Assembly: GCA_947167765.1 (NCBI GenBank)
Contig: CAMVJI010000003.1
Location: forward strand, 1 to 64,000
Length of the DNA stretch: 64,000 nt
Direction of reading: 5' to 3'
Source of the DNA: an uncultured Butyrivibrio sp.
Lineage (GTDB): Bacteria; Bacillota; Clostridia; Lachnospirales; Lachnospiraceae
The notes under the pieces were generated by a model, which had not been told where the DNA came from, did no database searches, and saw only the letters and a program-made list of their open reading frames with translations. The position numbers and the translations under genes are program-made. Position 1 is the first letter of the stretch; each line of letters begins with the position of its first letter. Below, piece by piece: positions 1 through 64,000 of this stretch.

Positions 1-172
1 GATCTACTGCAATAAGTTCCTTGTCTCCGTCATAATAACTTTTTTTGATAACACTTTCTTTCTTGTCAACCGTAACACCTGCCCAGTTACCGATCTTTTC
101 ACTGCGACCTGTAAGAGCGTTGTACATGGTTGTTTTGCCACTGTTGGGGTTACCCGCCATAGCAATTCTCAT
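1..172 (-). CDS. feoB: FeoB ferrous iron transporter, N-terminal fragment (truncated by window start)
   Basis: Reverse complement encodes [40 protein letters not shown]1 P-loop and FeoB-type '[12 protein letters not shown]'; adjacent to feoA. Confidence 0.9.
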
Positions 173-234
173 CTCTTTTTCCTCCTAAACACTGCTTATT
201 ATCATTCAAAATACGTAAGGCGTATCTTGCGAAC

Positions 235-480
235 TTACTCTACTCTGATAGCCTCAGCTAACTCCGGATCAATATTATATCTTGCATCCTTGATAGCAAC
301 CACCAGATTTTTCTTCTTGTCTACAACTGTGATCTTCTCTCCGCTGTAGCAACCAAGGGAAAAAAGAAAGCTCTCCATCTCCTCATCGCCTCCAGTAGAG
401 ATATTGTCAATTGTATATTCTGTGCCAAGAGCGGCTTCATTAAGTGACATAGACATATCCACCTCCATCATATCATTCAT
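235..480 (-). CDS. feoA: FeoA family protein
   Basis: 81 aa, small SH3-like FeoA pattern, immediately upstream of feoB. Confidence 0.75.
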   Translation of the reverse strand: MNDMMEVDMSMSLNEAALGTEYTIDNISTGGDEEMESFLFSLGCYSGEKITVVDKKKNLVVAIKDARYNIDPELAEAIRVE

Positions 481-484
481 ATAG

Positions 485-722
485 TTAGCTGGAGTTAATA
501 TTAATTAGCCTTTGCTAACTCCAATTAGTAGGATATTCTTATTAAGAATAATTGTCAATAAAAAATTTTAATTTTATAGATATTTTCTATGTTTTTGTAA
601 TATTTTGGAGCAATGGAAATGCCGCATTGGCAAGATGCGGCATTTTAGGTAGGAGATTTCTTATGACTTGGCTTGTCATTTGATTAGCTTTCGCTAACAA
701 TATGTATGTTAGCATCTGCTAA
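485..722. promoter_or_regulatory. Cluster of dyad boxes TTAGC-N4-GCTAA (505-518, 684-697, 709-722) plus an imperfect one (485-498)
   Basis: Three perfect 5+5 dyads in the divergent intergenic region between feoA (-) and a DtxR-family regulator (+). Confidence 0.75.
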
Positions 723-816
723 CAGTATTGTCAACACTAAATTTTAAAAAATTTAAATTGTGTTAAATCTATTTTTGTAGTATGCTTATTATATCTAAGA
801 AAGGCGGTACTGTATT

Positions 817-1236
817 ATGGCGTTACAAGAATCTGGGGAGATGTATTTAGAGACAATCTACGTTCTTTCACAGGAGCATCCTAATGTCAGAGCGGTAGAT
901 ATTGGCGAAGAGCTTGGTTACTCAAGACCATCTGTTAGCCGTGCTATGCATGTGCTCAAGGATGAAGGTCTTGTTAAGACCGATGATTACGGTTTCGTCA
1001 AGCTAACAGAGGCAGGCAATGTCCTTGCAAAACGTATCTATGAGCGTCACACTGTACTGACTCAGGTACTACTTGATCTGGGTGTTGAGGAAAAGATAGC
1101 CTCCGAGGATGCTTGCAGACTTGAGCACTACATAAGTGATGAAACCTTTGATGCCATCAAGGCTCATGTTGCTCAGTACGGCAGCAAGAGTAAAGGCAAG
1201 AGCAGAGCTAAAGGCAAGACAGGCGCCAAGGCGTAA
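817..1236 (+). CDS. DtxR-family metal-dependent transcriptional regulator
   Basis: MALQESGEMYLETIYVLSQEHPNVRAVDIGEELGYSRPSVSRAMHVLKDEGLV: DtxR/MntR wHTH; divergent from feoAB. Confidence 0.9.
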   Translation: MALQESGEMYLETIYVLSQEHPNVRAVDIGEELGYSRPSVSRAMHVLKDEGLVKTDDYGFVKLTEAGNVLAKRIYERHTVLTQVLLDLGVEEKIASEDACRLEHYISDETFDAIKAHVAQYGSKSKGKSRAKGKTGAKA

Positions 1237-1284
1237 GGCAAGACAGGCGCCAAGGCGTAAGGCAAGACAGGCGCTAAGGCACAA
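1210..1284 (+). repeat. Three tandem copies of a ~24-bp unit (AAGGCAAGACAGGCGCCAAGGCGT) spanning the regulator stop codon
   Basis: Direct reading of 1210-1284; the stop TAA lies inside the repeat. Confidence 0.85.
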
Positions 1285-1298
1285 GGAAGGCATAATAT

Positions 1299-1365
1299 AA
1301 GCGGGCTTGATATGATATGTGTCCAGGATTCTGGGTATATATCATATCGAGTCCGCTTTTTTATT
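1299..1365 (+). terminator. Intrinsic terminator after the DtxR-family gene
   Basis: AAGCGGGCTTGATATGATAT ... ATATCATATCGAGTCCGCTT followed by TTTTATT. Confidence 0.75.
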
Positions 1366-1684
1366 AAGGCAAGAATTGTGCCATATGATCCAAGTATAAA
1401 TTGTGCCATGTAATTAAAGTATAAAAAGTAGTCTCCCCAAAAAGTTCTTGTTTTTTGTGCCATCTAGTGCATTATCAGCATATGCACTCCCCAAAAATCA
1501 ATAGCAAGAACAATTGTTGTCGATATACTGTATTTTCTTTGGGGTATCATATGCATATAGTCTCAAATATGGCACAAACCCATGAATTGCTAAAGCGCAA
1601 TTGCTAAAGCACCAGGTTCGAGAGAGTTTAAAAAAGGCGGATTCTAACGAACCCGCCTTATTACCGCTAATCTATCAGCATATA

Positions 1685-2167
1685 TCACTTGTCCATTGCT
1701 TCCAGAGCCTTCTTCAGCACTTCTGTCCCCTGCGTGTAAAGCCTGGCAGCTTCCATAGCAAGGTCATAAGCCTTGTCATTACCAGCTTCCCTGATATGCT
1801 CCGCAAGATGCTCCAGCTCTGCGGTGTGGTCAGCATTGTGGGTGACCATATAGTTCATAAGAGCATGGAGCTTGTCAGCTGGCGCAGCGCCATCGCGATC
1901 ATGGTGATGGTGATGATCATGGTCATGGTCGTGATGATTGTGGTGATGATCAGGGTTATGGTCATGTTCGTGTCCGTGGTCATGGCCGTGATGATGTTCA
2001 TGTTCATGCTCATGCTCATGATCGTGTTCATGCTCGTGTGGGTGAGAATGTGTGTAAGTATGACTGTGCTCGTGTTCGTGTTCCATACCTTGGCTCCTCC
2101 GGCTATTGTTTTCATGACTTTTAGTCACATTTCTAGTTATCTGTATTTTACCATGTGCTAATGCCAT
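1685..2167 (-). CDS. His-rich metal-binding protein (true start probably the internal MEHEHEHSH)
   Basis: Dense H/E/D tract followed by an ordered C-terminal domain (DKLHALMNYMVTHNADHTAELEHLAEHIREAGNDKAYDLAMEAARLY). Confidence 0.75.
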   Translation of the reverse strand: MALAHGKIQITRNVTKSHENNSRRSQGMEHEHEHSHTYTHSHPHEHEHDHEHEHEHEHHHGHDHGHEHDHNPDHHHNHHDHDHDHHHHHDRDGAAPADKLHALMNYMVTHNADHTAELEHLAEHIREAGNDKAYDLAMEAARLYTQGTEVLKKALEAMDK

Positions 2168-2373
2168 TTACCATGGACTATTCTTTATCCCACGCGGGTG
2201 AAAATAAGGTGATTTCAAAATGAGGTACAATACACTGAATTTCAAGAATTGTACCGCTTTATATATATATCCATTTTCACCCAATTTCCATCAAAAAATC
2301 CTAAAATAAAAGAATGTTTTCCTTCAAAACATAACTTTTTTTGCAAGCTGTGGGTGAAAAAACTTGATATAAG

Positions 2374-2417
2374 AAAAGAGGTACAATCAAGCAGTAAAAT
2401 TTGATTATACCTCTTTT
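2374..2417 (-). terminator. Intrinsic (bidirectional) terminator
   Basis: AAAAGAGGTACAATCAA-gcagtaaaat-TTGATTATACCTCTTTT. Confidence 0.7.
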
Positions 2418-2458
2418 GCAATTATATTTATTGTGTGTTCGTATAAATATTTTATGCT

Positions 2459-4549
2459 TTACTTAGCAACAACAACTGATCCTTTGTGGCGGAAAATCTT
2501 AGCTGCTCCGCCGTGCCTGATGGTATCCTTTACAAAGGCGTTCATGATCTCGTTGTATCCGCACTTGCCATCCTTGGTGAACGAAGGCTCAAGGGCATCA
2601 AACTCATTACCTTCATATGTGATAGTCATTGCGCCGCCGTCTGAAGTCTTCATGATGATAAGAGTGTTGTCACCATTTTTGACTACTGTATATTCATAGT
2701 TTTCGCTGCTAAGGAAATCTTCGATATCCTCAACTGCACCTTCCATTGCATCAGATGCTGCATCCATATTCATAGGTGCAGGTGTCTGCTCAGGTTCATT
2801 GTCCATTGCAACAGGCTCTGTGATCTCAACTGTTCCAGATGAAGCTGCTTCCCGCTCTGCTGCCATCATTGCTGCTGCCACAGGGTCGATATCTGCAGGT
2901 GCTTCTGCGCTTCCCTCTGCCGGCTCTGCTTCAGCTGCTGCCATTGCTGCCATAACTGCATCCATGTCTGAGGAATCCTCAGAAACAGGCTCTGCTGTAG
3001 GCATCTCTTCTGGCATCTCAGGCATCGGCTCTTCTGATGGCATCTCTACTGGTATCTCTGGCATTGGTTCAGGGGTTGGCTCCTCAACTGGCATTTCAGA
3101 GGCTGGCTCCCCTCCTGTCAGTGCATCCACTTCTGCATTAAGGATTGCATCAAGGTTTTCTGCAGGAGTTTCATCTGCAGGCGCTGCCTCTGCCGCCATC
3201 ATAGCGTCTATATCTACTGGCGCCTCTGCTGTGGCTTCCTCTACGGGCATCTCTGGCGATGCTCCTTCAACTGGAGGCATATCTCCAGCAGCGATCATTG
3301 CTGCCATAACAGGATCTATATCTGGAAGCGGCTCTGATGCTGCTTCCGCAGCTGCTTCAGGAGCTGGCTCTGCTGGAATCTCTGGAGTGGGCTCTGCCGG
3401 TGCTGCGTCTCCCGCTGTCATTGCTGCCATCATTGCATCTATATCTACTGGTGCATCTGCTGGGGCTTCCTCTGTAGGTGCCTCTGGGGCTGGCTCTACA
3501 AGTGCGTCAACTTCTGGCGCTGGAATCTCTGGAGTAGGCTCTGCTGGCGCTGCGGCCCCTGCTGCCATTGCTGCCATCATTGCATCTACATCGGTAGCAG
3601 TCTCAGCTGCTGCCATTGCTGCCATCATCGCATCTACATCTACCGGTGCTTCTGCTGGAGCCTCTTCTGCTGGAGCCGCTTCTGCTGGTGCTGCGTCCCC
3701 CGCTGCTATTGCCGCCATCATCGCATCTACATCTACTGGAGCATCAGCTGCTGCAGCCTCAGGAGCTGGTTCTGTAAGTGCACCAAGATCAGCTGGGGCT
3801 TCTGCGCCTGGAATATCAGGAATTGGTTCCATTATCGCATCAAGATTTGCCATAAGGTCATCAGTAGGAGCAGCCTCTGCAGGCACTTCCTCAGGTACAG
3901 GTTCTGTAAGCGCACCAAGATCAGCTGGAATCTCCTCTGCTGGTGCCGCTTCGCCCGCTGCCATTGCTGCCATCATCGCATCTACATCTACTGGAGCATC
4001 CTTTGCAGGTGCCTCCTCTACTGGAGCTGCAGGCATATCTGCAGTCATTGCTGCCATCATTGCATCAAGATCAACAGCATCTGCTCCTGGTTCATCTGCT
4101 ACAGGAGCAGTCTCAGCAGCCATTGCTGCCATCATTGCATCTATATCCACTGGAGTGTCCGCTGCAGGTGCCTCTGCTGCAGGAGCTTCATCCGCTGGTG
4201 CCGCATCAGCCGCAGCCATAGCTTCCATAGCTGCTGCCATAGCGTCAGCCTCAGCTGTCTCAGCAGGACTTGCTGCACTCTCACCTGCAGTTGCTGCCAT
4301 GATCTCATCCAGATTTGGAATATCCGGTATAGGCTCAGCTGCAGCTTTTTTACGTCCTCTCTTTGGCTTTGGCTCCTCTGCAGGCGCCGGCTCAGGCGCT
4401 GGTTCCCCCTGAGACATTGCTGCCAAAAGATCATCTACATTGGCTGTAGAAAGGTCCTGTCCATTAAGAATATCCTGAGTGCTCATGCCGTCCATGCTGT
4501 ATCTCCTTTCAAGAGTTATCTTAAAAAGTAATAGCGCCCATAAATCCAC
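2459..4549 (-). CDS. Low-complexity repeat protein (many PVDVDAMMAAMAAG / APAEEAPAE units) with a short C-terminal domain
   Basis: Single long ORF, repeated motif, non-repetitive C-terminus (YEYTVVKNGDNTLIIMKTSDGGAMTITYEGNEFDAL). Confidence 0.7.
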   Translation of the reverse strand: MDLWALLLFKITLERRYSMDGMSTQDILNGQDLSTANVDDLLAAMSQGEPAPEPAPAEEPKPKRGRKKAAAEPIPDIPNLDEIMAATAGESAASPAETAEADAMAAAMEAMAAADAAPADEAPAAEAPAADTPVDIDAMMAAMAAETAPVADEPGADAVDLDAMMAAMTADMPAAPVEEAPAKDAPVDVDAMMAAMAAGEAAPAEEIPADLGALTEPVPEEVPAEAAPTDDLMANLDAIMEPIPDIPGAEAPADLGALTEPAPEAAAADAPVDVDAMMAAIAAGDAAPAEAAPAEEAPAEAPVDVDAMMAAMAAAETATDVDAMMAAMAAGAAAPAEPTPEIPAPEVDALVEPAPEAPTEEAPADAPVDIDAMMAAMTAGDAAPAEPTPEIPAEPAPEAAAEAASEPLPDIDPVMAAMIAAGDMPPVEGASPEMPVEEATAEAPVDIDAMMAAEAAPADETPAENLDAILNAEVDALTGGEPASEMPVEEPTPEPMPEIPVEMPSEEPMPEMPEEMPTAEPVSEDSSDMDAVMAAMAAAEAEPAEGSAEAPADIDPVAAAMMAAEREAASSGTVEITEPVAMDNEPEQTPAPMNMDAASDAMEGAVEDIEDFLSSENYEYTVVKNGDNTLIIMKTSDGGAMTITYEGNEFDALEPSFTKDGKCGYNEIMNAFVKDTIRHGGAAKIFRHKGSVVVAK

Positions 4550-4740
4550 ATAAGGCGTCTATATACATTATCGTTTATTTCTTTTAGAATTAACAGTTAA
4601 TTTTTTATTAATTCTGACTTTTTCACAAATTTCTCAACAAGCAGCATTAAATGCAAAAGACTGCAGCGAAGACCTGTCACGATCTTCTCTGCAGTCCTTA
4701 TTATTTTAGCCTAAGACTGTATCACAAATCCCTTGAATTA

Positions 4741-5262
4741 TCACATCTTCTCAGGTTCTGGATACTCTACTCCAAAAGTCTCAACTGTTACAGTCTTCAT
4801 GACCTGAGGATTAACTGGTCTGTCATTCCAGTCAGTGTCTGTCTCAGCGATCTTGTTAACAACATCCATTCCCTCAGTAACCTTACCAAATGCAGCGTAG
4901 TCGCCGTCAAGGTGAGGCGCATTCTTGTGCATGATAAAGAACTGTGAACCAGCTGAATCAGGCATCATGGATCTTGCCATAGAAAGAACTCCCTCCGTGT
5001 GCTTAAGGTCATTCTTAAAGCCATTTGATGAGAACTCTCCCTTAATGTCGTAGCCAGGGCCGCCCATTCCTGTTCCTTCAGGATCTCCGCCCTGAAGCAT
5101 GAAGCCCCTTATAACTCTGTGGAAAATAAGTCCGTCGTAGAAATTTCTTTTGATAAGAGAAATGAAATTGTTGACGGTGTTAGGTGCGATCTCTGGATAA
5201 AGCTCTGCCTTAATGACGTCGCCATTTTCCATTGTGAATGTAACTACTGGATTCTGTGCCAT
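4741..5262 (-). CDS. Peptidyl-prolyl cis-trans isomerase (cyclophilin)
   Basis: FHRVIRGFMLQGGDPEGTGMGGPGY and GSQFFIMHKNAPHLDGDYAAFGKV. Confidence 0.95.
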   Translation of the reverse strand: MAQNPVVTFTMENGDVIKAELYPEIAPNTVNNFISLIKRNFYDGLIFHRVIRGFMLQGGDPEGTGMGGPGYDIKGEFSSNGFKNDLKHTEGVLSMARSMMPDSAGSQFFIMHKNAPHLDGDYAAFGKVTEGMDVVNKIAETDTDWNDRPVNPQVMKTVTVETFGVEYPEPEKM

Positions 5263-5285
5263 TTATATAATTCTCCTTAAATCTA

Positions 5286-6341
5286 TTACTGTGCGATTAT
5301 CTGAACTGCGTGAAGGTATTCATCTGAACCGTGCTGGCAAACAACCTGAACCTTCTTGTCGTGGAGAAGTACAGGGCATCTTGAGAAGTTGGTTGATGCG
5401 TCAAGTCTGATCTGCATTGTTCCGCCATCCGTCTCGAGGAAAAGAGTATTCTCCTTGGTCTCACTTGTTACTCTACCAGTAACTGTAACCTTCTCTCCAC
5501 CAAGAGATGTCTCAGCAGAAGCCTTGGCTGTATTATTTACCATCTTGGATGAGTGGTTCCACGCGTCGCTTCCTCTGTAGAAATAAACTGTTACAGACTG
5601 TCCAGGAATAAGAGTTCTGCACTCGCTAGCATCTGTTGCAAGGTCAAGAACGAACTGCATTGTTCCGCCTGAGGTCTCAAGGTACAGGATTGATGAAGTT
5701 GTGCCCTTCTCAACTGTTCCAGTAACTGAAGTGCCAGAAGCTGTTCCAACAGAAGATCCGCCTGAAGAAGCTGTGGTGCTACCTGTATCAGAAATTGAAA
5801 GAGCATGCATATATGCATCTGAACCTCTTGCGCAGGTAACTGTAACAGTCTTGCCTACGATAAGGAATCTGCATCCGCTTAAGTCTGTGTCCCCATCAAG
5901 CTTGATCTGCATTGTTCCGTTATCTACAACAAGGTAAAGAAGCTCTTCGCTTGTTCCCTTGGCAACGCGGCCCTTAACTGTAGCCTTATTGCCTGTGTCT
6001 ACAGAAACCTTACCAGCAGATGAATTACCTGTAAGCTTGGTTGCGTGCCAGTATTCATCACTTCCTACATAGCAGTTAGCTGTGATAGAATTGCCAGGCA
6101 AAAGAAATTTCGCATTGGAAAACTCTGTATTTCCATCGATCTTGATCTGAACAGTACCACCACTGGTTGAAAGATAGAGAACTTCAGAGGTTGTCTTCTC
6201 TGATACTGTTCCTGAATAAGTCATCTCTGCAGCCTCAACTGTGGTTGGAACATCTAAAACCACAAGACATGCAAAAAATAGCATGATTGTCGATAAAACC
6301 ATCGCACATATTCTTTTTTTCATAAAAATTACTCCCTTCAC
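5286..6341 (-). CDS. Secreted protein with four tandem ~70-aa repeats
   Basis: N-terminal signal-like segment; four copies of [G-x-V...LYL-x-x-x-G-G-T-M-Q-I...G-S-D-x-x-x-H]. Confidence 0.75.
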   Translation of the reverse strand: MKGVIFMKKRICAMVLSTIMLFFACLVVLDVPTTVEAAEMTYSGTVSEKTTSEVLYLSTSGGTVQIKIDGNTEFSNAKFLLPGNSITANCYVGSDEYWHATKLTGNSSAGKVSVDTGNKATVKGRVAKGTSEELLYLVVDNGTMQIKLDGDTDLSGCRFLIVGKTVTVTCARGSDAYMHALSISDTGSTTASSGGSSVGTASGTSVTGTVEKGTTSSILYLETSGGTMQFVLDLATDASECRTLIPGQSVTVYFYRGSDAWNHSSKMVNNTAKASAETSLGGEKVTVTGRVTSETKENTLFLETDGGTMQIRLDASTNFSRCPVLLHDKKVQVVCQHGSDEYLHAVQIIAQ

Positions 6342-6425
6342 AACACTAAATATTCCTCATAGTTATCTTGATTATACATCATGTTGTGGTACGTTGTAAA
6401 CTTACCTACATCCGCACATAAAAAA

Positions 6426-6447
6426 CTCCCTGTTTTCACAGGGAGTC
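6426..6447 (-). terminator. Intrinsic terminator of the metallopeptidase gene
   Basis: ACTCCCTG-ttttca-CAGGGAGT with flanking T-run on the minus strand. Confidence 0.6.
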
Positions 6448-7011
6448 ATACATTATCTCACTTTCGTGGTCCTTGAGCCACTTGCGCCTTTCCTTGTAAT
6501 CTGGAAGGATCTTTTCAACTTCCGCCCAGAACCTGGGTGAGTGATTCATCTCTTTTAAATGGCACAGCTCGTGTACCACAACGTAGTCAACTATCGTCTC
6601 TGGAGTGCGCATCAGAAGACAGTTAAAGTTAAGATTCCCCTTACCTGAGCAGCTTCCCCAACGGCTCTTTTGCATCCTGATGGTGATGCGGCCATAGGTA
6701 ACTCCTAAGATGTCCGCATAGTAGCGGACTCTCTGAGGGATTATCCGCTTAGCCCTTGTTACAAGGAGCTTAACTTCCTGGGGCGAGAGCTCTTTTTTCT
6801 GTGACTGCTCTTCCTTACGCTGTCTCATCTTGTTAAGGCTCTTATCGATCCAGTCGGCCTTCTCTCCAATGAACCGGTTGATGTCAGATAACGGTGCTCG
6901 GTTCGGAGCCCTGACGATGACCTGGGCGTCTGTTGTCACCTCTATTGAAATTGTCTTCCGCCTGCTGCGGATCAGCCTTATCTCCTGTTTCATAATAAGT
7001 AAGTATAACAC
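6436..7011 (-). CDS. YgjP-like (WLM/M48-type) metallopeptidase
   Basis: SRWGSCSGKGNLNFNCLLMRTPETIVDYVVVHELCHLKEMNHSPRFW (HExxH). Confidence 0.9.
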   Translation of the reverse strand: MLYLLIMKQEIRLIRSRRKTISIEVTTDAQVIVRAPNRAPLSDINRFIGEKADWIDKSLNKMRQRKEEQSQKKELSPQEVKLLVTRAKRIIPQRVRYYADILGVTYGRITIRMQKSRWGSCSGKGNLNFNCLLMRTPETIVDYVVVHELCHLKEMNHSPRFWAEVEKILPDYKERRKWLKDHESEIMYDSL

Positions 7012-7030
7012 AAAGTGATGGAAAGGCGCT

Positions 7031-8752
7031 TCATTCCTTATAAATCAAAGCCTGTATGGAAAGTTCCTTATGCTCTGCATACTCTTTGATAAAATCCCTT
7101 ATTTCAGGGTCTTTATTGATGGAGTCACCATAGCCGTAGCACTGACGTATGGTACCATTTACCTCCTCCATGGTAATAAGAGGCTTGTGGATATCCTGAT
7201 TGTTCCTCAAAAATAGTATCCTGCAGTTGCCTGCAGCCATCTTCTCAATATAACCAGCCCTTCCTACGCAGTGGTTAAGCTGCCGTCCCTCATTTATGAT
7301 GTCACGGGCATTTTCCGGCATTATGACAGAGTACTTCTCGGTCCTGTACTCCCAATCACTACTCTCTTTCTCTCTTATGCTGCTGATGCGTGCGTCGTAC
7401 TTTTCGATCTGGCTTACACAGCCTATCAGATCTATCATCCTGCCAATCTTGTCATGCTTATCCTTGATGGCTGAAGGCTTTGTATTAATAGGTGCATCCC
7501 CAAATGCCATGACCTCCTGATATAGAGGATCATCATCTTTCATAGCATCTCTGTAGGCCAGATACCTTCGGCGCATTCTGATGTAGTCATAATACTCGCT
7601 GCAAAGATGTTCTCTTTTTTCTGCTTCAATTTTCTCAAGGGAATTGATGGTCCCTGCTGCCTGGAAGACCTCCTCCCTTGTGATATTGTGGGCCATGCCC
7701 CAGTAATTTCTTCCTTCCAGATAAAAGCTTGCTGCGAACATTCTCTTTTTAACGTCGGGAAAGTACTGCTTAAAATCTGGATCTTTCATGCACTGGACAA
7801 ATTTCATGAGATCAAGAGGCAGCGTGATCTCTTTTAGAAACTTCACCTGCCTTCCAGTTATACCAAGAAGCTCAGGCAGTGTCATCTTGGTATCCTTTAC
7901 TTCTCCCTCATAAATACTATCCAGCACCCGTTTGTACAGCTCGTAATCCACCTTGGCCGCCTGCTCTGCCGAAAGAAAGATCGACTGTGCCAGCATTTCT
8001 CCAAAGTTTATTTTGTTTCCACCGCTGAACTTGTACTCGATAGTACTTGGCACAAACCTCTCCATGCAAGTGTTTTCGAACAAATCTTTGTCAATGCATC
8101 TCTCATCAAGATCACGGCATGTTTGAAAATAATCCTGCTCCTTATCCAGGAGCCACGCGCCTGTTATGGGACTTTGTATGAAAAAGAATGACCTGCTGCC
8201 GTCAAAATATGCCCTGATCTGCAGGGGCACTGCAAAAAGATCACTCTTTCTCTGACCTGTAACCACCACCAGGTCTTTTTCTATTCTCACGGCTTTGTCT
8301 GGAGCCATTTTTCTTCCAATAAGCTCTCTTACAATGCGTCTTGGAATGTCATTAAGTTCCCTTAACTGAGGAGCTGCAATCCGATAAATTTTGAGGAACT
8401 CGGCCAGCCTAAACATCTTACTTCTGTCTGCGATATCCATGGCCATCAGGAAATATTTTTTGTTAGCTATCTCTGCCTTTTCTGCGAACTCCTGTAATAG
8501 TTCCACCTTCTCCCAGGCACACATAGTATCATAACCATCGTTGTAGTTTTTTAACTCCGTTAGCATCATAGGGGTCGTGAACGCCCTATTACCATCTGCA
8601 TCTTCTTTGATGATGGCATTGTCCAAAAACACAAGCCTGGATACTTCTTTTTCAGTGTTCTTCTCTTTTACCTCATTTTCAGGAAGTGAGAGCACTCTGA
8701 AAACAAGCTTGTTTTCTATTATTGCAGGAACCACAGTGGGTGTGTTCATCAC
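7031..8752 (-). CDS. PcfJ-like protein (paralog of 31701-33518)
   Basis: C-terminal SVIMPENARDIINEGRQLNHCVGRAGYIEKMAAGNCRILFLR...PLITMEEVNGTIRQCYGYGDSINKDPEIRDFI. Confidence 0.7.
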   Translation of the reverse strand: MMNTPTVVPAIIENKLVFRVLSLPENEVKEKNTEKEVSRLVFLDNAIIKEDADGNRAFTTPMMLTELKNYNDGYDTMCAWEKVELLQEFAEKAEIANKKYFLMAMDIADRSKMFRLAEFLKIYRIAAPQLRELNDIPRRIVRELIGRKMAPDKAVRIEKDLVVVTGQRKSDLFAVPLQIRAYFDGSRSFFFIQSPITGAWLLDKEQDYFQTCRDLDERCIDKDLFENTCMERFVPSTIEYKFSGGNKINFGEMLAQSIFLSAEQAAKVDYELYKRVLDSIYEGEVKDTKMTLPELLGITGRQVKFLKEITLPLDLMKFVQCMKDPDFKQYFPDVKKRMFAASFYLEGRNYWGMAHNITREEVFQAAGTINSLEKIEAEKREHLCSEYYDYIRMRRRYLAYRDAMKDDDPLYQEVMAFGDAPINTKPSAIKDKHDKIGRMIDLIGCVSQIEKYDARISSIREKESSDWEYRTEKYSVIMPENARDIINEGRQLNHCVGRAGYIEKMAAGNCRILFLRNNQDIHKPLITMEEVNGTIRQCYGYGDSINKDPEIRDFIKEYAEHKELSIQALIYKE

Positions 8753-9723
8753 ATCACCTCCTCATCGTCTTCACAGGAGCCTTCGTTTTCAAAATCCTCC
8801 TCTCTGAATTCCTTAAGTTCATACTGGTTAAAATTGTCTGAATAGTCGAAAGGGTCATCCAAAATCCTGATATTTATGGGATTTTCCCATGCATTTCTTA
8901 TATCCTGACTCATCCCATCAATATATATATTGACGTTTTTATCCTTGGTAAGATTATCAATTCTTTTGGCTGCCATCTCCCGAATGGCGTCAATGGGTAT
9001 CTTCTGTCCGACTCCATACTCCTTGGTAGCCAGTAGCATTATTGCCTCTACGAAGGCAAACAATCTAATTTCATAGTACTCTTTTCTCCGATCAACCAGG
9101 TCCAGGTGTTCTACCTCGTCCATAAGATGTCTTATGACATTGGCCTCCATTCTTTTGGTCAATTCCCTTTCAAGGTTGCACCTGGCTAGGTCGTATATGT
9201 TTTCCTCAATCATGGCAAATTCCAAGTAGGTTAGTTTCAAAGTGCTTTCCTGATCGTTTAGGTTAAACTTGGTGTTGTAGCGCTTACGTTCCTCGGTAAA
9301 ACTATCAAAGCCGAGAAACTCTGAGTACAAAGTCTTCGAGAGATAATAATAATTAAGTACCATGCCCTTTTCGGGACACTTCCCGTTGGTACAAATATTG
9401 CTGTAGCTGACCACAAAGTCATCAATGGGCTCTGCTATCGCTTCTGCCTCTTTTCCATTAAGAGACTGGTCTACAGGGACAAAGACCAGATCGTAGCTCC
9501 TTTCCAGTTTTATCCCGTTCTCACTTTTTGTGATATGGTAAAAGAAATCATTCGCCATGAGGTTCTGTTCCTTGATGAACCTCTTGTACTTTGAGTTGGA
9601 ATATGTCTTAAACAATTCCCCGAAGGTGACGTAGTTGTCCGTCAGCTCATCGTTCTTTTCAAGGAGCCAGTCAAAGAACGATCTGCTGAGGTAAATTCCA
9701 TTCTTTTCGTTATTACTTAACAT
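8749..9723 (-). CDS. Uncharacterised protein coupled to the PcfJ-like gene; decayed paralog at 34807-35264
   Basis: 4-nt overlap with the PcfJ-like start; N-terminal SRSFFDWLLEKNDEL... matches SRQYAEWMLSMNEKL.... Confidence 0.6.
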   Translation of the reverse strand: MLSNNEKNGIYLSRSFFDWLLEKNDELTDNYVTFGELFKTYSNSKYKRFIKEQNLMANDFFYHITKSENGIKLERSYDLVFVPVDQSLNGKEAEAIAEPIDDFVVSYSNICTNGKCPEKGMVLNYYYLSKTLYSEFLGFDSFTEERKRYNTKFNLNDQESTLKLTYLEFAMIEENIYDLARCNLERELTKRMEANVIRHLMDEVEHLDLVDRRKEYYEIRLFAFVEAIMLLATKEYGVGQKIPIDAIREMAAKRIDNLTKDKNVNIYIDGMSQDIRNAWENPINIRILDDPFDYSDNFNQYELKEFREEDFENEGSCEDDEEVM

Positions 9724-9744
9724 GGTTTGCTCCTCCTTGAGTGG

Positions 9745-10083
9745 TTAGTAGCACTTATGGCCGATGCACTTTCCAAACCAGTCACTTTCTGGATATGTGA
9801 AGATTTCGCCTGGATGTTTCACTTCCCAGACTTCCTTTCTGTACTTCTCCACAATGCTGTCCGGAGTGTAAGTCCATACCCAGTCCCAATAGTCCCTGTC
9901 TATTTCGTCGCGGATCTCCACGACTTCAGGCCACTGTGCCCTTCGCTCTGCCAGATACCTTATCAGTTCCTCATTCCCAGTTTTCCTGTAAGTATCTTTA
10001 AGGTATGCTCTCTGTTCAAGGGTCAGGTCGGACAAGCTCTCAAGGAGCTGCTCAAGCCATTCTGGATATTCTATACTTTTCAT
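9745..10083 (-). CDS. Uncharacterised 112-aa protein
   Basis: ORF in the same operon with an upstream RBS-like GAAAGGAG. Confidence 0.55.
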   Translation of the reverse strand: MKSIEYPEWLEQLLESLSDLTLEQRAYLKDTYRKTGNEELIRYLAERRAQWPEVVEIRDEIDRDYWDWVWTYTPDSIVEKYRKEVWEVKHPGEIFTYPESDWFGKCIGHKCY

Positions 10084-10179
10084 GTGAGTTCTCCTTTCGC
10101 ATTTTCTATAGTTTAATCCGTTGGGGATGGAGATGGAATAAACTGGTGGATTAGGGTGGGAGATTTGGAAGAAATAAAC

Positions 10180-10235
10180 AGAGCCATATGGATCAGACTG
10201 ATCACAATGAGTTATCTGGTCTATATGGCTCTATT
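10180..10235 (-). terminator. Long inverted repeat at the trailer end of array A (probable terminator)
   Basis: AGAGCCATATGGATCAGA ... TGGTCTATATGGCTCT. Confidence 0.6.
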
Positions 10236-10238
10236 TTT

Positions 10239-10423
10239 GTGCATTGCCCTAGTGGGCGTCAGTATTATTTCTACATAATATTCATAACAATTAAAGTAAG
10301 TTAAAGGAGGAGTGTCAATGCCCTAGTGGGCGTCAGTATCATTTCTACGGAAGAATGATGAAACTTGTAAAAGTAGCAACAAAAATGTGTCAATGCCCTA
10401 GTGGGCGTCAGTATCATTTCTAC
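10239..10423 (-). CRISPR. CRISPR array A: 3 repeats, 2 spacers; variant repeat GTGTCAATGCCCTAGTGGGCGTCAGTATCATTTCTAC
   Basis: Repeats 10239-10274 (degenerate), 10312-10348, 10387-10423; leader on the right, so transcribed on minus. Confidence 0.95.
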
Positions 10424-10571
10424 GGTAGTCTTCTAGAAGCCGCATGGATACTGAGTTTCAAACAGTGTTTTTTACATTAATTTCCAGAATATTCTGAAAA
10501 CAAGCTTTTTCAGGTGGATTTTTTGTCTTTTCCTCAAAACGCACCCAAATATTACAAAAATGTTACAATGG
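10424..10571 (-). promoter_or_regulatory. Leader of CRISPR array A
   Basis: Aligns with the flanks of arrays B, C and D; CAGAATATTCTG at 10485-10496. Confidence 0.85.
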
Positions 10572-10628
10572 TTCTTTTATCCTCATATATTAGCCACTAC
10601 ACAATACCCTTTCCCCTCTCTGAATAAC

Positions 10629-12863
10629 TTAGAAAGTGACCAATCTTGAAGCTTTCCACATTTTATCTCTACTAATTTCGTCGTCATCTTTTGCATTCAC
10701 AATTGCATTTCCCATAACCGTTAAGAAATCCTTTATGGAAGACACCGCCGTGCGTTTTTTCAAGTCTTCAATCTTTCTATTTAGCTTTTCATATTCCTTT
10801 CTAGCATCTTTCTTTTTTCCATGATCCATTAGACACACAATATGCTCAGCCCATATTCCAAGACCGATTACAGCAAGCTGCATGTAATCAGAGTATGTGT
10901 AACATACATCATGTGCTTTTTTATATAGATTTTCTGCAGCAGAATAATTTCCTTTAGCAAACATATAAGTAGCCTGTTTCCAATAATTCACTTCTAACGG
11001 ATGAAAATCTATATACTTGGAAGGTCTGATTACATAGTCCAAATCCGTAATAACTGTTTCTTCGACATTCGTTCCATGGCTTGTGTGATATTTCCTGTCC
11101 TGTAGATTATCTGTCTCCTGAATACCAGGATTAGTAACAAGGGCCTGCTGCATGAGATCCGCAATATCATCCTTTGCCAGAGCAGCTTCTGCCATAATCT
11201 TTATATAATACATGAGATAATACTTTCTGGCAGACTTTGCTTCTCCATCAATAACTCTTTTCAAGAAAGCGTCAAAATCACGCTTGGATAATTTGGAGTT
11301 ATCACTAAGTGAACCCATAGTTACAGTATCAAGCTCTGTCATAAGAAGCCATTTCGCAGCGGCTTCATAATTGCCATTTTGTAATTCAATAACACTTCTA
11401 TACTGTCTGTGTCTCTCTAATTCTCCCTCATGAGGTCCATACTGTTTTAGCGCAATGTCGGAATCTTTTACCAATGAAGCATACAAATCAGGATCTGTTC
11501 TTTGTAAAAACAGCTCCGCGTAAATCTTCATACACAACGCATCCCCATAGTACTCTGAGATCATATCTGGGAATCTATCTTTTAACGCATTGACTAGAGG
11601 AACATATTCAATTATTTCCCTAAAGGCAGTGCATGCATCTTCCATCATTGATGCGCCTTTACGGAAATCAAAAGAGTCTATAGCAAGAAGGGCTTCTTTT
11701 TCAATAAGCTGATAATAATACAGCAAGTTTTCAAAACTGGAAGGCAAAGCAGACTCAGCCTCAATACACCTAGCCATCTCTTCCGTTGCCCGATCTATAT
11801 CCCCCTCTCTAAGGTACATATCAGTAAGAAGCAATTCCATAGAAAACTTAAAAATCTCGCATGGAAGTTTACCTTCCTCAAAAACAGGTACTATCTGATC
11901 CAGAATTTTCTTTAGGAACTCTTCACTTCGCTCAAAATCATCCTCCATATAAACATAGGTAGTAAACTCCCTAGTGCATTGAGCCAACTGCACCTTAGAG
12001 CCTCTATAACCCATGTTAGACAATCTTGATACGATTTTATTTAGCTGTCTGGAGAACTCTTTATCTTTTGTGTTAAATACAGTTTCTACCATAGCACCAG
12101 CCACATTTCCTTGCGTCAGTGCCCTCTCTATGGAATTCTCCGTAGTATCCTCCTCAAAGGAATAAACATATGCATCTTTAAGTAATTCCTTAAACTCAGC
12201 TCTATTTGCATCAGTATACTTATCACTTCTAAGAGTCAACTCTGTATTACAGGCATAATCTGCAACTTTTAATCTATAATCTTTTCTACCAGAGTCTATG
12301 GTGATTGACATCTCTGTATCTTCATGTAGCAGAATATGGCCTTCCTTTTTCTTGGACTGAATATATCTGCCTAACATGTTCTTATACTCTGCATCAACAA
12401 TTTCCTTATCTTGTGGATTAGAGCAAGTCTTGTCCATGCGTCTGGCAATAAGAACCTGTAACTTAACGCTTTCCGAAGTAGCATTTAATTCTTGAAGAAG
12501 TTGTAAAAGTCCGGATGCCATAAGACGTAAATACAGTTCTCTGTTCCCAAAATCTCGTAATTCTTTATTCTGGAAAAGAACTATTTTTCCGCCATAGTCA
12601 TTATGAACAGCTCTCATACCCGGGAATATGTATTGCTCAACGGCTGAAGCTCCCATTCCCGCTGCATGGTATTCATCTCCTGTAGCATCTGGTATAACAA
12701 AGCTTGCTAAATCACTATGGTGGCACCTGTTGTGTTCCACAAGCCAGCCACCTATGAGCGAGGGATGAAATCCATCAGGAAACTCATTGTGATTAGAAGC
12801 ATTTTGCCTTTCATTTTCAAATGTTCCACTTTCATCCAGCCAGAGTTCGTATTCACGAGCCAT
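10629..12863 (-). CDS. DUF3800-like N-terminus plus long helical/TPR-like C-terminus; last gene of the type III-B operon
   Basis: MAREYELWLDESGTF start typical of DUF3800; repetitive helical C-terminal half. Confidence 0.6.
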   Translation of the reverse strand: MAREYELWLDESGTFENERQNASNHNEFPDGFHPSLIGGWLVEHNRCHHSDLASFVIPDATGDEYHAAGMGASAVEQYIFPGMRAVHNDYGGKIVLFQNKELRDFGNRELYLRLMASGLLQLLQELNATSESVKLQVLIARRMDKTCSNPQDKEIVDAEYKNMLGRYIQSKKKEGHILLHEDTEMSITIDSGRKDYRLKVADYACNTELTLRSDKYTDANRAEFKELLKDAYVYSFEEDTTENSIERALTQGNVAGAMVETVFNTKDKEFSRQLNKIVSRLSNMGYRGSKVQLAQCTREFTTYVYMEDDFERSEEFLKKILDQIVPVFEEGKLPCEIFKFSMELLLTDMYLREGDIDRATEEMARCIEAESALPSSFENLLYYYQLIEKEALLAIDSFDFRKGASMMEDACTAFREIIEYVPLVNALKDRFPDMISEYYGDALCMKIYAELFLQRTDPDLYASLVKDSDIALKQYGPHEGELERHRQYRSVIELQNGNYEAAAKWLLMTELDTVTMGSLSDNSKLSKRDFDAFLKRVIDGEAKSARKYYLMYYIKIMAEAALAKDDIADLMQQALVTNPGIQETDNLQDRKYHTSHGTNVEETVITDLDYVIRPSKYIDFHPLEVNYWKQATYMFAKGNYSAAENLYKKAHDVCYTYSDYMQLAVIGLGIWAEHIVCLMDHGKKKDARKEYEKLNRKIEDLKKRTAVSSIKDFLTVMGNAIVNAKDDDEISRDKMWKASRLVTF

Positions 12864-12905
12864 TGTTATTTCTCCAATCCAAGCATGTTTAGATGCGCTA
12901 AAGCC

Positions 12906-13667
12906 TTAAGATTTAACCTCAGATAGTAATCCATATCCAACGTGAGTTTTTGCGCCCACTCCGAAATCACATATTATTGTTCTGAACAGGTTCTTTTGCT
13001 CCTCAGAATTTATCAATGCATTCTTAGCTGGGATAAACCTAAACTCAAAAATCACTTCTGGATTAATCCTTATCATAGTGATTGGATTAGGCTCCTGAAG
13101 GGGTGAACCATTATGCGGAGTAATACTATCTGTCCCCAAATATCGCATCCCGCATCTTTTTGTTCCGCCAATAATATATGAGTCCAAAAACCTTGCTTGG
13201 TTCTTTAAAACGCTTTCTCCCATTCTACCAAACAACTGCGTTTCCAATTTCTTTACATCAATGTTGTCATCCTCCAGCACTTCTTTAATATACTCAGGAT
13301 AACTAAATGCATTTCTTAATAGACCTTTCAGTGAACTGCCTGGAAGATATGGTAGCCCAGTAACATAATCAAAGGTAAATCCTAGCTCCATTTCTCCTTT
13401 AGCCCCTGAAGAATGAGTGTTACCGGTACCTATTAGTGTACCTGGATACTCTGTTTTTAATTGTATAGTCTCAAAACTAGTACCATTCAGAGTTTTGACA
13501 CAAACATCGGCATTAAGAGCTTTTGAAACTGAATCATTCATAGCCTTAATCGCTTCTCTGTTAATCATAGCCATATCGCTATTATTCACAGCATCTTTCA
13601 AATATGAAACATTGAAAATATAGTTAGCGTTAGCTTTACAATAAGGCATTATATTTATTCCTTTCAT
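12906..13667 (-). CDS. cmr6: Type III-B CRISPR RAMP protein Cmr6
   Basis: GLPYLPGSSLKGLLRNAFSYPEYI and GVGAKTHVGYGLL. Confidence 0.9.
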   Translation of the reverse strand: MKGINIMPYCKANANYIFNVSYLKDAVNNSDMAMINREAIKAMNDSVSKALNADVCVKTLNGTSFETIQLKTEYPGTLIGTGNTHSSGAKGEMELGFTFDYVTGLPYLPGSSLKGLLRNAFSYPEYIKEVLEDDNIDVKKLETQLFGRMGESVLKNQARFLDSYIIGGTKRCGMRYLGTDSITPHNGSPLQEPNPITMIRINPEVIFEFRFIPAKNALINSEEQKNLFRTIICDFGVGAKTHVGYGLLSEVKS

Positions 13668-14044
13668 TTTTCTATCCTTTCAAACAAGTCACATGCCATT
13701 TTAAATGCTGCCGCTGCATTTAGTAATTCATCCTTTGAAAACTTAGCATCCTCAAAATACTTTACAATCTCCTGTGAAGAGCATTTATTTTTTTTAGGGT
13801 CGATTGTAATTCCACTTAACAATTCATAAATACAGGCAACCACAGTATCTTTATTAGTTTCCGAATTTGCGCTCCAAAATCCGCTTATTGCAGAACGATC
13901 CGTGCCCATTATTACAGCCGCACCAAATGAAGAAAATGCACTCCGATATTTCTTGTCAATCTTTCCTTCATGCGTCAGCAAACTCTTATTTAGTATTTCA
14001 TAAGCCTTATCAATTTTGTCTTCAACCCATTCTTTATCGTTCAT
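13664..14044 (-). CDS. cmr5: Type III-B CRISPR protein Cmr5
   Basis: Small helical protein between cmr4 and cmr6; YRSAFSSFGAAVIMGTDRSAISGFWSA. Confidence 0.85.
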   Translation of the reverse strand: MNDKEWVEDKIDKAYEILNKSLLTHEGKIDKKYRSAFSSFGAAVIMGTDRSAISGFWSANSETNKDTVVACIYELLSGITIDPKKNKCSSQEIVKYFEDAKFSKDELLNAAAAFKMACDLFERIEK

Positions 14045-14055
14045 ATCGCCACCTT

Positions 14056-14910
14056 TTATTGATACTCATTTAATAGGACTAATCCATCTCCAATAGTTGC
14101 ATCCCCTCCAAGCTGAACAAGATTTTTTCCACGTATCTGATTTACAAGTTCATCAAGAAGACCACCATTATCACTCATTATTGAAAACCAAAATATGCTC
14201 TCATGTGGAACAAACTCTTCATACCACAAATTTTTGCTTTCACTATTAACAAGCTTGTTTCTTGCCATAACTGGTAGATACTTGATTCTTTCAGTGAAGT
14301 CTTCTTCATCAAGTATAACCATCGGAATATTCAGCGGAATTCCGGCTTTAGTCAAGACATCCCGTATACCAACAGGTATTTCACCCGGTAAATCATTGTT
14401 TTTATTTAACGGGATACCTTCAACAGCTTTTACATCTCCATGAACATAGGAATTTGAAGCTTGTAACGCTTCAATAGATGTCTTTATTTCTGATGTTCTT
14501 CCCAACACTTCCATGAAAGAAGAAAACTGTTGCAAAGCAGTTTTCGTAGTAACCATCGCATAAGGGCATCCCCCATCAGATACTCTCATCGGAATAGCAA
14601 GAAGCTGAGCTGCTGTGAACTTTCCTTTACCTGGCACACTACGTGTTTTTACCTTATCATCTGACTTGCCTTGAGTTTCATCTTGTTTAATTGGCTCTGA
14701 TCCAAAAAATGGAACAAGTTCACTTATCAGCCTTTCATCCTCTAATGAGAAGTGTTCACGAAGCGCCCCTTTTATTCCAGAAGCAAACACCGTTGGATAT
14801 CCGGTTACAGGATCTCTCTGAACCTGTTTATCTACCACATTGTAGTTAGCATCACCACTTCCAGCATGAATGTTAGTCACACATTTCATAAAATATATTT
14901 TAGAATCCAT
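14056..14910 (-). CDS. cmr4: Type III-B CRISPR RAMP protein Cmr4
   Basis: NIHAGSGDANYNVVDKQVQRDPVTGYPTVFASGIKGALREHF. Confidence 0.95.
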   Translation of the reverse strand: MDSKIYFMKCVTNIHAGSGDANYNVVDKQVQRDPVTGYPTVFASGIKGALREHFSLEDERLISELVPFFGSEPIKQDETQGKSDDKVKTRSVPGKGKFTAAQLLAIPMRVSDGGCPYAMVTTKTALQQFSSFMEVLGRTSEIKTSIEALQASNSYVHGDVKAVEGIPLNKNNDLPGEIPVGIRDVLTKAGIPLNIPMVILDEEDFTERIKYLPVMARNKLVNSESKNLWYEEFVPHESIFWFSIMSDNGGLLDELVNQIRGKNLVQLGGDATIGDGLVLLNEYQ

Positions 14911-14913
14911 TAC

Positions 14914-16011
14914 TTATTCTCCTTTTACTGTCCAAATGTCATTAAAGCCCCATTGTGATAAAGCATCTGAATAACACTCTTTCAATCTATCTCCATTGTC
15001 GTTTACAAAGAAAACACTTCCTGCATTTACAAGATAATGTAGCGAACTCTTTTTTAACCTATCAAAATAATTGTCCTTTTTACTTGTGTCCGTGGTCATA
15101 TATCTGAAGTTCCTAAGTGATGTAATAGCATAAGCCACAGAATCTGAATAGTCGCTTTCAAAAAATACATCAGAAGCTGCATACAGCATCGAATACCCCA
15201 TGGGAATACGACCTTTCAAAGCGTTTTTCATCTCTTCATGAAATGAATCAGAATTTATATCCTTTTCTTCAAGTTTGACAGCTTTTACATAAAACGATGA
15301 TTTATCCTGTCCCATTTGGACAATGTCCGTTTTCTCAAAAGCATCCACCGATTCATCTACTTCTACTAGGCAGCAGAAACTCCAGTCATTCTGATCTCTC
15401 TTCAAAAATTTGTACTCTTTTTTAAAAAGAGCGTCATCTCCGCCATTTTTTAAAATCCCAGTTTTAACTACAGAATCAAAAATATGTGAGTCCTTAACAC
15501 AATCCCCCCCAGCATTCATCCAACCATTGAAAAGGCCTTTCTTTGAATCGTATTCTTTATCGTTTGGCAACACAAAGTAATGTCCTGCAAACTCACCTAC
15601 TTTTTCCATTTCCATGAATGCTATCTTTGAATCTTTATTAACCTTGGCATTTCGTGGGCATCTGTAATACTCATCTATTCCATCAAAGAGATGCAGCGGC
15701 CCTATCTTCTTTATCATTCCAAATGAATTATCTCCGTGTAAATCAAAGCTCTTTTCTCCAACAAGTCCATTATTCTCGTAAAATCCTTTTTCATCTGGTT
15801 TAGATTCTTTGTTGTTTTTTAGTACAAAATATCTGATAGTACCAATAATGGTTGACTGTGAAGGAAGAAGTCCGGAACGAATAAAGTATGAATTACTTTC
15901 AGCACTACTTTCTTCTGGTTTTGCATAATTATTGAATCCCATATTCTTTTCTTCGCCAAAGAAATAAGGTTCAATAGGAGTAAATATTACCCGATACGCT
16001 TTATTGCTCAA
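14914..16011 (-). CDS. cmr3: Type III-B CRISPR protein Cmr3
   Basis: RVIFTPIEPYFFGEEKNMGF...SGLLPSQSTIIGTIRYFVL; position in operon. Confidence 0.85.
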   Translation of the reverse strand: MSNKAYRVIFTPIEPYFFGEEKNMGFNNYAKPEESSAESNSYFIRSGLLPSQSTIIGTIRYFVLKNNKESKPDEKGFYENNGLVGEKSFDLHGDNSFGMIKKIGPLHLFDGIDEYYRCPRNAKVNKDSKIAFMEMEKVGEFAGHYFVLPNDKEYDSKKGLFNGWMNAGGDCVKDSHIFDSVVKTGILKNGGDDALFKKEYKFLKRDQNDWSFCCLVEVDESVDAFEKTDIVQMGQDKSSFYVKAVKLEEKDINSDSFHEEMKNALKGRIPMGYSMLYAASDVFFESDYSDSVAYAITSLRNFRYMTTDTSKKDNYFDRLKKSSLHYLVNAGSVFFVNDNGDRLKECYSDALSQWGFNDIWTVKGE

Positions 16012-17651
16012 CGTCCCTCATCTCCTTTCTCAACAAAGAATTTGCATACTCTTAAAACAGAAGTTATACCACTAACTACAAATGCTTCATCATCAGCAGC
16101 CACATTCTTTATTCGAATCATCTCTTTACTCTTATCGCTAGCTATAGCGTCTCCTAATTTACATAGCAACGCTGTGTCCCTTTTTTGAGAATCACTGTCA
16201 AAGAAATTATCCAGAACAGTTGCCCTTTTTTCGCGAATTACTTTTCCAGACCAAATTTTAGAAATGACTCGCTTTTGATTCTCTAAAGTAAAAATGGCAC
16301 TATTGGCAAGTTCAGAAATATCTATACCATGCCTCTCTCCATCTTTACTTTCACTCTTATTGATAAAACTACGTAATACATCCAGCATCTGTTTCATGGA
16401 ACTATCATCATCCGTTCCTTGCTTTAGCACCATTTCAACCTTTTGTCCGCTAGCTTTTCTAACATCTAGTGCAATGCTGTTATAAATTCTTTTTATTATC
16501 TCGCCCTCATCTTTATCCTTATTCTCATACTTGGCCACATCAAAAAGCAAACGCTTTGCATCTTCAACCGCTTCATATAGAGGATATCTAAAATAATTAA
16601 TACTGATTCCATAGGACAAAGATGGCCCCAAATCTTCATCAGAATCCTTGACTTGTTCTTTTAAAATATCTCTTTCTTCCTTAAATGTAGAATTAAATTT
16701 ATCAGTAATATCCTGACATAAATCAAAAACAGTCTTCTCCTTATTTCTCAGAGGTGCTAAGAAAAGAAGATCATCACCTCCAGCATAAATAGTTATCCCA
16801 CCATATTGATTAATTAACTTGGCACTTTCACTGGTATACTCCAAACAATGCCTAGAAAACTCCTTCTGTCTTTCTTCTGGCGATATACCTTCGAATTCAT
16901 TTCCCAACGTCTCTACAACCGTTCCCATATGATCACCATCCGCATAAACAACCGCAAAATAATTGGAAATCTTATAATCGGATATCGAACCATCACCTTG
17001 TGCTATACTTTCAATTTCTTTAATTGCACCAGATTTTTTAGTAAGTACTTTACTAATTCCAGCAAATCCTCCAGACATTTCTGTCGGATTAACTAGTGAG
17101 CATTCTTTGTATTTTTTTACACGTTCATTACTACTAAGAACAGATGAAATGAAACGTGCGTTACCAGATGGCCTTACCGATTCCATCAGTTCTAACACGT
17201 CCAGTTTAGACGACAAAGTTTTAAGAGCATTATTATCAGCGATTTCCGAAACGCCGATACACCTGATATATATGTACTTATTGATGTAATCAATCACATC
17301 TGCTTCGCTTTTATCAAGACATTTTGCAATTTCAATGGCCCTTAGTCTTTTTATCTCAAGAAAGGTATCTTCCAGTTTTTTTTCGAAGGCATCCTCTTCA
17401 TTTCCAAAATAGATGAAGATAATGCGATCATGATATCTTCCGATGCCATCATCTTTTCCTTTTGTCTCATCGCCATTTTCAAAGTAGGGAGAGATGATCG
17501 TTACTTTCTTACTATCTATATCAAGGATCTCCTTACACAAATCTCTGGTGATGCAGGAAAAGAAATAACTAGCCATCCACAATCCTGCCGGCTTAGTAAC
17601 ACTACTTATAGTTTCATGTATAGGACCTACTGTGATACCATAGTACCTCAT
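16008..17651 (-). CDS. cas10: Type III-B Cas10/Cmr2 with GGDD palm motif
   Basis: VVYADGDHMGTVVE and ITIYAGGDDLLFLAPL; no obvious N-terminal HD. Confidence 0.93.
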   Translation of the reverse strand: MRYYGITVGPIHETISSVTKPAGLWMASYFFSCITRDLCKEILDIDSKKVTIISPYFENGDETKGKDDGIGRYHDRIIFIYFGNEEDAFEKKLEDTFLEIKRLRAIEIAKCLDKSEADVIDYINKYIYIRCIGVSEIADNNALKTLSSKLDVLELMESVRPSGNARFISSVLSSNERVKKYKECSLVNPTEMSGGFAGISKVLTKKSGAIKEIESIAQGDGSISDYKISNYFAVVYADGDHMGTVVETLGNEFEGISPEERQKEFSRHCLEYTSESAKLINQYGGITIYAGGDDLLFLAPLRNKEKTVFDLCQDITDKFNSTFKEERDILKEQVKDSDEDLGPSLSYGISINYFRYPLYEAVEDAKRLLFDVAKYENKDKDEGEIIKRIYNSIALDVRKASGQKVEMVLKQGTDDDSSMKQMLDVLRSFINKSESKDGERHGIDISELANSAIFTLENQKRVISKIWSGKVIREKRATVLDNFFDSDSQKRDTALLCKLGDAIASDKSKEMIRIKNVAADDEAFVVSGITSVLRVCKFFVEKGDEGR

Positions 17652-19237
17652 GTCGGTTTATCCTCCTTATTTGATGCTTCTACTCTAACTATCTTGTAAT
17701 CTTTTTGTTTAATCCTACAAAAATCGGAGCTTTTTACTGTTTTAAATTTCTTTTTAATTGGGTCACGATTTTCAGAAGGATTATCATTATCATTAAAATC
17801 CTTCATGAATCCATCAAGGAATTTTTCCATTTCAAATGAGTCAGGAGTTTTTATTTTTTCGGTTTTTTCTAAGACATTTCCCTTATCTTTTCCCTTATCT
17901 TTAATCTTCTTTCCTTCCATAGTAAAAACACTTCCAAGAAGCTTATCATCAACCTTTCCTGGCAAAATAAAAATGTGATTTGGTAAGACCTTAAACACTA
18001 TCGGAGAGGGAACTCTTTGGATTTCCTCGTTATCCGCATGTATACAAATATTTCCCTCTTTGTACACCTGTCTATCATCCTTTTTAAAAGGTTTTCTAAA
18101 TGATATTGTATCTGGCACTCCTAAAAAAGCACGTACATATCGATACTTATCATTGTCATATCGTTCATCATTCAATACGTGATCTTCGCTTTCTTTATTC
18201 ACATCCTGAGAATTTTTAAAGAAAGTTCTTTTCATAAAAGCCTTATCGTTCCGCGGAACCTTTCCATTTTCTTTTTTTCCACCATCCTCAGAATAGTATT
18301 TCCCATCTGAAAAGAAATAACGATATATGTAGCCTTTAAAATAGTCTCCCTTAGAGTTATACCCGCCTTTCATCAACGAATATATTAGCCATATATCATT
18401 TAGCTGTTGCTCAACAATATTCTGCTTTGGGTTACATTCACGACTTTGAGCATTATATCTTCTGTCTATTTTGTAAATTGTTCCGCCTAAAGCATTGGCA
18501 ATTTCTTCAGGTGTAGGTTCCTCTAATTTCTTACCATCAACCTTAACCACATAGAAGCTACCGAGGCCTTTATCTGAACGAGTACCAAAATTATTAATCA
18601 AAAAGAAATTGGAAATGTGTTTCTTTACATTCGAAAGAAGTTCTGTGTTCATTGTAAAAACTGTTAACGTTATTTCTGATTCGTAAAGAATCCCCTCCTT
18701 AAATAGCTCCATTATGTTTTGACATTTGTCCCATCCAGAGCCAGAAGCCATATTCCCAAAATATGACTTAGGATTGCTAATGGTCCCTACATATTTAGAT
18801 GTATTGTTTGGATTTATATTGGATTCGATTTCACTGACAAGCTTATCGGCTTTCTTTTTATCGTTATCATTAAGTTTTCCGGGTTTTTCGGGGGTTCCTA
18901 TTAAAGCTTTAATGCCTTTTTTTCTATACGATGATATTTTAACTCTTGGGTTCTCACCAACTGAAATAGTCATCCTATAGTTAAGAGCATGAACTTTTTC
19001 GTCATCAGGTTTGATAAACCATCCCTTATGTTCCGCTTTAAAGTTCTTTAGTTTTTCATCATAATCTTCTTTATTCTCGAATTTGTTCCTGAGGATAAAT
19101 TCTTTGTTGAAGATGTATTTATCTAATCTCGGTTTCACGTCAGATGCTCTTAAACATGCTCCAAAATCATCGTATTGAAAATGAATCATAGGTGTTACCT
19201 GTTTAAGTGTAACCACACATTTGAATTTGCTATCCAT
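17648..19237 (-). CDS. cmr1: Type III-B CRISPR RAMP protein Cmr1
   Basis: LKQVTPMIHFQYDDFGACLRASDVKPRLDKYI; RAMP-like FGTRSDKGLGSFYV. Confidence 0.85.
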   Translation of the reverse strand: MDSKFKCVVTLKQVTPMIHFQYDDFGACLRASDVKPRLDKYIFNKEFILRNKFENKEDYDEKLKNFKAEHKGWFIKPDDEKVHALNYRMTISVGENPRVKISSYRKKGIKALIGTPEKPGKLNDNDKKKADKLVSEIESNINPNNTSKYVGTISNPKSYFGNMASGSGWDKCQNIMELFKEGILYESEITLTVFTMNTELLSNVKKHISNFFLINNFGTRSDKGLGSFYVVKVDGKKLEEPTPEEIANALGGTIYKIDRRYNAQSRECNPKQNIVEQQLNDIWLIYSLMKGGYNSKGDYFKGYIYRYFFSDGKYYSEDGGKKENGKVPRNDKAFMKRTFFKNSQDVNKESEDHVLNDERYDNDKYRYVRAFLGVPDTISFRKPFKKDDRQVYKEGNICIHADNEEIQRVPSPIVFKVLPNHIFILPGKVDDKLLGSVFTMEGKKIKDKGKDKGNVLEKTEKIKTPDSFEMEKFLDGFMKDFNDNDNPSENRDPIKKKFKTVKSSDFCRIKQKDYKIVRVEASNKEDKPT

Positions 19238-19300
19238 TAACTTCCTCCTGCTCTGGTAGAGAATTCTCTACTTTTTCAAGTTATCATTTCTACTTACATC

Positions 19301-19807
19301 TCACTCGAAGTATTCATTTGCAGCTTTCACCAGACCATACAGCCCATTAAAATCTCTCCTGTATGCCTTCCAGCTACTTGCAAAGCCAGGTATTATGCTG
19401 TCTATATAATCTACATCCCTAAAAAGCCAGTTGTAATAAAACTCTGTGGTAGAATTATTCTTTTTTCTCCACCAAATAAACATATCAACAATCATCATGC
19501 TTCTTTTGACTGCTTTTATCTTTTCTTCTAACTTATCTGGCTTCTCCAAAGATTTATTTGAGTTTTCTAATTTCTCAATTTGATTATTTAACTCTTTTAT
19601 TTCTCTCTCATGGTCTTCTTTCAATTTATTGATTTCATCAACTTTGTCAGTGAGAGCCTCAAGGATCATATTAAGATTTTCATCATAGTCCTCATCTTTG
19701 GAAATCTTTTTTATCAGATCAAAAGCCTTAGGCTCATTTTTTAATTCATTTTTCAAATCAGCGTAAGCTTTTAAATAGTTTTCAACAACATCTTTTGACA
19801 TCATCAT
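19301..19807 (-). CDS. Uncharacterised coiled-coil protein in the type III-B operon
   Basis: 168 aa, central coiled coil, overlaps the upstream gene by 4 nt. Confidence 0.6.
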   Translation of the reverse strand: MMMSKDVVENYLKAYADLKNELKNEPKAFDLIKKISKDEDYDENLNMILEALTDKVDEINKLKEDHEREIKELNNQIEKLENSNKSLEKPDKLEEKIKAVKRSMMIVDMFIWWRKKNNSTTEFYYNWLFRDVDYIDSIIPGFASSWKAYRRDFNGLYGLVKAANEYFE

Positions 19808-21438
19808 TTCCTCCTGTTACGCCATTTTGCTCTTATTCCAATAGCAAAGCACCACACAATTACCAATAATACAAATGTCCACATAAAACCATCCTTTGGA
19901 CTGAAATTAAATGCGCTGCCACTAATGGCCCTGTCTATTACTATCACTTCTGATGCGAAGAGAAAATTGTAAATAAATGAAGCTATAGCCAGGATAATCG
20001 ATACATATGTAAGTATTTCAACACTTGTATTCACTGAAATATTAAGATCTGTATCCGTGATTTCATACAGACTGGTAAGATTAGCATTGAGTTTTTCTTC
20101 TTCACTCTCTATCAAAAAAGCCTCTTTTAGCATGTCATACATTTCTATGGCCTGCTGTTCGGATGAAACTTCGGAAAAAAGTAACTGACTGTCAAATGCA
20201 GCATGCCTTTCCTGTAGATTCATGATATTTCTAATATCATCTCTTTTTAGCTTTCTTCCATTAGCTGCAAAGTGTCTTGCAATATCCGCAGTTTCACGAT
20301 TAAACTTGACAATGCTAGCCTTCTGAACAATTGCAATGTAGACCATCTGAAGATAGCAGCTAATAAAGTTTTCATATAAGAAGTTCATCTCACCACCAAT
20401 AGCTGCTGAAGAAACCATTCCCATCCCCATAGGAGTTATTGTATAGAGCGAGCCCCATGGTATCCATCTTTTATACAATGCCTTGTTTATCAAATCCAGG
20501 CACATAACCTCATCCGGACACGTGCATGATCCTGAGCTATCAGCATAAGCTATCTCATATATACTTTTTCTTAATACATCCTCTGTTTCAAAATTATAGT
20601 GTTTGCTTGCACTATCAAACTTAACAGAATTAATCCACGCCTCATCACTTACAGCGAAAGCCACATACATTCTGTCATCCAAAGCTGGCTTAATACATAT
20701 CTCCTTTTCATTTTCTACCTGCTTTGATGTGAATCGGTACTCACTTCCAAAAGATAATATTTTCTTTATGAAATCACATGTATGTTCCAGGGAAATATCA
20801 TTTGGAGAATACTCCTTTTTTTCATAGACTTTTTCTATGAATCCCTTAAAATCATCTTTGACTGTTTGAACATTTGGTATGTCCACTATAAGTTTATCTG
20901 CACTAATATTTGTCTTATTGTTAATAAATGGAAGCGTTATTCTTCTTCCATAATCATTAATGTTTTTTACAACTTCAATTCCGGTCTGCTCTCCTCCCTT
21001 CCCATCTTTTCCCTGATTTTCGCATTCCATTATAAAAAGTCCCACACCAGTATTTACCAGCCTTACCCTAATAGCATTTATGTTCAATACATAGTGTTTG
21101 TCTTTTTTTATTATCTGATAGGTTCCGTTATTCCTAGATCCTTTAAGAAGATAGTTCGAACAAATATCATCTTCATATCCCAGAAAGGATTTCCTTACAT
21201 ATGGATAATAGTACTGATACTGTTTGTAAAATCCCAAAGCCTCATCTAGACTGCCTGTCTCCTGATTACTTGAAATATCATCAACGTTCTTTAGGTTTGT
21301 ATTCTCCCATTGCTGATTGTCTTCAAACACTCTTTTTAGAGCCTCATACTCCTTATCAGATGTCACTCCGTACATGTTCCACGTAAAGGGTAGGATAAAA
21401 GTATGATAACTATATACTTTCGTTGTTTCCTCAGCCAT
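19804..21438 (-). CDS. CorA-like membrane protein, candidate type III signalling effector
   Basis: Large soluble N-terminus; C-terminal DTDLNISVNTSVEILTYVSIILAIASFIYNFLF + second TM, CorA-like topology; in the Cmr operon. Confidence 0.6.
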   Translation of the reverse strand: MAEETTKVYSYHTFILPFTWNMYGVTSDKEYEALKRVFEDNQQWENTNLKNVDDISSNQETGSLDEALGFYKQYQYYYPYVRKSFLGYEDDICSNYLLKGSRNNGTYQIIKKDKHYVLNINAIRVRLVNTGVGLFIMECENQGKDGKGGEQTGIEVVKNINDYGRRITLPFINNKTNISADKLIVDIPNVQTVKDDFKGFIEKVYEKKEYSPNDISLEHTCDFIKKILSFGSEYRFTSKQVENEKEICIKPALDDRMYVAFAVSDEAWINSVKFDSASKHYNFETEDVLRKSIYEIAYADSSGSCTCPDEVMCLDLINKALYKRWIPWGSLYTITPMGMGMVSSAAIGGEMNFLYENFISCYLQMVYIAIVQKASIVKFNRETADIARHFAANGRKLKRDDIRNIMNLQERHAAFDSQLLFSEVSSEQQAIEMYDMLKEAFLIESEEEKLNANLTSLYEITDTDLNISVNTSVEILTYVSIILAIASFIYNFLFASEVIVIDRAISGSAFNFSPKDGFMWTFVLLVIVWCFAIGIRAKWRNRRK

Positions 21439-21439
21439 A

Positions 21440-21970
21440 TCAGATTTCTCCTTTAAGTTTTTTCCAAATCCGGATGCTCATCCGAACATCATCAAACGAG
21501 TTGTGAAGTCTAAGATCACTGCAATCTACTATTGTTCTTCGCTCTACCCTAGGTGAATATCCCTTTACATATAACATGCTGCTCAGATCCATCAAGGGAA
21601 ATGGGGCTTTAAATTCACGTTCCTTGATAGCATTCTCAACTGCCTTAATGAAAAGCCTGGCTTCCACAGGAACAGGAACATCTGCTATAACATCGTAATC
21701 TGCATATTCTCTGTAAAAAGAGTAGAAAGCTTCTATAAGCTCTTTTTCAGAATCATAATAATCATCATCTGAGCGAACCGAATCTTTAAGATATGGTAAA
21801 ACATTATCCTTCACCCACGGGACACTCACATACTTTTCTGGATTTTTGATAGTTCCATAATAATCCGCAATTTCTTTTCCCGTATCATCTAGCACGATTG
21901 CTGCCACAGATAAAAAGTTGCCGTAAAGGCCGTCTGTTTCCGCATCTACAAAAAAAGTTCCCATTATCAA
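21440..21970 (-). CDS. DEDDh-like 3'-5' exonuclease-fold protein
   Basis: FFVDAETDGLYG (DxE) and C-terminal LHNSFDDVRMSIRIW (HxxxxD). Confidence 0.65.
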   Translation of the reverse strand: MIMGTFFVDAETDGLYGNFLSVAAIVLDDTGKEIADYYGTIKNPEKYVSVPWVKDNVLPYLKDSVRSDDDYYDSEKELIEAFYSFYREYADYDVIADVPVPVEARLFIKAVENAIKEREFKAPFPLMDLSSMLYVKGYSPRVERRTIVDCSDLRLHNSFDDVRMSIRIWKKLKGEI

Positions 21971-21982
21971 TTGCTCCTTCTA

Positions 21983-22927
21983 TCAGGAAATCCTGTATCT
22001 TCCAAATCCAAAGCTGGTATTCTTACCTACGTGGATAAGTTCTCCTGCTATAAGCATTTCAAGTAGTTCCTCACTAACTTCTTTCAATGCCAGCTCTCCC
22101 TCTATGCCTTCAAGTCTCATGGCATCTTGCTTGTGATTAGAGTACCTACGCACACTGACTTTCTTATGGCTTTCATGTAGTACTGTAGGAATCACAATAG
22201 ACCTAACGTAATCTAATTCATGTATGTCACTAGATATCCCCTCAAAGCAGTCAAGCATATATATCCTTCTGCATAATGCTTCTATCAGGGCATCCGGCCT
22301 AAATTCACTGAGGTTTTCTCCTCTGTATTTGATTGTAAGTGGAGTTTTAAATACGATTTTAATTTGGTCCTCAGAACTTAGTTTTTCTTTTCTGTAACTA
22401 ACGTAATCAGAAACCTTACGTGTCCTGTACTCATTCATACGGAGCTCATCATGCTGAAATATAAATGCTCCTTCAGTATTTGTTACAGCAACTATCGAAT
22501 ACTGACTCTTTTCTTTACCTAAGCCAGCTTGTCCAAGCATATAAAATGCGTTGAGAAACTGTTTGAAATACACGATTGTCTTTCCAAAAAGGATCAGATT
22601 AAACTGCATCCTGTCACCAGCGCCAAAGTGATCATGATAATCTTCGCACTCCAGTACGTATCCAACACTGTCCCCTTTTGTCATAAAGCTTGGAGTAATC
22701 TCCATTTTGGAATACATGGTACGCCTGACAACACACTCAGACTCAAACTCACACTCCTCGCACACTCTATCACTTATACAGTTGGACTCTAAAAGCATCT
22801 CGCCCATCCCACCCCTGAGGGCAGAAGATTTATATACAGGTACTGTACAGTCATCAATAAATTCTATGGTGAAGTGAAGCTTAATATATCGAATATCGTA
22901 AGCCCTTTTAATATTCTCGCCTGTCAT
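21983..22927 (-). CDS. cas6: Cas6-type CRISPR RNA endoribonuclease
   Basis: SSALRGGMGEMLLE, CxxC-rich insertion, QAGLGKEKSQYSIVAV, C-terminal GKNTSFGFGRYRI. Confidence 0.85.
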   Translation of the reverse strand: MTGENIKRAYDIRYIKLHFTIEFIDDCTVPVYKSSALRGGMGEMLLESNCISDRVCEECEFESECVVRRTMYSKMEITPSFMTKGDSVGYVLECEDYHDHFGAGDRMQFNLILFGKTIVYFKQFLNAFYMLGQAGLGKEKSQYSIVAVTNTEGAFIFQHDELRMNEYRTRKVSDYVSYRKEKLSSEDQIKIVFKTPLTIKYRGENLSEFRPDALIEALCRRIYMLDCFEGISSDIHELDYVRSIVIPTVLHESHKKVSVRRYSNHKQDAMRLEGIEGELALKEVSEELLEMLIAGELIHVGKNTSFGFGRYRIS

Positions 22928-23904
22928 CTCTTGTGCGGATCTCTCTCTTCCTTCATCTTGTACATTTTCTTATCAGCTGTTTCTATGTACTCATCAAGAG
23001 TTTCCATGTTTTCTTTTGGTGGTAAAAAGACATATCCATAGCTTGCAGCTACTTGGAATGGGTTATTATGACTATCGTTGTAGGATCTAAGTTCTTCTTC
23101 AAGTGTTTTCTCAAAAGATTCCAGCGCAGTGCTGTCTGCCGCAAGAGGACAAAATACCAAAAACTCATCTCCTCCTGTTCGGATAATACTGGAGCCCTGA
23201 GGAGAAGCTTTTTTGAGAGCGTCAGATACAGCCGCTATGGCCGTATCCCCTGCACTGTGGCCAAAGGTATCGTTCATGTACTTAAGGCCATTAAGATCCA
23301 GAACACAAACAAATATGTTCTTGTTGTTATTTACTGCATCTTTCAGTGCTATAGTCTCAAAATACTTAAGGCCCTTTCTGTTATAACAGCCTGTCTGGGC
23401 ATCAGTCATATTCTCGATAAATAGTTTGTTGTACTCTTCCTTGAGCGTGCTGATAGTCTTAATAAGCTCGCTATGTTCAGTAAGAAGTGCATCTTTCTGG
23501 GTATGGATATCTTCCAAAAGGATCAGATACTCATGGCCTGTGGGACTATCCTCAATTTTCGAATTACATATAGTTATTCTTGACCAGTAATAACTCAGAT
23601 CTGTATGTCTGATACGGCATTCACAAGAAATATAGACCTTCTCAGAAAGAGTCTCATGAAGGTCGTCGATATTACTAAGAAGAGTTATACTCTCTCGGTC
23701 TTCAGGATGTGTATTCTTATATAAAGTGGAAAACAAATCATCATAGATTTTGACGCTTGAGATATCAAGAGTTTCTAGCTCTTTATTACAATCAACGGCA
23801 TGGCAGAAAAAAGTATCCTCCTCAACTAAAACAATTAGCTGATAGAGGCTCTTTATTGCATTACCTATTGAACCCTTTTTCTGTTCCGTCAGATAACGAT
23901 CCAT
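22924..23904 (-). CDS. PAS-GGDEF diguanylate cyclase in the type III-B operon
   Basis: VLDLNGLKYMNDTFGHSAGD...IIRTGGDEFLVFCPL; stop overlaps the cas6 start (ATGA). Confidence 0.9.
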   Translation of the reverse strand: MDRYLTEQKKGSIGNAIKSLYQLIVLVEEDTFFCHAVDCNKELETLDISSVKIYDDLFSTLYKNTHPEDRESITLLSNIDDLHETLSEKVYISCECRIRHTDLSYYWSRITICNSKIEDSPTGHEYLILLEDIHTQKDALLTEHSELIKTISTLKEEYNKLFIENMTDAQTGCYNRKGLKYFETIALKDAVNNNKNIFVCVLDLNGLKYMNDTFGHSAGDTAIAAVSDALKKASPQGSSIIRTGGDEFLVFCPLAADSTALESFEKTLEEELRSYNDSHNNPFQVAASYGYVFLPPKENMETLDEYIETADKKMYKMKEERDPHKR

Positions 23905-23992
23905 AGTGTCTCCAATAGAAGCCGTCGATATATCAATTATATCACTACGCTATTTCAAATCAAATCATTTCTGAAGCAAAATCGTCCCTCAG

Positions 23993-24718
23993 TTATCCCT
24001 CCCACGACCAGTATAGATCATCACCTTCATGGTAATCGGAATACTCAAACTCCTTATCATACAAATATTCAAAAGACGTTCCCAAGACATCTTCTCTTTT
24101 AACCCCAAGCCTTACCAAATAATTCTTTTTTGGAATCATCATATAAGCCTGATGTCTTTTAGTAGCTTCTTTTTGTAATGATTCAGACAGACGTGGACAA
24201 CCTTCTGAAAAATCGACCGTTTCAAACAAAGCAGCAGCTGGCAGTTCATGTTTCTTTGAAAACACCTCCAACATCCGTGTATCTTGCCATAAGCAATCTG
24301 CTTCATTCACCAATACTCCAAATACATCACCTCCTACTTTTTTGATATATCGCTTCATGTCTTTTGATTTGATCTTTGTATATTTACAAAGCTTTTTGAA
24401 ATCACAATCTATATAATCCATAAAAACCCTGACATATTTTCCAAAAGAACACTCCATTTTTTTAGAATACTGAAATGAATGCCAGAACAAATGTGCTTGA
24501 TTCAATTCATGAAACATAACGATATCATATCCATATTTCAGTATCCTGTGCCTATCACTTTCATCGGTAAATTCTATCTTTTTAGAAAAAAGGTCCAAAA
24601 GAGCCATATTGATGAGTCTCTGCCCCAATAAAGCCATGATCTCTTTTTCTTCATATCCTTTCGCCAACAACTCATCAACATCTATATATCCCTTTAACAA
24701 CAATCCTCGTATTTTCAT
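23993..24718 (-). CDS. Uncharacterised protein; shorter paralog at 33571-34041
   Basis: Shared GYIDVDELLAKGYEEKEI / GIIDVDDFLCLGYTEEL and LGVKREDVLGTSFEYLYD / MGVTKEDAKGTPYEYLFD. Confidence 0.6.
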   Translation of the reverse strand: MKIRGLLLKGYIDVDELLAKGYEEKEIMALLGQRLINMALLDLFSKKIEFTDESDRHRILKYGYDIVMFHELNQAHLFWHSFQYSKKMECSFGKYVRVFMDYIDCDFKKLCKYTKIKSKDMKRYIKKVGGDVFGVLVNEADCLWQDTRMLEVFSKKHELPAAALFETVDFSEGCPRLSESLQKEATKRHQAYMMIPKKNYLVRLGVKREDVLGTSFEYLYDKEFEYSDYHEGDDLYWSWEG

Positions 24719-25164
24719 AATTGACCTTCTTTCTTGTCATTATAGAAAAGGATTTTCCTTATTATTTCACTTAACCTATTAACTGAAGGTCGAATGTTAA
24801 TCTCAAAATCATTATTCAATTCCTCCATAGTTAATAATCCGTTATCTACCGCTATCAGTTCCAACGTGAACGGTCGTACTTTACAGCACAAATCTATCTT
24901 TTCATCAACTTCTTCTATAGCATCAAATATCTTTTTAATACAATGCTTGCTCATTACTCCAAGACTGTTTATAAGATCTTCCTTAGAGCATTCAGAAATC
25001 AACTTCTTTACCTCTTCTTTATTCATCATAGGCAACCAAACCTCAACAGGAAGCATATCCATATAGTACAAACTTTCTTTGGATAATGGGCACTCATAAT
25101 GGCAGAGTCTTTTTACATATTCATCGCACTGTTTTTGTTTTCTAGCATTTTCAATATCATTCAT
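24715..25164 (-). CDS. Uncharacterised 149-aa protein, first gene of the type III-B operon
   Basis: RBS-like AGGAGGTGG upstream; 4-nt overlap with the next gene. Confidence 0.6.
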   Translation of the reverse strand: MNDIENARKQKQCDEYVKRLCHYECPLSKESLYYMDMLPVEVWLPMMNKEEVKKLISECSKEDLINSLGVMSKHCIKKIFDAIEEVDEKIDLCCKVRPFTLELIAVDNGLLTMEELNNDFEINIRPSVNRLSEIIRKILFYNDKKEGQL

Positions 25165-25344
25165 GTGTGATCCACCTCCTATGGTTACAATATATCTCTA
25201 CCCAATCGTTTTTGGTACTGTCGTCAAAGTTTAGTATCGTTCACTACTTCCAAATCAGTGATAAAAAAAGAAATGAGTCTGTCTTTTGTTTAGCCCAAAT
25301 AAAAAGCACCTTCTGCAAAAGCAGAAAGCGCTCAGTCCCAATAA

Positions 25345-26130
25345 GTTTCAATAATCTAATGGGCTTTTTTTATTTTTCTACTGACAAATTTTATAAGGAG
25401 GCAAAATGAAGAAAGCGTGTATCAATGCCCTAATAGGCTTTTTTTATTTTTCTACGAACGTAATATGACGCAGACGCAGACTGCCAGCCCCGTGTATCAA
25501 TGCCCTAATGGGCTTTTTTATTTTTCTACAAGGTAGCCGAAGTAGACTTAGAGCTTGCTGAGGATATTGTATCAATGCCCTAATGGGCTTTTTTTATTTT
25601 TCTACGCGAACTGTAACCGTTTATTCAGCAACGGGTGAAGTCATGTATCAATGCCCTAATGGGCTTTTTTTATTTTTCTACCGCCTATCCTACTTATTGT
25701 GAAATGTGTCAGAAAAACGGTGTATCAATGCCCTAATGGGCTTTTTTTATTTTTCTACAAATGTAAAATTTAGTGACAATTTTATTGATTTCGTATCAAT
25801 GCCCTAATGGGCTTTTTTTATTTTTCTACTGGTTTTTATGCAAAGAGTAAACAGGCCGATTATTGTGTATCAATGCCCTAATGGGCTTTTTTTATTTTTC
25901 TACAGGAAAGACATGAAGAATCTTAGAACATTAGTTGCTGGGTATCAATGCCCTAATGGGCTTTTTTTATTTTTCTACCGTACCAGAAGGAGAGAACATG
26001 ACAAAGATTAGAACATTGTATCAATGCCCTAATGGGCTTTTTTTATTTTTCTACCCGAGATAAATGAGATGAGTCAGGTAGGTGAGAAAAAAAGTATCAA
26101 TGCCCTAATGGGCTTTTTTTATTTTTCTAC
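25345..26130 (-). CRISPR. CRISPR array B: 11 repeats (first degenerate), 10 spacers; repeat GTATCAATGCCCTAATGGGCTTTTTTTATTTTTCTAC
   Basis: Direct reading; repeats 36-37 nt, spacers 34-40 nt; degenerate repeat on left, leader on right. Confidence 0.98.
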
Positions 26131-26276
26131 AGTAGGCATTTTAGTCCTGCATGTTTACTGGAGTTCGGACGCCTCGCTCTGCATTAATTTCCAGAATATT
26201 CTGAAAATAAGCTTTTTCAAGCTCATTTTTTGTCTTTTCACAAAATAGCGCCCAAATGTTACAGAATTGTTACAGG
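26131..26276 (-). promoter_or_regulatory. Leader of CRISPR array B
   Basis: Conserved with the other three leaders; palindrome at 26192-26203. Confidence 0.9.
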
Positions 26277-26340
26277 TACTTTCCCACACCTACTAATATA
26301 TTATATCAGGGCTGTACAAATAGTACAGCCCTGAAAACTG

Positions 26341-29166
26341 TTAAATCTCAATAACCCATTCTACACCATTTTCTGTCTTTCTCCTTCTCATGATACCAAC
26401 TTCAAGTTCCAACTCATCGATTCCTTGTTTATCAAAAATATCTCCCAATTCCTTCTCGTACTTATTCACAGTTTTATCAATGCTACGCTTTTGCTTTTTC
26501 AAATCCAGGATTTTATATACGATATCCTGCGCTTTGCTATAGATATTCATCTCCGCTTTGACCTTGGTTTCATTTTCTTTTGTAAGTGTCCTACTGGATG
26601 GCAAAGTGATATCACTTTGGAGATCATCTGACAGAGAGATAGCATGAAGCACTGGCGATGGATAACAGTTCTTATTCCTTTTGAAGTTACAGCTGCACCC
26701 TATCTCTGCAGTAAGCTGTTTATACTGATCTCTAAGCTTCACACAGCTTATTGGTTTTTCGGGCATCTTCCGTATAAAACCTTCAGTGACATTAAACTTG
26801 TAATTCAACGTGAAAGACATGACTTTATGAACAAACTCTTTTCCCTCTGTTCCAAGATGCCCAAAAACATACAATATGGTGAGACGTTCAAAGTGGTTCA
26901 AGTACCCGGTCTTTACCGATTTTAGGCATAGATATCTTAGCAACCCGCATTTCATCAACACCTCCGATACTTCCGACTCCAATTCCCCAAAACAAGAAAT
27001 ATCTGTGTCCACCTCTGTTTTCTGCTGCGAACTCTGAGCCTTGGTACTCGTTGCAATCACCTTTTTTATATCAGAAAGTGCTACTTTCCCAATCGAATCC
27101 AGGGCGCTGTTGATATTAAGAATTGGCACTCCAGCTTCATCTATAAAGTAAGAGCGCTCTCCGGTTTTTCCATGTATTCCATAAGGAATCTTTATTACTT
27201 GTCCATATTTACCAGCTTTGATCCTTGTTCGATTAGGAAAGAACTCTATAGATATATCATTTGATTTTTCTAAGTCATCTTCCAAGATTTCACTCAGCAT
27301 ATTGGCATAGCGTGTTGGAATCCACTCTGTAAAGAAGAGCCATACATGATACCCTCTGTTTCCAGAGTATTCAATATATGAAGGAAAGCCCATTTTTGAA
27401 AAATGGCTCTTTATCATCTGTGCCATATCTAGCGCTTTCTGAAGATACGCCTTAAATTCATCGCTTCCTCGAGTGACCTTTAGCAGTATATTCTTACATA
27501 TATCTACATCACATACCATATATCTCACTGTGGCATTTGGGCGCTGTACATAGGAATCGATAGTCACTTTACCCATGAGATGTTCTCTAATGAAATTCTC
27601 TGTGAGCGGTCTTAAATCTGGCAACACCTTGCGAGAACTATTAGTATCAAGTTCCTCCCTTGCAAAAAGATCTTCCCTACCCACAAACAACTTAGCCATT
27701 TTTCCTACTGTATCACTCTTATAGATGATGTCACAGGCAGAACTACCAAAGTTGACCATAGCATTAAATGCTTTCTCCTGAAACGCCTTAAGTTGCTCAC
27801 ATTTATCTTGCCAGAACTCCCCCTGAGGATATAATTTCAGATCTGTGTAACTTTGCATTATGTCTATAGCAGTGTCATAGTCTTCCCTAATAATGAAACT
27901 CCTATAACTATGTAATAGTTCGTGCATCAGTTTCTTCAGCTCTTGATTATCTTGAAGTGTAACTTCGCGTTTCGGAACATGATAAAACTCTTCGTATTCA
28001 AGCAGTTCTGCCTCCCAACACTTTACCGCCCGCCAAGTATTAGCAAGATACTCTGCTATATCTCTATAAATATTTTGGACATGTGGTCTTTTTGATAGTA
28101 TTTCAGCCCTTGCTTCTTCAGCATTGCCCTTTGAATAAACCAATGCTGCAATCTCAAATATAGAACCGATTTCCCTTTCTCCTCTGAAATACTGCTCCCA
28201 ACCACCAACTATCTCTAGCACCTTCTTAAGCTTATCTTCTATACCAATATCTCCCGAAGTAAGCCACATCATTTCTAGCCTTTCATAGAGATTTGATTCT
28301 GCCTTAGCTGGAATTGCTTTCCCATTATCATCAAAATGATATCCCAGGAAATCAAAGCCCTCTGAAACATAGCCAAGCACAGATTTCTTATCATTTAGTT
28401 TTAAGCCAAGCACATCAAATCTGTTTTTGATTTCCTGCAACAGATTCATTGCTAAATTATAATCATTGCAAAGGATAACCATGTCATCTGAGTATCTTGC
28501 AAAAAAGATATCTTTGACTCCAGTCAACCAATTATCAAAATCCATCAAATATACATTTGATAGTAATGGAGCAAGACTGGATCCCTGATAAATTCCACTT
28601 CTTTTTTCAATCAATTCTCCTGTAAGCTCATCAAGACTTATTGAGCAAGAGCATTCCCTGATTAGTTCCAGGGTATCTTCTTCCTGAATAGCCACATACA
28701 GTTTTGTCCTAAGAGTATCCCACAGAATTGAATCGAAAAAGTTGGTAATATCAACTTTCAAAAACACGCTGTGTTTTCCTTCAAGTATCTTTCTACTTAG
28801 TTCTTCTACAGCAATAATAGCTGACTTGTCACTCCTATATGCATAGGTCTGACTAGAGAACTTGTTGTCAAATATCTCAGTAAGCTCGTTTGCCAAGGAT
28901 TGCTGTACAGCTTTATCTCTCATGGAATACAACGCTATCGTCCTGACCTTTTCACCCTTGTACAAATTTACAAGTTTTACCGGAAGAGATTGATACTCAT
29001 GATTTACCAATTCTTTGTTAAGCGCCTTTAATTCCTCTTTACTATTTTCAGAAAACTGATCATAAGTAACACCATCAACGCCTGCAGAAGGCTTGTTTTT
29101 TCTTACTCTATCCCAAGCTCTTTGCAAATTCTGTAAATCAATAGTTCTACTATATATGCTCATCAT
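26341..29166 (-). CDS. Reverse transcriptase fused to archaeo-eukaryotic primase-polymerase (RT-AEP, CRISPR-associated)
   Basis: RT: KPSAGVDGVTYDQF, FLKVDITNFFDSI, ARYSDDMVIL. AEP: MVCDVDICKN, IEYSGNRGYHVWLFF, IKIPYGIHGKTGERSYFID; Cys-rich C-terminal CSCNFKRNKNCYPSPVLHAI. Confidence 0.92.
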   Translation of the reverse strand: MMSIYSRTIDLQNLQRAWDRVRKNKPSAGVDGVTYDQFSENSKEELKALNKELVNHEYQSLPVKLVNLYKGEKVRTIALYSMRDKAVQQSLANELTEIFDNKFSSQTYAYRSDKSAIIAVEELSRKILEGKHSVFLKVDITNFFDSILWDTLRTKLYVAIQEEDTLELIRECSCSISLDELTGELIEKRSGIYQGSSLAPLLSNVYLMDFDNWLTGVKDIFFARYSDDMVILCNDYNLAMNLLQEIKNRFDVLGLKLNDKKSVLGYVSEGFDFLGYHFDDNGKAIPAKAESNLYERLEMMWLTSGDIGIEDKLKKVLEIVGGWEQYFRGEREIGSIFEIAALVYSKGNAEEARAEILSKRPHVQNIYRDIAEYLANTWRAVKCWEAELLEYEEFYHVPKREVTLQDNQELKKLMHELLHSYRSFIIREDYDTAIDIMQSYTDLKLYPQGEFWQDKCEQLKAFQEKAFNAMVNFGSSACDIIYKSDTVGKMAKLFVGREDLFAREELDTNSSRKVLPDLRPLTENFIREHLMGKVTIDSYVQRPNATVRYMVCDVDICKNILLKVTRGSDEFKAYLQKALDMAQMIKSHFSKMGFPSYIEYSGNRGYHVWLFFTEWIPTRYANMLSEILEDDLEKSNDISIEFFPNRTRIKAGKYGQVIKIPYGIHGKTGERSYFIDEAGVPILNINSALDSIGKVALSDIKKVIATSTKAQSSQQKTEVDTDISCFGELESEVSEVLMKCGLLRYLCLKSVKTGYLNHFERLTILYVFGHLGTEGKEFVHKVMSFTLNYKFNVTEGFIRKMPEKPISCVKLRDQYKQLTAEIGCSCNFKRNKNCYPSPVLHAISLSDDLQSDITLPSSRTLTKENETKVKAEMNIYSKAQDIVYKILDLKKQKRSIDKTVNKYEKELGDIFDKQGIDELELEVGIMRRRKTENGVEWVIEI

Positions 29167-29175
29167 TTTCTCCTT

Positions 29176-29460
29176 TCAAATAATAAATAGATCATCAAAA
29201 TCATTGGTTGATTCATCAGGCTTGCATCCAAGTTTCGCAATTTTACCAATACAGCTTTTACACAGTTGATAAAACCTGATATTTCCTTCTATTTCACCTG
29301 ACATCAATGTGGCCAGTTGCGAGTACAATTCTTCAAACTGCCCCTCAGTAATGCTACACTCAAATACACTGTACTGTACGCGAGTTCCATAATTTTCCAA
29401 CACCTTCGCTATCTTAGTTCTGGTCCTATCCTTGTCTATGTCATAACTAATCACATACAT
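29176..29460 (-). CDS. cas2: CRISPR-associated endonuclease Cas2
   Basis: MYVISYDIDKDRTRTKIAKVLENYGTRVQYSVFECSI. Confidence 0.97.
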   Translation of the reverse strand: MYVISYDIDKDRTRTKIAKVLENYGTRVQYSVFECSITEGQFEELYSQLATLMSGEIEGNIRFYQLCKSCIGKIAKLGCKPDESTNDFDDLFII

Positions 29461-30451
29461 TTCGGCACCTCCATGAATATGGAGAATATGCTTTTCCGTT
29501 TCTGATGGATCGTTTCAGTTCAGCTATCTGCTCTCTTATCACAGCGCGAAAGCTCTTTTCTCCAGAAAAAGAATTCTTCCCTGTAATCCATCGTTCGTAC
29601 TCATTACAGAATTTCTTAAATCCATCTTCAGTCAGCACAATTCTTCCATCCTCCGAATTCTCAAAATCATTTCTTCCAATCATTCTTTTGTTGAATAGTA
29701 GGAGCACTAACCTATCTACTACCGGTTGCCTAAACTCTTCAACCATATCCATAGACAAAGATTTTCTTCCATATCTTATTCCATGTAAAAATCCCAAATA
29801 AGGTTCAAAAGATTCTGCATCTAAAGCACTGGCCACTTCTTTTGTAAGTAGGGTATAAGCAAGACTGATGATGACATTGATAGGATCCTTTGGTGGTCTT
29901 CTGTTCCTCCCGTTGAACTCAAAGTCACAGTCCAGCATATGTGAAAATGATCTAAAATAGATATTGCTGCACATTCCCTCAACCCCTAGTATTTCATTTG
30001 GAGTAGCCTTTTCATGGAGCGAATTCTGTAGCAGGATCATCTGCTTTATATCCTTATCCCAGTCATATTCTGGTTTTTTTCGCCTATGTTCTCTGATAAT
30101 CTCAATCTGATTCTGTATCTTGTTTCTGACGATAATCTTAGCCATTTCCAGTCTGCGCGCTTCGTCCATATAAAACTGATACTGTTCAAATCTTAAAAAG
30201 ATATTTTTAGATGCTTCTGCAGAAGTACCTCCAAGATACTTTCCACTATAGGTCAGATAGCTCACATCCACTCCCTTCTCCATGAGCATATGGAGTGCTT
30301 GCGTAGTTATCTGAACATTTCCAATGACAGCAATGTTTTCAATTTGAAAAACCGGCATATCAAGAAACCTATTCTGATTCTTAGTAACTATGATCCGTTC
30401 GCCAACCTTTTGGACTGTAGCTCCTTGTTCTTTTACATAGATAACCGCCAT
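29447..30451 (-). CDS. cas1: CRISPR-associated endonuclease Cas1
   Basis: GVEGMCSNIYFRSF, EPYLGFLHGIRYGRKSLSMDMVEEFRQPVVDRL. Confidence 0.97.
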   Translation of the reverse strand: MAVIYVKEQGATVQKVGERIIVTKNQNRFLDMPVFQIENIAVIGNVQITTQALHMLMEKGVDVSYLTYSGKYLGGTSAEASKNIFLRFEQYQFYMDEARRLEMAKIIVRNKIQNQIEIIREHRRKKPEYDWDKDIKQMILLQNSLHEKATPNEILGVEGMCSNIYFRSFSHMLDCDFEFNGRNRRPPKDPINVIISLAYTLLTKEVASALDAESFEPYLGFLHGIRYGRKSLSMDMVEEFRQPVVDRLVLLLFNKRMIGRNDFENSEDGRIVLTEDGFKKFCNEYERWITGKNSFSGEKSFRAVIREQIAELKRSIRNGKAYSPYSWRCRNVCD

Positions 30452-30550
30452 ATACTATTTCTCCATCAAATAACTACTATCTACTCATATTTCTTAATAT
30501 CAAATCTACCTCATACTCATTTCTGTGCCTATGAACTACAAGTTTAGTAA

Positions 30551-30585
30551 AAAAGCACCTTCTGCAAATGTGCAGAAAGTGCTTT
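30551..30585 (-). terminator. Intrinsic terminator at the trailer end of array C
   Basis: Minus strand AAAAGCACTTTCTGCACATTTGCAGAAGGTGCTTTTTTA; near-identical hairpin at the array B trailer (about 25300-25332). Confidence 0.75.
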
Positions 30586-30592
30586 TAAACAT

Positions 30593-31087
30593 GTTATTCA
30601 CGCCCTAATGGGCTTTTTTTATTTTTCTACGTTCGTAAGTCAACAAAGGATCGTGGAGATATCGTGACGTATCAATGCCCTAATGGGCTTTTTTTATTTT
30701 TCTACGCTGCTATCGGTGTTGCCGTTATAGCGGTTGTTGGCCTGTATCAATGCCCTAATGGGCTTTTTTTATTTTTCTACATAAAGAAAGGAAAGAAAAA
30801 AGAAGTTACACTTGAAGACTGTATCAATGCCCTAATGGGCTTTTTTTATTTTTCTACCTAAGGAGGAAGCATAATGGATACAACACTTAAGAAAAGGTAT
30901 CAATGCCCTAATGGGCTTTTTTTATTTTTCTACCATAGACCTAGGAGGAAAGAACATGAACATTAAAAACATCGTATCAATGCCCTAATGGGCTTTTTTT
31001 ATTTTTCTACGCACCGACACGCACAGGAGGAAAACATGAGAACATTAAAAGTATCAATGCCCTAATGGGCTTTTTTTATTTTTCTAC
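30593..31087 (-). CRISPR. CRISPR array C: 7 repeats (first degenerate), 6 spacers; same repeat as array B
   Basis: Direct reading; spacers at 30631, 30706, 30781, 30858, 30934 and 31011. Confidence 0.98.
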
Positions 31088-31234
31088 ACTAGGCATTTTT
31101 TGCCTGCATGGTTACTGGGTTTCAGACACCTCACTCTGCATTAATTTCCAGAATATTCTGAAAACAAGCATTTTTAGGCAGATTTTTTGTCTTTTTGCTA
31201 AATCAAGCCTAAATGTTACAAAAATGTTACAATG
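31088..31234 (-). promoter_or_regulatory. Leader of CRISPR array C
   Basis: Conserved with the other leaders; palindrome at 31149-31160. Confidence 0.9.
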
Positions 31235-31255
31235 TCTTCTTACAATATCATTATA

Positions 31256-31650
31256 TCACTTTTCCCCTTCTATTTCCGCAATATATCTCCTAAGCTGCCC
31301 TTCCCAGTCCACGTTGTCAGAGTAGTGCAGGCTTCCACGGATTCCAGGATAGGTGCTGTAGTCCTGCCTGGAGCATATCAGGATTGGTACGTCCCAGTGT
31401 TCTTTTTTAGCTATTTCAATCAGCCTGTCGCCACACATCTGCTCACCTGAGCCCCTCTCAGGTGAATACCACATGTCTGTGATAATGAGATCATAGGGAT
31501 TACCTGCTGCCAGGGCCTCTTTGAACCTAGCGATTCCATCGTCCAGGTTTCGCTCGCAGTCAATGTCAGTCACCCTGCAGTGGCATATTCTCCTGAAAGC
31601 TTCTCGCAGACCTCTATTCTCTGCTGTATTATCGGAATCAGGACATGCGC
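31256..31650 (-). pseudogene. Decayed REC-domain (response-regulator-like) gene, mosaic copy of 36184-36591
   Basis: ~280 bp nearly identical to 36184-36591 ending at CTGCAGG; upstream in another frame reads VLI-(frameshift)-DNTAENRGLREAFRRICHCRVTD. Confidence 0.7.
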
Positions 31651-31700
31651 TTTAGCATCAGCAAATTAGTAGAGTGTATTTTGCTGATTAAATCATAATA

Positions 31701-33518
31701 TCATGCCAGATAAGTCATAGCTCTGATCTTTAGTTTTCTTTGCTTTGCATATTCATTTATGAAATCTCTGATCTTCTCATCTTTATTTATACTATCGGCG
31801 AATCCGTAACACTGGACTATTGCCCCCGATCGCTCCTCCATGGTGATCAGAGGTTCCCGGATTTTGCTGTTATCCCTAAGAAAAAGGATTCTGCATTCCC
31901 TCCGAGCCATGGCTTCTATGTAGCCTCCATGGCCTACGCAGTGGTGTAGTATTCTGCCTTCTCTTATTATCTCTTTTGCATCTGAGGGCATCAGGACAGA
32001 AAAAGAGCCGTCGGTGTACTCGACTTCATCGGCTTCACACTGCTTTCTCATGGCTATGTCTTTGTCACATTCTTCAATTGTTCTTTTTCTTGTGATAATA
32101 CTGATGAGATCCCCAAGCTTGTTATGAGCATCATGTATTTTTGATGGCTTAATATTTATCGGCACCTCTCCAAAAGCCTTTACCTCTTTATAGAAAGGAT
32201 CATCATCCCTCATTCCATCAATATATGAGAGATATCTCTTTCTCATTTTCAGATAGTCAAGGAGTTCTGATGCAAGCCTGTAGCGTTTCGACTCATCTGC
32301 TTTCTCGATGGAGCAGATCGTTTTTGCTGCAGAGAACAGGTCTTCTTTGTCCAGCCTGCCGGCATATCCCTCAAAGTCATAATGGTGGGAGCTGTAAACC
32401 AATGCTGCAAATATTCTCTTTTTCACATCCGGAAAATGTTCTCTAAATTCCCGGTCTTTTATGCATTTGGCAAATGTATCCAGGTTGTACGGTATATCTA
32501 TCCCTTCAAGATACTTTAGCTGAGGTCCCGAAATTCCAATGATTTCCGGCAGGGACAGCCTTCCTTCCGTGATTGTGCCGTCATATATTCCTTCCAGTAT
32601 TGTTTTGTACAGCCTTTTGTTTGTTTTTGCCGCCTGCTCAGCACACAAAAAACCTATCTGTGCAAGGATGCTTCCGTATATGACCCGATTGCCTTTGACA
32701 ATCTCTTTTCCTATAGCATATGGTATATACCTCTCAGCGAAAGTGCCACAGAAAAGGTCACCATCTATAAGGCGGTCTTTTGTTTCTCTTTCATATTGAA
32801 ACTGCTTGCAGATCTCCTCCTTCTCCCAGAATCCCGTTGCTGCATTATGTACGAAATAATAGGACCTTTTCTTGTCAAAATATATCCTTGTCTGTTCTTT
32901 CAGAAGGGTATGCTTTCCTTTCCTCTCGCCGGTTATCACCACAAGGTCTTTGTCAATCCTCAGGCAGCTAAAAGCTGCGTGCTTCCTGCCATACAGTTCA
33001 TCGGCTATCCGCTTGGGTACCCCTTCAAGGTTTGATGTTATTTCCCGGGTTTTTGAATATATCTCCAGGAAGGCTCCACTATGCAGTTTGGGAGTTGAGT
33101 GCTTCACATAGGGAAACACCCTTAGCATTGCGTTTTTGTTTCTGATATGGACTTTTTCTTTAAAGATATCAAATATCCTTTCTCCGACTATGTATTTTTC
33201 CTTATCTATGACATCTATGAACTTCGTATTTCTAACCTCATCAAGAGTAATCTCCTTGGTGTCATGGTCACTGCTCTCCCTGAGGATCTTATCGTCTATG
33301 AAGATGTATCGGTATTTTTCGGCAAAAGAGTCTTCGGCAATGATAAAGCATCTGTAGACCAGGCTGTTTTCAATCACTGCCGGATATATATATCCGGTAT
33401 ACTCAGACATATTATAGCGCCTTCGCCTTTTGACCGATTCTTTAAAATCATTATCATCCATGATCTGCGGTATTTCATTATTAAATTCAAGAATATCCCA
33501 TGTGTACTCCATATGCAT
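31701..33518 (-). CDS. PcfJ-like protein (paralog of 7031-8752)
   Basis: SVLMPSDAKEIIREGRILHHCVGHGGYIEAMARRECRILFLRDNSKIREPLITMEERSGAIVQCYGFADSINKDEKIRDFINEYA. Confidence 0.7.
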   Translation of the reverse strand: MHMEYTWDILEFNNEIPQIMDDNDFKESVKRRRRYNMSEYTGYIYPAVIENSLVYRCFIIAEDSFAEKYRYIFIDDKILRESSDHDTKEITLDEVRNTKFIDVIDKEKYIVGERIFDIFKEKVHIRNKNAMLRVFPYVKHSTPKLHSGAFLEIYSKTREITSNLEGVPKRIADELYGRKHAAFSCLRIDKDLVVITGERKGKHTLLKEQTRIYFDKKRSYYFVHNAATGFWEKEEICKQFQYERETKDRLIDGDLFCGTFAERYIPYAIGKEIVKGNRVIYGSILAQIGFLCAEQAAKTNKRLYKTILEGIYDGTITEGRLSLPEIIGISGPQLKYLEGIDIPYNLDTFAKCIKDREFREHFPDVKKRIFAALVYSSHHYDFEGYAGRLDKEDLFSAAKTICSIEKADESKRYRLASELLDYLKMRKRYLSYIDGMRDDDPFYKEVKAFGEVPINIKPSKIHDAHNKLGDLISIITRKRTIEECDKDIAMRKQCEADEVEYTDGSFSVLMPSDAKEIIREGRILHHCVGHGGYIEAMARRECRILFLRDNSKIREPLITMEERSGAIVQCYGFADSINKDEKIRDFINEYAKQRKLKIRAMTYLA

Positions 33519-33570
33519 ACCCTCGCTTTCTCTTGAGAATATACCATCAAGGGCATATGAAAGAAATGAA

Positions 33571-34041
33571 CTATAGGGTTAGTATTGCTCCCAAATCTAT
33601 AACATCATCAAAGAGATACTCGTAGGGAGTGCCCTTGGCATCTTCCTTCGTTACACCCATGCGCTCAAGAAGTCGTCTTTTGGGCAGTTCCTTATAAAGG
33701 AAGGATTCATCATCAAAGTCAGGAGCAGATGCCGAAGCATGGCGCCTAGAGAAATACTTAAAAGAGGGGATCAAGTCGTTCCAGAGATGCTCTCCCTCTT
33801 TTTCAAGTTCTGCAAATGGATCTCCTCCGCGTTTTATGAATCTGTCAATAGCACGTCTTTCGCCTCTGCTGCAAGCTATAAGCTCCTCTGTATATCCCAA
33901 GCAAAGGAAGTCGTCAACGTCAATAATACCGTTTTGATGGATTTTCGCTTTCCTGAACTCTCTGTTAGCGATTTTTCTTTTATCAAGTCCAAAAACTACT
34001 AAGATTGCTTCTGCATAACACAAAACATGTCTAATTATCAT
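33571..34041 (-). CDS. Uncharacterised protein, internally shortened paralog of 23993-24718
   Basis: Shares N-terminal, central and C-terminal blocks but lacks ~95 aa. Confidence 0.55.
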   Translation of the reverse strand: MIIRHVLCYAEAILVVFGLDKRKIANREFRKAKIHQNGIIDVDDFLCLGYTEELIACSRGERRAIDRFIKRGGDPFAELEKEGEHLWNDLIPSFKYFSRRHASASAPDFDDESFLYKELPKRRLLERMGVTKEDAKGTPYEYLFDDVIDLGAILTL

Positions 34042-34043
34042 CT

Positions 34044-34601
34044 TTAACCTCCTCCTTCAAAATCCCGTTCTTGCAATATACTCTTAACATCAATTTGTTT
34101 ATCCAGAATCCTGAGCGCCTTATCTACCAGAGGTTCTATAAAACCGCCTGCCCTGGAAAAGTAAATACTCTTTGCAAGAAAGCTTCCAAGCTTATACTTC
34201 TTGAAGTCTTCGAACACTACATCATCAAGAATTACGATTCCCTTTATATTTTCTTCTCTGTGAATATAAAGCCACGTCATTATTTCCAGCCCCCTATGAC
34301 TGCTGTATTCCTCATTGGGATGTCTTATAACAGGCGTTTTATCGTAGATTTCAAGTCCTCTGGCCTGAAGTCTTTCATCAAGGTATTTGAGATGGTCTGG
34401 AATAGATTTTCCGTCCTTATCTTCACTGGCTCTCCACGAAGAAGACAATACAATTCTGGTTTCATCTTTAATAGAGCTCTGTGCTACAAGCCGGACCAGA
34501 TTACCTATAAATCTCTCATCCAGCCCCATCATCCCCTTATATCTGTCTTTTGTCAGAGCACAGTTCAAAACCCCGTCCACATCAAGAAAAATGATCCGCA
34601 T
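34044..34601 (-). CDS. HAD-like phosphatase-fold protein (resembles the HAD domain of Swiss Army Knife RNA-repair proteins)
   Basis: MRIIFLDVDGVLNC, IVLSSSWR, GIVILDD. Confidence 0.7.
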   Translation of the reverse strand: MRIIFLDVDGVLNCALTKDRYKGMMGLDERFIGNLVRLVAQSSIKDETRIVLSSSWRASEDKDGKSIPDHLKYLDERLQARGLEIYDKTPVIRHPNEEYSSHRGLEIMTWLYIHREENIKGIVILDDVVFEDFKKYKLGSFLAKSIYFSRAGGFIEPLVDKALRILDKQIDVKSILQERDFEGGG

Positions 34602-34773
34602 TTTTGTTCCCCTCTATGTTTAAGGTTTTTGTTATCTTGTCACAGATCCCAAATGCTATCGCTTCTTCTGCATTCATGCTGTACATCTTATCTTTGGCAA
34701 TAACCACCACGCCTTTCTTTTCCATGGCACCTCCTTCTTCCGAACATCTACTCTGTCCAACTAAAATATACAT
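34582..34773 (-). CDS. Small uncharacterised protein overlapping the HAD-like gene start
   Basis: 63 aa, overlaps the downstream gene start by 20 nt. Confidence 0.4.
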   Translation of the reverse strand: MYILVGQSRCSEEGGAMEKKGVVVIAKDKMYSMNAEEAIAFGICDKITKTLNIEGNKNADHFS

Positions 34774-34806
34774 TTCTTTGCTGCCTACAGTAACTGACCT
34801 GAAAGT

Positions 34807-35264
34807 TTAGTCCATGTCTGAAAACCTCTCATAGTCCTCATTAGTAAGCCCAACCGGGGCAGTTTTAAGATCATCAAAATCACAATCCATGCCCGCATCA
34901 TTATTGGTATCAATCTCAACTTTGACATGAACAGCAAGGCCTTCACCTATCTGTCTGCGCTTTTGGGAATCAGACCCAGTTTCTTGATATCGTTTATCAG
35001 AGTTTCAATAATGTTGTAAAAGCTACAGTAACAGATCAGCCTGTCCGGTGTCTCTGATAGGTGATAAACAAAGTTATTTCCCTTCCTGTTTTCCTCATCA
35101 AAGAAAGCCTGATACTGTGGGCGACTAAACAATCTTACAAGCATGTAATAGGATTCCGCAGGAAAATCCAGCTTTTCATTCATGCTCAACATCCACTCTG
35201 CATACTGCCTGCTGCATATCATCCCAAGAGGTGCGTTATCAATATATCCATTCATTCTAATCAC
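34807..35264 (-). pseudogene. Frameshifted, internally deleted paralog of 8749-9723
   Basis: N-terminus homologous to 8749-9723; after a frame change the reading continues as GSDSQKRRQIGEGLAVHVKVEIDTNNDAGMDCDFDDLKTAPVGLTNEDYERFSDMD*. Confidence 0.5.
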
Positions 35265-35600
35265 CCTCCATTTTTATGTTTTTTATGGGGACATTCTGCT
35301 CCACACCCCAGATCTAGAGACCAGTGTGGGTAAATGTCTATGAAGTTTTCAAGGTACAAAAGGGCAAACAAAAAACAGGGCTATATGGGCAAACTATCCC
35401 CCAGAACAATCTGGATTCCATTTACCTATATAACTCTGTTTTTTATCTGCCTATGTAAGCAGTGTATTACATCTTATTGCTTATGGGAATAAACCTGTGG
35501 GTTAGGTGTGCAGATTTTGTACACAAAAAAGCATTCCCTATCAGGCTCCAATATCTTTTCTACAAAAACATGTTAAAAAGGAAGAAATTAAAAATGTTAT

Positions 35601-35773
35601 GTGTCAATGCCCTAATGGGCTTTTTTTATTTTTCTACGGAGCAGCCACAGGAAACTCCACAGGAGTATCAATGCCCTAATGGGCTTTTTTTATTTTTCTA
35701 CAGGTGGAGCCAGGTGCTAGGATCAGTGCTAGTTGTGTATCAATGCCCTAATGGGCTTTTTTTATTTTTCTAC
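35601..35773 (-). CRISPR. CRISPR array D: 3 repeats, 2 spacers (27 and 35 nt)
   Basis: Repeats 35601-35637, 35665-35701, 35737-35773; same repeat as arrays B and C. Confidence 0.96.
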
Positions 35774-35918
35774 GGTAGCCTTTTTTAGCCTGCATGGATA
35801 CTGGCTTTCTGTCGTATTACTCTGCAATAATTTCCAGAATATTCTGAAAATAAGCTTTTTCGGGTCGATTTTTTGTCTTTTCCAAAAATCGAGCCTAAAT
35901 GTTACGAAAATGTTACAG
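35774..35918 (-). promoter_or_regulatory. Leader of CRISPR array D
   Basis: Conserved with the other leaders; palindrome at 35835-35846. Confidence 0.88.
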
Positions 35919-36183
35919 CCTCACTCTTGTCACTAAAGTCATTATACCATTCTCTTATCAATATATCATCAATAACTATACAACTAAGATTTGCGGTCAA
36001 ACGATCATATTCGCCGTTCAAGTAAAATGCTACTTTTTCGTTATACAGTCCTCCAGTATGATAGAATACATCTTCAAGCTCCTGTTGATGTTCTGCTCTA
36101 GGCCTTCGCCATAAACTATAAGTTCAGTAAAAACAAAAAACCTCTCTCTTGCGAGAGAAGCTTTTCATTATTGGTTCGATATA

Positions 36184-36591
36184 TCATTTTTCCTTCTTTA
36201 TTTCCTCAACATAATTCCTCAGCTGGCCTTCCCAGTCCACGTTGTCAGAGTAGTGCAGGCTTCCACGGATTCCAGGATAGGTGCTGTAGTCCTGCCTGGA
36301 GCATATCAGGATTGGTACGTCCCAGTGTTCTTTTTTAGCTATTTCAATCAGCCTGTCGCCACACATCTGCTCACCTGAGCCCCTCTCTGGTGAATACCAC
36401 ATATCTGTGATAATTAGGTCATAGGGATTACCTGCTGCAAGGGCCTCTTTGAATCTAGCGATTCCATCGTCCAGGTTTCGCTCGCAGTCGATGTCTGTTA
36501 CCCTGCAGTCCTCAAGGACATTCCTTATGGCTCTGTGTTTAGCTGGTCCATCTTCGATGTTAAGAACACGCATATTCAATACCCCCCTCAA
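36184..36591 (-). CDS. Orphan REC-domain (response-regulator receiver-like) protein
   Basis: MRVLNIEDGPAKHRAIRNVLEDCRVTDIDCERNLDDGIARFKEALAAGNPYDLIITDMWYSP. Confidence 0.7.
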   Translation of the reverse strand: MRGVLNMRVLNIEDGPAKHRAIRNVLEDCRVTDIDCERNLDDGIARFKEALAAGNPYDLIITDMWYSPERGSGEQMCGDRLIEIAKKEHWDVPILICSRQDYSTYPGIRGSLHYSDNVDWEGQLRNYVEEIKKEK

Positions 36592-36666
36592 TCAAATATT
36601 TAACAGGTTTAATAATATCTTACTTCATCCATGACCCATATACAATAAATCTGGAGTTTAGTATCA

Positions 36667-38079
36667 TTAGGCAAATAGCCAGCTGGCGTCTATTTTACTC
36701 TTCTTATCCATTTGAGCTTTTAGTTTTGCCTTACTTAAATCTGGTAGTTCCTCCTCATCAGTAGGCTTTTCTGGTCCTGCCAGCCTTTCAACCAGGCTCC
36801 TGCTGTCGATTTTTCTTTTCTCTACGGTATTTGGATTTCTGAAGTTTAGCTGCTGCTCAAATTCGCAAAGGTCAAGGTTTTGGCAGTACTTTGGGACTTC
36901 TCCTCTTCTAAAGATTATATTTCTGCCAACCTCCATGGCTAGAATTTTACCAACAGGAATATTACAGCGCTCTGCTATTGATTTGGCAGTTTCAAGATCC
37001 GAGCCTCCAAGATAGATATATGTGTCGCAATTTCCTATGATGGTCCTGCCATCATTACCATAGGCTCTGGCAAGCTGCGATTCCGCCTGGATCATGATCA
37101 TTGTGGATATTCCTCTTGATCTGATGGATGCAATCATCCTGGGGAATTCGTCTATCCTGCAGTTTGTGGCGAAATCGTCAAGGATAAATCTCACTGGAAC
37201 AGGCAAACGGCAATCCTTGCACTCGTGATCTGCATACCAGCAGAGTTCATTCATGGCCTGGGTGAAGAACAGATTTGCCAGAGGGTCCATCGACCTGTCA
37301 GTATCGCTCACCACCACAAACAGAGCTGTTCTCTTCTGTCCGATGGACGGCAGGTCAATGTCGTCACTGCTTGTCATGTATGTGATCTCCTCAGAGCAAA
37401 AAGCTCTGAGCTTCGTTATAAGTGTGATCAAGATACTGTTAAATGTCCGGTCCGGCGCCACATTGGCGTCTTCAAACTGTTTCACTGCCCAGCTCTTTGG
37501 ATGCTTCTTGGCATAGTTTCTCATGAGTGTTGACAACAGCGAGTCATTAGACGAAAGGTCACAATCTCTTTTTCCAAGCTGAAGGAGTTTTTCTATATAC
37601 TCAAAATTCTGCTTTTCCTTGTCTAAAGCTTCAATACAGTATGAAATAAGCGATGAAAGAAGCAGTTCACTAGACTGGTCCCAGAAAGGATCATAGTGGG
37701 CTCCAGCCTCGTTATAGGCCAGCATATGAGCCATCTTGGTTATATCCTTGGGTTCTCTGATATATTGAAGGAAGTTGTAATGCGCTGAATTCATGGGATC
37801 TGTAAAATCCAGCTTTTTTACGATGTAGCCACGCTTTTCAAGATAGCGCTTGTATTTGTGATGAAGATTTCCTTTTGGGTCCGAAACTATATAGCTCCCT
37901 GTCGCCATCATGAGGTTTGGACTGACTATACTCCTGGTTTTCCCTGAACCAGAAGTCCCCACCACAAGCACGTTGTTGTTCTTTTGTGTCTTGATGCAGT
38001 CCATACTGTAGTAATTGTCATTTCCCAAGACCATATAGTTGTTATTTTCCATGCTCATCTCCTTTTCTCCTGGAATCAT
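36667..38079 (-). CDS. VirD4/TraG-like type IV coupling protein (orphan)
   Basis: Walker A VVGTSGSGKTRSIVSPNLM, YIVSDPKGNLHHKY, PVRFILDDFATNCRIDEFPRMIASIRSRGISTMIMIQ. Confidence 0.9.
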   Translation of the reverse strand: MIPGEKEMSMENNNYMVLGNDNYYSMDCIKTQKNNNVLVVGTSGSGKTRSIVSPNLMMATGSYIVSDPKGNLHHKYKRYLEKRGYIVKKLDFTDPMNSAHYNFLQYIREPKDITKMAHMLAYNEAGAHYDPFWDQSSELLLSSLISYCIEALDKEKQNFEYIEKLLQLGKRDCDLSSNDSLLSTLMRNYAKKHPKSWAVKQFEDANVAPDRTFNSILITLITKLRAFCSEEITYMTSSDDIDLPSIGQKRTALFVVVSDTDRSMDPLANLFFTQAMNELCWYADHECKDCRLPVPVRFILDDFATNCRIDEFPRMIASIRSRGISTMIMIQAESQLARAYGNDGRTIIGNCDTYIYLGGSDLETAKSIAERCNIPVGKILAMEVGRNIIFRRGEVPKYCQNLDLCEFEQQLNFRNPNTVEKRKIDSRSLVERLAGPEKPTDEEELPDLSKAKLKAQMDKKSKIDASWLFA

Positions 38080-38117
38080 CCAGGAATAAGCGAATCATGT
38101 GGTTGCTATTTGCCTGA

Positions 38118-38657
38118 TCATGCTGCCCCATGGGCAGCATGACCTCCTTTGTAGCTCTTTACCCGGATGCTCAGCGGGTGGCCCTTTTTAAACTTATCGA
38201 ATCTTACGGTGAAGGCGTACACACCATCTGTAAAGAGAAAGGTGTGGCTTCCGTCCTGTCTTTCAAAGATCCGCACATCAGCTCTGCACTGATGCATCAG
38301 TGGGAATTCAACGTTTCCCTCAACGTCCCTGGTTACCAGCGCCTTAACCTCCTCCATGACGCTGTCCCGGGTTCTTTTGTTGCAGGGCTCATCTCCTGTG
38401 ACAGTCTGACCCATGGCTTCCTTTTGGGCCCTGGCCTCCTCCTGAACTTCCTTTCTGATGGGAAGCTCGTTAAAGAAGAGCTTTAGCCTGTCAAGGCACA
38501 GGGATGAGGTCTGGGTTTCTTTAAAGAGCCCTGAAACCGTGGTAAGAAGTGCGTGTTCGTACTGGTAGGTCTTGGTAAGGGGATTGACGTAGAACTTATC
38601 AAGCCCCTTTCCGTTATCGAGCTTTACTTCTGTGTAGGTTTTGATGATCTTCTTCAT
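38118..38657 (-). CDS. Uncharacterised 179-aa protein
   Basis: ORF with AAGGAGGG RBS and a structured 5' region. Confidence 0.55.
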   Translation of the reverse strand: MKKIIKTYTEVKLDNGKGLDKFYVNPLTKTYQYEHALLTTVSGLFKETQTSSLCLDRLKLFFNELPIRKEVQEEARAQKEAMGQTVTGDEPCNKRTRDSVMEEVKALVTRDVEGNVEFPLMHQCRADVRIFERQDGSHTFLFTDGVYAFTVRFDKFKKGHPLSIRVKSYKGGHAAHGAA

Positions 38658-38690
38658 GTTTTACCCTCCTTAAAAGCATTCAGTTGTCAA

Positions 38691-38812
38691 GGTTCCTGTG
38701 TTCCATAAGACAGAAAACAGGTTGGACATAGTGGTAGCGGCACTATCCGCTCCATTTGTTCAACCTGTTATAAATTTCAATTTGTTATTCTGTTGTTTTT
38801 GTCTTATGAACC
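38691..38812 (-). ncRNA. Candidate structured 5' UTR / cis-regulatory RNA
   Basis: Nested inverted repeats 38700-38712/38800-38811, 38716-38729/38757-38769 and AGCGG/CCGCT near 38736-38750; upstream promoter TTGTAA-N16-TATAAT. Confidence 0.5.
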
Positions 38813-38863
38813 AATTATAGCTTTTGTGGAGAGTTTTACAATAAACCTACGGTTTAGTCTCCA

Positions 38864-39676
38864 TCACCAGGGATTGACCTGTTTGCCGGAGCTCCCTTCG
38901 CCGTCGCCGGAGCCGCTGCCGTCTACATCGCCGTTTCCGCCGCCTTCCTCATCGCCGCCGATAAAGTCGGAATACTTTTCTAATGTGCCCTGCTGGTCCT
39001 TGCGGTCCTCCATGGCATCTTTCTTTTTGCCTTCAAGTTCGCCCTGGACCTTCTTTTCTCTCTCGGAGGGACCGGAGCCGCCGCCAGAGCTAGAGTCGCT
39101 ATCATCAGATGAGCTGTTCTGCTCCTGCTGCCCGTTGGATCCGTTTTGATCAGGGTTCTGGAGCTTCTTGATCATCTCATCAATGTCTTCTTTAAGTTGC
39201 TGAGCCTCAGGGTCATGGCCCTTCTCCCCCTCTGCTTCTGCTGCGCACCCCTTTTCAGTCAGCACATCTCTTGCCTTGTACAGGATAAAAAGAGCTGTGT
39301 CTATCTTGTCCTGTGAATCCAGATGATAAAAGTCTATGGTGTCGCAAAGAGAAAGCGCCAGGTTAACCCTGATGTCGCACTCCTTAGCCTCTGGTGGATA
39401 CATCTCAAGGGCCTTGGTGTAATAGGATATGGCTGAGTTGTAGTCTCCAAGCTTGTAGGATGCATTTCCTAGATTGTAAAGTGGCACGTAGCTTTCCGGG
39501 AAGTTCATGGTCAAAAGAGATTTCTCTTTATCCACCTGATAATCCCCTTGTTCATAGGCACTTACAAAACTGTGGTTTATTATAAGGCGCCTTGCCATCA
39601 CCACTGTGACAACCAGCAAAAATAGTCCGCAAACCGCCGCAAATATTACTCTCAGAGGAATCTTTTTCATTATCAC
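38864..39676 (-). CDS. TPR-containing membrane protein of a Bat-like operon
   Basis: NLGNASYKLGDYNSAISYYTKALEMYP; next to vWA, DUF58 and MoxR genes. Confidence 0.75.
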   Translation of the reverse strand: MIMKKIPLRVIFAAVCGLFLLVVTVVMARRLIINHSFVSAYEQGDYQVDKEKSLLTMNFPESYVPLYNLGNASYKLGDYNSAISYYTKALEMYPPEAKECDIRVNLALSLCDTIDFYHLDSQDKIDTALFILYKARDVLTEKGCAAEAEGEKGHDPEAQQLKEDIDEMIKKLQNPDQNGSNGQQEQNSSSDDSDSSSGGGSGPSEREKKVQGELEGKKKDAMEDRKDQQGTLEKYSDFIGGDEEGGGNGDVDGSGSGDGEGSSGKQVNPW

Positions 39677-40680
39677 AGCCTCCCTCTTCTTACAAATAGC
39701 ACGATCTCAAACATCAACATAAAAATCAGCGGATACGCAAAGAAGAAATAGATATCTCTTTCTATCTCTGCACCGTTTCCTGATTCAATGATGGTCTTGC
39801 TGCTCTCTTTTATGATCTCAACAGCGCCGTCAAGGGCAGAACTTCCACTGTTCATGTTAAGGTACTGTAGCCCTAAGTCTTCGGCGATCTTATTAAGGTT
39901 CTCCTCATCGATCCTGGAGATGGCATCCTTGTGAGTACTATAGTCGTAGATATACCCATAGCCAAAATCCTCTTTCATCTTGCCGCCAGTTTCGCTTCCA
40001 TAGCCCAGGACCGCGCCAGCATCGATGTACTGGGCAAGCTCTGAGTAGTCCACAAGCTCTTTTCCATTGGTGATCTCACCATCGCTTATAAAGAACACAA
40101 TGGTCTTGCGGTTCTCTTTCCTTGCGGAAGAACGTAGCAGAGCGTCAATATCCTGATAGGGAATTGACAGGTCACTTCCCTTGGCATAGTCGCTGTCAGG
40201 AGATTTGAAAGTGTCAAACAGATCCTTGATATACTGCATATCCTGGGTAAAAGGCGACAAGACATGGGCAGTGTCATCAAAGGTCACAAGGCCAAAGTTG
40301 CTGCCTGCAAGCTCATTGATGATGGAATTTACATCCTTAATAACGCCGCTCATCCTCTCCCTTCTGCCATTGTAGTCCTGAGCCCACATGCTGATGGTAT
40401 TGTCCACGATAAATAAAACGTCCAGGTTCTTGGTGGCAAACTCATATTGAGTTTCAGGGATCACAGGGCGAAGACCGATCACCAGGATCAGAACGTAGAT
40501 AGCGCTCATTCTAAGAAGGGACGCTATCTTTTCTTTTGTATTAAATTTATTCCTGATAATAAGAAGTGCTGTAACGCCAAATAGTGCAGCTATAATAAGG
40601 AGCAGCACTCCAATTGGAAGTATAGGTTTAATGCTCATTTTTGTAATACCAATCCCGCAAGGCACCCTGCAACGAGGCAC
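39673..40680 (-). CDS. vWA-domain membrane protein (Bat-like)
   Basis: LDVLFIVDNTISMWAQDYNGRRERM, FFISDGEITNGKEL. Confidence 0.85.
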   Translation of the reverse strand: MPRCRVPCGIGITKMSIKPILPIGVLLLIIAALFGVTALLIIRNKFNTKEKIASLLRMSAIYVLILVIGLRPVIPETQYEFATKNLDVLFIVDNTISMWAQDYNGRRERMSGVIKDVNSIINELAGSNFGLVTFDDTAHVLSPFTQDMQYIKDLFDTFKSPDSDYAKGSDLSIPYQDIDALLRSSARKENRKTIVFFISDGEITNGKELVDYSELAQYIDAGAVLGYGSETGGKMKEDFGYGYIYDYSTHKDAISRIDEENLNKIAEDLGLQYLNMNSGSSALDGAVEIIKESSKTIIESGNGAEIERDIYFFFAYPLIFMLMFEIVLFVRRGRL

Positions 40681-41750
40681 CCCAGCATTATGATAAATGG
40701 AACCCTTGGAAGGTCAATTGTCTGTCTTGTCATAACAACCTTAACAAGCATGGCCTCCTGCTTCTGGATATCCTTGACGATCTCTTCAACAGTCTGGGAC
40801 CTGGTCCTTATGTAGAACTTGCCCCCTGTTGTCTCAACTGCCTCCTTAAATCCGGCAAGGCAGGATGAATAGTCGTACTCCTCCGGCAGATAGAACTTCT
40901 CCTCCGATGGGAAGATGCCAAAGACAGTAACCTTGTTTTTCTTGCAGAAATTAGCTGCTTCCTTTAAGTTGAGCACCTCTCTGACAAAGGAGTTGTTCTC
41001 ATTGTCAGTACTCATGATGATAACCCTTGTCCTCTCGGAATTACCAAGGTACGGAAAAGAGTAAAGGGCTGTGCCAAGGCCTTCTCCGATAAGGGAAGAT
41101 CCTCTGTACCAGTTCTCATACAGAGTTCCTGCCTCGAAGTAGTCAAGCTTATCCTGAAGCTCAGCGTACCTTGCATACTTGTCATCAGGCATGTATGTAT
41201 AGCTGTCATAGACAGTGTAGTACTCCTCAAAGTACTCTTTTTGCATGGCAAAATAACCATCCAGCTCATCAAGTCTGTCTAAGATGTAATCGTAGTCATC
41301 GGTCAGAGGTACATAGGTAACAGATGAGGTGTTAAAGATATTTATTCCAAACCTGTCTCCGTCAAGACCCGCCACAACGCCCTTGTAGTAGTCAACGATC
41401 TCTGCGTTGAGGTCGTAGAGCGAGTAGGAAACGTCAAGGCACAGTATGATATCTCTTTTCTTGACGCCGCTTACCACATCGTCGGTCTTATATGGCCTTG
41501 CAGCCAGGAAAAGAGCTGCCACAGACGCTAGGACCATTCCTGCCATAAAAATGGAAAGCAGGATCCTGTACCTGGTGTTTAAAGACCTATACAGCTTGGA
41601 ATTCCTGATCCTTGCAGTGTTAGCTGCCTTAAGTCCTCCCTCAAAGCTCTCTATTCTCTTCTTATGAACTAAATAGATTATCAAAAGAGCTGCCAACAAA
41701 GCGCATACACCTGCGATGACAACCTCTTTATACATCAGCATCAGCTCCAT
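40635..41750 (-). CDS. vWA-domain membrane protein (Bat-like)
   Basis: DIILCLDVSYSLYDLN MIDAS-type motif; N- and C-terminal TM segments. Confidence 0.8.
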   Translation of the reverse strand: MELMLMYKEVVIAGVCALLAALLIIYLVHKKRIESFEGGLKAANTARIRNSKLYRSLNTRYRILLSIFMAGMVLASVAALFLAARPYKTDDVVSGVKKRDIILCLDVSYSLYDLNAEIVDYYKGVVAGLDGDRFGINIFNTSSVTYVPLTDDYDYILDRLDELDGYFAMQKEYFEEYYTVYDSYTYMPDDKYARYAELQDKLDYFEAGTLYENWYRGSSLIGEGLGTALYSFPYLGNSERTRVIIMSTDNENNSFVREVLNLKEAANFCKKNKVTVFGIFPSEEKFYLPEEYDYSSCLAGFKEAVETTGGKFYIRTRSQTVEEIVKDIQKQEAMLVKVVMTRQTIDLPRVPFIIMLGCLVAGCLAGLVLQK

Positions 41751-42253
41751 GAATTGATCACTCCCATTGCCACTCTGCAGGAAGCGGCAAAATCTTTATT
41801 TTCAGCCTTATCATCCTCGGCAAACTCAGGAACGTAGTACTCTTCCATAAGTTCGTCAAGCTTTCTTATACCCAGGGCCTTAACTTCCTTGACCGTAAAA
41901 GACTCAACATTTATGCCAGTTACCTCATGGACAAAGCTTCTGATGATACCGCTCAGCTTCTGGTATCCATCTCTCTTTGTCAGGTTCCCTGACAGATACC
42001 CATTAAGCAGCGCTGAAACCCTTCCGATATAATCCTTTTTCATCCTGGCAAGGTTTTCGGGGGTAAGGTGTATCTTGTGATATCTAGGCCGTTTAGCTGT
42101 AGCTTTTTCCCGGAGGTCCAAAAGTTTTTTTACCACATACACAAGGATCACTGCCGCGATGATGCCAAGGACGATGGTCGATAAAGTCACGATCCAGCTG
42201 TATTCAAATGGCGCCTGAAGTTTAACCGTAGTAACCATTTCTATACCTTTCAA
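41741..42253 (-). CDS. Uncharacterised membrane protein of the Bat/MoxR operon
   Basis: One N-terminal TM; position in operon. Confidence 0.65.
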   Translation of the reverse strand: MKGIEMVTTVKLQAPFEYSWIVTLSTIVLGIIAAVILVYVVKKLLDLREKATAKRPRYHKIHLTPENLARMKKDYIGRVSALLNGYLSGNLTKRDGYQKLSGIIRSFVHEVTGINVESFTVKEVKALGIRKLDELMEEYYVPEFAEDDKAENKDFAASCRVAMGVINSWS

Positions 42254-43103
42254 GGAGCGCGATCACGCTCTCAATAATATCTTCCTGTTTGGAGATTGTT
42301 GTCATGGCTGCCCGTAGCTGTTTGCAGGTATGGGACACACCATCTATTATCTCCTGTCTCTGTCTTACCTCTTCCTCGTGGAGGGCCTTTGAGTGGGATA
42401 AAAAGAATCTCTCGTAGACCTTAAGGTCACTGTCAAAGACCTGGTCACCAGTAAGAAAGGCGTCTTCAATGTTTATGATCATGAGGTCATTATTGTCAGT
42501 GATGCTCCTGACTATGCCTGGATCAAGTTCGCTAAGTCCTTCTATGTCAGTGAGGATAAAAATGATCATCCTCTTATGGACTGTGTTAAGGACTTCTTTT
42601 ATGGTGTCTGTCAGGGAAACAGTGCTGTCAGAGTCCACACTCTTTTCATAGTCATAAAGAAGGCTCTCAAGGTGGTCCGTTCCTGATTTGAAAATACTGG
42701 TGGTAGCGTGGGTGTTTCCAGAATAGGACAGGGCAAAATCAGCGCCGTTCCTGCCAACAATATAGGCAAGGGTTCCAAAGGTCATCATCATAAGCTCTGC
42801 CTTGCTCTCACCAGAAGTGGTGTCTCCAAGCATCTTAAGGCCTCTGTCGCAGATGAACATAACGTTGTGCCTTCTGTCTGTCATATACCTGCGCACAAGA
42901 ATAGAACCCATGCGGGATGAACTCTTCCAGTCGATGTCATGGACATCATCACCATAGGTATATTCCTTAAGATCATCAAACTCCATGCTGCGGCCTCTGT
43001 GAACAGAGTGGAAATCACCGTCTAAGATATTTGACGTCTTTCTCTTTGTATAAAGAGCTACTGCCCTTCTTATTTTTGACAGATACTCGTAATCGATCTT
43101 CAT
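42222..43103 (-). CDS. DUF58 domain protein
   Basis: GRSMEFDDLKEYTYGDDVHDIDWKSSSRMGSILVRRY. Confidence 0.9.
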   Translation of the reverse strand: MKIDYEYLSKIRRAVALYTKRKTSNILDGDFHSVHRGRSMEFDDLKEYTYGDDVHDIDWKSSSRMGSILVRRYMTDRRHNVMFICDRGLKMLGDTTSGESKAELMMMTFGTLAYIVGRNGADFALSYSGNTHATTSIFKSGTDHLESLLYDYEKSVDSDSTVSLTDTIKEVLNTVHKRMIIFILTDIEGLSELDPGIVRSITDNNDLMIINIEDAFLTGDQVFDSDLKVYERFFLSHSKALHEEEVRQRQEIIDGVSHTCKQLRAAMTTISKQEDIIESVIALLERYRNGYYG

Positions 43104-44107
43104 TATGGTGCCTTCACAGAATTAACAAGGGCGTCTATAACTGCCTCTACAGGCACGTTGTCAGCTACTGCCAGATAGTTAAGACCTATACGGTGGCGAA
43201 GTACCTGGTGGCTTACCTGCTTGACATCCTCAGGAGTTACATAGGTTCTGCCCTGGATAAGGGCTGCTGCCTTGGCCATCTTAAGAAAGGCAATAGAAGC
43301 TCTGGGGCTTGCTCCGATCCTGATGTACTTGGCAAGTTCCATTCCCTGTATCTGACTAGCTCTTCTTGATGCCACAACTATGCTTGAAATATACCACTTG
43401 ATAGCGTCGTCAACATAGACTCTCTCTGCAATATCCTGAAGCCTGTCAACATCTTTGATGGTAAGCACTGGAGGATCAACCTTTGAAATTGCTCCGGACT
43501 CGATCCTGTTTAAGATCTCTACTTCATCCCCAGCTGTTGGATAGGTGATGACTTCCTTGATAAGGAATCTGTCAGTCTGCGCCTCTGAAAGAGGGTATGT
43601 TCCCTCCTGCTCAATTGGGTTTTGAGTTGCGATAACGATGAAGATATCCTCAGGCATGTGATAGCTCTTTCCTCCGATAGTTACCTGCTTCTCCTGCATG
43701 GCTTCCAGCATGGCTGACTGAGTCTTGGCACTGGACCTGTTGACCTCATCAAGAAGAACGAAGTTTGCAAAGACAGGGCCAAGGATATTCTCAAACTTAC
43801 CTGTGGCCTGGTTGTAGATCTGGGTTCCAATGATATCTCCAGGGAGAAGATCCGGAGTACACTGGATCCTTGCAAACTTGCCATCAACAGCATCAGAAAT
43901 AGCCTTGGCTGCTGTAGTCTTGGCAAGACCAGGAACTGACTCAATAAGGATGTGGCCATCTGCTACTATTGCTCCTACCAGTGAGAGCTTAAGCTGAGAC
44001 TGACCAACTACCTTGTTCTCGAAATAGTCAGAGAGCTTTTTTAAAACCTCCTGGGAGTAGTTAAACTCCTCTTCGGTGATGTTATTATTAGCACTTGTTA
44101 CTTCCAT
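43103..44107 (-). CDS. MoxR-family AAA+ ATPase
   Basis: ILIESVPGLAKTTAAKAISDAVDGKFARIQCTPDLLPGDIIG; FIVIATQNPIEQEGTYPLSEAQTDRF. Confidence 0.95.
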   Translation of the reverse strand: MEVTSANNNITEEEFNYSQEVLKKLSDYFENKVVGQSQLKLSLVGAIVADGHILIESVPGLAKTTAAKAISDAVDGKFARIQCTPDLLPGDIIGTQIYNQATGKFENILGPVFANFVLLDEVNRSSAKTQSAMLEAMQEKQVTIGGKSYHMPEDIFIVIATQNPIEQEGTYPLSEAQTDRFLIKEVITYPTAGDEVEILNRIESGAISKVDPPVLTIKDVDRLQDIAERVYVDDAIKWYISSIVVASRRASQIQGMELAKYIRIGASPRASIAFLKMAKAAALIQGRTYVTPEDVKQVSHQVLRHRIGLNYLAVADNVPVEAVIDALVNSVKAP

Positions 44108-44186
44108 AATATTTCTCCATTTTTTTAGAGTCTTTTAAAAACGGCAGGAGTCAGATGATCTGCCGACTCCTACCATTTCATTGGTT

Positions 44187-45050
44187 TTATCTGATTATGG
44201 TTGCCAGGTTTCTCATGATACCTGCAGCAATGTCAGGCTTGTTCATGGAGTAAACGTGGATGTGGCTTACGCCGTTACTGATAAGGTCAATGATCTGGTC
44301 GCTGGCGTAGATAATGCCTGCTTCCTTCATCTTTTCAGGATCGTCAGCAAAACGGTCCACCATGATCTTCATCTTCTGAGGAATGGTAGATCCTGAAAGT
44401 GCTACGCTCCTTGAAACCTGCTTGGCATTGGTTATTGGCATGATACCTGGAAGAACAGGAACTTCGATGCCCTTTTCTCTTATCCTGTACAGGAACTGAT
44501 AGAGAGTAGAGTTGTCAAAAAACATCTGGGTTGTAAGGAAATCGCATCCTGCATCAACCTTCTCTTTTAAATGCTCAATATCCTCAGACTGACGGGCACA
44601 CTCAACGTGGCCTTCTGGGTAACATGCTCCGCCGATGCAGAAGTTCTCATCAATTGACTTGATATCCCTGATAAGCTCTGTGGCGTGGTCGTAGTCGTAG
44701 CATATGCGGCCCTCTTTAGGAATATCGCCGCGAAGGGCCATGATGTTTTCAATGCCCCTCTCCTTGTACTCAGAGATCATGGCCTTTACTGTATCCTTGG
44801 TGGAGGATACACAGGTTAAGTGTGATAAAACAGTTACGCCATACTTGTCCTGAAGGTCTGATGAAATTGCTGCTGTGTTCTTGCTGGTTCCGCCGCCTGC
44901 GCCATAGGTTACGCTCATGAAATCAGGTTTAAGAGCTGCTATCTCAGCTGCTGCCTGCTCAACTGCAGCATATCCGGCGTCAGTCTTTGGAGGAAATACC
45001 TCAAAGGACAGGGTTACTTCTTTATTCTTAAAAATATCTGTAATCTTCAT
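44187..45050 (-). CDS. metF: Methylenetetrahydrofolate reductase
   Basis: EVTLSFEVFPPKTDAGYAAVEQ; FMSVTYGAGGGT. Confidence 0.93.
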   Translation of the reverse strand: MKITDIFKNKEVTLSFEVFPPKTDAGYAAVEQAAAEIAALKPDFMSVTYGAGGGTSKNTAAISSDLQDKYGVTVLSHLTCVSSTKDTVKAMISEYKERGIENIMALRGDIPKEGRICYDYDHATELIRDIKSIDENFCIGGACYPEGHVECARQSEDIEHLKEKVDAGCDFLTTQMFFDNSTLYQFLYRIREKGIEVPVLPGIMPITNAKQVSRSVALSGSTIPQKMKIMVDRFADDPEKMKEAGIIYASDQIIDLISNGVSHIHVYSMNKPDIAAGIMRNLATIIR

Positions 45051-45065
45051 GCTGTCTCCTAAATC

Positions 45066-46499
45066 TTATACGGTTATCTCTGCTGACATTCCAAGGTCTT
45101 CCTTGTTGGCATCAAGGATAGGCTTAACTACCTCTGAAAGGAACTTCTCTACCTGGTGAGCTGAACATCCAACGTACTTTTTAGGATCCATAGATGCCTT
45201 GAGTTCCTCAAGGGTAAGTGGAAATGCAGGGTCCTCTGCAATAAGCTCAAGAAGGTTGTTGTCCTTACCTTCTACCTTAACAGTCTTGCCAGCTTCCATT
45301 GAAAGCTCTCTTATCTTTTCATGGAGCTCCTGTCTGTCGCCACCTGCCTTAACTGCATCCATCATGATGTTCTCAGTTGCCATGAATGGAAGTTCTGCAA
45401 GCATATGCTTTTCAATAACCTTAGGATAAACAACAAGACCATCTACTACGTTGAGACAAAGGTCTAAAACGCCGTCTGTAGCAAGGAATCCCTCAGGGAT
45501 TGAAAGACGCTTATTAGCTGAATCATCAAGAGTTCTCTCAAACCACTGGGAAACCTCTGTGATAGCAGGGTTAAGTGTATCAATGATGACATATCTTGAA
45601 AGTGAGCAAATTCTTTCACTTCTCATAGGATTTCTCTTGTAAGCCATGGCTGATGAACCGATCTGGCTCTTTTCAAATGGCTCCTCTACCTCTTTGAGGT
45701 GCTGAAGAAGTCTGATATCCTGAGCCATCTTGGTTGCTGATGAGCAGATACCTGCAAGGACGTTGATAACCTTCATGTCCACCTTGCGGCTGTAGGTCTG
45801 GCCTGAAACTGCCATGCATCCCTTAAAGCCCATCTTTTCTGCAAGCATAGGATCAAGCTTGTCAACCTTAGATAGGTCACCGTCAAAGAGCTCAAGGAAA
45901 GAAGCCTGCGTTCCTGTTGTTCCCTTGGATCCAAGAAGCTTCATGTTATCAAGAACATAATCAAGGTCCTCAAGATCCATGGTAAAGTCCTGAAGCCACA
46001 GACACGCTCTTTTTCCTACTGTTGTAGGCTGAGCAGGCTGGAAATGTGTAAATCCAAGAGTTGGCTGATCCTTGTACTCTCCAGCAAATTTAGAAAGAGA
46101 AGCGATAACATTGATGAGTTTTTTACGAACAAGCTTAAGAGCCTCTGTCATCACGATGATATCTGTATTGTCACCCACATAGCAGCTCGTTGCACCAAGA
46201 TGGATGATTCCCTTAGCCTTAGGGCACTGTGTTCCATAAGCGTACACATGGCTCATTACATCGTGGCGAACTTCCTTCTCCCTGGCCTTGGCAACATCGT
46301 AGTTAATGTCATCCTTGTGGGCCTTGAGCTCTTCGATCTGCTCATCTGTGATAGGAAGTCCCAGTTCCTGCTCTATCTCTGCAAGGGCGATCCAAAGTCT
46401 CCTCCAGGTTCTGAATTTCATGTCAGGTGAAAAGATATACTGCATCTCCTTACTTGCATATCTCTCTGACAATGGGCTTACATAGCGGTCTGTACTCAT
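45066..46499 (-). CDS. purB: Adenylosuccinate lyase
   Basis: [22 protein letters not shown] signature. Confidence 0.95.
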
Positions 46500-46579
46500 T
46501 TTTTCATACTCTCCTCTTTTTTTGAATAATATTATAAATGAATGATATACGGATTGCTACGCCAAAAAAGCTTTCGCGA

Positions 46580-47767
46580 TCATTCATACTTATCCTCATA
46601 CTTAGATACCATGTCCAGAATTTCCTGGGTGTACTTGGGATACTGCCTAGCCATATCCTCTATCTCAAGCTTGGCGTTTCCTGCAACCACATCCCTGTTG
46701 TACTCCATACGCTTTCTAAGGGACTGTCTGCGGACATTCAGGCTGTGCCTTATCTCTACCTCTTCGTTGTGGTCAAGAAGTGCCTCAACCTGGTGGATCC
46801 AGATATCAGGGTCCTTGACTCTGTAGTGGCGTAGCATGTAGATAAGGTCTTTTTCGTTGGAATCAAGAAGCTTTCTTGCATCCTCGAACTTAGCCCTTTC
46901 TTTTACTTCCTGCTCGTAGCGCTCATACAGATCTGTCAGTTCCTTTGAAGAGTTTACGCCGTATTTGATGCACAGGTAATCGATAAGGTTAGTGTTGTTT
47001 ACGTATCTTATCTTAACCTGGTTTTGAAGCATTATAAGCCTTGAGATGGACTTTGTCACTGTTTTAAGTTCAACTGCTGCATTGGAATTTTGCACATACA
47101 AAACTGTGATGGCAATGGCAGACAACAGGATCGTCACCATGTAGCCATATACCACGTTAAGCCCGAGGGCAAACTGCAGTGACAAAAGAAATATCAGTAT
47201 CACCACAAGTGCTACACCAATGGCAATTATCAGTCTCTTGGTATTCTCTATGGTTCCAAGAAGCTCCTCTTCCTGGAACATGTAAGCCTCGTGTTCACTG
47301 TCAAGGCGCTTTAAGTCATTTCGTATTTTCTTTTGATAGCTCTCAGCCTCAGCAAGCTTACCGGCTCCTGACCTGGCATCCTTTTGGAGCCTTTCCATGC
47401 GTTCAAATTCAGCATCGGTCATCTTGCTTTTTCTTTTGCCAAACTTCTCCTTGGCTACCTGGGAGTCTACGATCTTCTGAGCGCACTCATCGATCTCAGC
47501 CCTTTGCTCAGGGGGCAGAGCATCGATCTCCTCCATGTCACGAAGGTGGCTTGTGACATCGTTGTATTCAAACTCCAGGGCGTCAAGTTCCCTTACCGCC
47601 TCCTGCATCTGAAGAAGGCAGCTGCCTATGTACTCTCTTCTCTGGACGGGGTCGTCCATGTCCACGTCTTTTCTGGTGTAGACAATATCATTCCAGTCCT
47701 GAAGCCTTGTCTGCTCCGCCCAGTCCTCATCTCTGTGATTGTTTGAAAAGATGTCTAAAAAGCCCAT
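46580..47767 (-). CDS. Coiled-coil membrane protein, uncharacterised
   Basis: Long ORF, heptad-rich, central TM pair. Confidence 0.65.
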   Translation of the reverse strand: MGFLDIFSNNHRDEDWAEQTRLQDWNDIVYTRKDVDMDDPVQRREYIGSCLLQMQEAVRELDALEFEYNDVTSHLRDMEEIDALPPEQRAEIDECAQKIVDSQVAKEKFGKRKSKMTDAEFERMERLQKDARSGAGKLAEAESYQKKIRNDLKRLDSEHEAYMFQEEELLGTIENTKRLIIAIGVALVVILIFLLSLQFALGLNVVYGYMVTILLSAIAITVLYVQNSNAAVELKTVTKSISRLIMLQNQVKIRYVNNTNLIDYLCIKYGVNSSKELTDLYERYEQEVKERAKFEDARKLLDSNEKDLIYMLRHYRVKDPDIWIHQVEALLDHNEEVEIRHSLNVRRQSLRKRMEYNRDVVAGNAKLEIEDMARQYPKYTQEILDMVSKYEDKYE

Positions 47768-48610
47768 TTACTTCACCCTGTCTTTTACAAGCTCTCTGTA
47801 TGTCTGCTTCATCTTGTCAGTTATCTCGCTCACCTGCTCGTAGTACTCGTGCATCTTGCCCTCTGCCTTATAAACAGAAAGAGTACCAAGCCTGTGGTTT
47901 TCGTCGCTGGAAGCATAGAGATCTTCAGCTTCCTTCATCCTCTTTTCTATTTCCATGGAAGCCTCGTAGGCCTCGTCATTATCAGCTATAAAAGAAACAT
48001 ACTCCTTATTTGAAAGGTCCATTCTGACTGCAGATAAGTACTGGTAGTAAGACTCCTTGTCACCGCCGTCCTCGTAGGCCTTAAGGAACATCTTTGCTGC
48101 CTTGTCAAACAAAAAGAGCCTTGCATACATGACACCTTCGTTGTGCTCGATCCTTCCTCGAAGCTGCCTGTCAATTGAAGGAGTGTTGGCAAGAAGGAAC
48201 TCGTACTCCCTGAAAGCCATGGCGTATCTTCCGTTCTTAAGAAGGAAGTTTGCCCTTGCAAGCTTTTTCTGATAGACGTCCATTCCAGCGTTTCCGCGAA
48301 GGATCTCCTCTGTCTTGTCCACTTCCTTTCTGGTGTTGTAACCAACATAATCAAGGATAGTTCCTGCAAGCGCAGCCATTGAGCACTTCTTGGCGTACAT
48401 GCTCCTAAGTTCGTCTGAAAGCTTAACAAGACTGCATTCCTCCTCGATCCAGTCAAAGAGCGATGAGCCAAAGCTCTCTTCATCAAGAAGAAATGCGTTT
48501 TTGACTATGCAATAGCACAGCTCCTCGATGCAATAGACGTTTCTGCCTATCTTCTCTATGTGATATGGATTTTCAGCATAGCTTCCTATGCACAAAATCG
48601 GTTTACTCAT
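47768..48610 (-). CDS. Uncharacterised protein (TPR-like)
   Basis: Helical repeat-like; co-directional with DUF5716/5717 genes. Confidence 0.6.
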   Translation of the reverse strand: MSKPILCIGSYAENPYHIEKIGRNVYCIEELCYCIVKNAFLLDEESFGSSLFDWIEEECSLVKLSDELRSMYAKKCSMAALAGTILDYVGYNTRKEVDKTEEILRGNAGMDVYQKKLARANFLLKNGRYAMAFREYEFLLANTPSIDRQLRGRIEHNEGVMYARLFLFDKAAKMFLKAYEDGGDKESYYQYLSAVRMDLSNKEYVSFIADNDEAYEASMEIEKRMKEAEDLYASSDENHRLGTLSVYKAEGKMHEYYEQVSEITDKMKQTYRELVKDRVK

Positions 48611-48614
48611 TGGT

Positions 48615-49913
48615 CTATACCTCTATGGTCTGCTCCCACACCTTGCCAGTAGCCGGGAACAGTTCTCCAAAGCCCTTGTCTGTCACCTTGACGTTAACTT
48701 CATTTACACTACTCATGCTCATGGATATATGGAGTCTCGTGGTGCCTGCAGGTCTTTTCACCAGGCCGTCCAGATAGAGCTGAACAACCTTGGGGCGACC
48801 GCCAGTAAGTGGCGTAACCTCGATATTAAGTATGCCGCTTGGGTCCATGATGATATCAAGGCTTGTCTCAGCCTCGTACCAGTTGACACCTGCATCCAAA
48901 AGTGCGTGATAAACCTCAGTTCCACACTTTAAAAGTTTCATTCCCAGGTTTGCCTTAAGCTTGTCCTCCCCAAGAAATACAAACCTGCTGCCGTTTCCTG
49001 TGGGAGCCACCCTCTCTCTTGCTGCGATGCTGGCACCCTTACTAAATAAGTTGTTTCCCTGGAACACACGCCTTGTTCTGCACAAAAACTCAAGGGACCT
49101 CTTGGTCCACTTCTCATGGAAGCCATCTCCCAGAAGGAATACTGTTGAGATTATCTTTTCCTCGCAGACCTTCTGCATGATGGTCAGAAATTCATCATCA
49201 AGTCTCTCACAGGTCTTGTGGAAAAGAGCTGCATCCTTAGGAAAACCAGTAGGAAGCATAAGGTCATCAAAATTCTCAACATCTATTGTAGCAACCACAG
49301 GCTTGGTGTTGGTGTTAAGTGTCATCTTAAACACAGAGAGTTCTTCCAGGTCATAGTCACAGGCAAGGACTGTATGACGGGCCAGGTCATCGGGCTGATA
49401 GAGCATGTAGTTATAAAAGCTCTCCTCGTGGCTCTGATAAAAGATATTTGAGGTCTTAAGCTCAAGAGCCGCTGTCACAGCGTTAAGTACCTGCACCATG
49501 CGATGATCAAGGCTTTTTGTGGTAAACATTATGGCGTCCACGTTGTCCATGGAAACCTCAAGTGACAGAAGGGATAAGCTTCTTTTCACAAAAAGTGTAA
49601 GAAGCGCTATGGGGTCATACTCTGACTCCCCCACAACTACAGGCTTGCCTTCCTTGGCGGCAGCAATAAGGCCGTCCACCTTGGTACCATCGCCGTCCTC
49701 AATGTGTCTTACAGCTTCCTTGCCGTAAAACCACTGGTTGACGTCCTTTCTTTTACACAGGACAGTAGGGATATTATAAAGTTCGCTCCCTGCCAGAACT
49801 GACAGAGTTTCAGGCATATCTGCATCTGACGCCAGGTAGCTGATCTGAGATACCTTTTCACCCAGATCATACCCCAGGACAAATCGCCTTGAGTCAGAAT
49901 TACCAAAAAGCAT
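48615..49913 (-). CDS. DUF5716-like protein (actin/Hsp70-like fold suspected)
   Basis: N-terminal FVLGYDLGEKVSQISYL..., neighbour of a DUF5717-like giant protein. Confidence 0.6.
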   Translation of the reverse strand: MLFGNSDSRRFVLGYDLGEKVSQISYLASDADMPETLSVLAGSELYNIPTVLCKRKDVNQWFYGKEAVRHIEDGDGTKVDGLIAAAKEGKPVVVGESEYDPIALLTLFVKRSLSLLSLEVSMDNVDAIMFTTKSLDHRMVQVLNAVTAALELKTSNIFYQSHEESFYNYMLYQPDDLARHTVLACDYDLEELSVFKMTLNTNTKPVVATIDVENFDDLMLPTGFPKDAALFHKTCERLDDEFLTIMQKVCEEKIISTVFLLGDGFHEKWTKRSLEFLCRTRRVFQGNNLFSKGASIAARERVAPTGNGSRFVFLGEDKLKANLGMKLLKCGTEVYHALLDAGVNWYEAETSLDIIMDPSGILNIEVTPLTGGRPKVVQLYLDGLVKRPAGTTRLHISMSMSSVNEVNVKVTDKGFGELFPATGKVWEQTIEV

Positions 49914-49919
49914 TGTCTA

Positions 49920-52900
49920 TCATCCTTCCTTGCTATCTTCCGTATCCATCTCGGAAAAGAGCTTGTCGCAAATAAACTTTTTCTTGTAGTACTCGCCAAT
50001 AAGGTTGTCCACTGTATCGTAGTCCTGCAGCGTCTCACCGATCATGATGTCGTTGATAAGGCTAAACCTTCCAGGGAGCTGTCCTCCGATGATGTCACTC
50101 TTTTGAATGGTTCCACTCTCAGTAAGGATCTCCTCCTCTCCGTTTTGCTCGGTGATGTAATACTGCATCTGCTCGCCAAAGAACAGGACAAAATCTGAAA
50201 CGTAGATGCCGTCGTACATCTGGCGCATAGTAACCACCTTGTACTCGTTGCCATCGTCGTTATCAAGTCTGTAGTGCACCTTGCAGTTTGCATCTGGGCG
50301 GGTCCTGTACTCCAGCATAGTCTTGTCTATAAACTGCACCATATCTGGCAGGATACCAGAGTATTCCTGGAAGAAAGAAAAGTACACGTCCTTGGAAAGC
50401 AGGCGGCGAAGGAATCTTGCTGCAACCTCCTCGTTGACCTCTTCTTCCGATTTCCTGTCTGTAGCATAGTAGCGCAGGTATGCAAGCTCGCACACCTCAG
50501 AAAGTGGCATGTTTTCAAGGGAGAGCTTCTCGATCCTGTCAAAGACAAACCTGTCTGTCACTGTTCCCTTTACAAAGCTGTCATAGGCGCTCTGGGACAG
50601 GAAGGCCATCTCAACATCAGCTACTCCGCCGCTCTTTACATAGTTTTTGAAGACTTCCATCTTCTCACCAATATAGGAGCCACTGTAAAGCCCCTGAATG
50701 ATGATTCTCTCTGAAAGAGCATAGGTATCAAGGCCAAAGGACTCTGCTGCCCTCCAGATATCCCTCATTTCCTTAAGGGTTCCGTTGTAGTGGGCAATGA
50801 GGAAATTAAGAAGCTGCTCGTCATACTTGCCTGATCTGAAGGCATAACCTGCTATCTCAAGCTCTTTTTCCCCTGGCTCCAAAGTGCCCTTATCAAGAAG
50901 GCGCACGCATAGCTTAAGTATCACCCTTGCATCTATTGAAAAGCATCCAAAGGTCTTGACCCACTCCATGGCCTTGTCATAAAGACCTGCCATTACCATG
51001 ATCTCTAAGACCTCTGCCCTCTTCTGGCTGTCAAGGTCCGTAGGATCTATGTTTATAAGGTACTCAGAAAGCTGCCTTGTGAAATCGTTGTCGTAGTAGT
51101 ACCTGATAAGATTTCCTGATATCTCGTTCCTGAAGCTCTTTCTTACAAGTTCAGAAGCCGCAAGATCTCTGTACCTGCCCACATTGTCCATGTCGATGGT
51201 GTAGGCGTTCTTTCCAAGATCACACAAAAACAGATCCAGGTTCTCTTTTCCCTTCTGGATATAAGGGATCGCGTAGGAAGCAAGCTTCCCCGGAAGCATC
51301 AGCTTGGTGTTGGTGTAAGGGATACTTCCAGCATACCTGTTGTCATCGTGGTCTGTTAAAAGAACTGTGTAATCACTGCCATACAGTGGCACGTAGCAGA
51401 CTCCGTCGATGACAGGGAACCTCATGGCACCCTCGCACTTATCGTACACAACGCAGACGCCGTTTATCCTTGGGTCAGAAACCCTGATCTCTGAGGTGTA
51501 AAGAACTGACAAAACCTTGGAGGCATTGGCAGCATCAACCATCTGCCTTGTGAGCATGTTCTTGTAAAGATAGCCAAGGTCCTTGGTAACCCTGCCCTTA
51601 TCAAGCTGGGCCATAAGGAACTTCTCTATCTGTGGAACATAGGAATCATAGAGCTCAGGATATTCCTCCCTGTGCTCATGGATGTATCTGTAAAGGATTG
51701 CATTTTTGTCGTATTCAAGATCGCTCTGGTATGAAAAATACATAAGGACCATCTTGTTGATGTCGCAGGGCAAAAGCCCGTTTTCATCGGTGTAGATGCT
51801 CATCATGTAGTACTCATAGAGTCTTGTTATTCGAAGCTCGCTCTCAACGCCCTTCTGGTACCACTCAAAGGCAAAAGGCGCTGTCTTGCCGCTCTTGATA
51901 AGAAGAGATACGATCGCCTCAAGTACATCGCTGTTCTCCCTTATCTCATAGCAGGCCTTTAAGATCCTAAAGAGCCTCATGTCAAAATTTCTCACTCTCA
52001 TGGACAGATATACTATCTGGTCTATGAGGTTAAGAGATATAATCTGCTTTTTAGCTCCGTACTCAAGGACAAAAAGCTCATAATTATCAAGATGTGTAAG
52101 TATTGAAGGCGAATCATTTAAAAGATTCATTGCCTCAAGATACAGGATCGGACTCCTGCAGCCATAGGAGAACTGCTCTTCAAGCATCATCCACTTTCTG
52201 GGCGTACTTGAGGTATATTCCTCTGAGATATATAAAAGAAGCCAGGCTATTCGCCAGTTATCAGGATTTCGCCTGAATATCCCTTCAAGCCTCTCAGATA
52301 TGTCATTGATGTAGGCGTCCTCTCTGCTGCAAAGTGTAGACAGGTACAAATAGTAGCTGTAAAGAGTATCACCATCGGTATCCAGGGCCTCTTTTTCCGC
52401 CTGATCAAGGATCCATTTGCCCTCATTGACCCTGCCTGCTGTTATGTAGTACTGGGCGGTATAGAGCCTTACTTCCAGGTTCTTGTCGTCAATGGCGTTC
52501 ATCTTGGAGATGATCTTACCTGTTTCAGAAAGCCACGCCCTTGAAGTTATCTTCTTGCAGCTGAAGTTCTCATAGACTCTTACAAGGTCTACTGTGAGTC
52601 TCTTCATCTCCTGGTAGTCCCCTGTCAGGTGATTATCAGATAAGTGAACTGCCACTGTTACAGGGAATATGACCTCTGTAAAGTTATTGTAGAAGCGGAT
52701 ACGGCCGTAGTTGTTGCCCTCGTGAAGCTTCTCATAAATAAGGTGCATCTTGACCCTGGCTGTTGCACCAGTAAAGTCATCCTCTCCGATCTCATATCTG
52801 TCGAGACTTATAAAATCACCATCAACATCCGCAAACAGGTGGGTATAGCCCCATCCGTTCTTGGTTATGATAATGCCATGGTCCCCATTTAGACCAGTGA

Positions 52901-53522
52901 AATCTATCTGCAGGGATTCCTGGTCGATAACGAAAGATACAGGCTGTTTCTTGTTGATGGAGATAAGGAACTCCTCAACATTCTGCTCGTTGTCAGGATT
53001 CTCAGAAAGGCCCCTGTAGAGGCTCTCGTACTGGGAATCATTGCCCTTAAGTACTGATATGAAGTCAGCAGAATAAAAGAGGTTTACCGCCTCATCCCAA
53101 TCTGTCTTGGCTAAATTTGCAAAATGAAATAGATTTTTGATATCACCAAGGCTACTTGCAACAACCTGCGACCTTACAGTGACAACGAAGGGAAGAACAT
53201 ACTCTCCCTGATTAGATATTATGCGAAAATCTCCCTTAAGGACATCACCATGTGACATTCCAAGGGCATTAAATCTGTAGGATACTTCATAAGGAGAACC
53301 CGAAACCTCTGGCGTAATGACCTCCATCCTAAGATCTGATGAAGTCACCTTGCCCTCTAAAAGAGCATTCTCAGGTCCAAAAATCGTAAAAGAGCCAGTA
53401 GCTGCCTCACCGGGGCCGAGACCTATCTCTATACGGGCAGTAGAAAAATCCAAATTTCTCTGCGTATAAACATATTTTCCCTGTAGAAGCTGATCTATAA
53501 TCTCTCTCACAATACACCCCAA
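49920..53522 (-). CDS. DUF5717-like 1200-aa protein
   Basis: Single 3.6-kb ORF; REIIDQLLQGKYVYTQRNLDFSTARIEIGLGPGE N-terminus. Confidence 0.6.
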   Translation of the reverse strand: MGCIVREIIDQLLQGKYVYTQRNLDFSTARIEIGLGPGEAATGSFTIFGPENALLEGKVTSSDLRMEVITPEVSGSPYEVSYRFNALGMSHGDVLKGDFRIISNQGEYVLPFVVTVRSQVVASSLGDIKNLFHFANLAKTDWDEAVNLFYSADFISVLKGNDSQYESLYRGLSENPDNEQNVEEFLISINKKQPVSFVIDQESLQIDFTGLNGDHGIIITKNGWGYTHLFADVDGDFISLDRYEIGEDDFTGATARVKMHLIYEKLHEGNNYGRIRFYNNFTEVIFPVTVAVHLSDNHLTGDYQEMKRLTVDLVRVYENFSCKKITSRAWLSETGKIISKMNAIDDKNLEVRLYTAQYYITAGRVNEGKWILDQAEKEALDTDGDTLYSYYLYLSTLCSREDAYINDISERLEGIFRRNPDNWRIAWLLLYISEEYTSSTPRKWMMLEEQFSYGCRSPILYLEAMNLLNDSPSILTHLDNYELFVLEYGAKKQIISLNLIDQIVYLSMRVRNFDMRLFRILKACYEIRENSDVLEAIVSLLIKSGKTAPFAFEWYQKGVESELRITRLYEYYMMSIYTDENGLLPCDINKMVLMYFSYQSDLEYDKNAILYRYIHEHREEYPELYDSYVPQIEKFLMAQLDKGRVTKDLGYLYKNMLTRQMVDAANASKVLSVLYTSEIRVSDPRINGVCVVYDKCEGAMRFPVIDGVCYVPLYGSDYTVLLTDHDDNRYAGSIPYTNTKLMLPGKLASYAIPYIQKGKENLDLFLCDLGKNAYTIDMDNVGRYRDLAASELVRKSFRNEISGNLIRYYYDNDFTRQLSEYLINIDPTDLDSQKRAEVLEIMVMAGLYDKAMEWVKTFGCFSIDARVILKLCVRLLDKGTLEPGEKELEIAGYAFRSGKYDEQLLNFLIAHYNGTLKEMRDIWRAAESFGLDTYALSERIIIQGLYSGSYIGEKMEVFKNYVKSGGVADVEMAFLSQSAYDSFVKGTVTDRFVFDRIEKLSLENMPLSEVCELAYLRYYATDRKSEEEVNEEVAARFLRRLLSKDVYFSFFQEYSGILPDMVQFIDKTMLEYRTRPDANCKVHYRLDNDDGNEYKVVTMRQMYDGIYVSDFVLFFGEQMQYYITEQNGEEEILTESGTIQKSDIIGGQLPGRFSLINDIMIGETLQDYDTVDNLIGEYYKKKFICDKLFSEMDTEDSKEG

Positions 53523-53565
53523 AAAACAATTAATCTACAATATTATACCACACAATGGCATCTCA

Positions 53566-54774
53566 TTATAGTCTCAGGGCGTCGATTGGTTTCATGAGGG
53601 CTGCTTTTCGGGCTGGGTAGATTCCAAAGAACAGGCCGATAAGGATTGAAAATAGGGCTGCACCCAAAACTGATGAGGGTGTGATGATGACGTCGAAGCC
53701 TATTGCGGAGCAGATGATAAAAGCCAGGATGATTCCCAGAATGATACCAACTATTCCTCCAAGAAGTGTAAGGATGGCTGATTCAGCAAGGAACTGGGTC
53801 AGGATAGCTCCAGTGCTGGCTCCGATGGACTTTCTTATACCTATCTCTCTGGTCCTTTCTGTTACTGATACCAACATAATGTTCATAACACCGATGCCAC
53901 CAACGATCAGGGATATTACTGATACAAGTAAAAGGAAATCCTGAGCATAGCCAAGGATCTTATCAAGCTGATCAGAAAAGTCTGCCATACTGTAACCGGA
54001 AAGAGCTGTGGTACCACGAAGACCGTGTTTGTTGGTCAGGATCTCTTTTGCCTTGGTAACAGATTCATTCAATGTGGACTGATCATCAAAGAGGATGAGC
54101 TGAGTAAACTCGTCGGTCTTGATATCAAAGTCAGCACCCATGGCGGTGTAAGGAACCTCTATCTGAGCGAAGTAATCCTGGCCTTCCATAATGAACTGAT
54201 ACATATCGTTCATGTGGTCACGAAGACCAACTACAGTGTAGGTTGCAGTCTTGCCATTGGCGGTAATGTCAACCTCTCTGCCCACAGCATCCTCAGTTCC
54301 AAAGATCTTTTTTGCATCATCAAGGAGCATTACGCATACCCTTGAACCTGTCTCTACCTGCTGGGAAGTGAAGTAACTTCCCTTAACTATTCCATTGCTG
54401 AAAGCGTACTCAAAAGCCTGGGTTCCGCCGTTTATATAGCACTCAAAGGTTTCCTTCCTGCCTTTGACCTTGGCGTAGCTCTCTATGTTTGGGGACATTC
54501 CCTTGATATCAGGAAGATACTCCTGTACAAGATCTATGTCGTCCTGGTTAAAGCGTTCAGAGGTCTTACTTGTATCCACGATAAATATGCCGTAGTTACC
54601 TGCAAGGTCGTTAAGTGAGTTGGTAACGTATGCACTCATTCCGTTACCAAGAGCCACAACCGCGATAACCGCAGCAATTCCTATAACTATTCCAAGCATG
54701 GTCATGGCTGTTCTGTAGCCATTACCAATGATCTGTTTGATTGCGCTTTTTAAATACTCGCCGAATTTTCCCAT
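53566..54774 (-). CDS. ABC transporter permease (MacB/FtsX-like)
   Basis: TAMTMLGIVIGIAAVIAVVALGNGM; TREIGIRKSIGASTGAILTQFL. Confidence 0.93.
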   Translation of the reverse strand: MGKFGEYLKSAIKQIIGNGYRTAMTMLGIVIGIAAVIAVVALGNGMSAYVTNSLNDLAGNYGIFIVDTSKTSERFNQDDIDLVQEYLPDIKGMSPNIESYAKVKGRKETFECYINGGTQAFEYAFSNGIVKGSYFTSQQVETGSRVCVMLLDDAKKIFGTEDAVGREVDITANGKTATYTVVGLRDHMNDMYQFIMEGQDYFAQIEVPYTAMGADFDIKTDEFTQLILFDDQSTLNESVTKAKEILTNKHGLRGTTALSGYSMADFSDQLDKILGYAQDFLLLVSVISLIVGGIGVMNIMLVSVTERTREIGIRKSIGASTGAILTQFLAESAILTLLGGIVGIILGIILAFIICSAIGFDVIITPSSVLGAALFSILIGLFFGIYPARKAALMKPIDALRL

Positions 54775-54775
54775 T

Positions 54776-56443
54776 TTACTGTGCCGCTACTACTGCCATT
54801 CCCTCTGTAAGGAGAGATACATCTGAAGAAATAACCTGGTCTCCAACTGAAAGACCTTCTGTGATCTGCGCATCCGTGCTGGTTGAGATACCGATTGTAA
54901 CGTCTTTTCTTGTTACAACGCCGTTCTCAAGAACATATACGAAATCTCCTGTAGAATCTGTCTGGATCAGCTCGTAAGGAAGAACTATTGTATCGTCAGC
55001 CTTCTGAGCATGGATCTTGTTGTTCGCTTCTACTCCGAGAATGATATCTGAATCAGGATTGGTAACTTTGATGGTGGTTGCTACTACTGCAACGCCGTTG
55101 GCATTCTTGGTTGCAGTACCTGAAACCTTGGTAACCTCTCCCTGATACTGTTTGCCGTTAATTGTGATATCTACCTTCTCACCAACTGAAACCTTTGGAA
55201 GGTCACTCTTGGACACTGAGATAGAAACCTGTACATCGTCAAGGTTTGCTATAGTAAAGAGCTGTGAGCCATTTGCAACTGTTGCTCCCTCAACAACTGT
55301 AGCGGGCATTGCTGTGATAACGCCGTTAAAATCAGCCTTGATTCCTTCCTTGGCTGCCTCGATCTTAGAAAGAGTATCTTCCTGGGTAAGCTCTGTAGCT
55401 TCCATAGAAGCCTTGGATGCTGAAGCTGAACCGGGATTTACCTGAGCAGCCTTGGCACTTGAAAGATGAGCCTGCTCTTCCTTGAGGGCAGTTATCTGAT
55501 TGTTCCAAGCCTGAATCTGTGGGTCATTCTGGATTGCATAGGAAACATCTGAAATAGAATCCTGTACTGCAAGGGCCATCTGCTTGTTGGACTCTGTAGG
55601 TGTTGTATACGCTCCGTCTTCCTTGGTGTCCTGGGTATTTCTGTAAATATAATCATCATTGCCGTCTTCAAAAAGCTGCTCCTGGCTGTCAGATATACCG
55701 TTCTGGTTAATATCTCTTGCCACCTTCTGAAGATCAGTAAGTGTCTGATTCATACGGCTTGTCTTTTCAGTGATCTGCCTGCTGATAGAATCAATCTCTG
55801 CTGTTATAGCATCTATTCTGTCGTTGATCTGCTGAGCAGTCATGCCCTCAGCGTACTTTCTGTCAGCTGCTCCTGTCGGACTGAAAAGTGCGCTGTAATT
55901 GCCCTTTGCCTGCTGAATTGCAAGTTCTGCGCTCTTCTGCTGAATATCAAGATTTTCTGCATCATAGGTACAAAGCACATCGCCAGCCTTAACCTTATCT
56001 CCAACCTTGACGTTAACTGTATCAAGGGGAGCAGTTATCTCTGTAAAGTAGTTCTTGTTCTCAGCACTCTCAACAGTACCTGAGATTGAAAGGATATTCT
56101 CAATGTTTCCAAGTGCAACTTCATGAGTCTCAACTGTTACAATTGAATTCTTGCTGGCATTGATCCTGCCAATGATAAATCCGATAACTCCAAGAGCTAA
56201 TATTCCAAAAAGAATATATCTCTTCTTGAACTTCCTTTTCTTCTTTTTTGTTGAATCTGAAAGATCAACACTGTCGTCCTCGTCGTAGATTTCTACAGAC
56301 GCTCCGGTTGTCTCTTTGATCACATTCTGATCAGAAGCAATATTTGCTGTGGCAGTATCTTTTGACTCAGCTTCTTTAGTATCTACAGCTGTATCTACTA
56401 CCTTCTCCTCTAAGTTCTTATTCTCTTCCATAACATCCTCCAT
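54776..56443 (-). CDS. HlyD/MacA-type periplasmic adaptor
   Basis: Single N-terminal TM, lipoyl/barrel-sandwich and coiled-coil pattern; between permease and ATPase. Confidence 0.9.
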   Translation of the reverse strand: MEDVMEENKNLEEKVVDTAVDTKEAESKDTATANIASDQNVIKETTGASVEIYDEDDSVDLSDSTKKKKRKFKKRYILFGILALGVIGFIIGRINASKNSIVTVETHEVALGNIENILSISGTVESAENKNYFTEITAPLDTVNVKVGDKVKAGDVLCTYDAENLDIQQKSAELAIQQAKGNYSALFSPTGAADRKYAEGMTAQQINDRIDAITAEIDSISRQITEKTSRMNQTLTDLQKVARDINQNGISDSQEQLFEDGNDDYIYRNTQDTKEDGAYTTPTESNKQMALAVQDSISDVSYAIQNDPQIQAWNNQITALKEEQAHLSSAKAAQVNPGSASASKASMEATELTQEDTLSKIEAAKEGIKADFNGVITAMPATVVEGATVANGSQLFTIANLDDVQVSISVSKSDLPKVSVGEKVDITINGKQYQGEVTKVSGTATKNANGVAVVATTIKVTNPDSDIILGVEANNKIHAQKADDTIVLPYELIQTDSTGDFVYVLENGVVTRKDVTIGISTSTDAQITEGLSVGDQVISSDVSLLTEGMAVVAAQ

Positions 56444-56498
56444 ACTTCAATGCCTATCCTCTCAGGACGTGTAAGGAGCCATGGGCCCTTACCCCCCT

Positions 56499-57215
56499 TT
56501 AAATCTCATCTTTATAATCGGGGTTCATAATGTCGCTGGTTATCTTTCCATCTGATATAGTAATGATCCTCTTGGCCTGTGCTGCAATGCCAGGATCGTG
56601 GGTGATTATGATCACAGTTCTGCCCTCAAAGTAGAGCCTTTTGATGATCCTGATGATCTCTTTTGTAGATGCAGTATCCAGGTTACCTGTGGGCTCATCT
56701 GCCAAAAGTATTGGCGGAGCCTGGGCTATAGCCCTTGCTATGGCAACTCTCTGCTGCTGACCTCCGGACATCTCGTTGGGTTTGTGGGTCTTACGTTTTT
56801 CAAGACCAACGCTGTTAAGAGCGGCATTTGCCAGCCTCTCCCTCTCCTTTTTGCCAACTCCTCTATATATAAGAGGAAGCTCAACATTCTCAAGAGCTGT
56901 CAGTGACGGTATTAAGTTAAAGCCCTGGAAAATAAAGCCAATTTCTCTGTTTCTGACTTCAGACTGCTCGTCATCTGTCATATGTGATACGTCCTGTCCG
57001 TGCAGATAATACTTGCCAGAGGTTGGCGTATCAAGACAGCCAAGCATATTCATAAGAGTAGACTTACCGGAACCAGACTGTCCGATAATTGCTACGAATT
57101 CCCCTTCTCCGATGGTCAGAGAAACATGATTAAGGGCTCTGACCTCGTTTTCCCCAGGATTGTAGATCTTGCTTACATCCTTGATTTCTACCAGTTTTTT
57201 CATAACATTCCTCAA
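56499..57215 (-). CDS. ABC transporter ATP-binding protein (MacB/LolD-type)
   Basis: GQSGSGKSTLMNMLGCLDTPTSG; MSGGQQQRVAIARAI; LLADEPTGNLD. Confidence 0.95.
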   Translation of the reverse strand: MRNVMKKLVEIKDVSKIYNPGENEVRALNHVSLTIGEGEFVAIIGQSGSGKSTLMNMLGCLDTPTSGKYYLHGQDVSHMTDDEQSEVRNREIGFIFQGFNLIPSLTALENVELPLIYRGVGKKERERLANAALNSVGLEKRKTHKPNEMSGGQQQRVAIARAIAQAPPILLADEPTGNLDTASTKEIIRIIKRLYFEGRTVIIITHDPGIAAQAKRIITISDGKITSDIMNPDYKDEI

Positions 57216-57304
57216 AATAGCATATTACCAAATACATTGCACACAACTTCCCTATATTCTATGCTATTTTATATATAAAATCAAAGAAACTTTTTGTGAA
57301 CTGC

Positions 57305-58525
57305 TCAGGACAGTTCCCAAAAATCATCAAACACCATGGAAACTTCCTGTATATCGCCAAGTTCTTTGACTGTCATGTCGCTTTCTCTGTCCTGAAAAAC
57401 AATTTTTCCACCTGTTTCCGAAAGATGGGTCACAGCTAAGGTGACCTTAGGCCTGTAGCTTAGCTGCTTAAGGTCTGATATTACAGGATCAATAAAGTCA
57501 TATACTGAAGCGTGCGGCGCATATCTAAAGGCCCCCTGCCATGTATTGGTCACATTGGTGGTGTCAGCCCCCACATCTCCAAGCTCCTGCCTTTCGCACT
57601 CAAAGGAAAGTTCTCCCGCTCCGTGCCTTGTGACGTAGCTTCTTGTAACATACACCACCTCATCTATGGTAAGACCAAGACTGTCCAAAAACGCTCCCGG
57701 ATTGGTAAGTCCAGTCCTTGAACCTGTGACGTTTGGAGCATATTTTTCATTCTCTGCATCCAGTAGCAGCCCCTGTCCCGTTTCAAATATGACATTGTCG
57801 TACTTATTGAGAAAAGTTCTCACATCGCCTGATACTATTTCCACAAGCTCAGAATTTCTCTTCATTACAGCGGCCGCATTTCTAAGCACCACATTGTCCA
57901 GAATATCCTTAAGGTACTGGGAATCCCCAACACCACCAAAGATTTCCCCAATCCTTGGCCTGTAATAATAATTTCTTATATGTATAAGTTTCTCTGCCAG
58001 ATCTTCTACGCTTAAGGACTTAACCTCAGCCATGGTAAGGCCAAAGCCCTGCTTTACCCGAAGGAACGCCTCATAGATACCCATTCCGCAGCTGCCGTGG
58101 CGCTTATTTCCCCTTGAGGACTCAAGGGCCATGTTAAAGAGCACATCGCAGACCACTGTCACATTGGTGTCAGGAAGTGCGTATATCCTTGGAGCCTGCC
58201 CTGATACTTCCCGAAAAGAATCGTACTCATCCCTTAGTTTAAAAAGGTCCGGAAAAAAGGTATCTATCCACAAAGTGTCAGCACCACAAAAACTGCCAGA
58301 TCCGACCTCGTGAAAGATAAATCTCTTTTCATGTGGGCCTTCAAGTGGCAGTTTATCATCTTTGTCCGTATCGGAAGCTATGACTACGGTGTGACCTGAC
58401 TGAGCGCCGCCGTTGTGGCGGACTACAAGGCTCTTTCCAGGTCTTTCTGAGAGGATATGGGTTATGCGTCCCTTACCCTCATCACCGAAATTTTTACCAA
58501 TAACCACGAAAAATTTTGTGGGCAT
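57305..58525 (-). CDS. Divergent adenylosuccinate synthetase-like protein
   Basis: GKNFGDEGKGRIT, RHNGGAQSGHTVV, TGQGLLLD. Confidence 0.8.
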   Translation of the reverse strand: MPTKFFVVIGKNFGDEGKGRITHILSERPGKSLVVRHNGGAQSGHTVVIASDTDKDDKLPLEGPHEKRFIFHEVGSGSFCGADTLWIDTFFPDLFKLRDEYDSFREVSGQAPRIYALPDTNVTVVCDVLFNMALESSRGNKRHGSCGMGIYEAFLRVKQGFGLTMAEVKSLSVEDLAEKLIHIRNYYYRPRIGEIFGGVGDSQYLKDILDNVVLRNAAAVMKRNSELVEIVSGDVRTFLNKYDNVIFETGQGLLLDAENEKYAPNVTGSRTGLTNPGAFLDSLGLTIDEVVYVTRSYVTRHGAGELSFECERQELGDVGADTTNVTNTWQGAFRYAPHASVYDFIDPVISDLKQLSYRPKVTLAVTHLSETGGKIVFQDRESDMTVKELGDIQEVSMVFDDFWELS

Positions 58526-59418
58526 TAAAAGAAGAATCCTTTTTTCTTGGTCTTAAGAACAAGACCTTCAACTGCGTTTCTAACTATAGGCTGAGCGTAG
58601 CTGCTCCACTGCGCTACAGCGTCTTCAAGGCTCATGCCGTTAACCATCTGCATTACTGTGATGATGACTTCAGGAATTGCAGATACGTCCTGCTTACTTA
58701 ATGTAATGATCCTTCCAGGGATAGTTCCATTAAAGTGGAAGGGCTTTGTGAAGTTTCCAGAAAGGTCGATGTGGAAGATCTCGTACTTCTCACCTGCCAT
58801 ATCAGCAAGCTTTTTTGATGTGAATCTCTCAGGGTCATCTCCGAAGATGTTTGCAATATCAGATCCCCTTACCTCTGGATGGCAGTCTGCGTCTCCAATG
58901 GTGAAAAGAAATCCCTTCTTGCCTCTCTTTTCATAGGAATCAATCTTGGTGTGCCTGGCAGCAAAGTACCACAAAAGCTCAAAGTCCTCAGGTGAATCTC
59001 CGCCCCTTCCCTCAAGCCAAAGGTCAAGGAGCTGCTCAGCTATACGGATGTCTGACTCAAACTGGGTAACCTGAAGAGGCGCCCTGTCAGAAACATCTCC
59101 GATGGCAGCAAAAAGAAGCTGTGGATCATCCACAGGCTTGGTTGAATAGAGCTTCATCATTGTCTCGTGAAGGGAGTTCTTGGCAATCTCCTCAGACAGA
59201 TATCCCATGGAACCCGTAACATCAAGTCCGATGATAATAGGTGTTGAATTTGGATGATCCTCGGAATCCATTGCTTCACGCATATTTACAAACTTAGGGT
59301 TGAACTTTTCCTCCATTCCCAGCTTCTTAAAGATCTGGGAAGCAGTTGATTTTTCTGAAATTCCTGCTGATTCCCTAAGCTTAGACCAGTCCGCACTTGT
59401 ATAACTTCCGTATCCCAT
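58525..59418 (-). CDS. vWA-domain protein
   Basis: PIIIGLDVTGSMGYLSEEIA (MIDAS DxTxS). Confidence 0.85.
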   Translation of the reverse strand: MGYGSYTSADWSKLRESAGISEKSTASQIFKKLGMEEKFNPKFVNMREAMDSEDHPNSTPIIIGLDVTGSMGYLSEEIAKNSLHETMMKLYSTKPVDDPQLLFAAIGDVSDRAPLQVTQFESDIRIAEQLLDLWLEGRGGDSPEDFELLWYFAARHTKIDSYEKRGKKGFLFTIGDADCHPEVRGSDIANIFGDDPERFTSKKLADMAGEKYEIFHIDLSGNFTKPFHFNGTIPGRIITLSKQDVSAIPEVIITVMQMVNGMSLEDAVAQWSSYAQPIVRNAVEGLVLKTKKKGFFF

Positions 59419-59440
59419 TTGTAGTTACTCCTCCATAAAC

Positions 59441-60385
59441 TTAAAAATTCATTTTAGTAAAACGTCTTCCCCCAAAGGCGTCTTCTATCACTTTGTCCCA
59501 ATTCTCAAAATCCTTGTAGGCATCATGAGTTGGCTTTTCAGAAAGAAATCTCTCAAAGCTGTCCTTTTTAAGATCAGCATCATAGCCAAGTATCATCTTA
59601 GCAGTTTTCCGAAGATCTACAAGGTCCTTATTTGCTCCTGGCAAAAGAGATTTCTTTTTCTCAGATATATCCCACCATGCCCCAAAGAGCATAGCTTCGT
59701 GAGTTCTTGGATTGATGCAGATGCTGTCAGGGGTTATGTCCCCGTGAACAAGTCCGCTGTACTCAAGAACGCAGCAGATATTTTCAAGCCTTGAAATTAT
59801 CCAGGCCACATGCTCTTTTGAAAGAGCTCCAAAAAGCTCAAGGGGATAAAACTCCTCCGGCTTTTTAAATATCAGAAGCAGGCTCCCATCATCAAGGACA
59901 ATCGTGCCCTGGTACTGTGGAAAGCACTTTTCAAGGTGCCTAAGGTCTGCCTGCGGGTAATTGAGCTTGGAAAGGCCATTTATCGCCTTGGATGTCAGGT
60001 TTCCATGAAGGGCCCCTGTATCGGTAATATCAGTGTGGTTATTGAAAGTCTTAGGGAAGTGGTAAATGACATTATACCTGGTAAAGTAAGATGTCACCTG
60101 TCCCTCTTTTGCCTTGTAGAGGTAACTTATAACCACGTCTTCTCCATCTTTTGACTTAAAGGAAAGGTGCTCAGCCCTGTCCCACATCCTGTCTGTCTTG
60201 TCAGGATCAGGATCTGCGTCAGCACAGGCTTTCAGATACTCAAGCATGTGGATCCTGAAAGCCTTGTAGCCCGCAAGTTCTGCGTCAGAGAAATTCTCTT
60301 TTGCTCCGCAATAGGGACATACCAGGTCCCCGGATGAATGCACCACCATCTCGGCGCTGCAGTTTGGACATTTATAACTTATCAT
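59441..60385 (-). CDS. Zinc-ribbon / kinase-like (possibly pseudokinase) protein
   Basis: N-terminal CPNC...CPYC; YSGLVHGDITPDSICINPRTHEAMLFGAWWD (DFG replaced by FGAWW). Confidence 0.65.
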   Translation of the reverse strand: MISYKCPNCSAEMVVHSSGDLVCPYCGAKENFSDAELAGYKAFRIHMLEYLKACADADPDPDKTDRMWDRAEHLSFKSKDGEDVVISYLYKAKEGQVTSYFTRYNVIYHFPKTFNNHTDITDTGALHGNLTSKAINGLSKLNYPQADLRHLEKCFPQYQGTIVLDDGSLLLIFKKPEEFYPLELFGALSKEHVAWIISRLENICCVLEYSGLVHGDITPDSICINPRTHEAMLFGAWWDISEKKKSLLPGANKDLVDLRKTAKMILGYDADLKKDSFERFLSEKPTHDAYKDFENWDKVIEDAFGGRRFTKMNF

Positions 60386-60389
60386 GTTC

Positions 60390-62567
60390 TTACAATTGCT
60401 GCCTTTCTACTAATTCGCTAAAATAGCCCTTATTTGCAATAAGCTCGTCATAGGTGCCCTGTTCCACTATCTTTCCGCCGTCCATAACCAGGATCCTGTC
60501 GCAGTTTTTGATAGTTGAAAGTCTGTGGGCAATTACGATCCTTGTGCACTTAAGGCCATCAAGGGCTTCAGAGATCTGTCTCTGGGTTATATTATCAAGG
60601 GCACTGGTGGCTTCGTCAAATATAAGGATCTTGGGCTTACTTGCTACCGCTCTTGCAATGAGGATTCTCTGCTTCTGGCCACCAGAGATACCTCCCTGAC
60701 CTTCTGCAATTATGGTGTGCATGCCCATTGGCATTGCCTTTATATCATCAGCGATACCCGCCAGCTCTGCAGCCTCCCAGGCCTCATCCTGAGTGAGCTT
60801 TTCAGAGGCAATGGCGATGTTGTGGAATATGTCTCCGTAAAAGAGCTTTCCATCCTGAATTACTGAACCAATCTTGCGGCGAAGAGACTTAAGATCGATC
60901 CTCTCAAGGTCTTTTCCGTCATAGAAAACTGCACCCTTTTCAGGCTTTTCAAATCCAAGAAGAAGCCTTACTAAAGTGGACTTACCGCATCCTGTCTTAC
61001 CTACAATGGCAACGTACTCGCCTGCTTTGATCTTCAATGAAAAATTCTCAAGGATATATGGAGCCTGTTCGTTGTATCTGAAGTAGACACCGTTTATCTC
61101 AATTCCGCCACTTATTCTTGTGGCGATGTCTTTTCTTAAGGTCTTTTCAGGTTCAGCCTTAAGGATTGGCTCTGCCATGTCAAGAACAGGCTTTATCTTG
61201 GCAACTGAAAGAGATGCCATGGAAAGAGCTGAAAAAGCTGCAAACATAGTTGCATAGGCAATGTTAAAAGCAAAGTATTCTGAAGTAGAAACCCCTGAAT
61301 TTATGGCCAGTCCATAAAGCACTACTGTTCCAATAAGGGAAATAGCAGTATTGATAACGCCGCTTATCTTTAGGAAAAATGGCGGGTTGTACTGAAGGGC
61401 AGCCTCTTCTGCATACTGATTGGCCCACTTTGCAAAGATTCTTTTCTCTGCTCCTGCAAGCTTGATCTTCTGAATGCCGTTAATGATGGCAAAGGTAAGA
61501 CCGCTCTCCTTGGCAAGGAGCTCCATGCGCCTTTTGGAGATTCCAACCTGCATCAGGATAGATATGGTTGAAAACAGCACCGTAAGAAGCATGATCACAA
61601 GGGATGGAACAATAAGCTTTGGCGCAAACTTAAAGATCTGGACCATATAGACCAGTGAAAAGAGCGATGAAAAGCCCAGTGAGAATAAATCTTCTATAAT
61701 GATCTCACAGATTTCGTTGACACTGCTTGACCTGCTGGAAAGCTCACCGGCTGAGTACTTCCTGAAAAATGGAGCTGGCAGAGTAAGGATCCTTTGCATT
61801 ACAGCCTGCTCAACAGGAATTGTGACCTTCCACTTTATCCTTGCGATAACTGCATTATTGAGCGCATCGAAGGCACTGGTAAAGAAGATCGTCACTATGA
61901 TGGTTACCACAAGGGCCCAGAAAAGCCCGTAGTCTTTGGTATCAAGAACTGTGCCAGTCAGCATCTGAGAAGCATATGGCAGGATCATGGTAACCAGAAC
62001 AAGCGCCAGTGAGAGAACTGCAACCGACAGGTAATCAAAAGCCGTAAGGCGTCTCTTCATAAAGTTGATAAGATCAGGAATTCCAAGAGGTTTAAGGGGA
62101 AGAGGCTCATAGAACGCCACTGCTTCGTCCTTAAAAAGAAGGGTCTGTTTCTTACCTACCCTGGTCTTTTTCCCTGTATCAGGATCATAGTAGAAGTATT
62201 TGCCAAACCCTAACGGGAAAAGAGCTATTGGCATATTATCCTCTTTAAAGAAGCAGATAATAGGTCCAAAGCAGTCAGTAAACCACTTGCCCTCAAGTTT
62301 AATATTGGCCTTCATCATACCAACGCTGTTTGCCGCATACTCAATCTGATCCAAAGGCTCTGAAATGCCGTGAGGCACTTCGATCCTTGGATAGTTATAG
62401 TAGTAAAAGATCTCGTCAATGGCGTTTTTGATATTGGTCTTTAGATCTTTTCGCTTAACAGGCTCTCCAAGCACCCTATGAGCAATATTGTCATAGGAAT
62501 CCCTGAAAAGCTCGTCATCCATTCTTTTTCTTTGTCTTATTTGTTCGTCAAACCAGCCCAATTGCAT
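60390..62567 (-). CDS. NHLM-type bacteriocin/RiPP export ABC transporter (permease-ATPase)
   Basis: N-terminal extension + TMD + NBD (GKTGCGKSTLVRLL, ISGGQKQRILIARA). Confidence 0.8.
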   Translation of the reverse strand: MQLGWFDEQIRQRKRMDDELFRDSYDNIAHRVLGEPVKRKDLKTNIKNAIDEIFYYYNYPRIEVPHGISEPLDQIEYAANSVGMMKANIKLEGKWFTDCFGPIICFFKEDNMPIALFPLGFGKYFYYDPDTGKKTRVGKKQTLLFKDEAVAFYEPLPLKPLGIPDLINFMKRRLTAFDYLSVAVLSLALVLVTMILPYASQMLTGTVLDTKDYGLFWALVVTIIVTIFFTSAFDALNNAVIARIKWKVTIPVEQAVMQRILTLPAPFFRKYSAGELSSRSSSVNEICEIIIEDLFSLGFSSLFSLVYMVQIFKFAPKLIVPSLVIMLLTVLFSTISILMQVGISKRRMELLAKESGLTFAIINGIQKIKLAGAEKRIFAKWANQYAEEAALQYNPPFFLKISGVINTAISLIGTVVLYGLAINSGVSTSEYFAFNIAYATMFAAFSALSMASLSVAKIKPVLDMAEPILKAEPEKTLRKDIATRISGGIEINGVYFRYNEQAPYILENFSLKIKAGEYVAIVGKTGCGKSTLVRLLLGFEKPEKGAVFYDGKDLERIDLKSLRRKIGSVIQDGKLFYGDIFHNIAIASEKLTQDEAWEAAELAGIADDIKAMPMGMHTIIAEGQGGISGGQKQRILIARAVASKPKILIFDEATSALDNITQRQISEALDGLKCTRIVIAHRLSTIKNCDRILVMDGGKIVEQGTYDELIANKGYFSELVERQQL

Positions 62568-62585
62568 GCTCCTAAGTGTAAGTAG

Positions 62586-63992
62586 TTAGTCATTTGTTAC
62601 CAGTGCAGTGTAGTATCCGCCCTGCTTAAGGAGCTCATCGTGGGTTCCTCTCTCCACGATCTCTCCCTTGTCAAGAACGATGATCTCATCGCTGTCTCTT
62701 ATGGTTGAGAGCCTGTGGGCGATGATGATAAGTGTTATTCCTCTGTCCTTGATGGCCTTTACAACTTCGTACTCTGTCTTGGCATCAAGAGCACTGGTAG
62801 CCTCATCAAGGATGATGATGGAAGGATCCATGGCAAGGACTCTTGCGATCTCAAGGCGCTGTCTCTGGCCACCCGATAAGTCTTTTCCGCCCTCGGAGAG
62901 CCTGTACTGATATCCTGAAGGCTTGGCGATGATGTCGTCGTGGATCTGGGCATCCCTTGCCGCCAGTATCACTTCAAAGTCCTCAATTGACTCATCCCAC
63001 ATCTTGATATTATTTTCTATAGTGTCCTCAAAGAGGATGATATCCTGGTCAACAACTGCAACTGAACCTGTGAAGGTACTTCTGTCGATCTCGGAAATGC
63101 TCTTTCCATCAAATAAGATCTCTCCGCTCCAGGGCTTGTACAGTCCTGATATGAGCTTACTCATGGTGGATTTGCCGCATCCGCTTCCGCCTACGATGGC
63201 GACTCTTTTACCAGTTGTAAGGTTCATGGAGAAGTCCTTGATAAATGGCTCGTCCAGGATCGAATATCCAAAGGTCACATTCTTGACCTCCACATTTCCT
63301 GAAAGTTTCTTGAACTCGTGGCTGTCGTCGTCTTCTCTGTCAGCGTACTCGTCAGTCGGGTACTCCATAACGTCCTCAACTCGCTCCATCTCTGTACGCA
63401 TCTCAAGAAGGGTCTGGCCTGCGTTTGTAAGAGTGGTTGCAGGTTCCATAAAGGATGTGAGGATTCCCTGGAAGGCTGTGATCATACCGATGGTGAAATG
63501 CCCGTTCATTGCAAGGAATACGCCGGCGAAGGTGATTCCGTAGTTTGCCAGCTTACTTATCATATTTGGCAGAGCTCCAAGGTAAGTATTTTCCCTCATG
63601 AACTGAACTTCTTTTTCATCAACCTTGGCCTTTAACTCCACCCAGTTCTCATAGAATCCGTTTTCAGCACCACTTGCCTTTATGGTCTCAATCATGCTGA
63701 TGCCTGAAAGAGTTGTGGTCTGAAGCTTACCGCTGTCTATGAGAAGGCCACGGGTAACGTTTATCCTGTGATCTGAAATTATCTTGGAGAGGATAAGGTT
63801 TATCAAAACCGTGGTCACGCCAAGCACTGTAAGAGGAATTGAATACCTGATAAGAACTACCAGGTAAAACAGCATCATTGCTGTATTCAGGCACAGAGGT
63901 GCAAAGGTGTTAACGATGGCACTGGCTATTTCCTCGTTGGTGGTCTGACGCATCATCAGGTCACCAGACATTCTCTGGGAAAAGAACTCCAT
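62586..63992 (-). CDS. Second NHLM-type export ABC transporter, N-terminus beyond window
   Basis: RMSGDLMMRQTTNEEIAS..., GGSGCGKSTMSKLISG, LSGGQRQRLEIARVLAMDPSIIILDEATSALD; runs to the window edge. Confidence 0.8.
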   Translation of the reverse strand: MEFFSQRMSGDLMMRQTTNEEIASAIVNTFAPLCLNTAMMLFYLVVLIRYSIPLTVLGVTTVLINLILSKIISDHRINVTRGLLIDSGKLQTTTLSGISMIETIKASGAENGFYENWVELKAKVDEKEVQFMRENTYLGALPNMISKLANYGITFAGVFLAMNGHFTIGMITAFQGILTSFMEPATTLTNAGQTLLEMRTEMERVEDVMEYPTDEYADREDDDSHEFKKLSGNVEVKNVTFGYSILDEPFIKDFSMNLTTGKRVAIVGGSGCGKSTMSKLISGLYKPWSGEILFDGKSISEIDRSTFTGSVAVVDQDIILFEDTIENNIKMWDESIEDFEVILAARDAQIHDDIIAKPSGYQYRLSEGGKDLSGGQRQRLEIARVLAMDPSIIILDEATSALDAKTEYEVVKAIKDRGITLIIIAHRLSTIRDSDEIIVLDKGEIVERGTHDELLKQGGYYTALVTND

Positions 63993-64000
63993 AGGGAGCC

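What the first reader, a model, noticed from the sequence alone, without database searches (positions are those of the whole stretch)
25382..31050. Spacers are enriched for ribosome-binding site + start codon, all in the same orientation
Seen directly. Of 20 spacers in the four arrays, at least six contain a Shine-Dalgarno followed by ATG. Array B: tgacaaattttatAAGGAGGcaaaATGaagaaagcgt, AGGAAAGacATGaagaatcttagaac..., cgtaccAGAAGGAGagaacATGacaaagatt.... Array C: ctAAGGAGGaagcataATGgatacaac..., catagacctAGGAGGaaagaacATGaacatt..., gcaccgacacgcacAGGAGGaaaacATGagaacattaaaa. Array A adds ...gttAAAGGAGGa and GGAAGaATGATGaaacttgtaaaa. All read sense on + while the arrays are transcribed from the right-hand leader on -, so crRNAs would be antisense to translation-initiation regions. 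The three leader-proximal spacers of array C all have this form. A reverse transcriptase is encoded beside cas1/cas2, so capture from mRNA (5' ends or ribosome-protected initiation footprints) is an attractive inference. Selection for RNA targeting by the Cmr complex is the main alternative.
Basis: partly seen in the sequence, partly recalled or inferred. Interest (0 to 1): 0.92.

Follow-up and report, generated by a model that had tools for sequence, protein, structure and literature searches.

The report
CRISPR spacers antisense to gene starts
A gut-type bacterium's type III-B CRISPR system, which has a reverse transcriptase, holds an unusual number of memory sequences that match the starts of foreign messages, all facing the way needed to bind mRNA; systems without a reverse transcriptase show the same orientation and a similar, weaker surplus, so this does not show that memories are copied from mRNA.

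Summary
The window's four arrays hold 21 spacers (not 20). Six carry a Shine-Dalgarno match of at least 5 nt placed 3-12 nt before an ATG, all on the target-mRNA strand and none on the crRNA strand (about 0.95 expected from shuffles, 0.7 from even sampling of phage coding strands). The locus is a complete type III-B system with a fused RT-PrimPol (RT-CAPP) beside cas1-cas2.

The key control goes against an RT-specific reading. In 225 spacers from RT-CAPP-type arrays and 302 from RT-free type III-A arrays of the same order, sense:antisense counts are 15:0 and 19:1, and rates do not differ (6.7% vs 6.3%, p=0.86). Type I-C arrays show no strand bias (5:8). Orientation and start-site content are therefore general type III features, best explained by selection for crRNAs that pair with mRNA. 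The pooled rate matches even sampling of small-gene early phage regions (5.8%). The window is a high outlier (p about 0.002), but one such genome among 33 is expected about 5% of the time.

No protospacer was found. A separate RT-CAPP-specific mark appeared: the sense 3' base is T in 52% versus 22% in RT-free arrays (p=4e-13).

The parts
25345..26130 (-). CRISPR array B, 11 repeats, 10 spacers; repeat on crRNA strand GTAGAAAAATAAAAAAAGCCCATTAGGGCATTGATAC
30594..31087 (-). CRISPR array C, 7 repeats, 6 spacers
35565..35773 (-). CRISPR array D, 3 spacers (outermost repeat degenerate)
10238..10423 (-). CRISPR array A, 2 spacers, variant repeat
26131..26274 (-). leader of array B (conserved family, also right of arrays A, C, D)
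   Evidence: 185-nt repeat family
25382..25418 (+). spacer B1, AAGGAGG-4 nt-ATG (MKKA)
25904..25941 (+). spacer B8, AGGA-5 nt-ATG (MKNLRTLVA); 4-nt SD only
25979..26017 (+). spacer B9, AAGGAG-5 nt-ATG (MTKIRT)
30858..30896 (+). spacer C4, AAGGAGG-7 nt-ATG (MDTTLKK)
30934..30973 (+). spacer C5, AGGAGG-7 nt-ATG (MNIKNI)
31011..31050 (+). spacer C6 (newest in C), AGGAGG-5 nt-ATG (MRTLK)
35565..35600 (+). spacer D1, AAGGA-11 nt-ATG (weakest of the six)
26341..29166 (-). RT-CAPP: group II-intron-like reverse transcriptase (YSDD kept) fused to CRISPR-associated primase-polymerase A1
   Evidence: PF00078 2.5e-31, NF040561 2.8e-76
29176..29460 (-). Cas2
   Evidence: PF09827 1.6e-22
29447..30451 (-). 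Cas1
   Evidence: PF01867 7e-91
21983..22927 (-). Cas6
   Evidence: PADLOC Cas6 1.4e-67
17648..19237 (-). Cmr1
   Evidence: PADLOC 3.3e-61
16008..17651 (-). Cas10/Cmr2
   Evidence: PF22335 1.1e-26, TIGR02577
14914..16011 (-). Cmr3
   Evidence: PADLOC 3.3e-27
14056..14910 (-). Cmr4
   Evidence: PADLOC 1.1e-38
13664..14044 (-). Cmr5
   Evidence: PADLOC 4.5e-23
12906..13667 (-). Cmr6
   Evidence: PADLOC 2.5e-32
19804..21438 (-). CorA-like type III accessory membrane protein
   Evidence: PADLOC CorA 5.1e-67
21440..21970 (-). possible DEDDh-type exonuclease beside CorA (by motif only, no profile hit)
   Evidence: sequence FFVDAETDGLYGN; homologue in L055

Best explanation
This is an ordinary, complete type III-B (Cmr) CRISPR system with an RT-CAPP/Cas1/Cas2 adaptation module. 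Its spacers read sense on '+' because type III effectors act only when the crRNA pairs with a transcript, so only spacers whose crRNA is antisense to mRNA persist (orientation shown here for this locus and its relatives; the selective cause is inferred from established type III biology). Some spacers cover SD+ATG because sense-strand spacers taken from elements with short, densely packed genes often span a start site, with perhaps a mild extra preference for start regions. The window's 6/21 is a high draw from that common type III rate (about 6.5%), possibly raised by repeated sampling of related genes. The RT is not needed to explain either feature.
For: RT-free type III-A arrays of the same order show the same orientation (19 sense: 1 antisense in 302 spacers) and the same rate as RT-CAPP-type arrays (15:0 in 225; p=0.86 at SD>=5, 0.38 at SD>=6), with no RT or CAPP gene found in those III-A stretches. 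Type I-C arrays in the same genomes' relatives show 5:8, so the orientation belongs to type III and not to the scoring. A codon-usage strand classifier independently window, 182/225 RT-CAPP, 208/302 III-A and 176/315 I-C spacers sense (classifier accuracy 0.71). The sense SD+ATG rate in a small-gene early phage region is 5.8%, equal to the pooled type III rate of 34/527. Rates across 33 type III genomes are not overdispersed (chi2 34.1, 32 df). Coding-strand preference of type III spacers is published (PMC8482600), and natural type III-B spacer orientation in Marinomonas is attributed to interference rather than to acquisition (PMC5576922).
Against: The window is above the pooled type III rate (6/21 vs 34/527, p=0.0025) and stays at p about 1e-3 against the dense-gene null, so chance plus selection leaves it as an outlier. 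At SD>=6 the RT-CAPP-type set exceeds the average phage coding-strand baseline clearly (11/225, p=7e-5). No protospacer was found, so the true position relative to genes is inferred from the spacer alone.
Confidence: 0.68

Rival explanations
1. RT-dependent capture from mRNA: RT-CAPP copies mRNA fragments from 5' ends or initiating-ribosome footprints into cDNA, and Cas1-Cas2 inserts them in a fixed orientation.
For: Active-site motifs of RT are kept. Purified RT-CAPP and RT-Cas1 prime cDNA on RNA, and this feeds integration in vitro (PMC10415136). RT-CAPP arrays have an end mark (sense 3' T, 127/246 vs 66/302 in RT-free arrays, p=4e-13), so their prespacer making differs. Orientation is already complete in the newest spacers. 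The window is a high outlier.
Against: RT-free III-A arrays match RT-CAPP arrays in orientation and in start-site rate. RT-Cas1 fusion arrays from the same family show only 1/44. In Marinomonas RT-driven acquisition gives almost no orientation preference (PMC5576922). SD+ATG spacers start anywhere from -29 to -9 relative to the ATG, with no fixed footprint edge.
Confidence: 0.12
2. Selection or acquisition favouring translation-initiation regions in type III systems generally (accessible, unstructured RNA at the ribosome-binding site, or displaced coding-strand DNA near transcript starts), with or without RT.
For: Both RT-CAPP and RT-free III-A exceed the average coding-strand baseline at SD>=6 (p=7e-5 and 0.003). 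A review reports that RT-free S. thermophilus III-A acquires preferentially 10-50 bp downstream of start codons on the coding strand (PMC9048733). Newest spacers carry more SD+ATG than older ones (19/137 vs 21/411, Fisher p=0.001).
Against: The pooled excess disappears if targets are small-gene early regions. The newest-spacer effect is not significant under within-array permutation (p=0.06-0.30), and the cut was chosen after seeing the data.
Confidence: 0.17
3. Chance or scoring artefact: AG-rich spacers produce SD-like motifs.
For: Window spacers are purine-rich (0.64 vs 0.55 in coding strands).
Against: Dinucleotide shuffles give 0.95 where 6 are seen, and 0.23 where 5 are seen at SD>=6.
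Confidence: 0.03

Closest known systems
CRISPR-associated RT fused to primase-polymerase (CART-CAPP / CAPP-RT, e.g. Caloramator australicus), PMC10415136 and PMC8211822
   Same: Same domain order RT then PrimPol, adjacent to cas1 and cas2 in a type III locus; NF040561 PrimPol model matched above cut-off
   Different: Lachnospiraceae version; the published RT domain prefers to prime with G on CC templates, while here the crRNA-strand first spacer base tends to be A
RT-Cas1 type III-B adaptation, Marinomonas mediterranea MMB-1 (PMC5576922, PMC11014452)
   Same: RT-equipped type III-B system; spacers useful only when antisense to mRNA
   Different: RT here is fused to a PrimPol and is separate from Cas1; Marinomonas adds mostly A at the RNA 3' end, whereas here the sense 3' base tends to be T
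RT-free type III-A of Streptococcus thermophilus (Zhang 2021, as summarised in PMC9048733)
   Same: Coding-strand preference and enrichment close to start codons without any RT
   Different: Measured on newly acquired host-derived spacers by experiment; here natural spacers without known targets
Coding-strand bias of natural type III spacers (PMC8482600)
   Same: Same orientation bias
   Different: The bias here is close to complete in SD+ATG spacers (40:1 over all type III arrays tested) versus about 2:1 reported overall

Membership tests
Type III-B CRISPR-Cas | Cas10/Cmr2 plus Cmr1, Cmr3-6 and Cas6 | tested here: met
Type III-B CRISPR-Cas | CRISPR arrays with own Cas1-Cas2 | tested here: met
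RT-CAPP (CART-CAPP) adaptation module | RT domain fused to CAPP PrimPol next to cas1/cas2 | tested here: met
   same gene order in L045-L057
RT-CAPP (CART-CAPP) adaptation module | RT catalytic motif intact | tested here: met
   RYSDD conserved in all four aligned members; activity not tested
RNA-derived spacer acquisition | start-site/sense enrichment depends on RT (absent from RT-free type III) | tested here: not met
   RT-CAPP 15/225 vs RT-free III-A 19/302, p=0.86
RNA-derived spacer acquisition | spacers span splice junctions or RNA-only targets, or RT-dependence in vivo | not testable with these tools
   no protospacers found; needs an acquisition assay
RNA-derived spacer acquisition (RT-Cas1 type) | non-templated nucleotides, mostly A, at the RNA 3' end | tested here: inconclusive
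   RT-CAPP spacers have an end bias, but towards T on the sense strand; templated or not cannot be told without protospacers

The most novel reading that the evidence does not exclude
RT-CAPP copies the initiation regions of invader mRNAs (free 5' ends or ribosome-held fragments) into cDNA and inserts them directionally, so that the arrays are a record of translated invader genes; the sense 3' T / crRNA 5' A mark is the trace of how cDNA synthesis starts or of the RNA end that is used.
Probability: 0.1. Interest if true: 0.85.

Novelty: new member of a known kind. Interest (0 to 1): 0.42.

Why it matters
If start-region capture by RT-CAPP were shown, natural arrays could be read as records of which invader messages were being translated. 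The control here shows how easily orientation and start-site content mislead: RT-free systems give the same pattern. The terminal-base mark that does separate RT-CAPP arrays from RT-free ones is a sharper and testable handle on how RT-CAPP makes prespacers.

Tried and rejected
Protospacers: concatenated window spacers against phages, plasmids, own genome and, with some of the relatives' spacers, 397 Lachnospiraceae genomes; 92 relatives' spacers against phages; eight pattern scans of IMG/VR, four of them codon-degenerate for one spacer peptide. Nothing above chance; the 22-nt matches do not extend. Self-targeting: none found (the genome is 79% complete). A shared target gene behind B8, B9 and C6 (all have AGAACATT after the ATG): similarity is not above background in an all-pairs test, so kept only as a possibility. 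Newest-spacer enrichment of SD+ATG: lost under within-array permutation. First repeat pattern for a genome search was mis-spaced and found nothing (corrected). GGDEF gene next to cas6 as a system component: not conserved in relatives.

Full report
What is there. The window (contig C3 of a 2.95-Mb Lachnospiraceae-family draft genome, 79% complete) carries a complete type III-B locus on the minus strand: cmr6-cmr5-cmr4-cmr3-cas10-cmr1, a CorA-like gene, cas6, then, separated by arrays, RT-CAPP, cas2 and cas1. RT-CAPP (26341-29166) is a 941-aa fusion of a group II-intron-like reverse transcriptase and a CRISPR-associated primase-polymerase. Four arrays with 21 spacers lie at 10238-10423, 25345-26130, 30594-31087 and 35565-35773, each with the same leader on its right, so crRNAs are read from the minus strand.

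Check of the observation. Scoring a Shine-Dalgarno match (at least 5 nt of AAGGAGGTG) 3-12 nt before ATG gives B1, B9, C4, C5, C6 and D1 on the plus strand; B8 is added with a 4-nt match. None is found on the crRNA strand. Dinucleotide shuffles of the same spacers give 0.95 (0.23 for matches of at least 6 nt, where 5 are seen). Even sampling of the coding strand of two Firmicute phages gives 0.7, p=6e-5. In the densest early block of one phage the rate is 5.8%, which gives 1.2 expected and p about 1e-3.

The control. RT-CAPP relatives were found in 397 family genomes and in the GTDB contigs; Cas1 and Cas10 searches gave RT-free type III-A and type I-C loci of the same order. Arrays were extracted with a script and oriented by the repeat's conserved 3' end. 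Final sets: RT-CAPP repeat type 225 spacers, 15 sense and 0 antisense; RT-free III-A 302 spacers, 19 and 1; type I-C 315 spacers, 5 and 8; window 21, 6 and 0. RT-CAPP and RT-free III-A do not differ (p=0.86; at SD>=6 11/225 vs 10/302, p=0.38). No RT or CAPP gene was found by tblastn in the III-A stretches; an RT elsewhere in those genomes is not excluded. A few arrays in the RT-CAPP set share the repeat type but come from contigs without the RT (L160, L114, L165). A codon-based strand classifier agrees on orientation (20/21, 182/225, 208/302, 176/315).

Reading. Type III immunity needs a crRNA that pairs with a transcript, and a coding-strand bias of natural type III spacers is published (PMC8482600). 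In the RT-equipped Marinomonas III-B system, acquisition itself is nearly unoriented (PMC5576922). The simplest account is therefore selection for mRNA pairing, with start sites hit as often as short-gene targets would give. The pooled rate (34/527, 6.5%) is above the average phage coding-strand rate (3.5%, p=0.0006) but not above the small-gene early rate. Whether there is a mild general preference for start regions is open; an RT-free system with such a preference has been reported (PMC9048733). The window's 6/21 is high against the pooled rate (p=0.0025), but the 33 genomes together are not overdispersed, and this window was picked because it looked striking. The span of the six to seven spacers relative to the ATG (starts -29 to -9) shows no fixed edge such as a 5' end or a footprint would leave.

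What does separate RT-CAPP arrays. The last base of the spacer on the sense strand (the first spacer base on the crRNA strand, complemented) is T in 127 of 246 window plus RT-CAPP spacers, against 66 of 302 in RT-free III-A (p=4e-13). It is partial in most arrays, so it is not a misplaced repeat boundary. It may be a PAM-like choice, an RNA end cut after U, the base with which cDNA synthesis starts, or an added nucleotide; published RT-CAPP priming in vitro prefers G on CC templates, which does not match. This was found after looking at the data, though at a strength that survives any reasonable correction.

Limits. No protospacer was found in any collection, so gene position is inferred from the spacers alone. 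Target gene density is unknown and decides whether the pooled start-site rate is an excess. Repeat-based orientation rests on the conserved repeat end, supported in the window by the leaders.

Noticed in passing
all four arrays; relatives L047-L057, L193-L202: RT-CAPP-type arrays have T as the last sense base of the spacer in 52% (A as first base on the crRNA strand), 22% in RT-free III-A arrays (p=4e-13).
   Followed up: partly
22924-23904: A GGDEF (diguanylate cyclase-like) gene overlaps the start of cas6 by 4 bp, as if co-translated; not conserved beside cas6 in relatives.
   Followed up: partly
19804-21970: CorA-like protein with a small gene resembling a DEDDh exonuclease; both have homologues in L055, with a 744-aa TPR-weak protein (10629-12863) also shared.
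   Followed up: no
31252-31551 and 36180-36479: A 300-nt stretch repeated at 94% identity, each copy just beyond the leader of arrays C and D, suggests segmental duplication of array plus flank.
   Followed up: no
window locus versus genus: None of the 15 or so same-genus genomes listed has a Cas10 palm match at E<=1e-12, so the system was probably gained horizontally; PcfJ-like (31701-33518) and T4SS coupling-protein (36667-38079) genes lie beside it.
   Followed up: no
L050 spacers 0.1 and 0.5; L121 and L130 array pairs: Pairs of non-identical spacers in one genome cover the same short stretch of a related target, in L050 the start of a gene encoding MITLTI.
   Followed up: partly

Follow-up and report, generated by a model that had tools for sequence, protein, structure and literature searches.

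A stretch of 64,000 nucleotides of DNA from an uncultured Butyrivibrio sp. (the window) encodes a 941-aa protein in which a reverse transcriptase (RT) is fused to a primase-polymerase (PrimPol). This fusion is a CART-CAPP (CAPP_A class, CAPP-RT type). With a probability of roughly 0.78, we propose that it is the prespacer-synthesizing polymerase of a cas1-cas2 operon serving a type III-B (Cmr, CorA/DEDD) system: the RT would prime and copy, the PrimPol would assist, and Cas1-Cas2 would insert. The architecture is not new, as the initial annotation of this DNA had suspected: CAPP-RT is one of three CAPP_A architectures (PMC8211822), and CART-CAPPs have been described (PMC10415136). The window protein adds one member to a class that is published but thinly studied.

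The RT-PrimPol ORF (26341-29166, minus strand) is uninterrupted in the ORF list of the window, and it was assigned by its matches to RVT_1, AEP-TOTE, Mu_Gam-Sipho_Gp157-TOTE, and NF040561. The RT domain (residues 71-278; 28333-28956, minus strand) matches Pfam RVT_1 over cut-off (109.4 bits, 2.5e-31) and carries catalytic D139 and a YSDD motif at residues 225-228 (28483-28494). Residues ~300-330 align with group II RTs and look like the RT thumb region, while residues ~346-480 appear to form a poorly conserved, possibly TPR-like linker. The AEP/PrimPol domain follows (residues 482-702; 27061-27723, minus strand), with the DxD aspartates D553 and D555, the motif SGNRGYHVW (S601-W609), and E641. 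Pfam AEP-TOTE matches residues 517-702 over cut-off (98.5 bits, 5.9e-28). In addition, 216 residues align with the crystallized CAPP core (7nqd/7nqf; 3.9e-28) and have the same catalytic motifs, and the NCBIfam model for CRISPR-associated primase-polymerase type A1, NF040561, matches residues 482-907 with 257.1 bits against a cut-off of 200. An AlphaFold2 model made with the window protein and its relative from locus L011 as input had a pLDDT of 32, too low to be of use; the AEP homology rests on sequence. The initial annotation had read RT and then AEP/PrimPol motifs in one 941-aa chain and had suggested profile searches as a check. Its coordinates and motifs were right, and the RVT_1, AEP-TOTE, and NF040561 matches are far beyond chance. 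It was mistaken about a Cys-rich C terminus: the Cys cluster (C808-C824-C826-C834; 26653-26745, minus strand), a possible metal site, is internal, and the C terminus itself (residues 880-941; 26344-26529, minus strand) is a Mu-Gam/Gp157-like (TOTE) domain (PF22709, 75 bits against a cut-off of 27, 4.3e-21).

Might the protein belong to some other known class? Pfam detected neither a helicase nor a nuclease in the ORF, though AEP-TOTE and Gam-like domains are present, and a TOTE conflict system was ruled out because the helicase and endonuclease modules are missing. Stand-alone CAPPs such as the Marinitoga enzyme (PDB 7nqd/7nqf; NF040561) share the AEP, the C-terminal region, and the active-site motifs, but they have a TPR at the N terminus and no RT; the window protein has the AEP motifs and NF040561 match of a type A1 CAPP but carries RVT_1 in the same ORF. 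RT-Cas1 and Cas6-RT-Cas1 proteins (Fusicatenibacter, Marinomonas) likewise bring a group-II-like RT to type III adaptation, but their RT is fused to cas1 and lacks an AEP, whereas cas1 is a separate ORF in the window. PADLOC UG10 models match the window AEP. The RT UG10-like protein of Bacillus toyonensis (WP_098835363, an ORF of 1879 aa) also combines an AEP-TOTE-like domain with an RT in one protein, but it differs in size and context, with no cas genes nearby.

The features of a CART-CAPP are all found: an RT N-terminal to a CAPP-type PrimPol in a single ORF, a position adjoining cas1-cas2 in a type III locus, and the RT aspartates D139, D227, and D228. The CART-CAPPs of Caloramator australicus (CaCART-CAPP, CCJ33120) and Geobacillus lituanicus (GlCART-CAPP) share with the window protein an N-terminal RT, a PrimPol, a C-terminal domain, adjacency to cas1/cas2, and association with type III systems. 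The window protein is longer than CaCART-CAPP (941 aa versus 713 aa), with a longer RT/thumb and helical linker.

As the initial annotation had stated, RT-PrimPol follows cas1 and cas2 and is separate from cas1. The stand-alone cas1 (29447-30451; PF01867 [Cas_Cas1], 304.7 bits, 7.3e-91; TIGR00287) overlaps cas2 (29176-29460; PF09827, 79.9 bits, 1.6e-22) by 14 nt; 9 nt past cas2, the ORF of RT-PrimPol begins. Also on the minus strand, like these genes, are the type III-B effector genes cmr6, cmr5, cmr4, cmr3, cas10b, and cmr1 (12906-19237, by PADLOC), a CorA-like membrane effector (19804-21438; PADLOC CorA, 5.1e-67), a DEDD-type exonuclease-like protein adjoining corA (21440-21970), and cas6 (21983-22927; PF10040; PADLOC Cas6, 1.4e-67). 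The DEDD-like protein was recognized by its 37% identity to a protein of locus L044 that is itself weakly similar to RNase_T. With Cmr/Cas10, CorA, and DEDD, the locus is type III-B. A corA gene beside DEDD is the layout of the CorA-1 cluster of SAM-AMP signaling systems (PMC10600005), whose gene content (cmr genes, cas10, corA, and DEDD/NrN) is present in the window; the comparison is one of gene content. CorA-1 systems use cas1 or RT-Cas1 for adaptation, whereas the window uses cas1, cas2, and CART-CAPP.

The homologues that we found, complete or partial, are 61% (L011), 54% (L042), 45% (L043), 44% (L044), and 40% (L084) identical to the window protein; more distant ones reach 31-40% (L045), 28% (L047), and 26-33% (L046). 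These relatives fall in the window's own family, which, judging from L011, a Lachnospiraceae from goat rumen, would be the Lachnospiraceae. The L045 homologue is split, with its break at an A8 run; a break occurs in one copy only (G773), at an A8 run within the AEP. An alignment-based search of viral sequences, with five sequences in the query alignment, gave remote AEP matches only. In the window's own genus, 1 of 37 genomes contains the gene. Hence the CART-CAPP gene is carried sporadically within the genus, as expected of horizontally moved defense genes. The gene order cas1-cas2-CART-CAPP is identical in L011, L042, L043, L044, and L045, but the effector modules around it vary, with Cmr/CorA/DEDD in L044 and Csm6 plus a Csx1-type CARF-HEPN in L043. 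Because the order is kept while the effectors differ, we conclude that cas1, cas2, and CART-CAPP form an adaptation cassette.

Could the RT simply be a group II intron maturase that landed by chance near cas genes? The RT is group-II-like, but its TIGR04416 score (220.9 bits) falls below the cut-off of 300, the RT is fused in frame to an AEP, and the operon is conserved in five further loci. No Rfam family was found in the window, and so no known intron RNA. In the RT tree, which is small and leaves deep CART branches without resolution, five Lachnospiraceae CART-CAPP proteins form a clade (100/100) and group II intron RTs stand apart (100/99). We give the maturase explanation next to no credence.

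How would the two polymerase halves divide the work? CaCART-CAPP and GlCART-CAPP have been purified, and in these the RT domain by itself was able to prime and extend on both DNA and RNA (PMC10415136). The PrimPol domain was inactive in both, and the reason for its retention was unclear to the authors (PMC10415136). By analogy, the RT domain of the window protein would begin DNA strands de novo and use foreign RNA (and DNA) as template for cDNA. DNA-templated synthesis, such as second-strand priming or fill-in, would probably be the contribution of the PrimPol domain; this part may be wrong, since the PrimPol was inactive in both tested CART-CAPPs. Alternatively, the CAPP half may be a scaffold. 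Binding of nucleic acid or Cas1-Cas2 is the probable role of the Gam-like tail and the Cys cluster. The products would be handed over to Cas1-Cas2, whose oriented insertion would then yield crRNAs antisense to mRNA.

A version in which the RT does everything and the PrimPol is a catalytically silent scaffold that binds the template or Cas1, as proposed for CaCART-CAPP and GlCART-CAPP, is a serious contender, to which we give somewhat less than an even chance. The CaCART-CAPP PrimPol domain is inactive alone, and a GlCART-CAPP RT mutant is inactive as well (PMC10415136). Unlike a freely decaying domain, however, the AEP has kept its DxD, SGxxGxHxW, and motif III acid in all nine loci, even where domain identity falls to 25%. 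Residues D553, D555, S601, H607, W609, and E641 are conserved in every relative that covers them, save that E641 is D in L045. D139, D227, and D228 of the RT are likewise kept in every relative covering the site, with YSDD changed to YGDD in L046. Identity to the relatives is slightly lower in the AEP (25-59%) than in the RT (28-66%). Thus, the sequence gives no sign of a dead relic or a discarded domain. An active AEP is possible in the window protein, whose catalytic residues are intact as judged from sequence, while the PrimPols of the Caloramator and Geobacillus enzymes, compared by description, are inactive. Region 706-862 is among the best conserved (31-68% identity), and C808, C824, and C826 are kept in all relatives covering the cluster; C834 is missing in L047 and L046.

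The initial annotation had gone further and suggested self-primed cDNA synthesis, in which the AEP primes on RNA and the RT extends. Both active sites do appear intact within one chain, and stand-alone CAPPs prime on DNA (PMC8211822). However, characterized CAPPs favor DNA over RNA templates, CART RTs need no separate primase, and the tested CART-CAPPs prime by their RT while the PrimPol is inactive (PMC10415136). We consider priming by the AEP on RNA improbable and retain the RT as the priming domain.

The window holds not two arrays, as initially annotated, but four with the same leader/repeat type, all on the minus strand: A (11 repeats, 25345-26130), B (7 repeats, 30594-31087), C (3 repeats, 35601-35773), and D (3 repeats of a variant form, 10238-10423). 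Array D keeps the leader type common to all four. The repeat end on the minus strand, ATTGATAC in array A, and the leader position place the crRNA on the minus strand. In the mRNA sense, defined as the complement of the crRNA, 5 of the 20 window spacers contain a strong Shine-Dalgarno (SD) sequence and an ATG at normal spacing, and a sixth (25904-25941) contains a weaker version. In all six, the ATG is followed by no stop codon inside the spacer, and the three leader-proximal spacers of array B all carry SD+ATG. The six reach from ~9-25 nt 5' to 10-26 nt 3' of the ATG and roughly match the footprint of an initiating bacterial ribosome in extent and length. A PAM-like origin of the SD signal was ruled out, as the distance from the SD to the spacer ends varies.

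Is this more than chance? Among 38-mers drawn at random from host and viral DNA, 0.3-2.3% per strand contained SD+ATG, depending on motif definition. Finding it in 5-6 of 20 spacers (4 of 20 with the narrowest motif) gives P values of 5e-7 to 5e-6 against matched DNA, post hoc, the motif having been picked after the spacers were seen. The first test (5 of 18 spacers) gave a P value of 3e-5, and dinucleotide shuffles reached the observed count in 0 of 1000 trials. Three encoded starts, MKNLRTLVA, MTKIRT, and MRTLK, are mutually alike and may come from homologous genes, so that the events may not be independent. Among arrays of other CART-CAPP loci, 2-6 of 82 spacers contained SD+ATG (P of 0.01-0.03) and 0-1 did so in the opposite sense; RT-Cas1 arrays had 0-3 of 58, depending on the motif. 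The controls comprise few spacers, and CART-CAPP and RT-less arrays compared directly did not differ significantly (Fisher P of 0.16). One strict match, in G326, encodes MSAA and then a stop codon and is probably no gene start. In G331, two distinct spacers match the starts of homologous genes (MKKVELCKALT and KKIELSKALTYA), in line with gene starts being sampled repeatedly.

Adaptation could instead be mainly DNA based, with mRNA-sense spacers reflecting selection for working antisense crRNAs. Type III arrays generally, including those without an RT, favor the coding strand ~2:1 through selection (PMC8482600), and a purine skew is present in the RT-less control array G201 too. Since selection yields the same outcome, we dropped coding-strand bias alone as evidence of RNA origin. 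Selection accounts for the strand but not for the clustering of SD+ATG, which appeared in 0-1 of 36 spacers of the few RT-less controls and in 0 of 20 window spacers read in the opposite sense. We regard mainly DNA-based adaptation as unlikely, if still a candidate to be reckoned with. Searches for protospacers of all window spacers found none in phages and no self match in the window's own genome, and IMG/VR gave no target for three spacers searched as exact patterns or for two gene starts searched after back-translation. The start-site spacers are a hint of copying from RNA, and an RNA origin of the prespacers would thus be supported indirectly by the start-codon bias. Low structure, nearness to the transcript 5' end, or ribosome protection could perhaps cause such a preference. 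The full proposal, that prespacers are taken with preference from the parts of foreign mRNAs where translation starts (perhaps as fragments protected by initiating ribosomes or as open 5' transcript ends) and that the second strand is the work of an active PrimPol, we hold to be a long shot.

Where RT-linked spacers come from has been described as enigmatic (PMC5513706), and in the literature searched we found no report of a start-site bias among spacers. Such a bias, if true of natural spacers, would amount to in vivo evidence that their source is mRNA. Why CART-CAPPs keep their PrimPol can be tested with the Lachnospiraceae clade, in which all catalytic residues are preserved, and the window system makes natural RNA sampling by RNA-using CRISPR systems testable.

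Among the spacers within 25382-26093, 30631-31050 and 10275-10386 of the window, a Shine-Dalgarno sequence together with an ATG is enriched in the mRNA sense, the complement of the crRNA. Spacers of this kind, all in that sense, lie at 25382-25418, 25979-26017, 30858-30896, 30934-30973 and 31011-31050, and a weak instance lies at 25904-25941. The spacer at 10275-10311 ends in AAAGGAGGA.

The initial annotation does not mention a fourth CRISPR array (10238-10423), whose repeat is a variant and whose leader is of the type shared by the other arrays. Because a 300-nt segment is present in two copies (94% identical; 31252-31551 and 36180-36479) beside arrays B (30594-31087) and C (35601-35773), and because the window encodes two PcfJ-like paralogues (7031-8752 and 31701-33518), the arrays seem to have spread by segmental duplication. 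Between arrays B and C, a gene at 34044-34601 encodes a protein with a HAD domain of the Swiss Army Knife RNA repair type (HAD_SAK_2).

What of the arrays of relatives? In genome G773, the array at L045 14080-14761 includes spacers that are almost purely A and G, for example AAAGAAAAAAAGAAAAGAAAAAGAAAAGAAAAAGAT; from their composition, they look as if made by untemplated synthesis. The CART-CAPP of this genome is broken in two at an A8 run within the AEP domain (L045, about 11065). Both G331 arrays (L085, 487-1177 and 11485-12610) share the spacer ATTATGAAAAAAGTTGAGCTGTGTAAAGCGTTGACT, and another spacer occurs twice within one array.

A PAS-GGDEF diguanylate cyclase gene (22924-23904) overlaps cas6 by 4 nt in the window, and in the related locus L011 a second GGDEF gene (4157-5992) is found upstream of cas1. 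These placements possibly reflect a regulatory role, or chance.

Adjoining cmr6 is a 744-aa gene (10629-12863), 43% identical to a gene that occupies the same place in L044 (4248-6485). No Pfam domain in its product exceeded the cut-off; the TPR signal is weak, and an N-terminal LDESG appears, by eye, DUF3800-like. Both loci are of the CorA/DEDD type III-B kind, and the product of the gene is a candidate unrecognized accessory protein.
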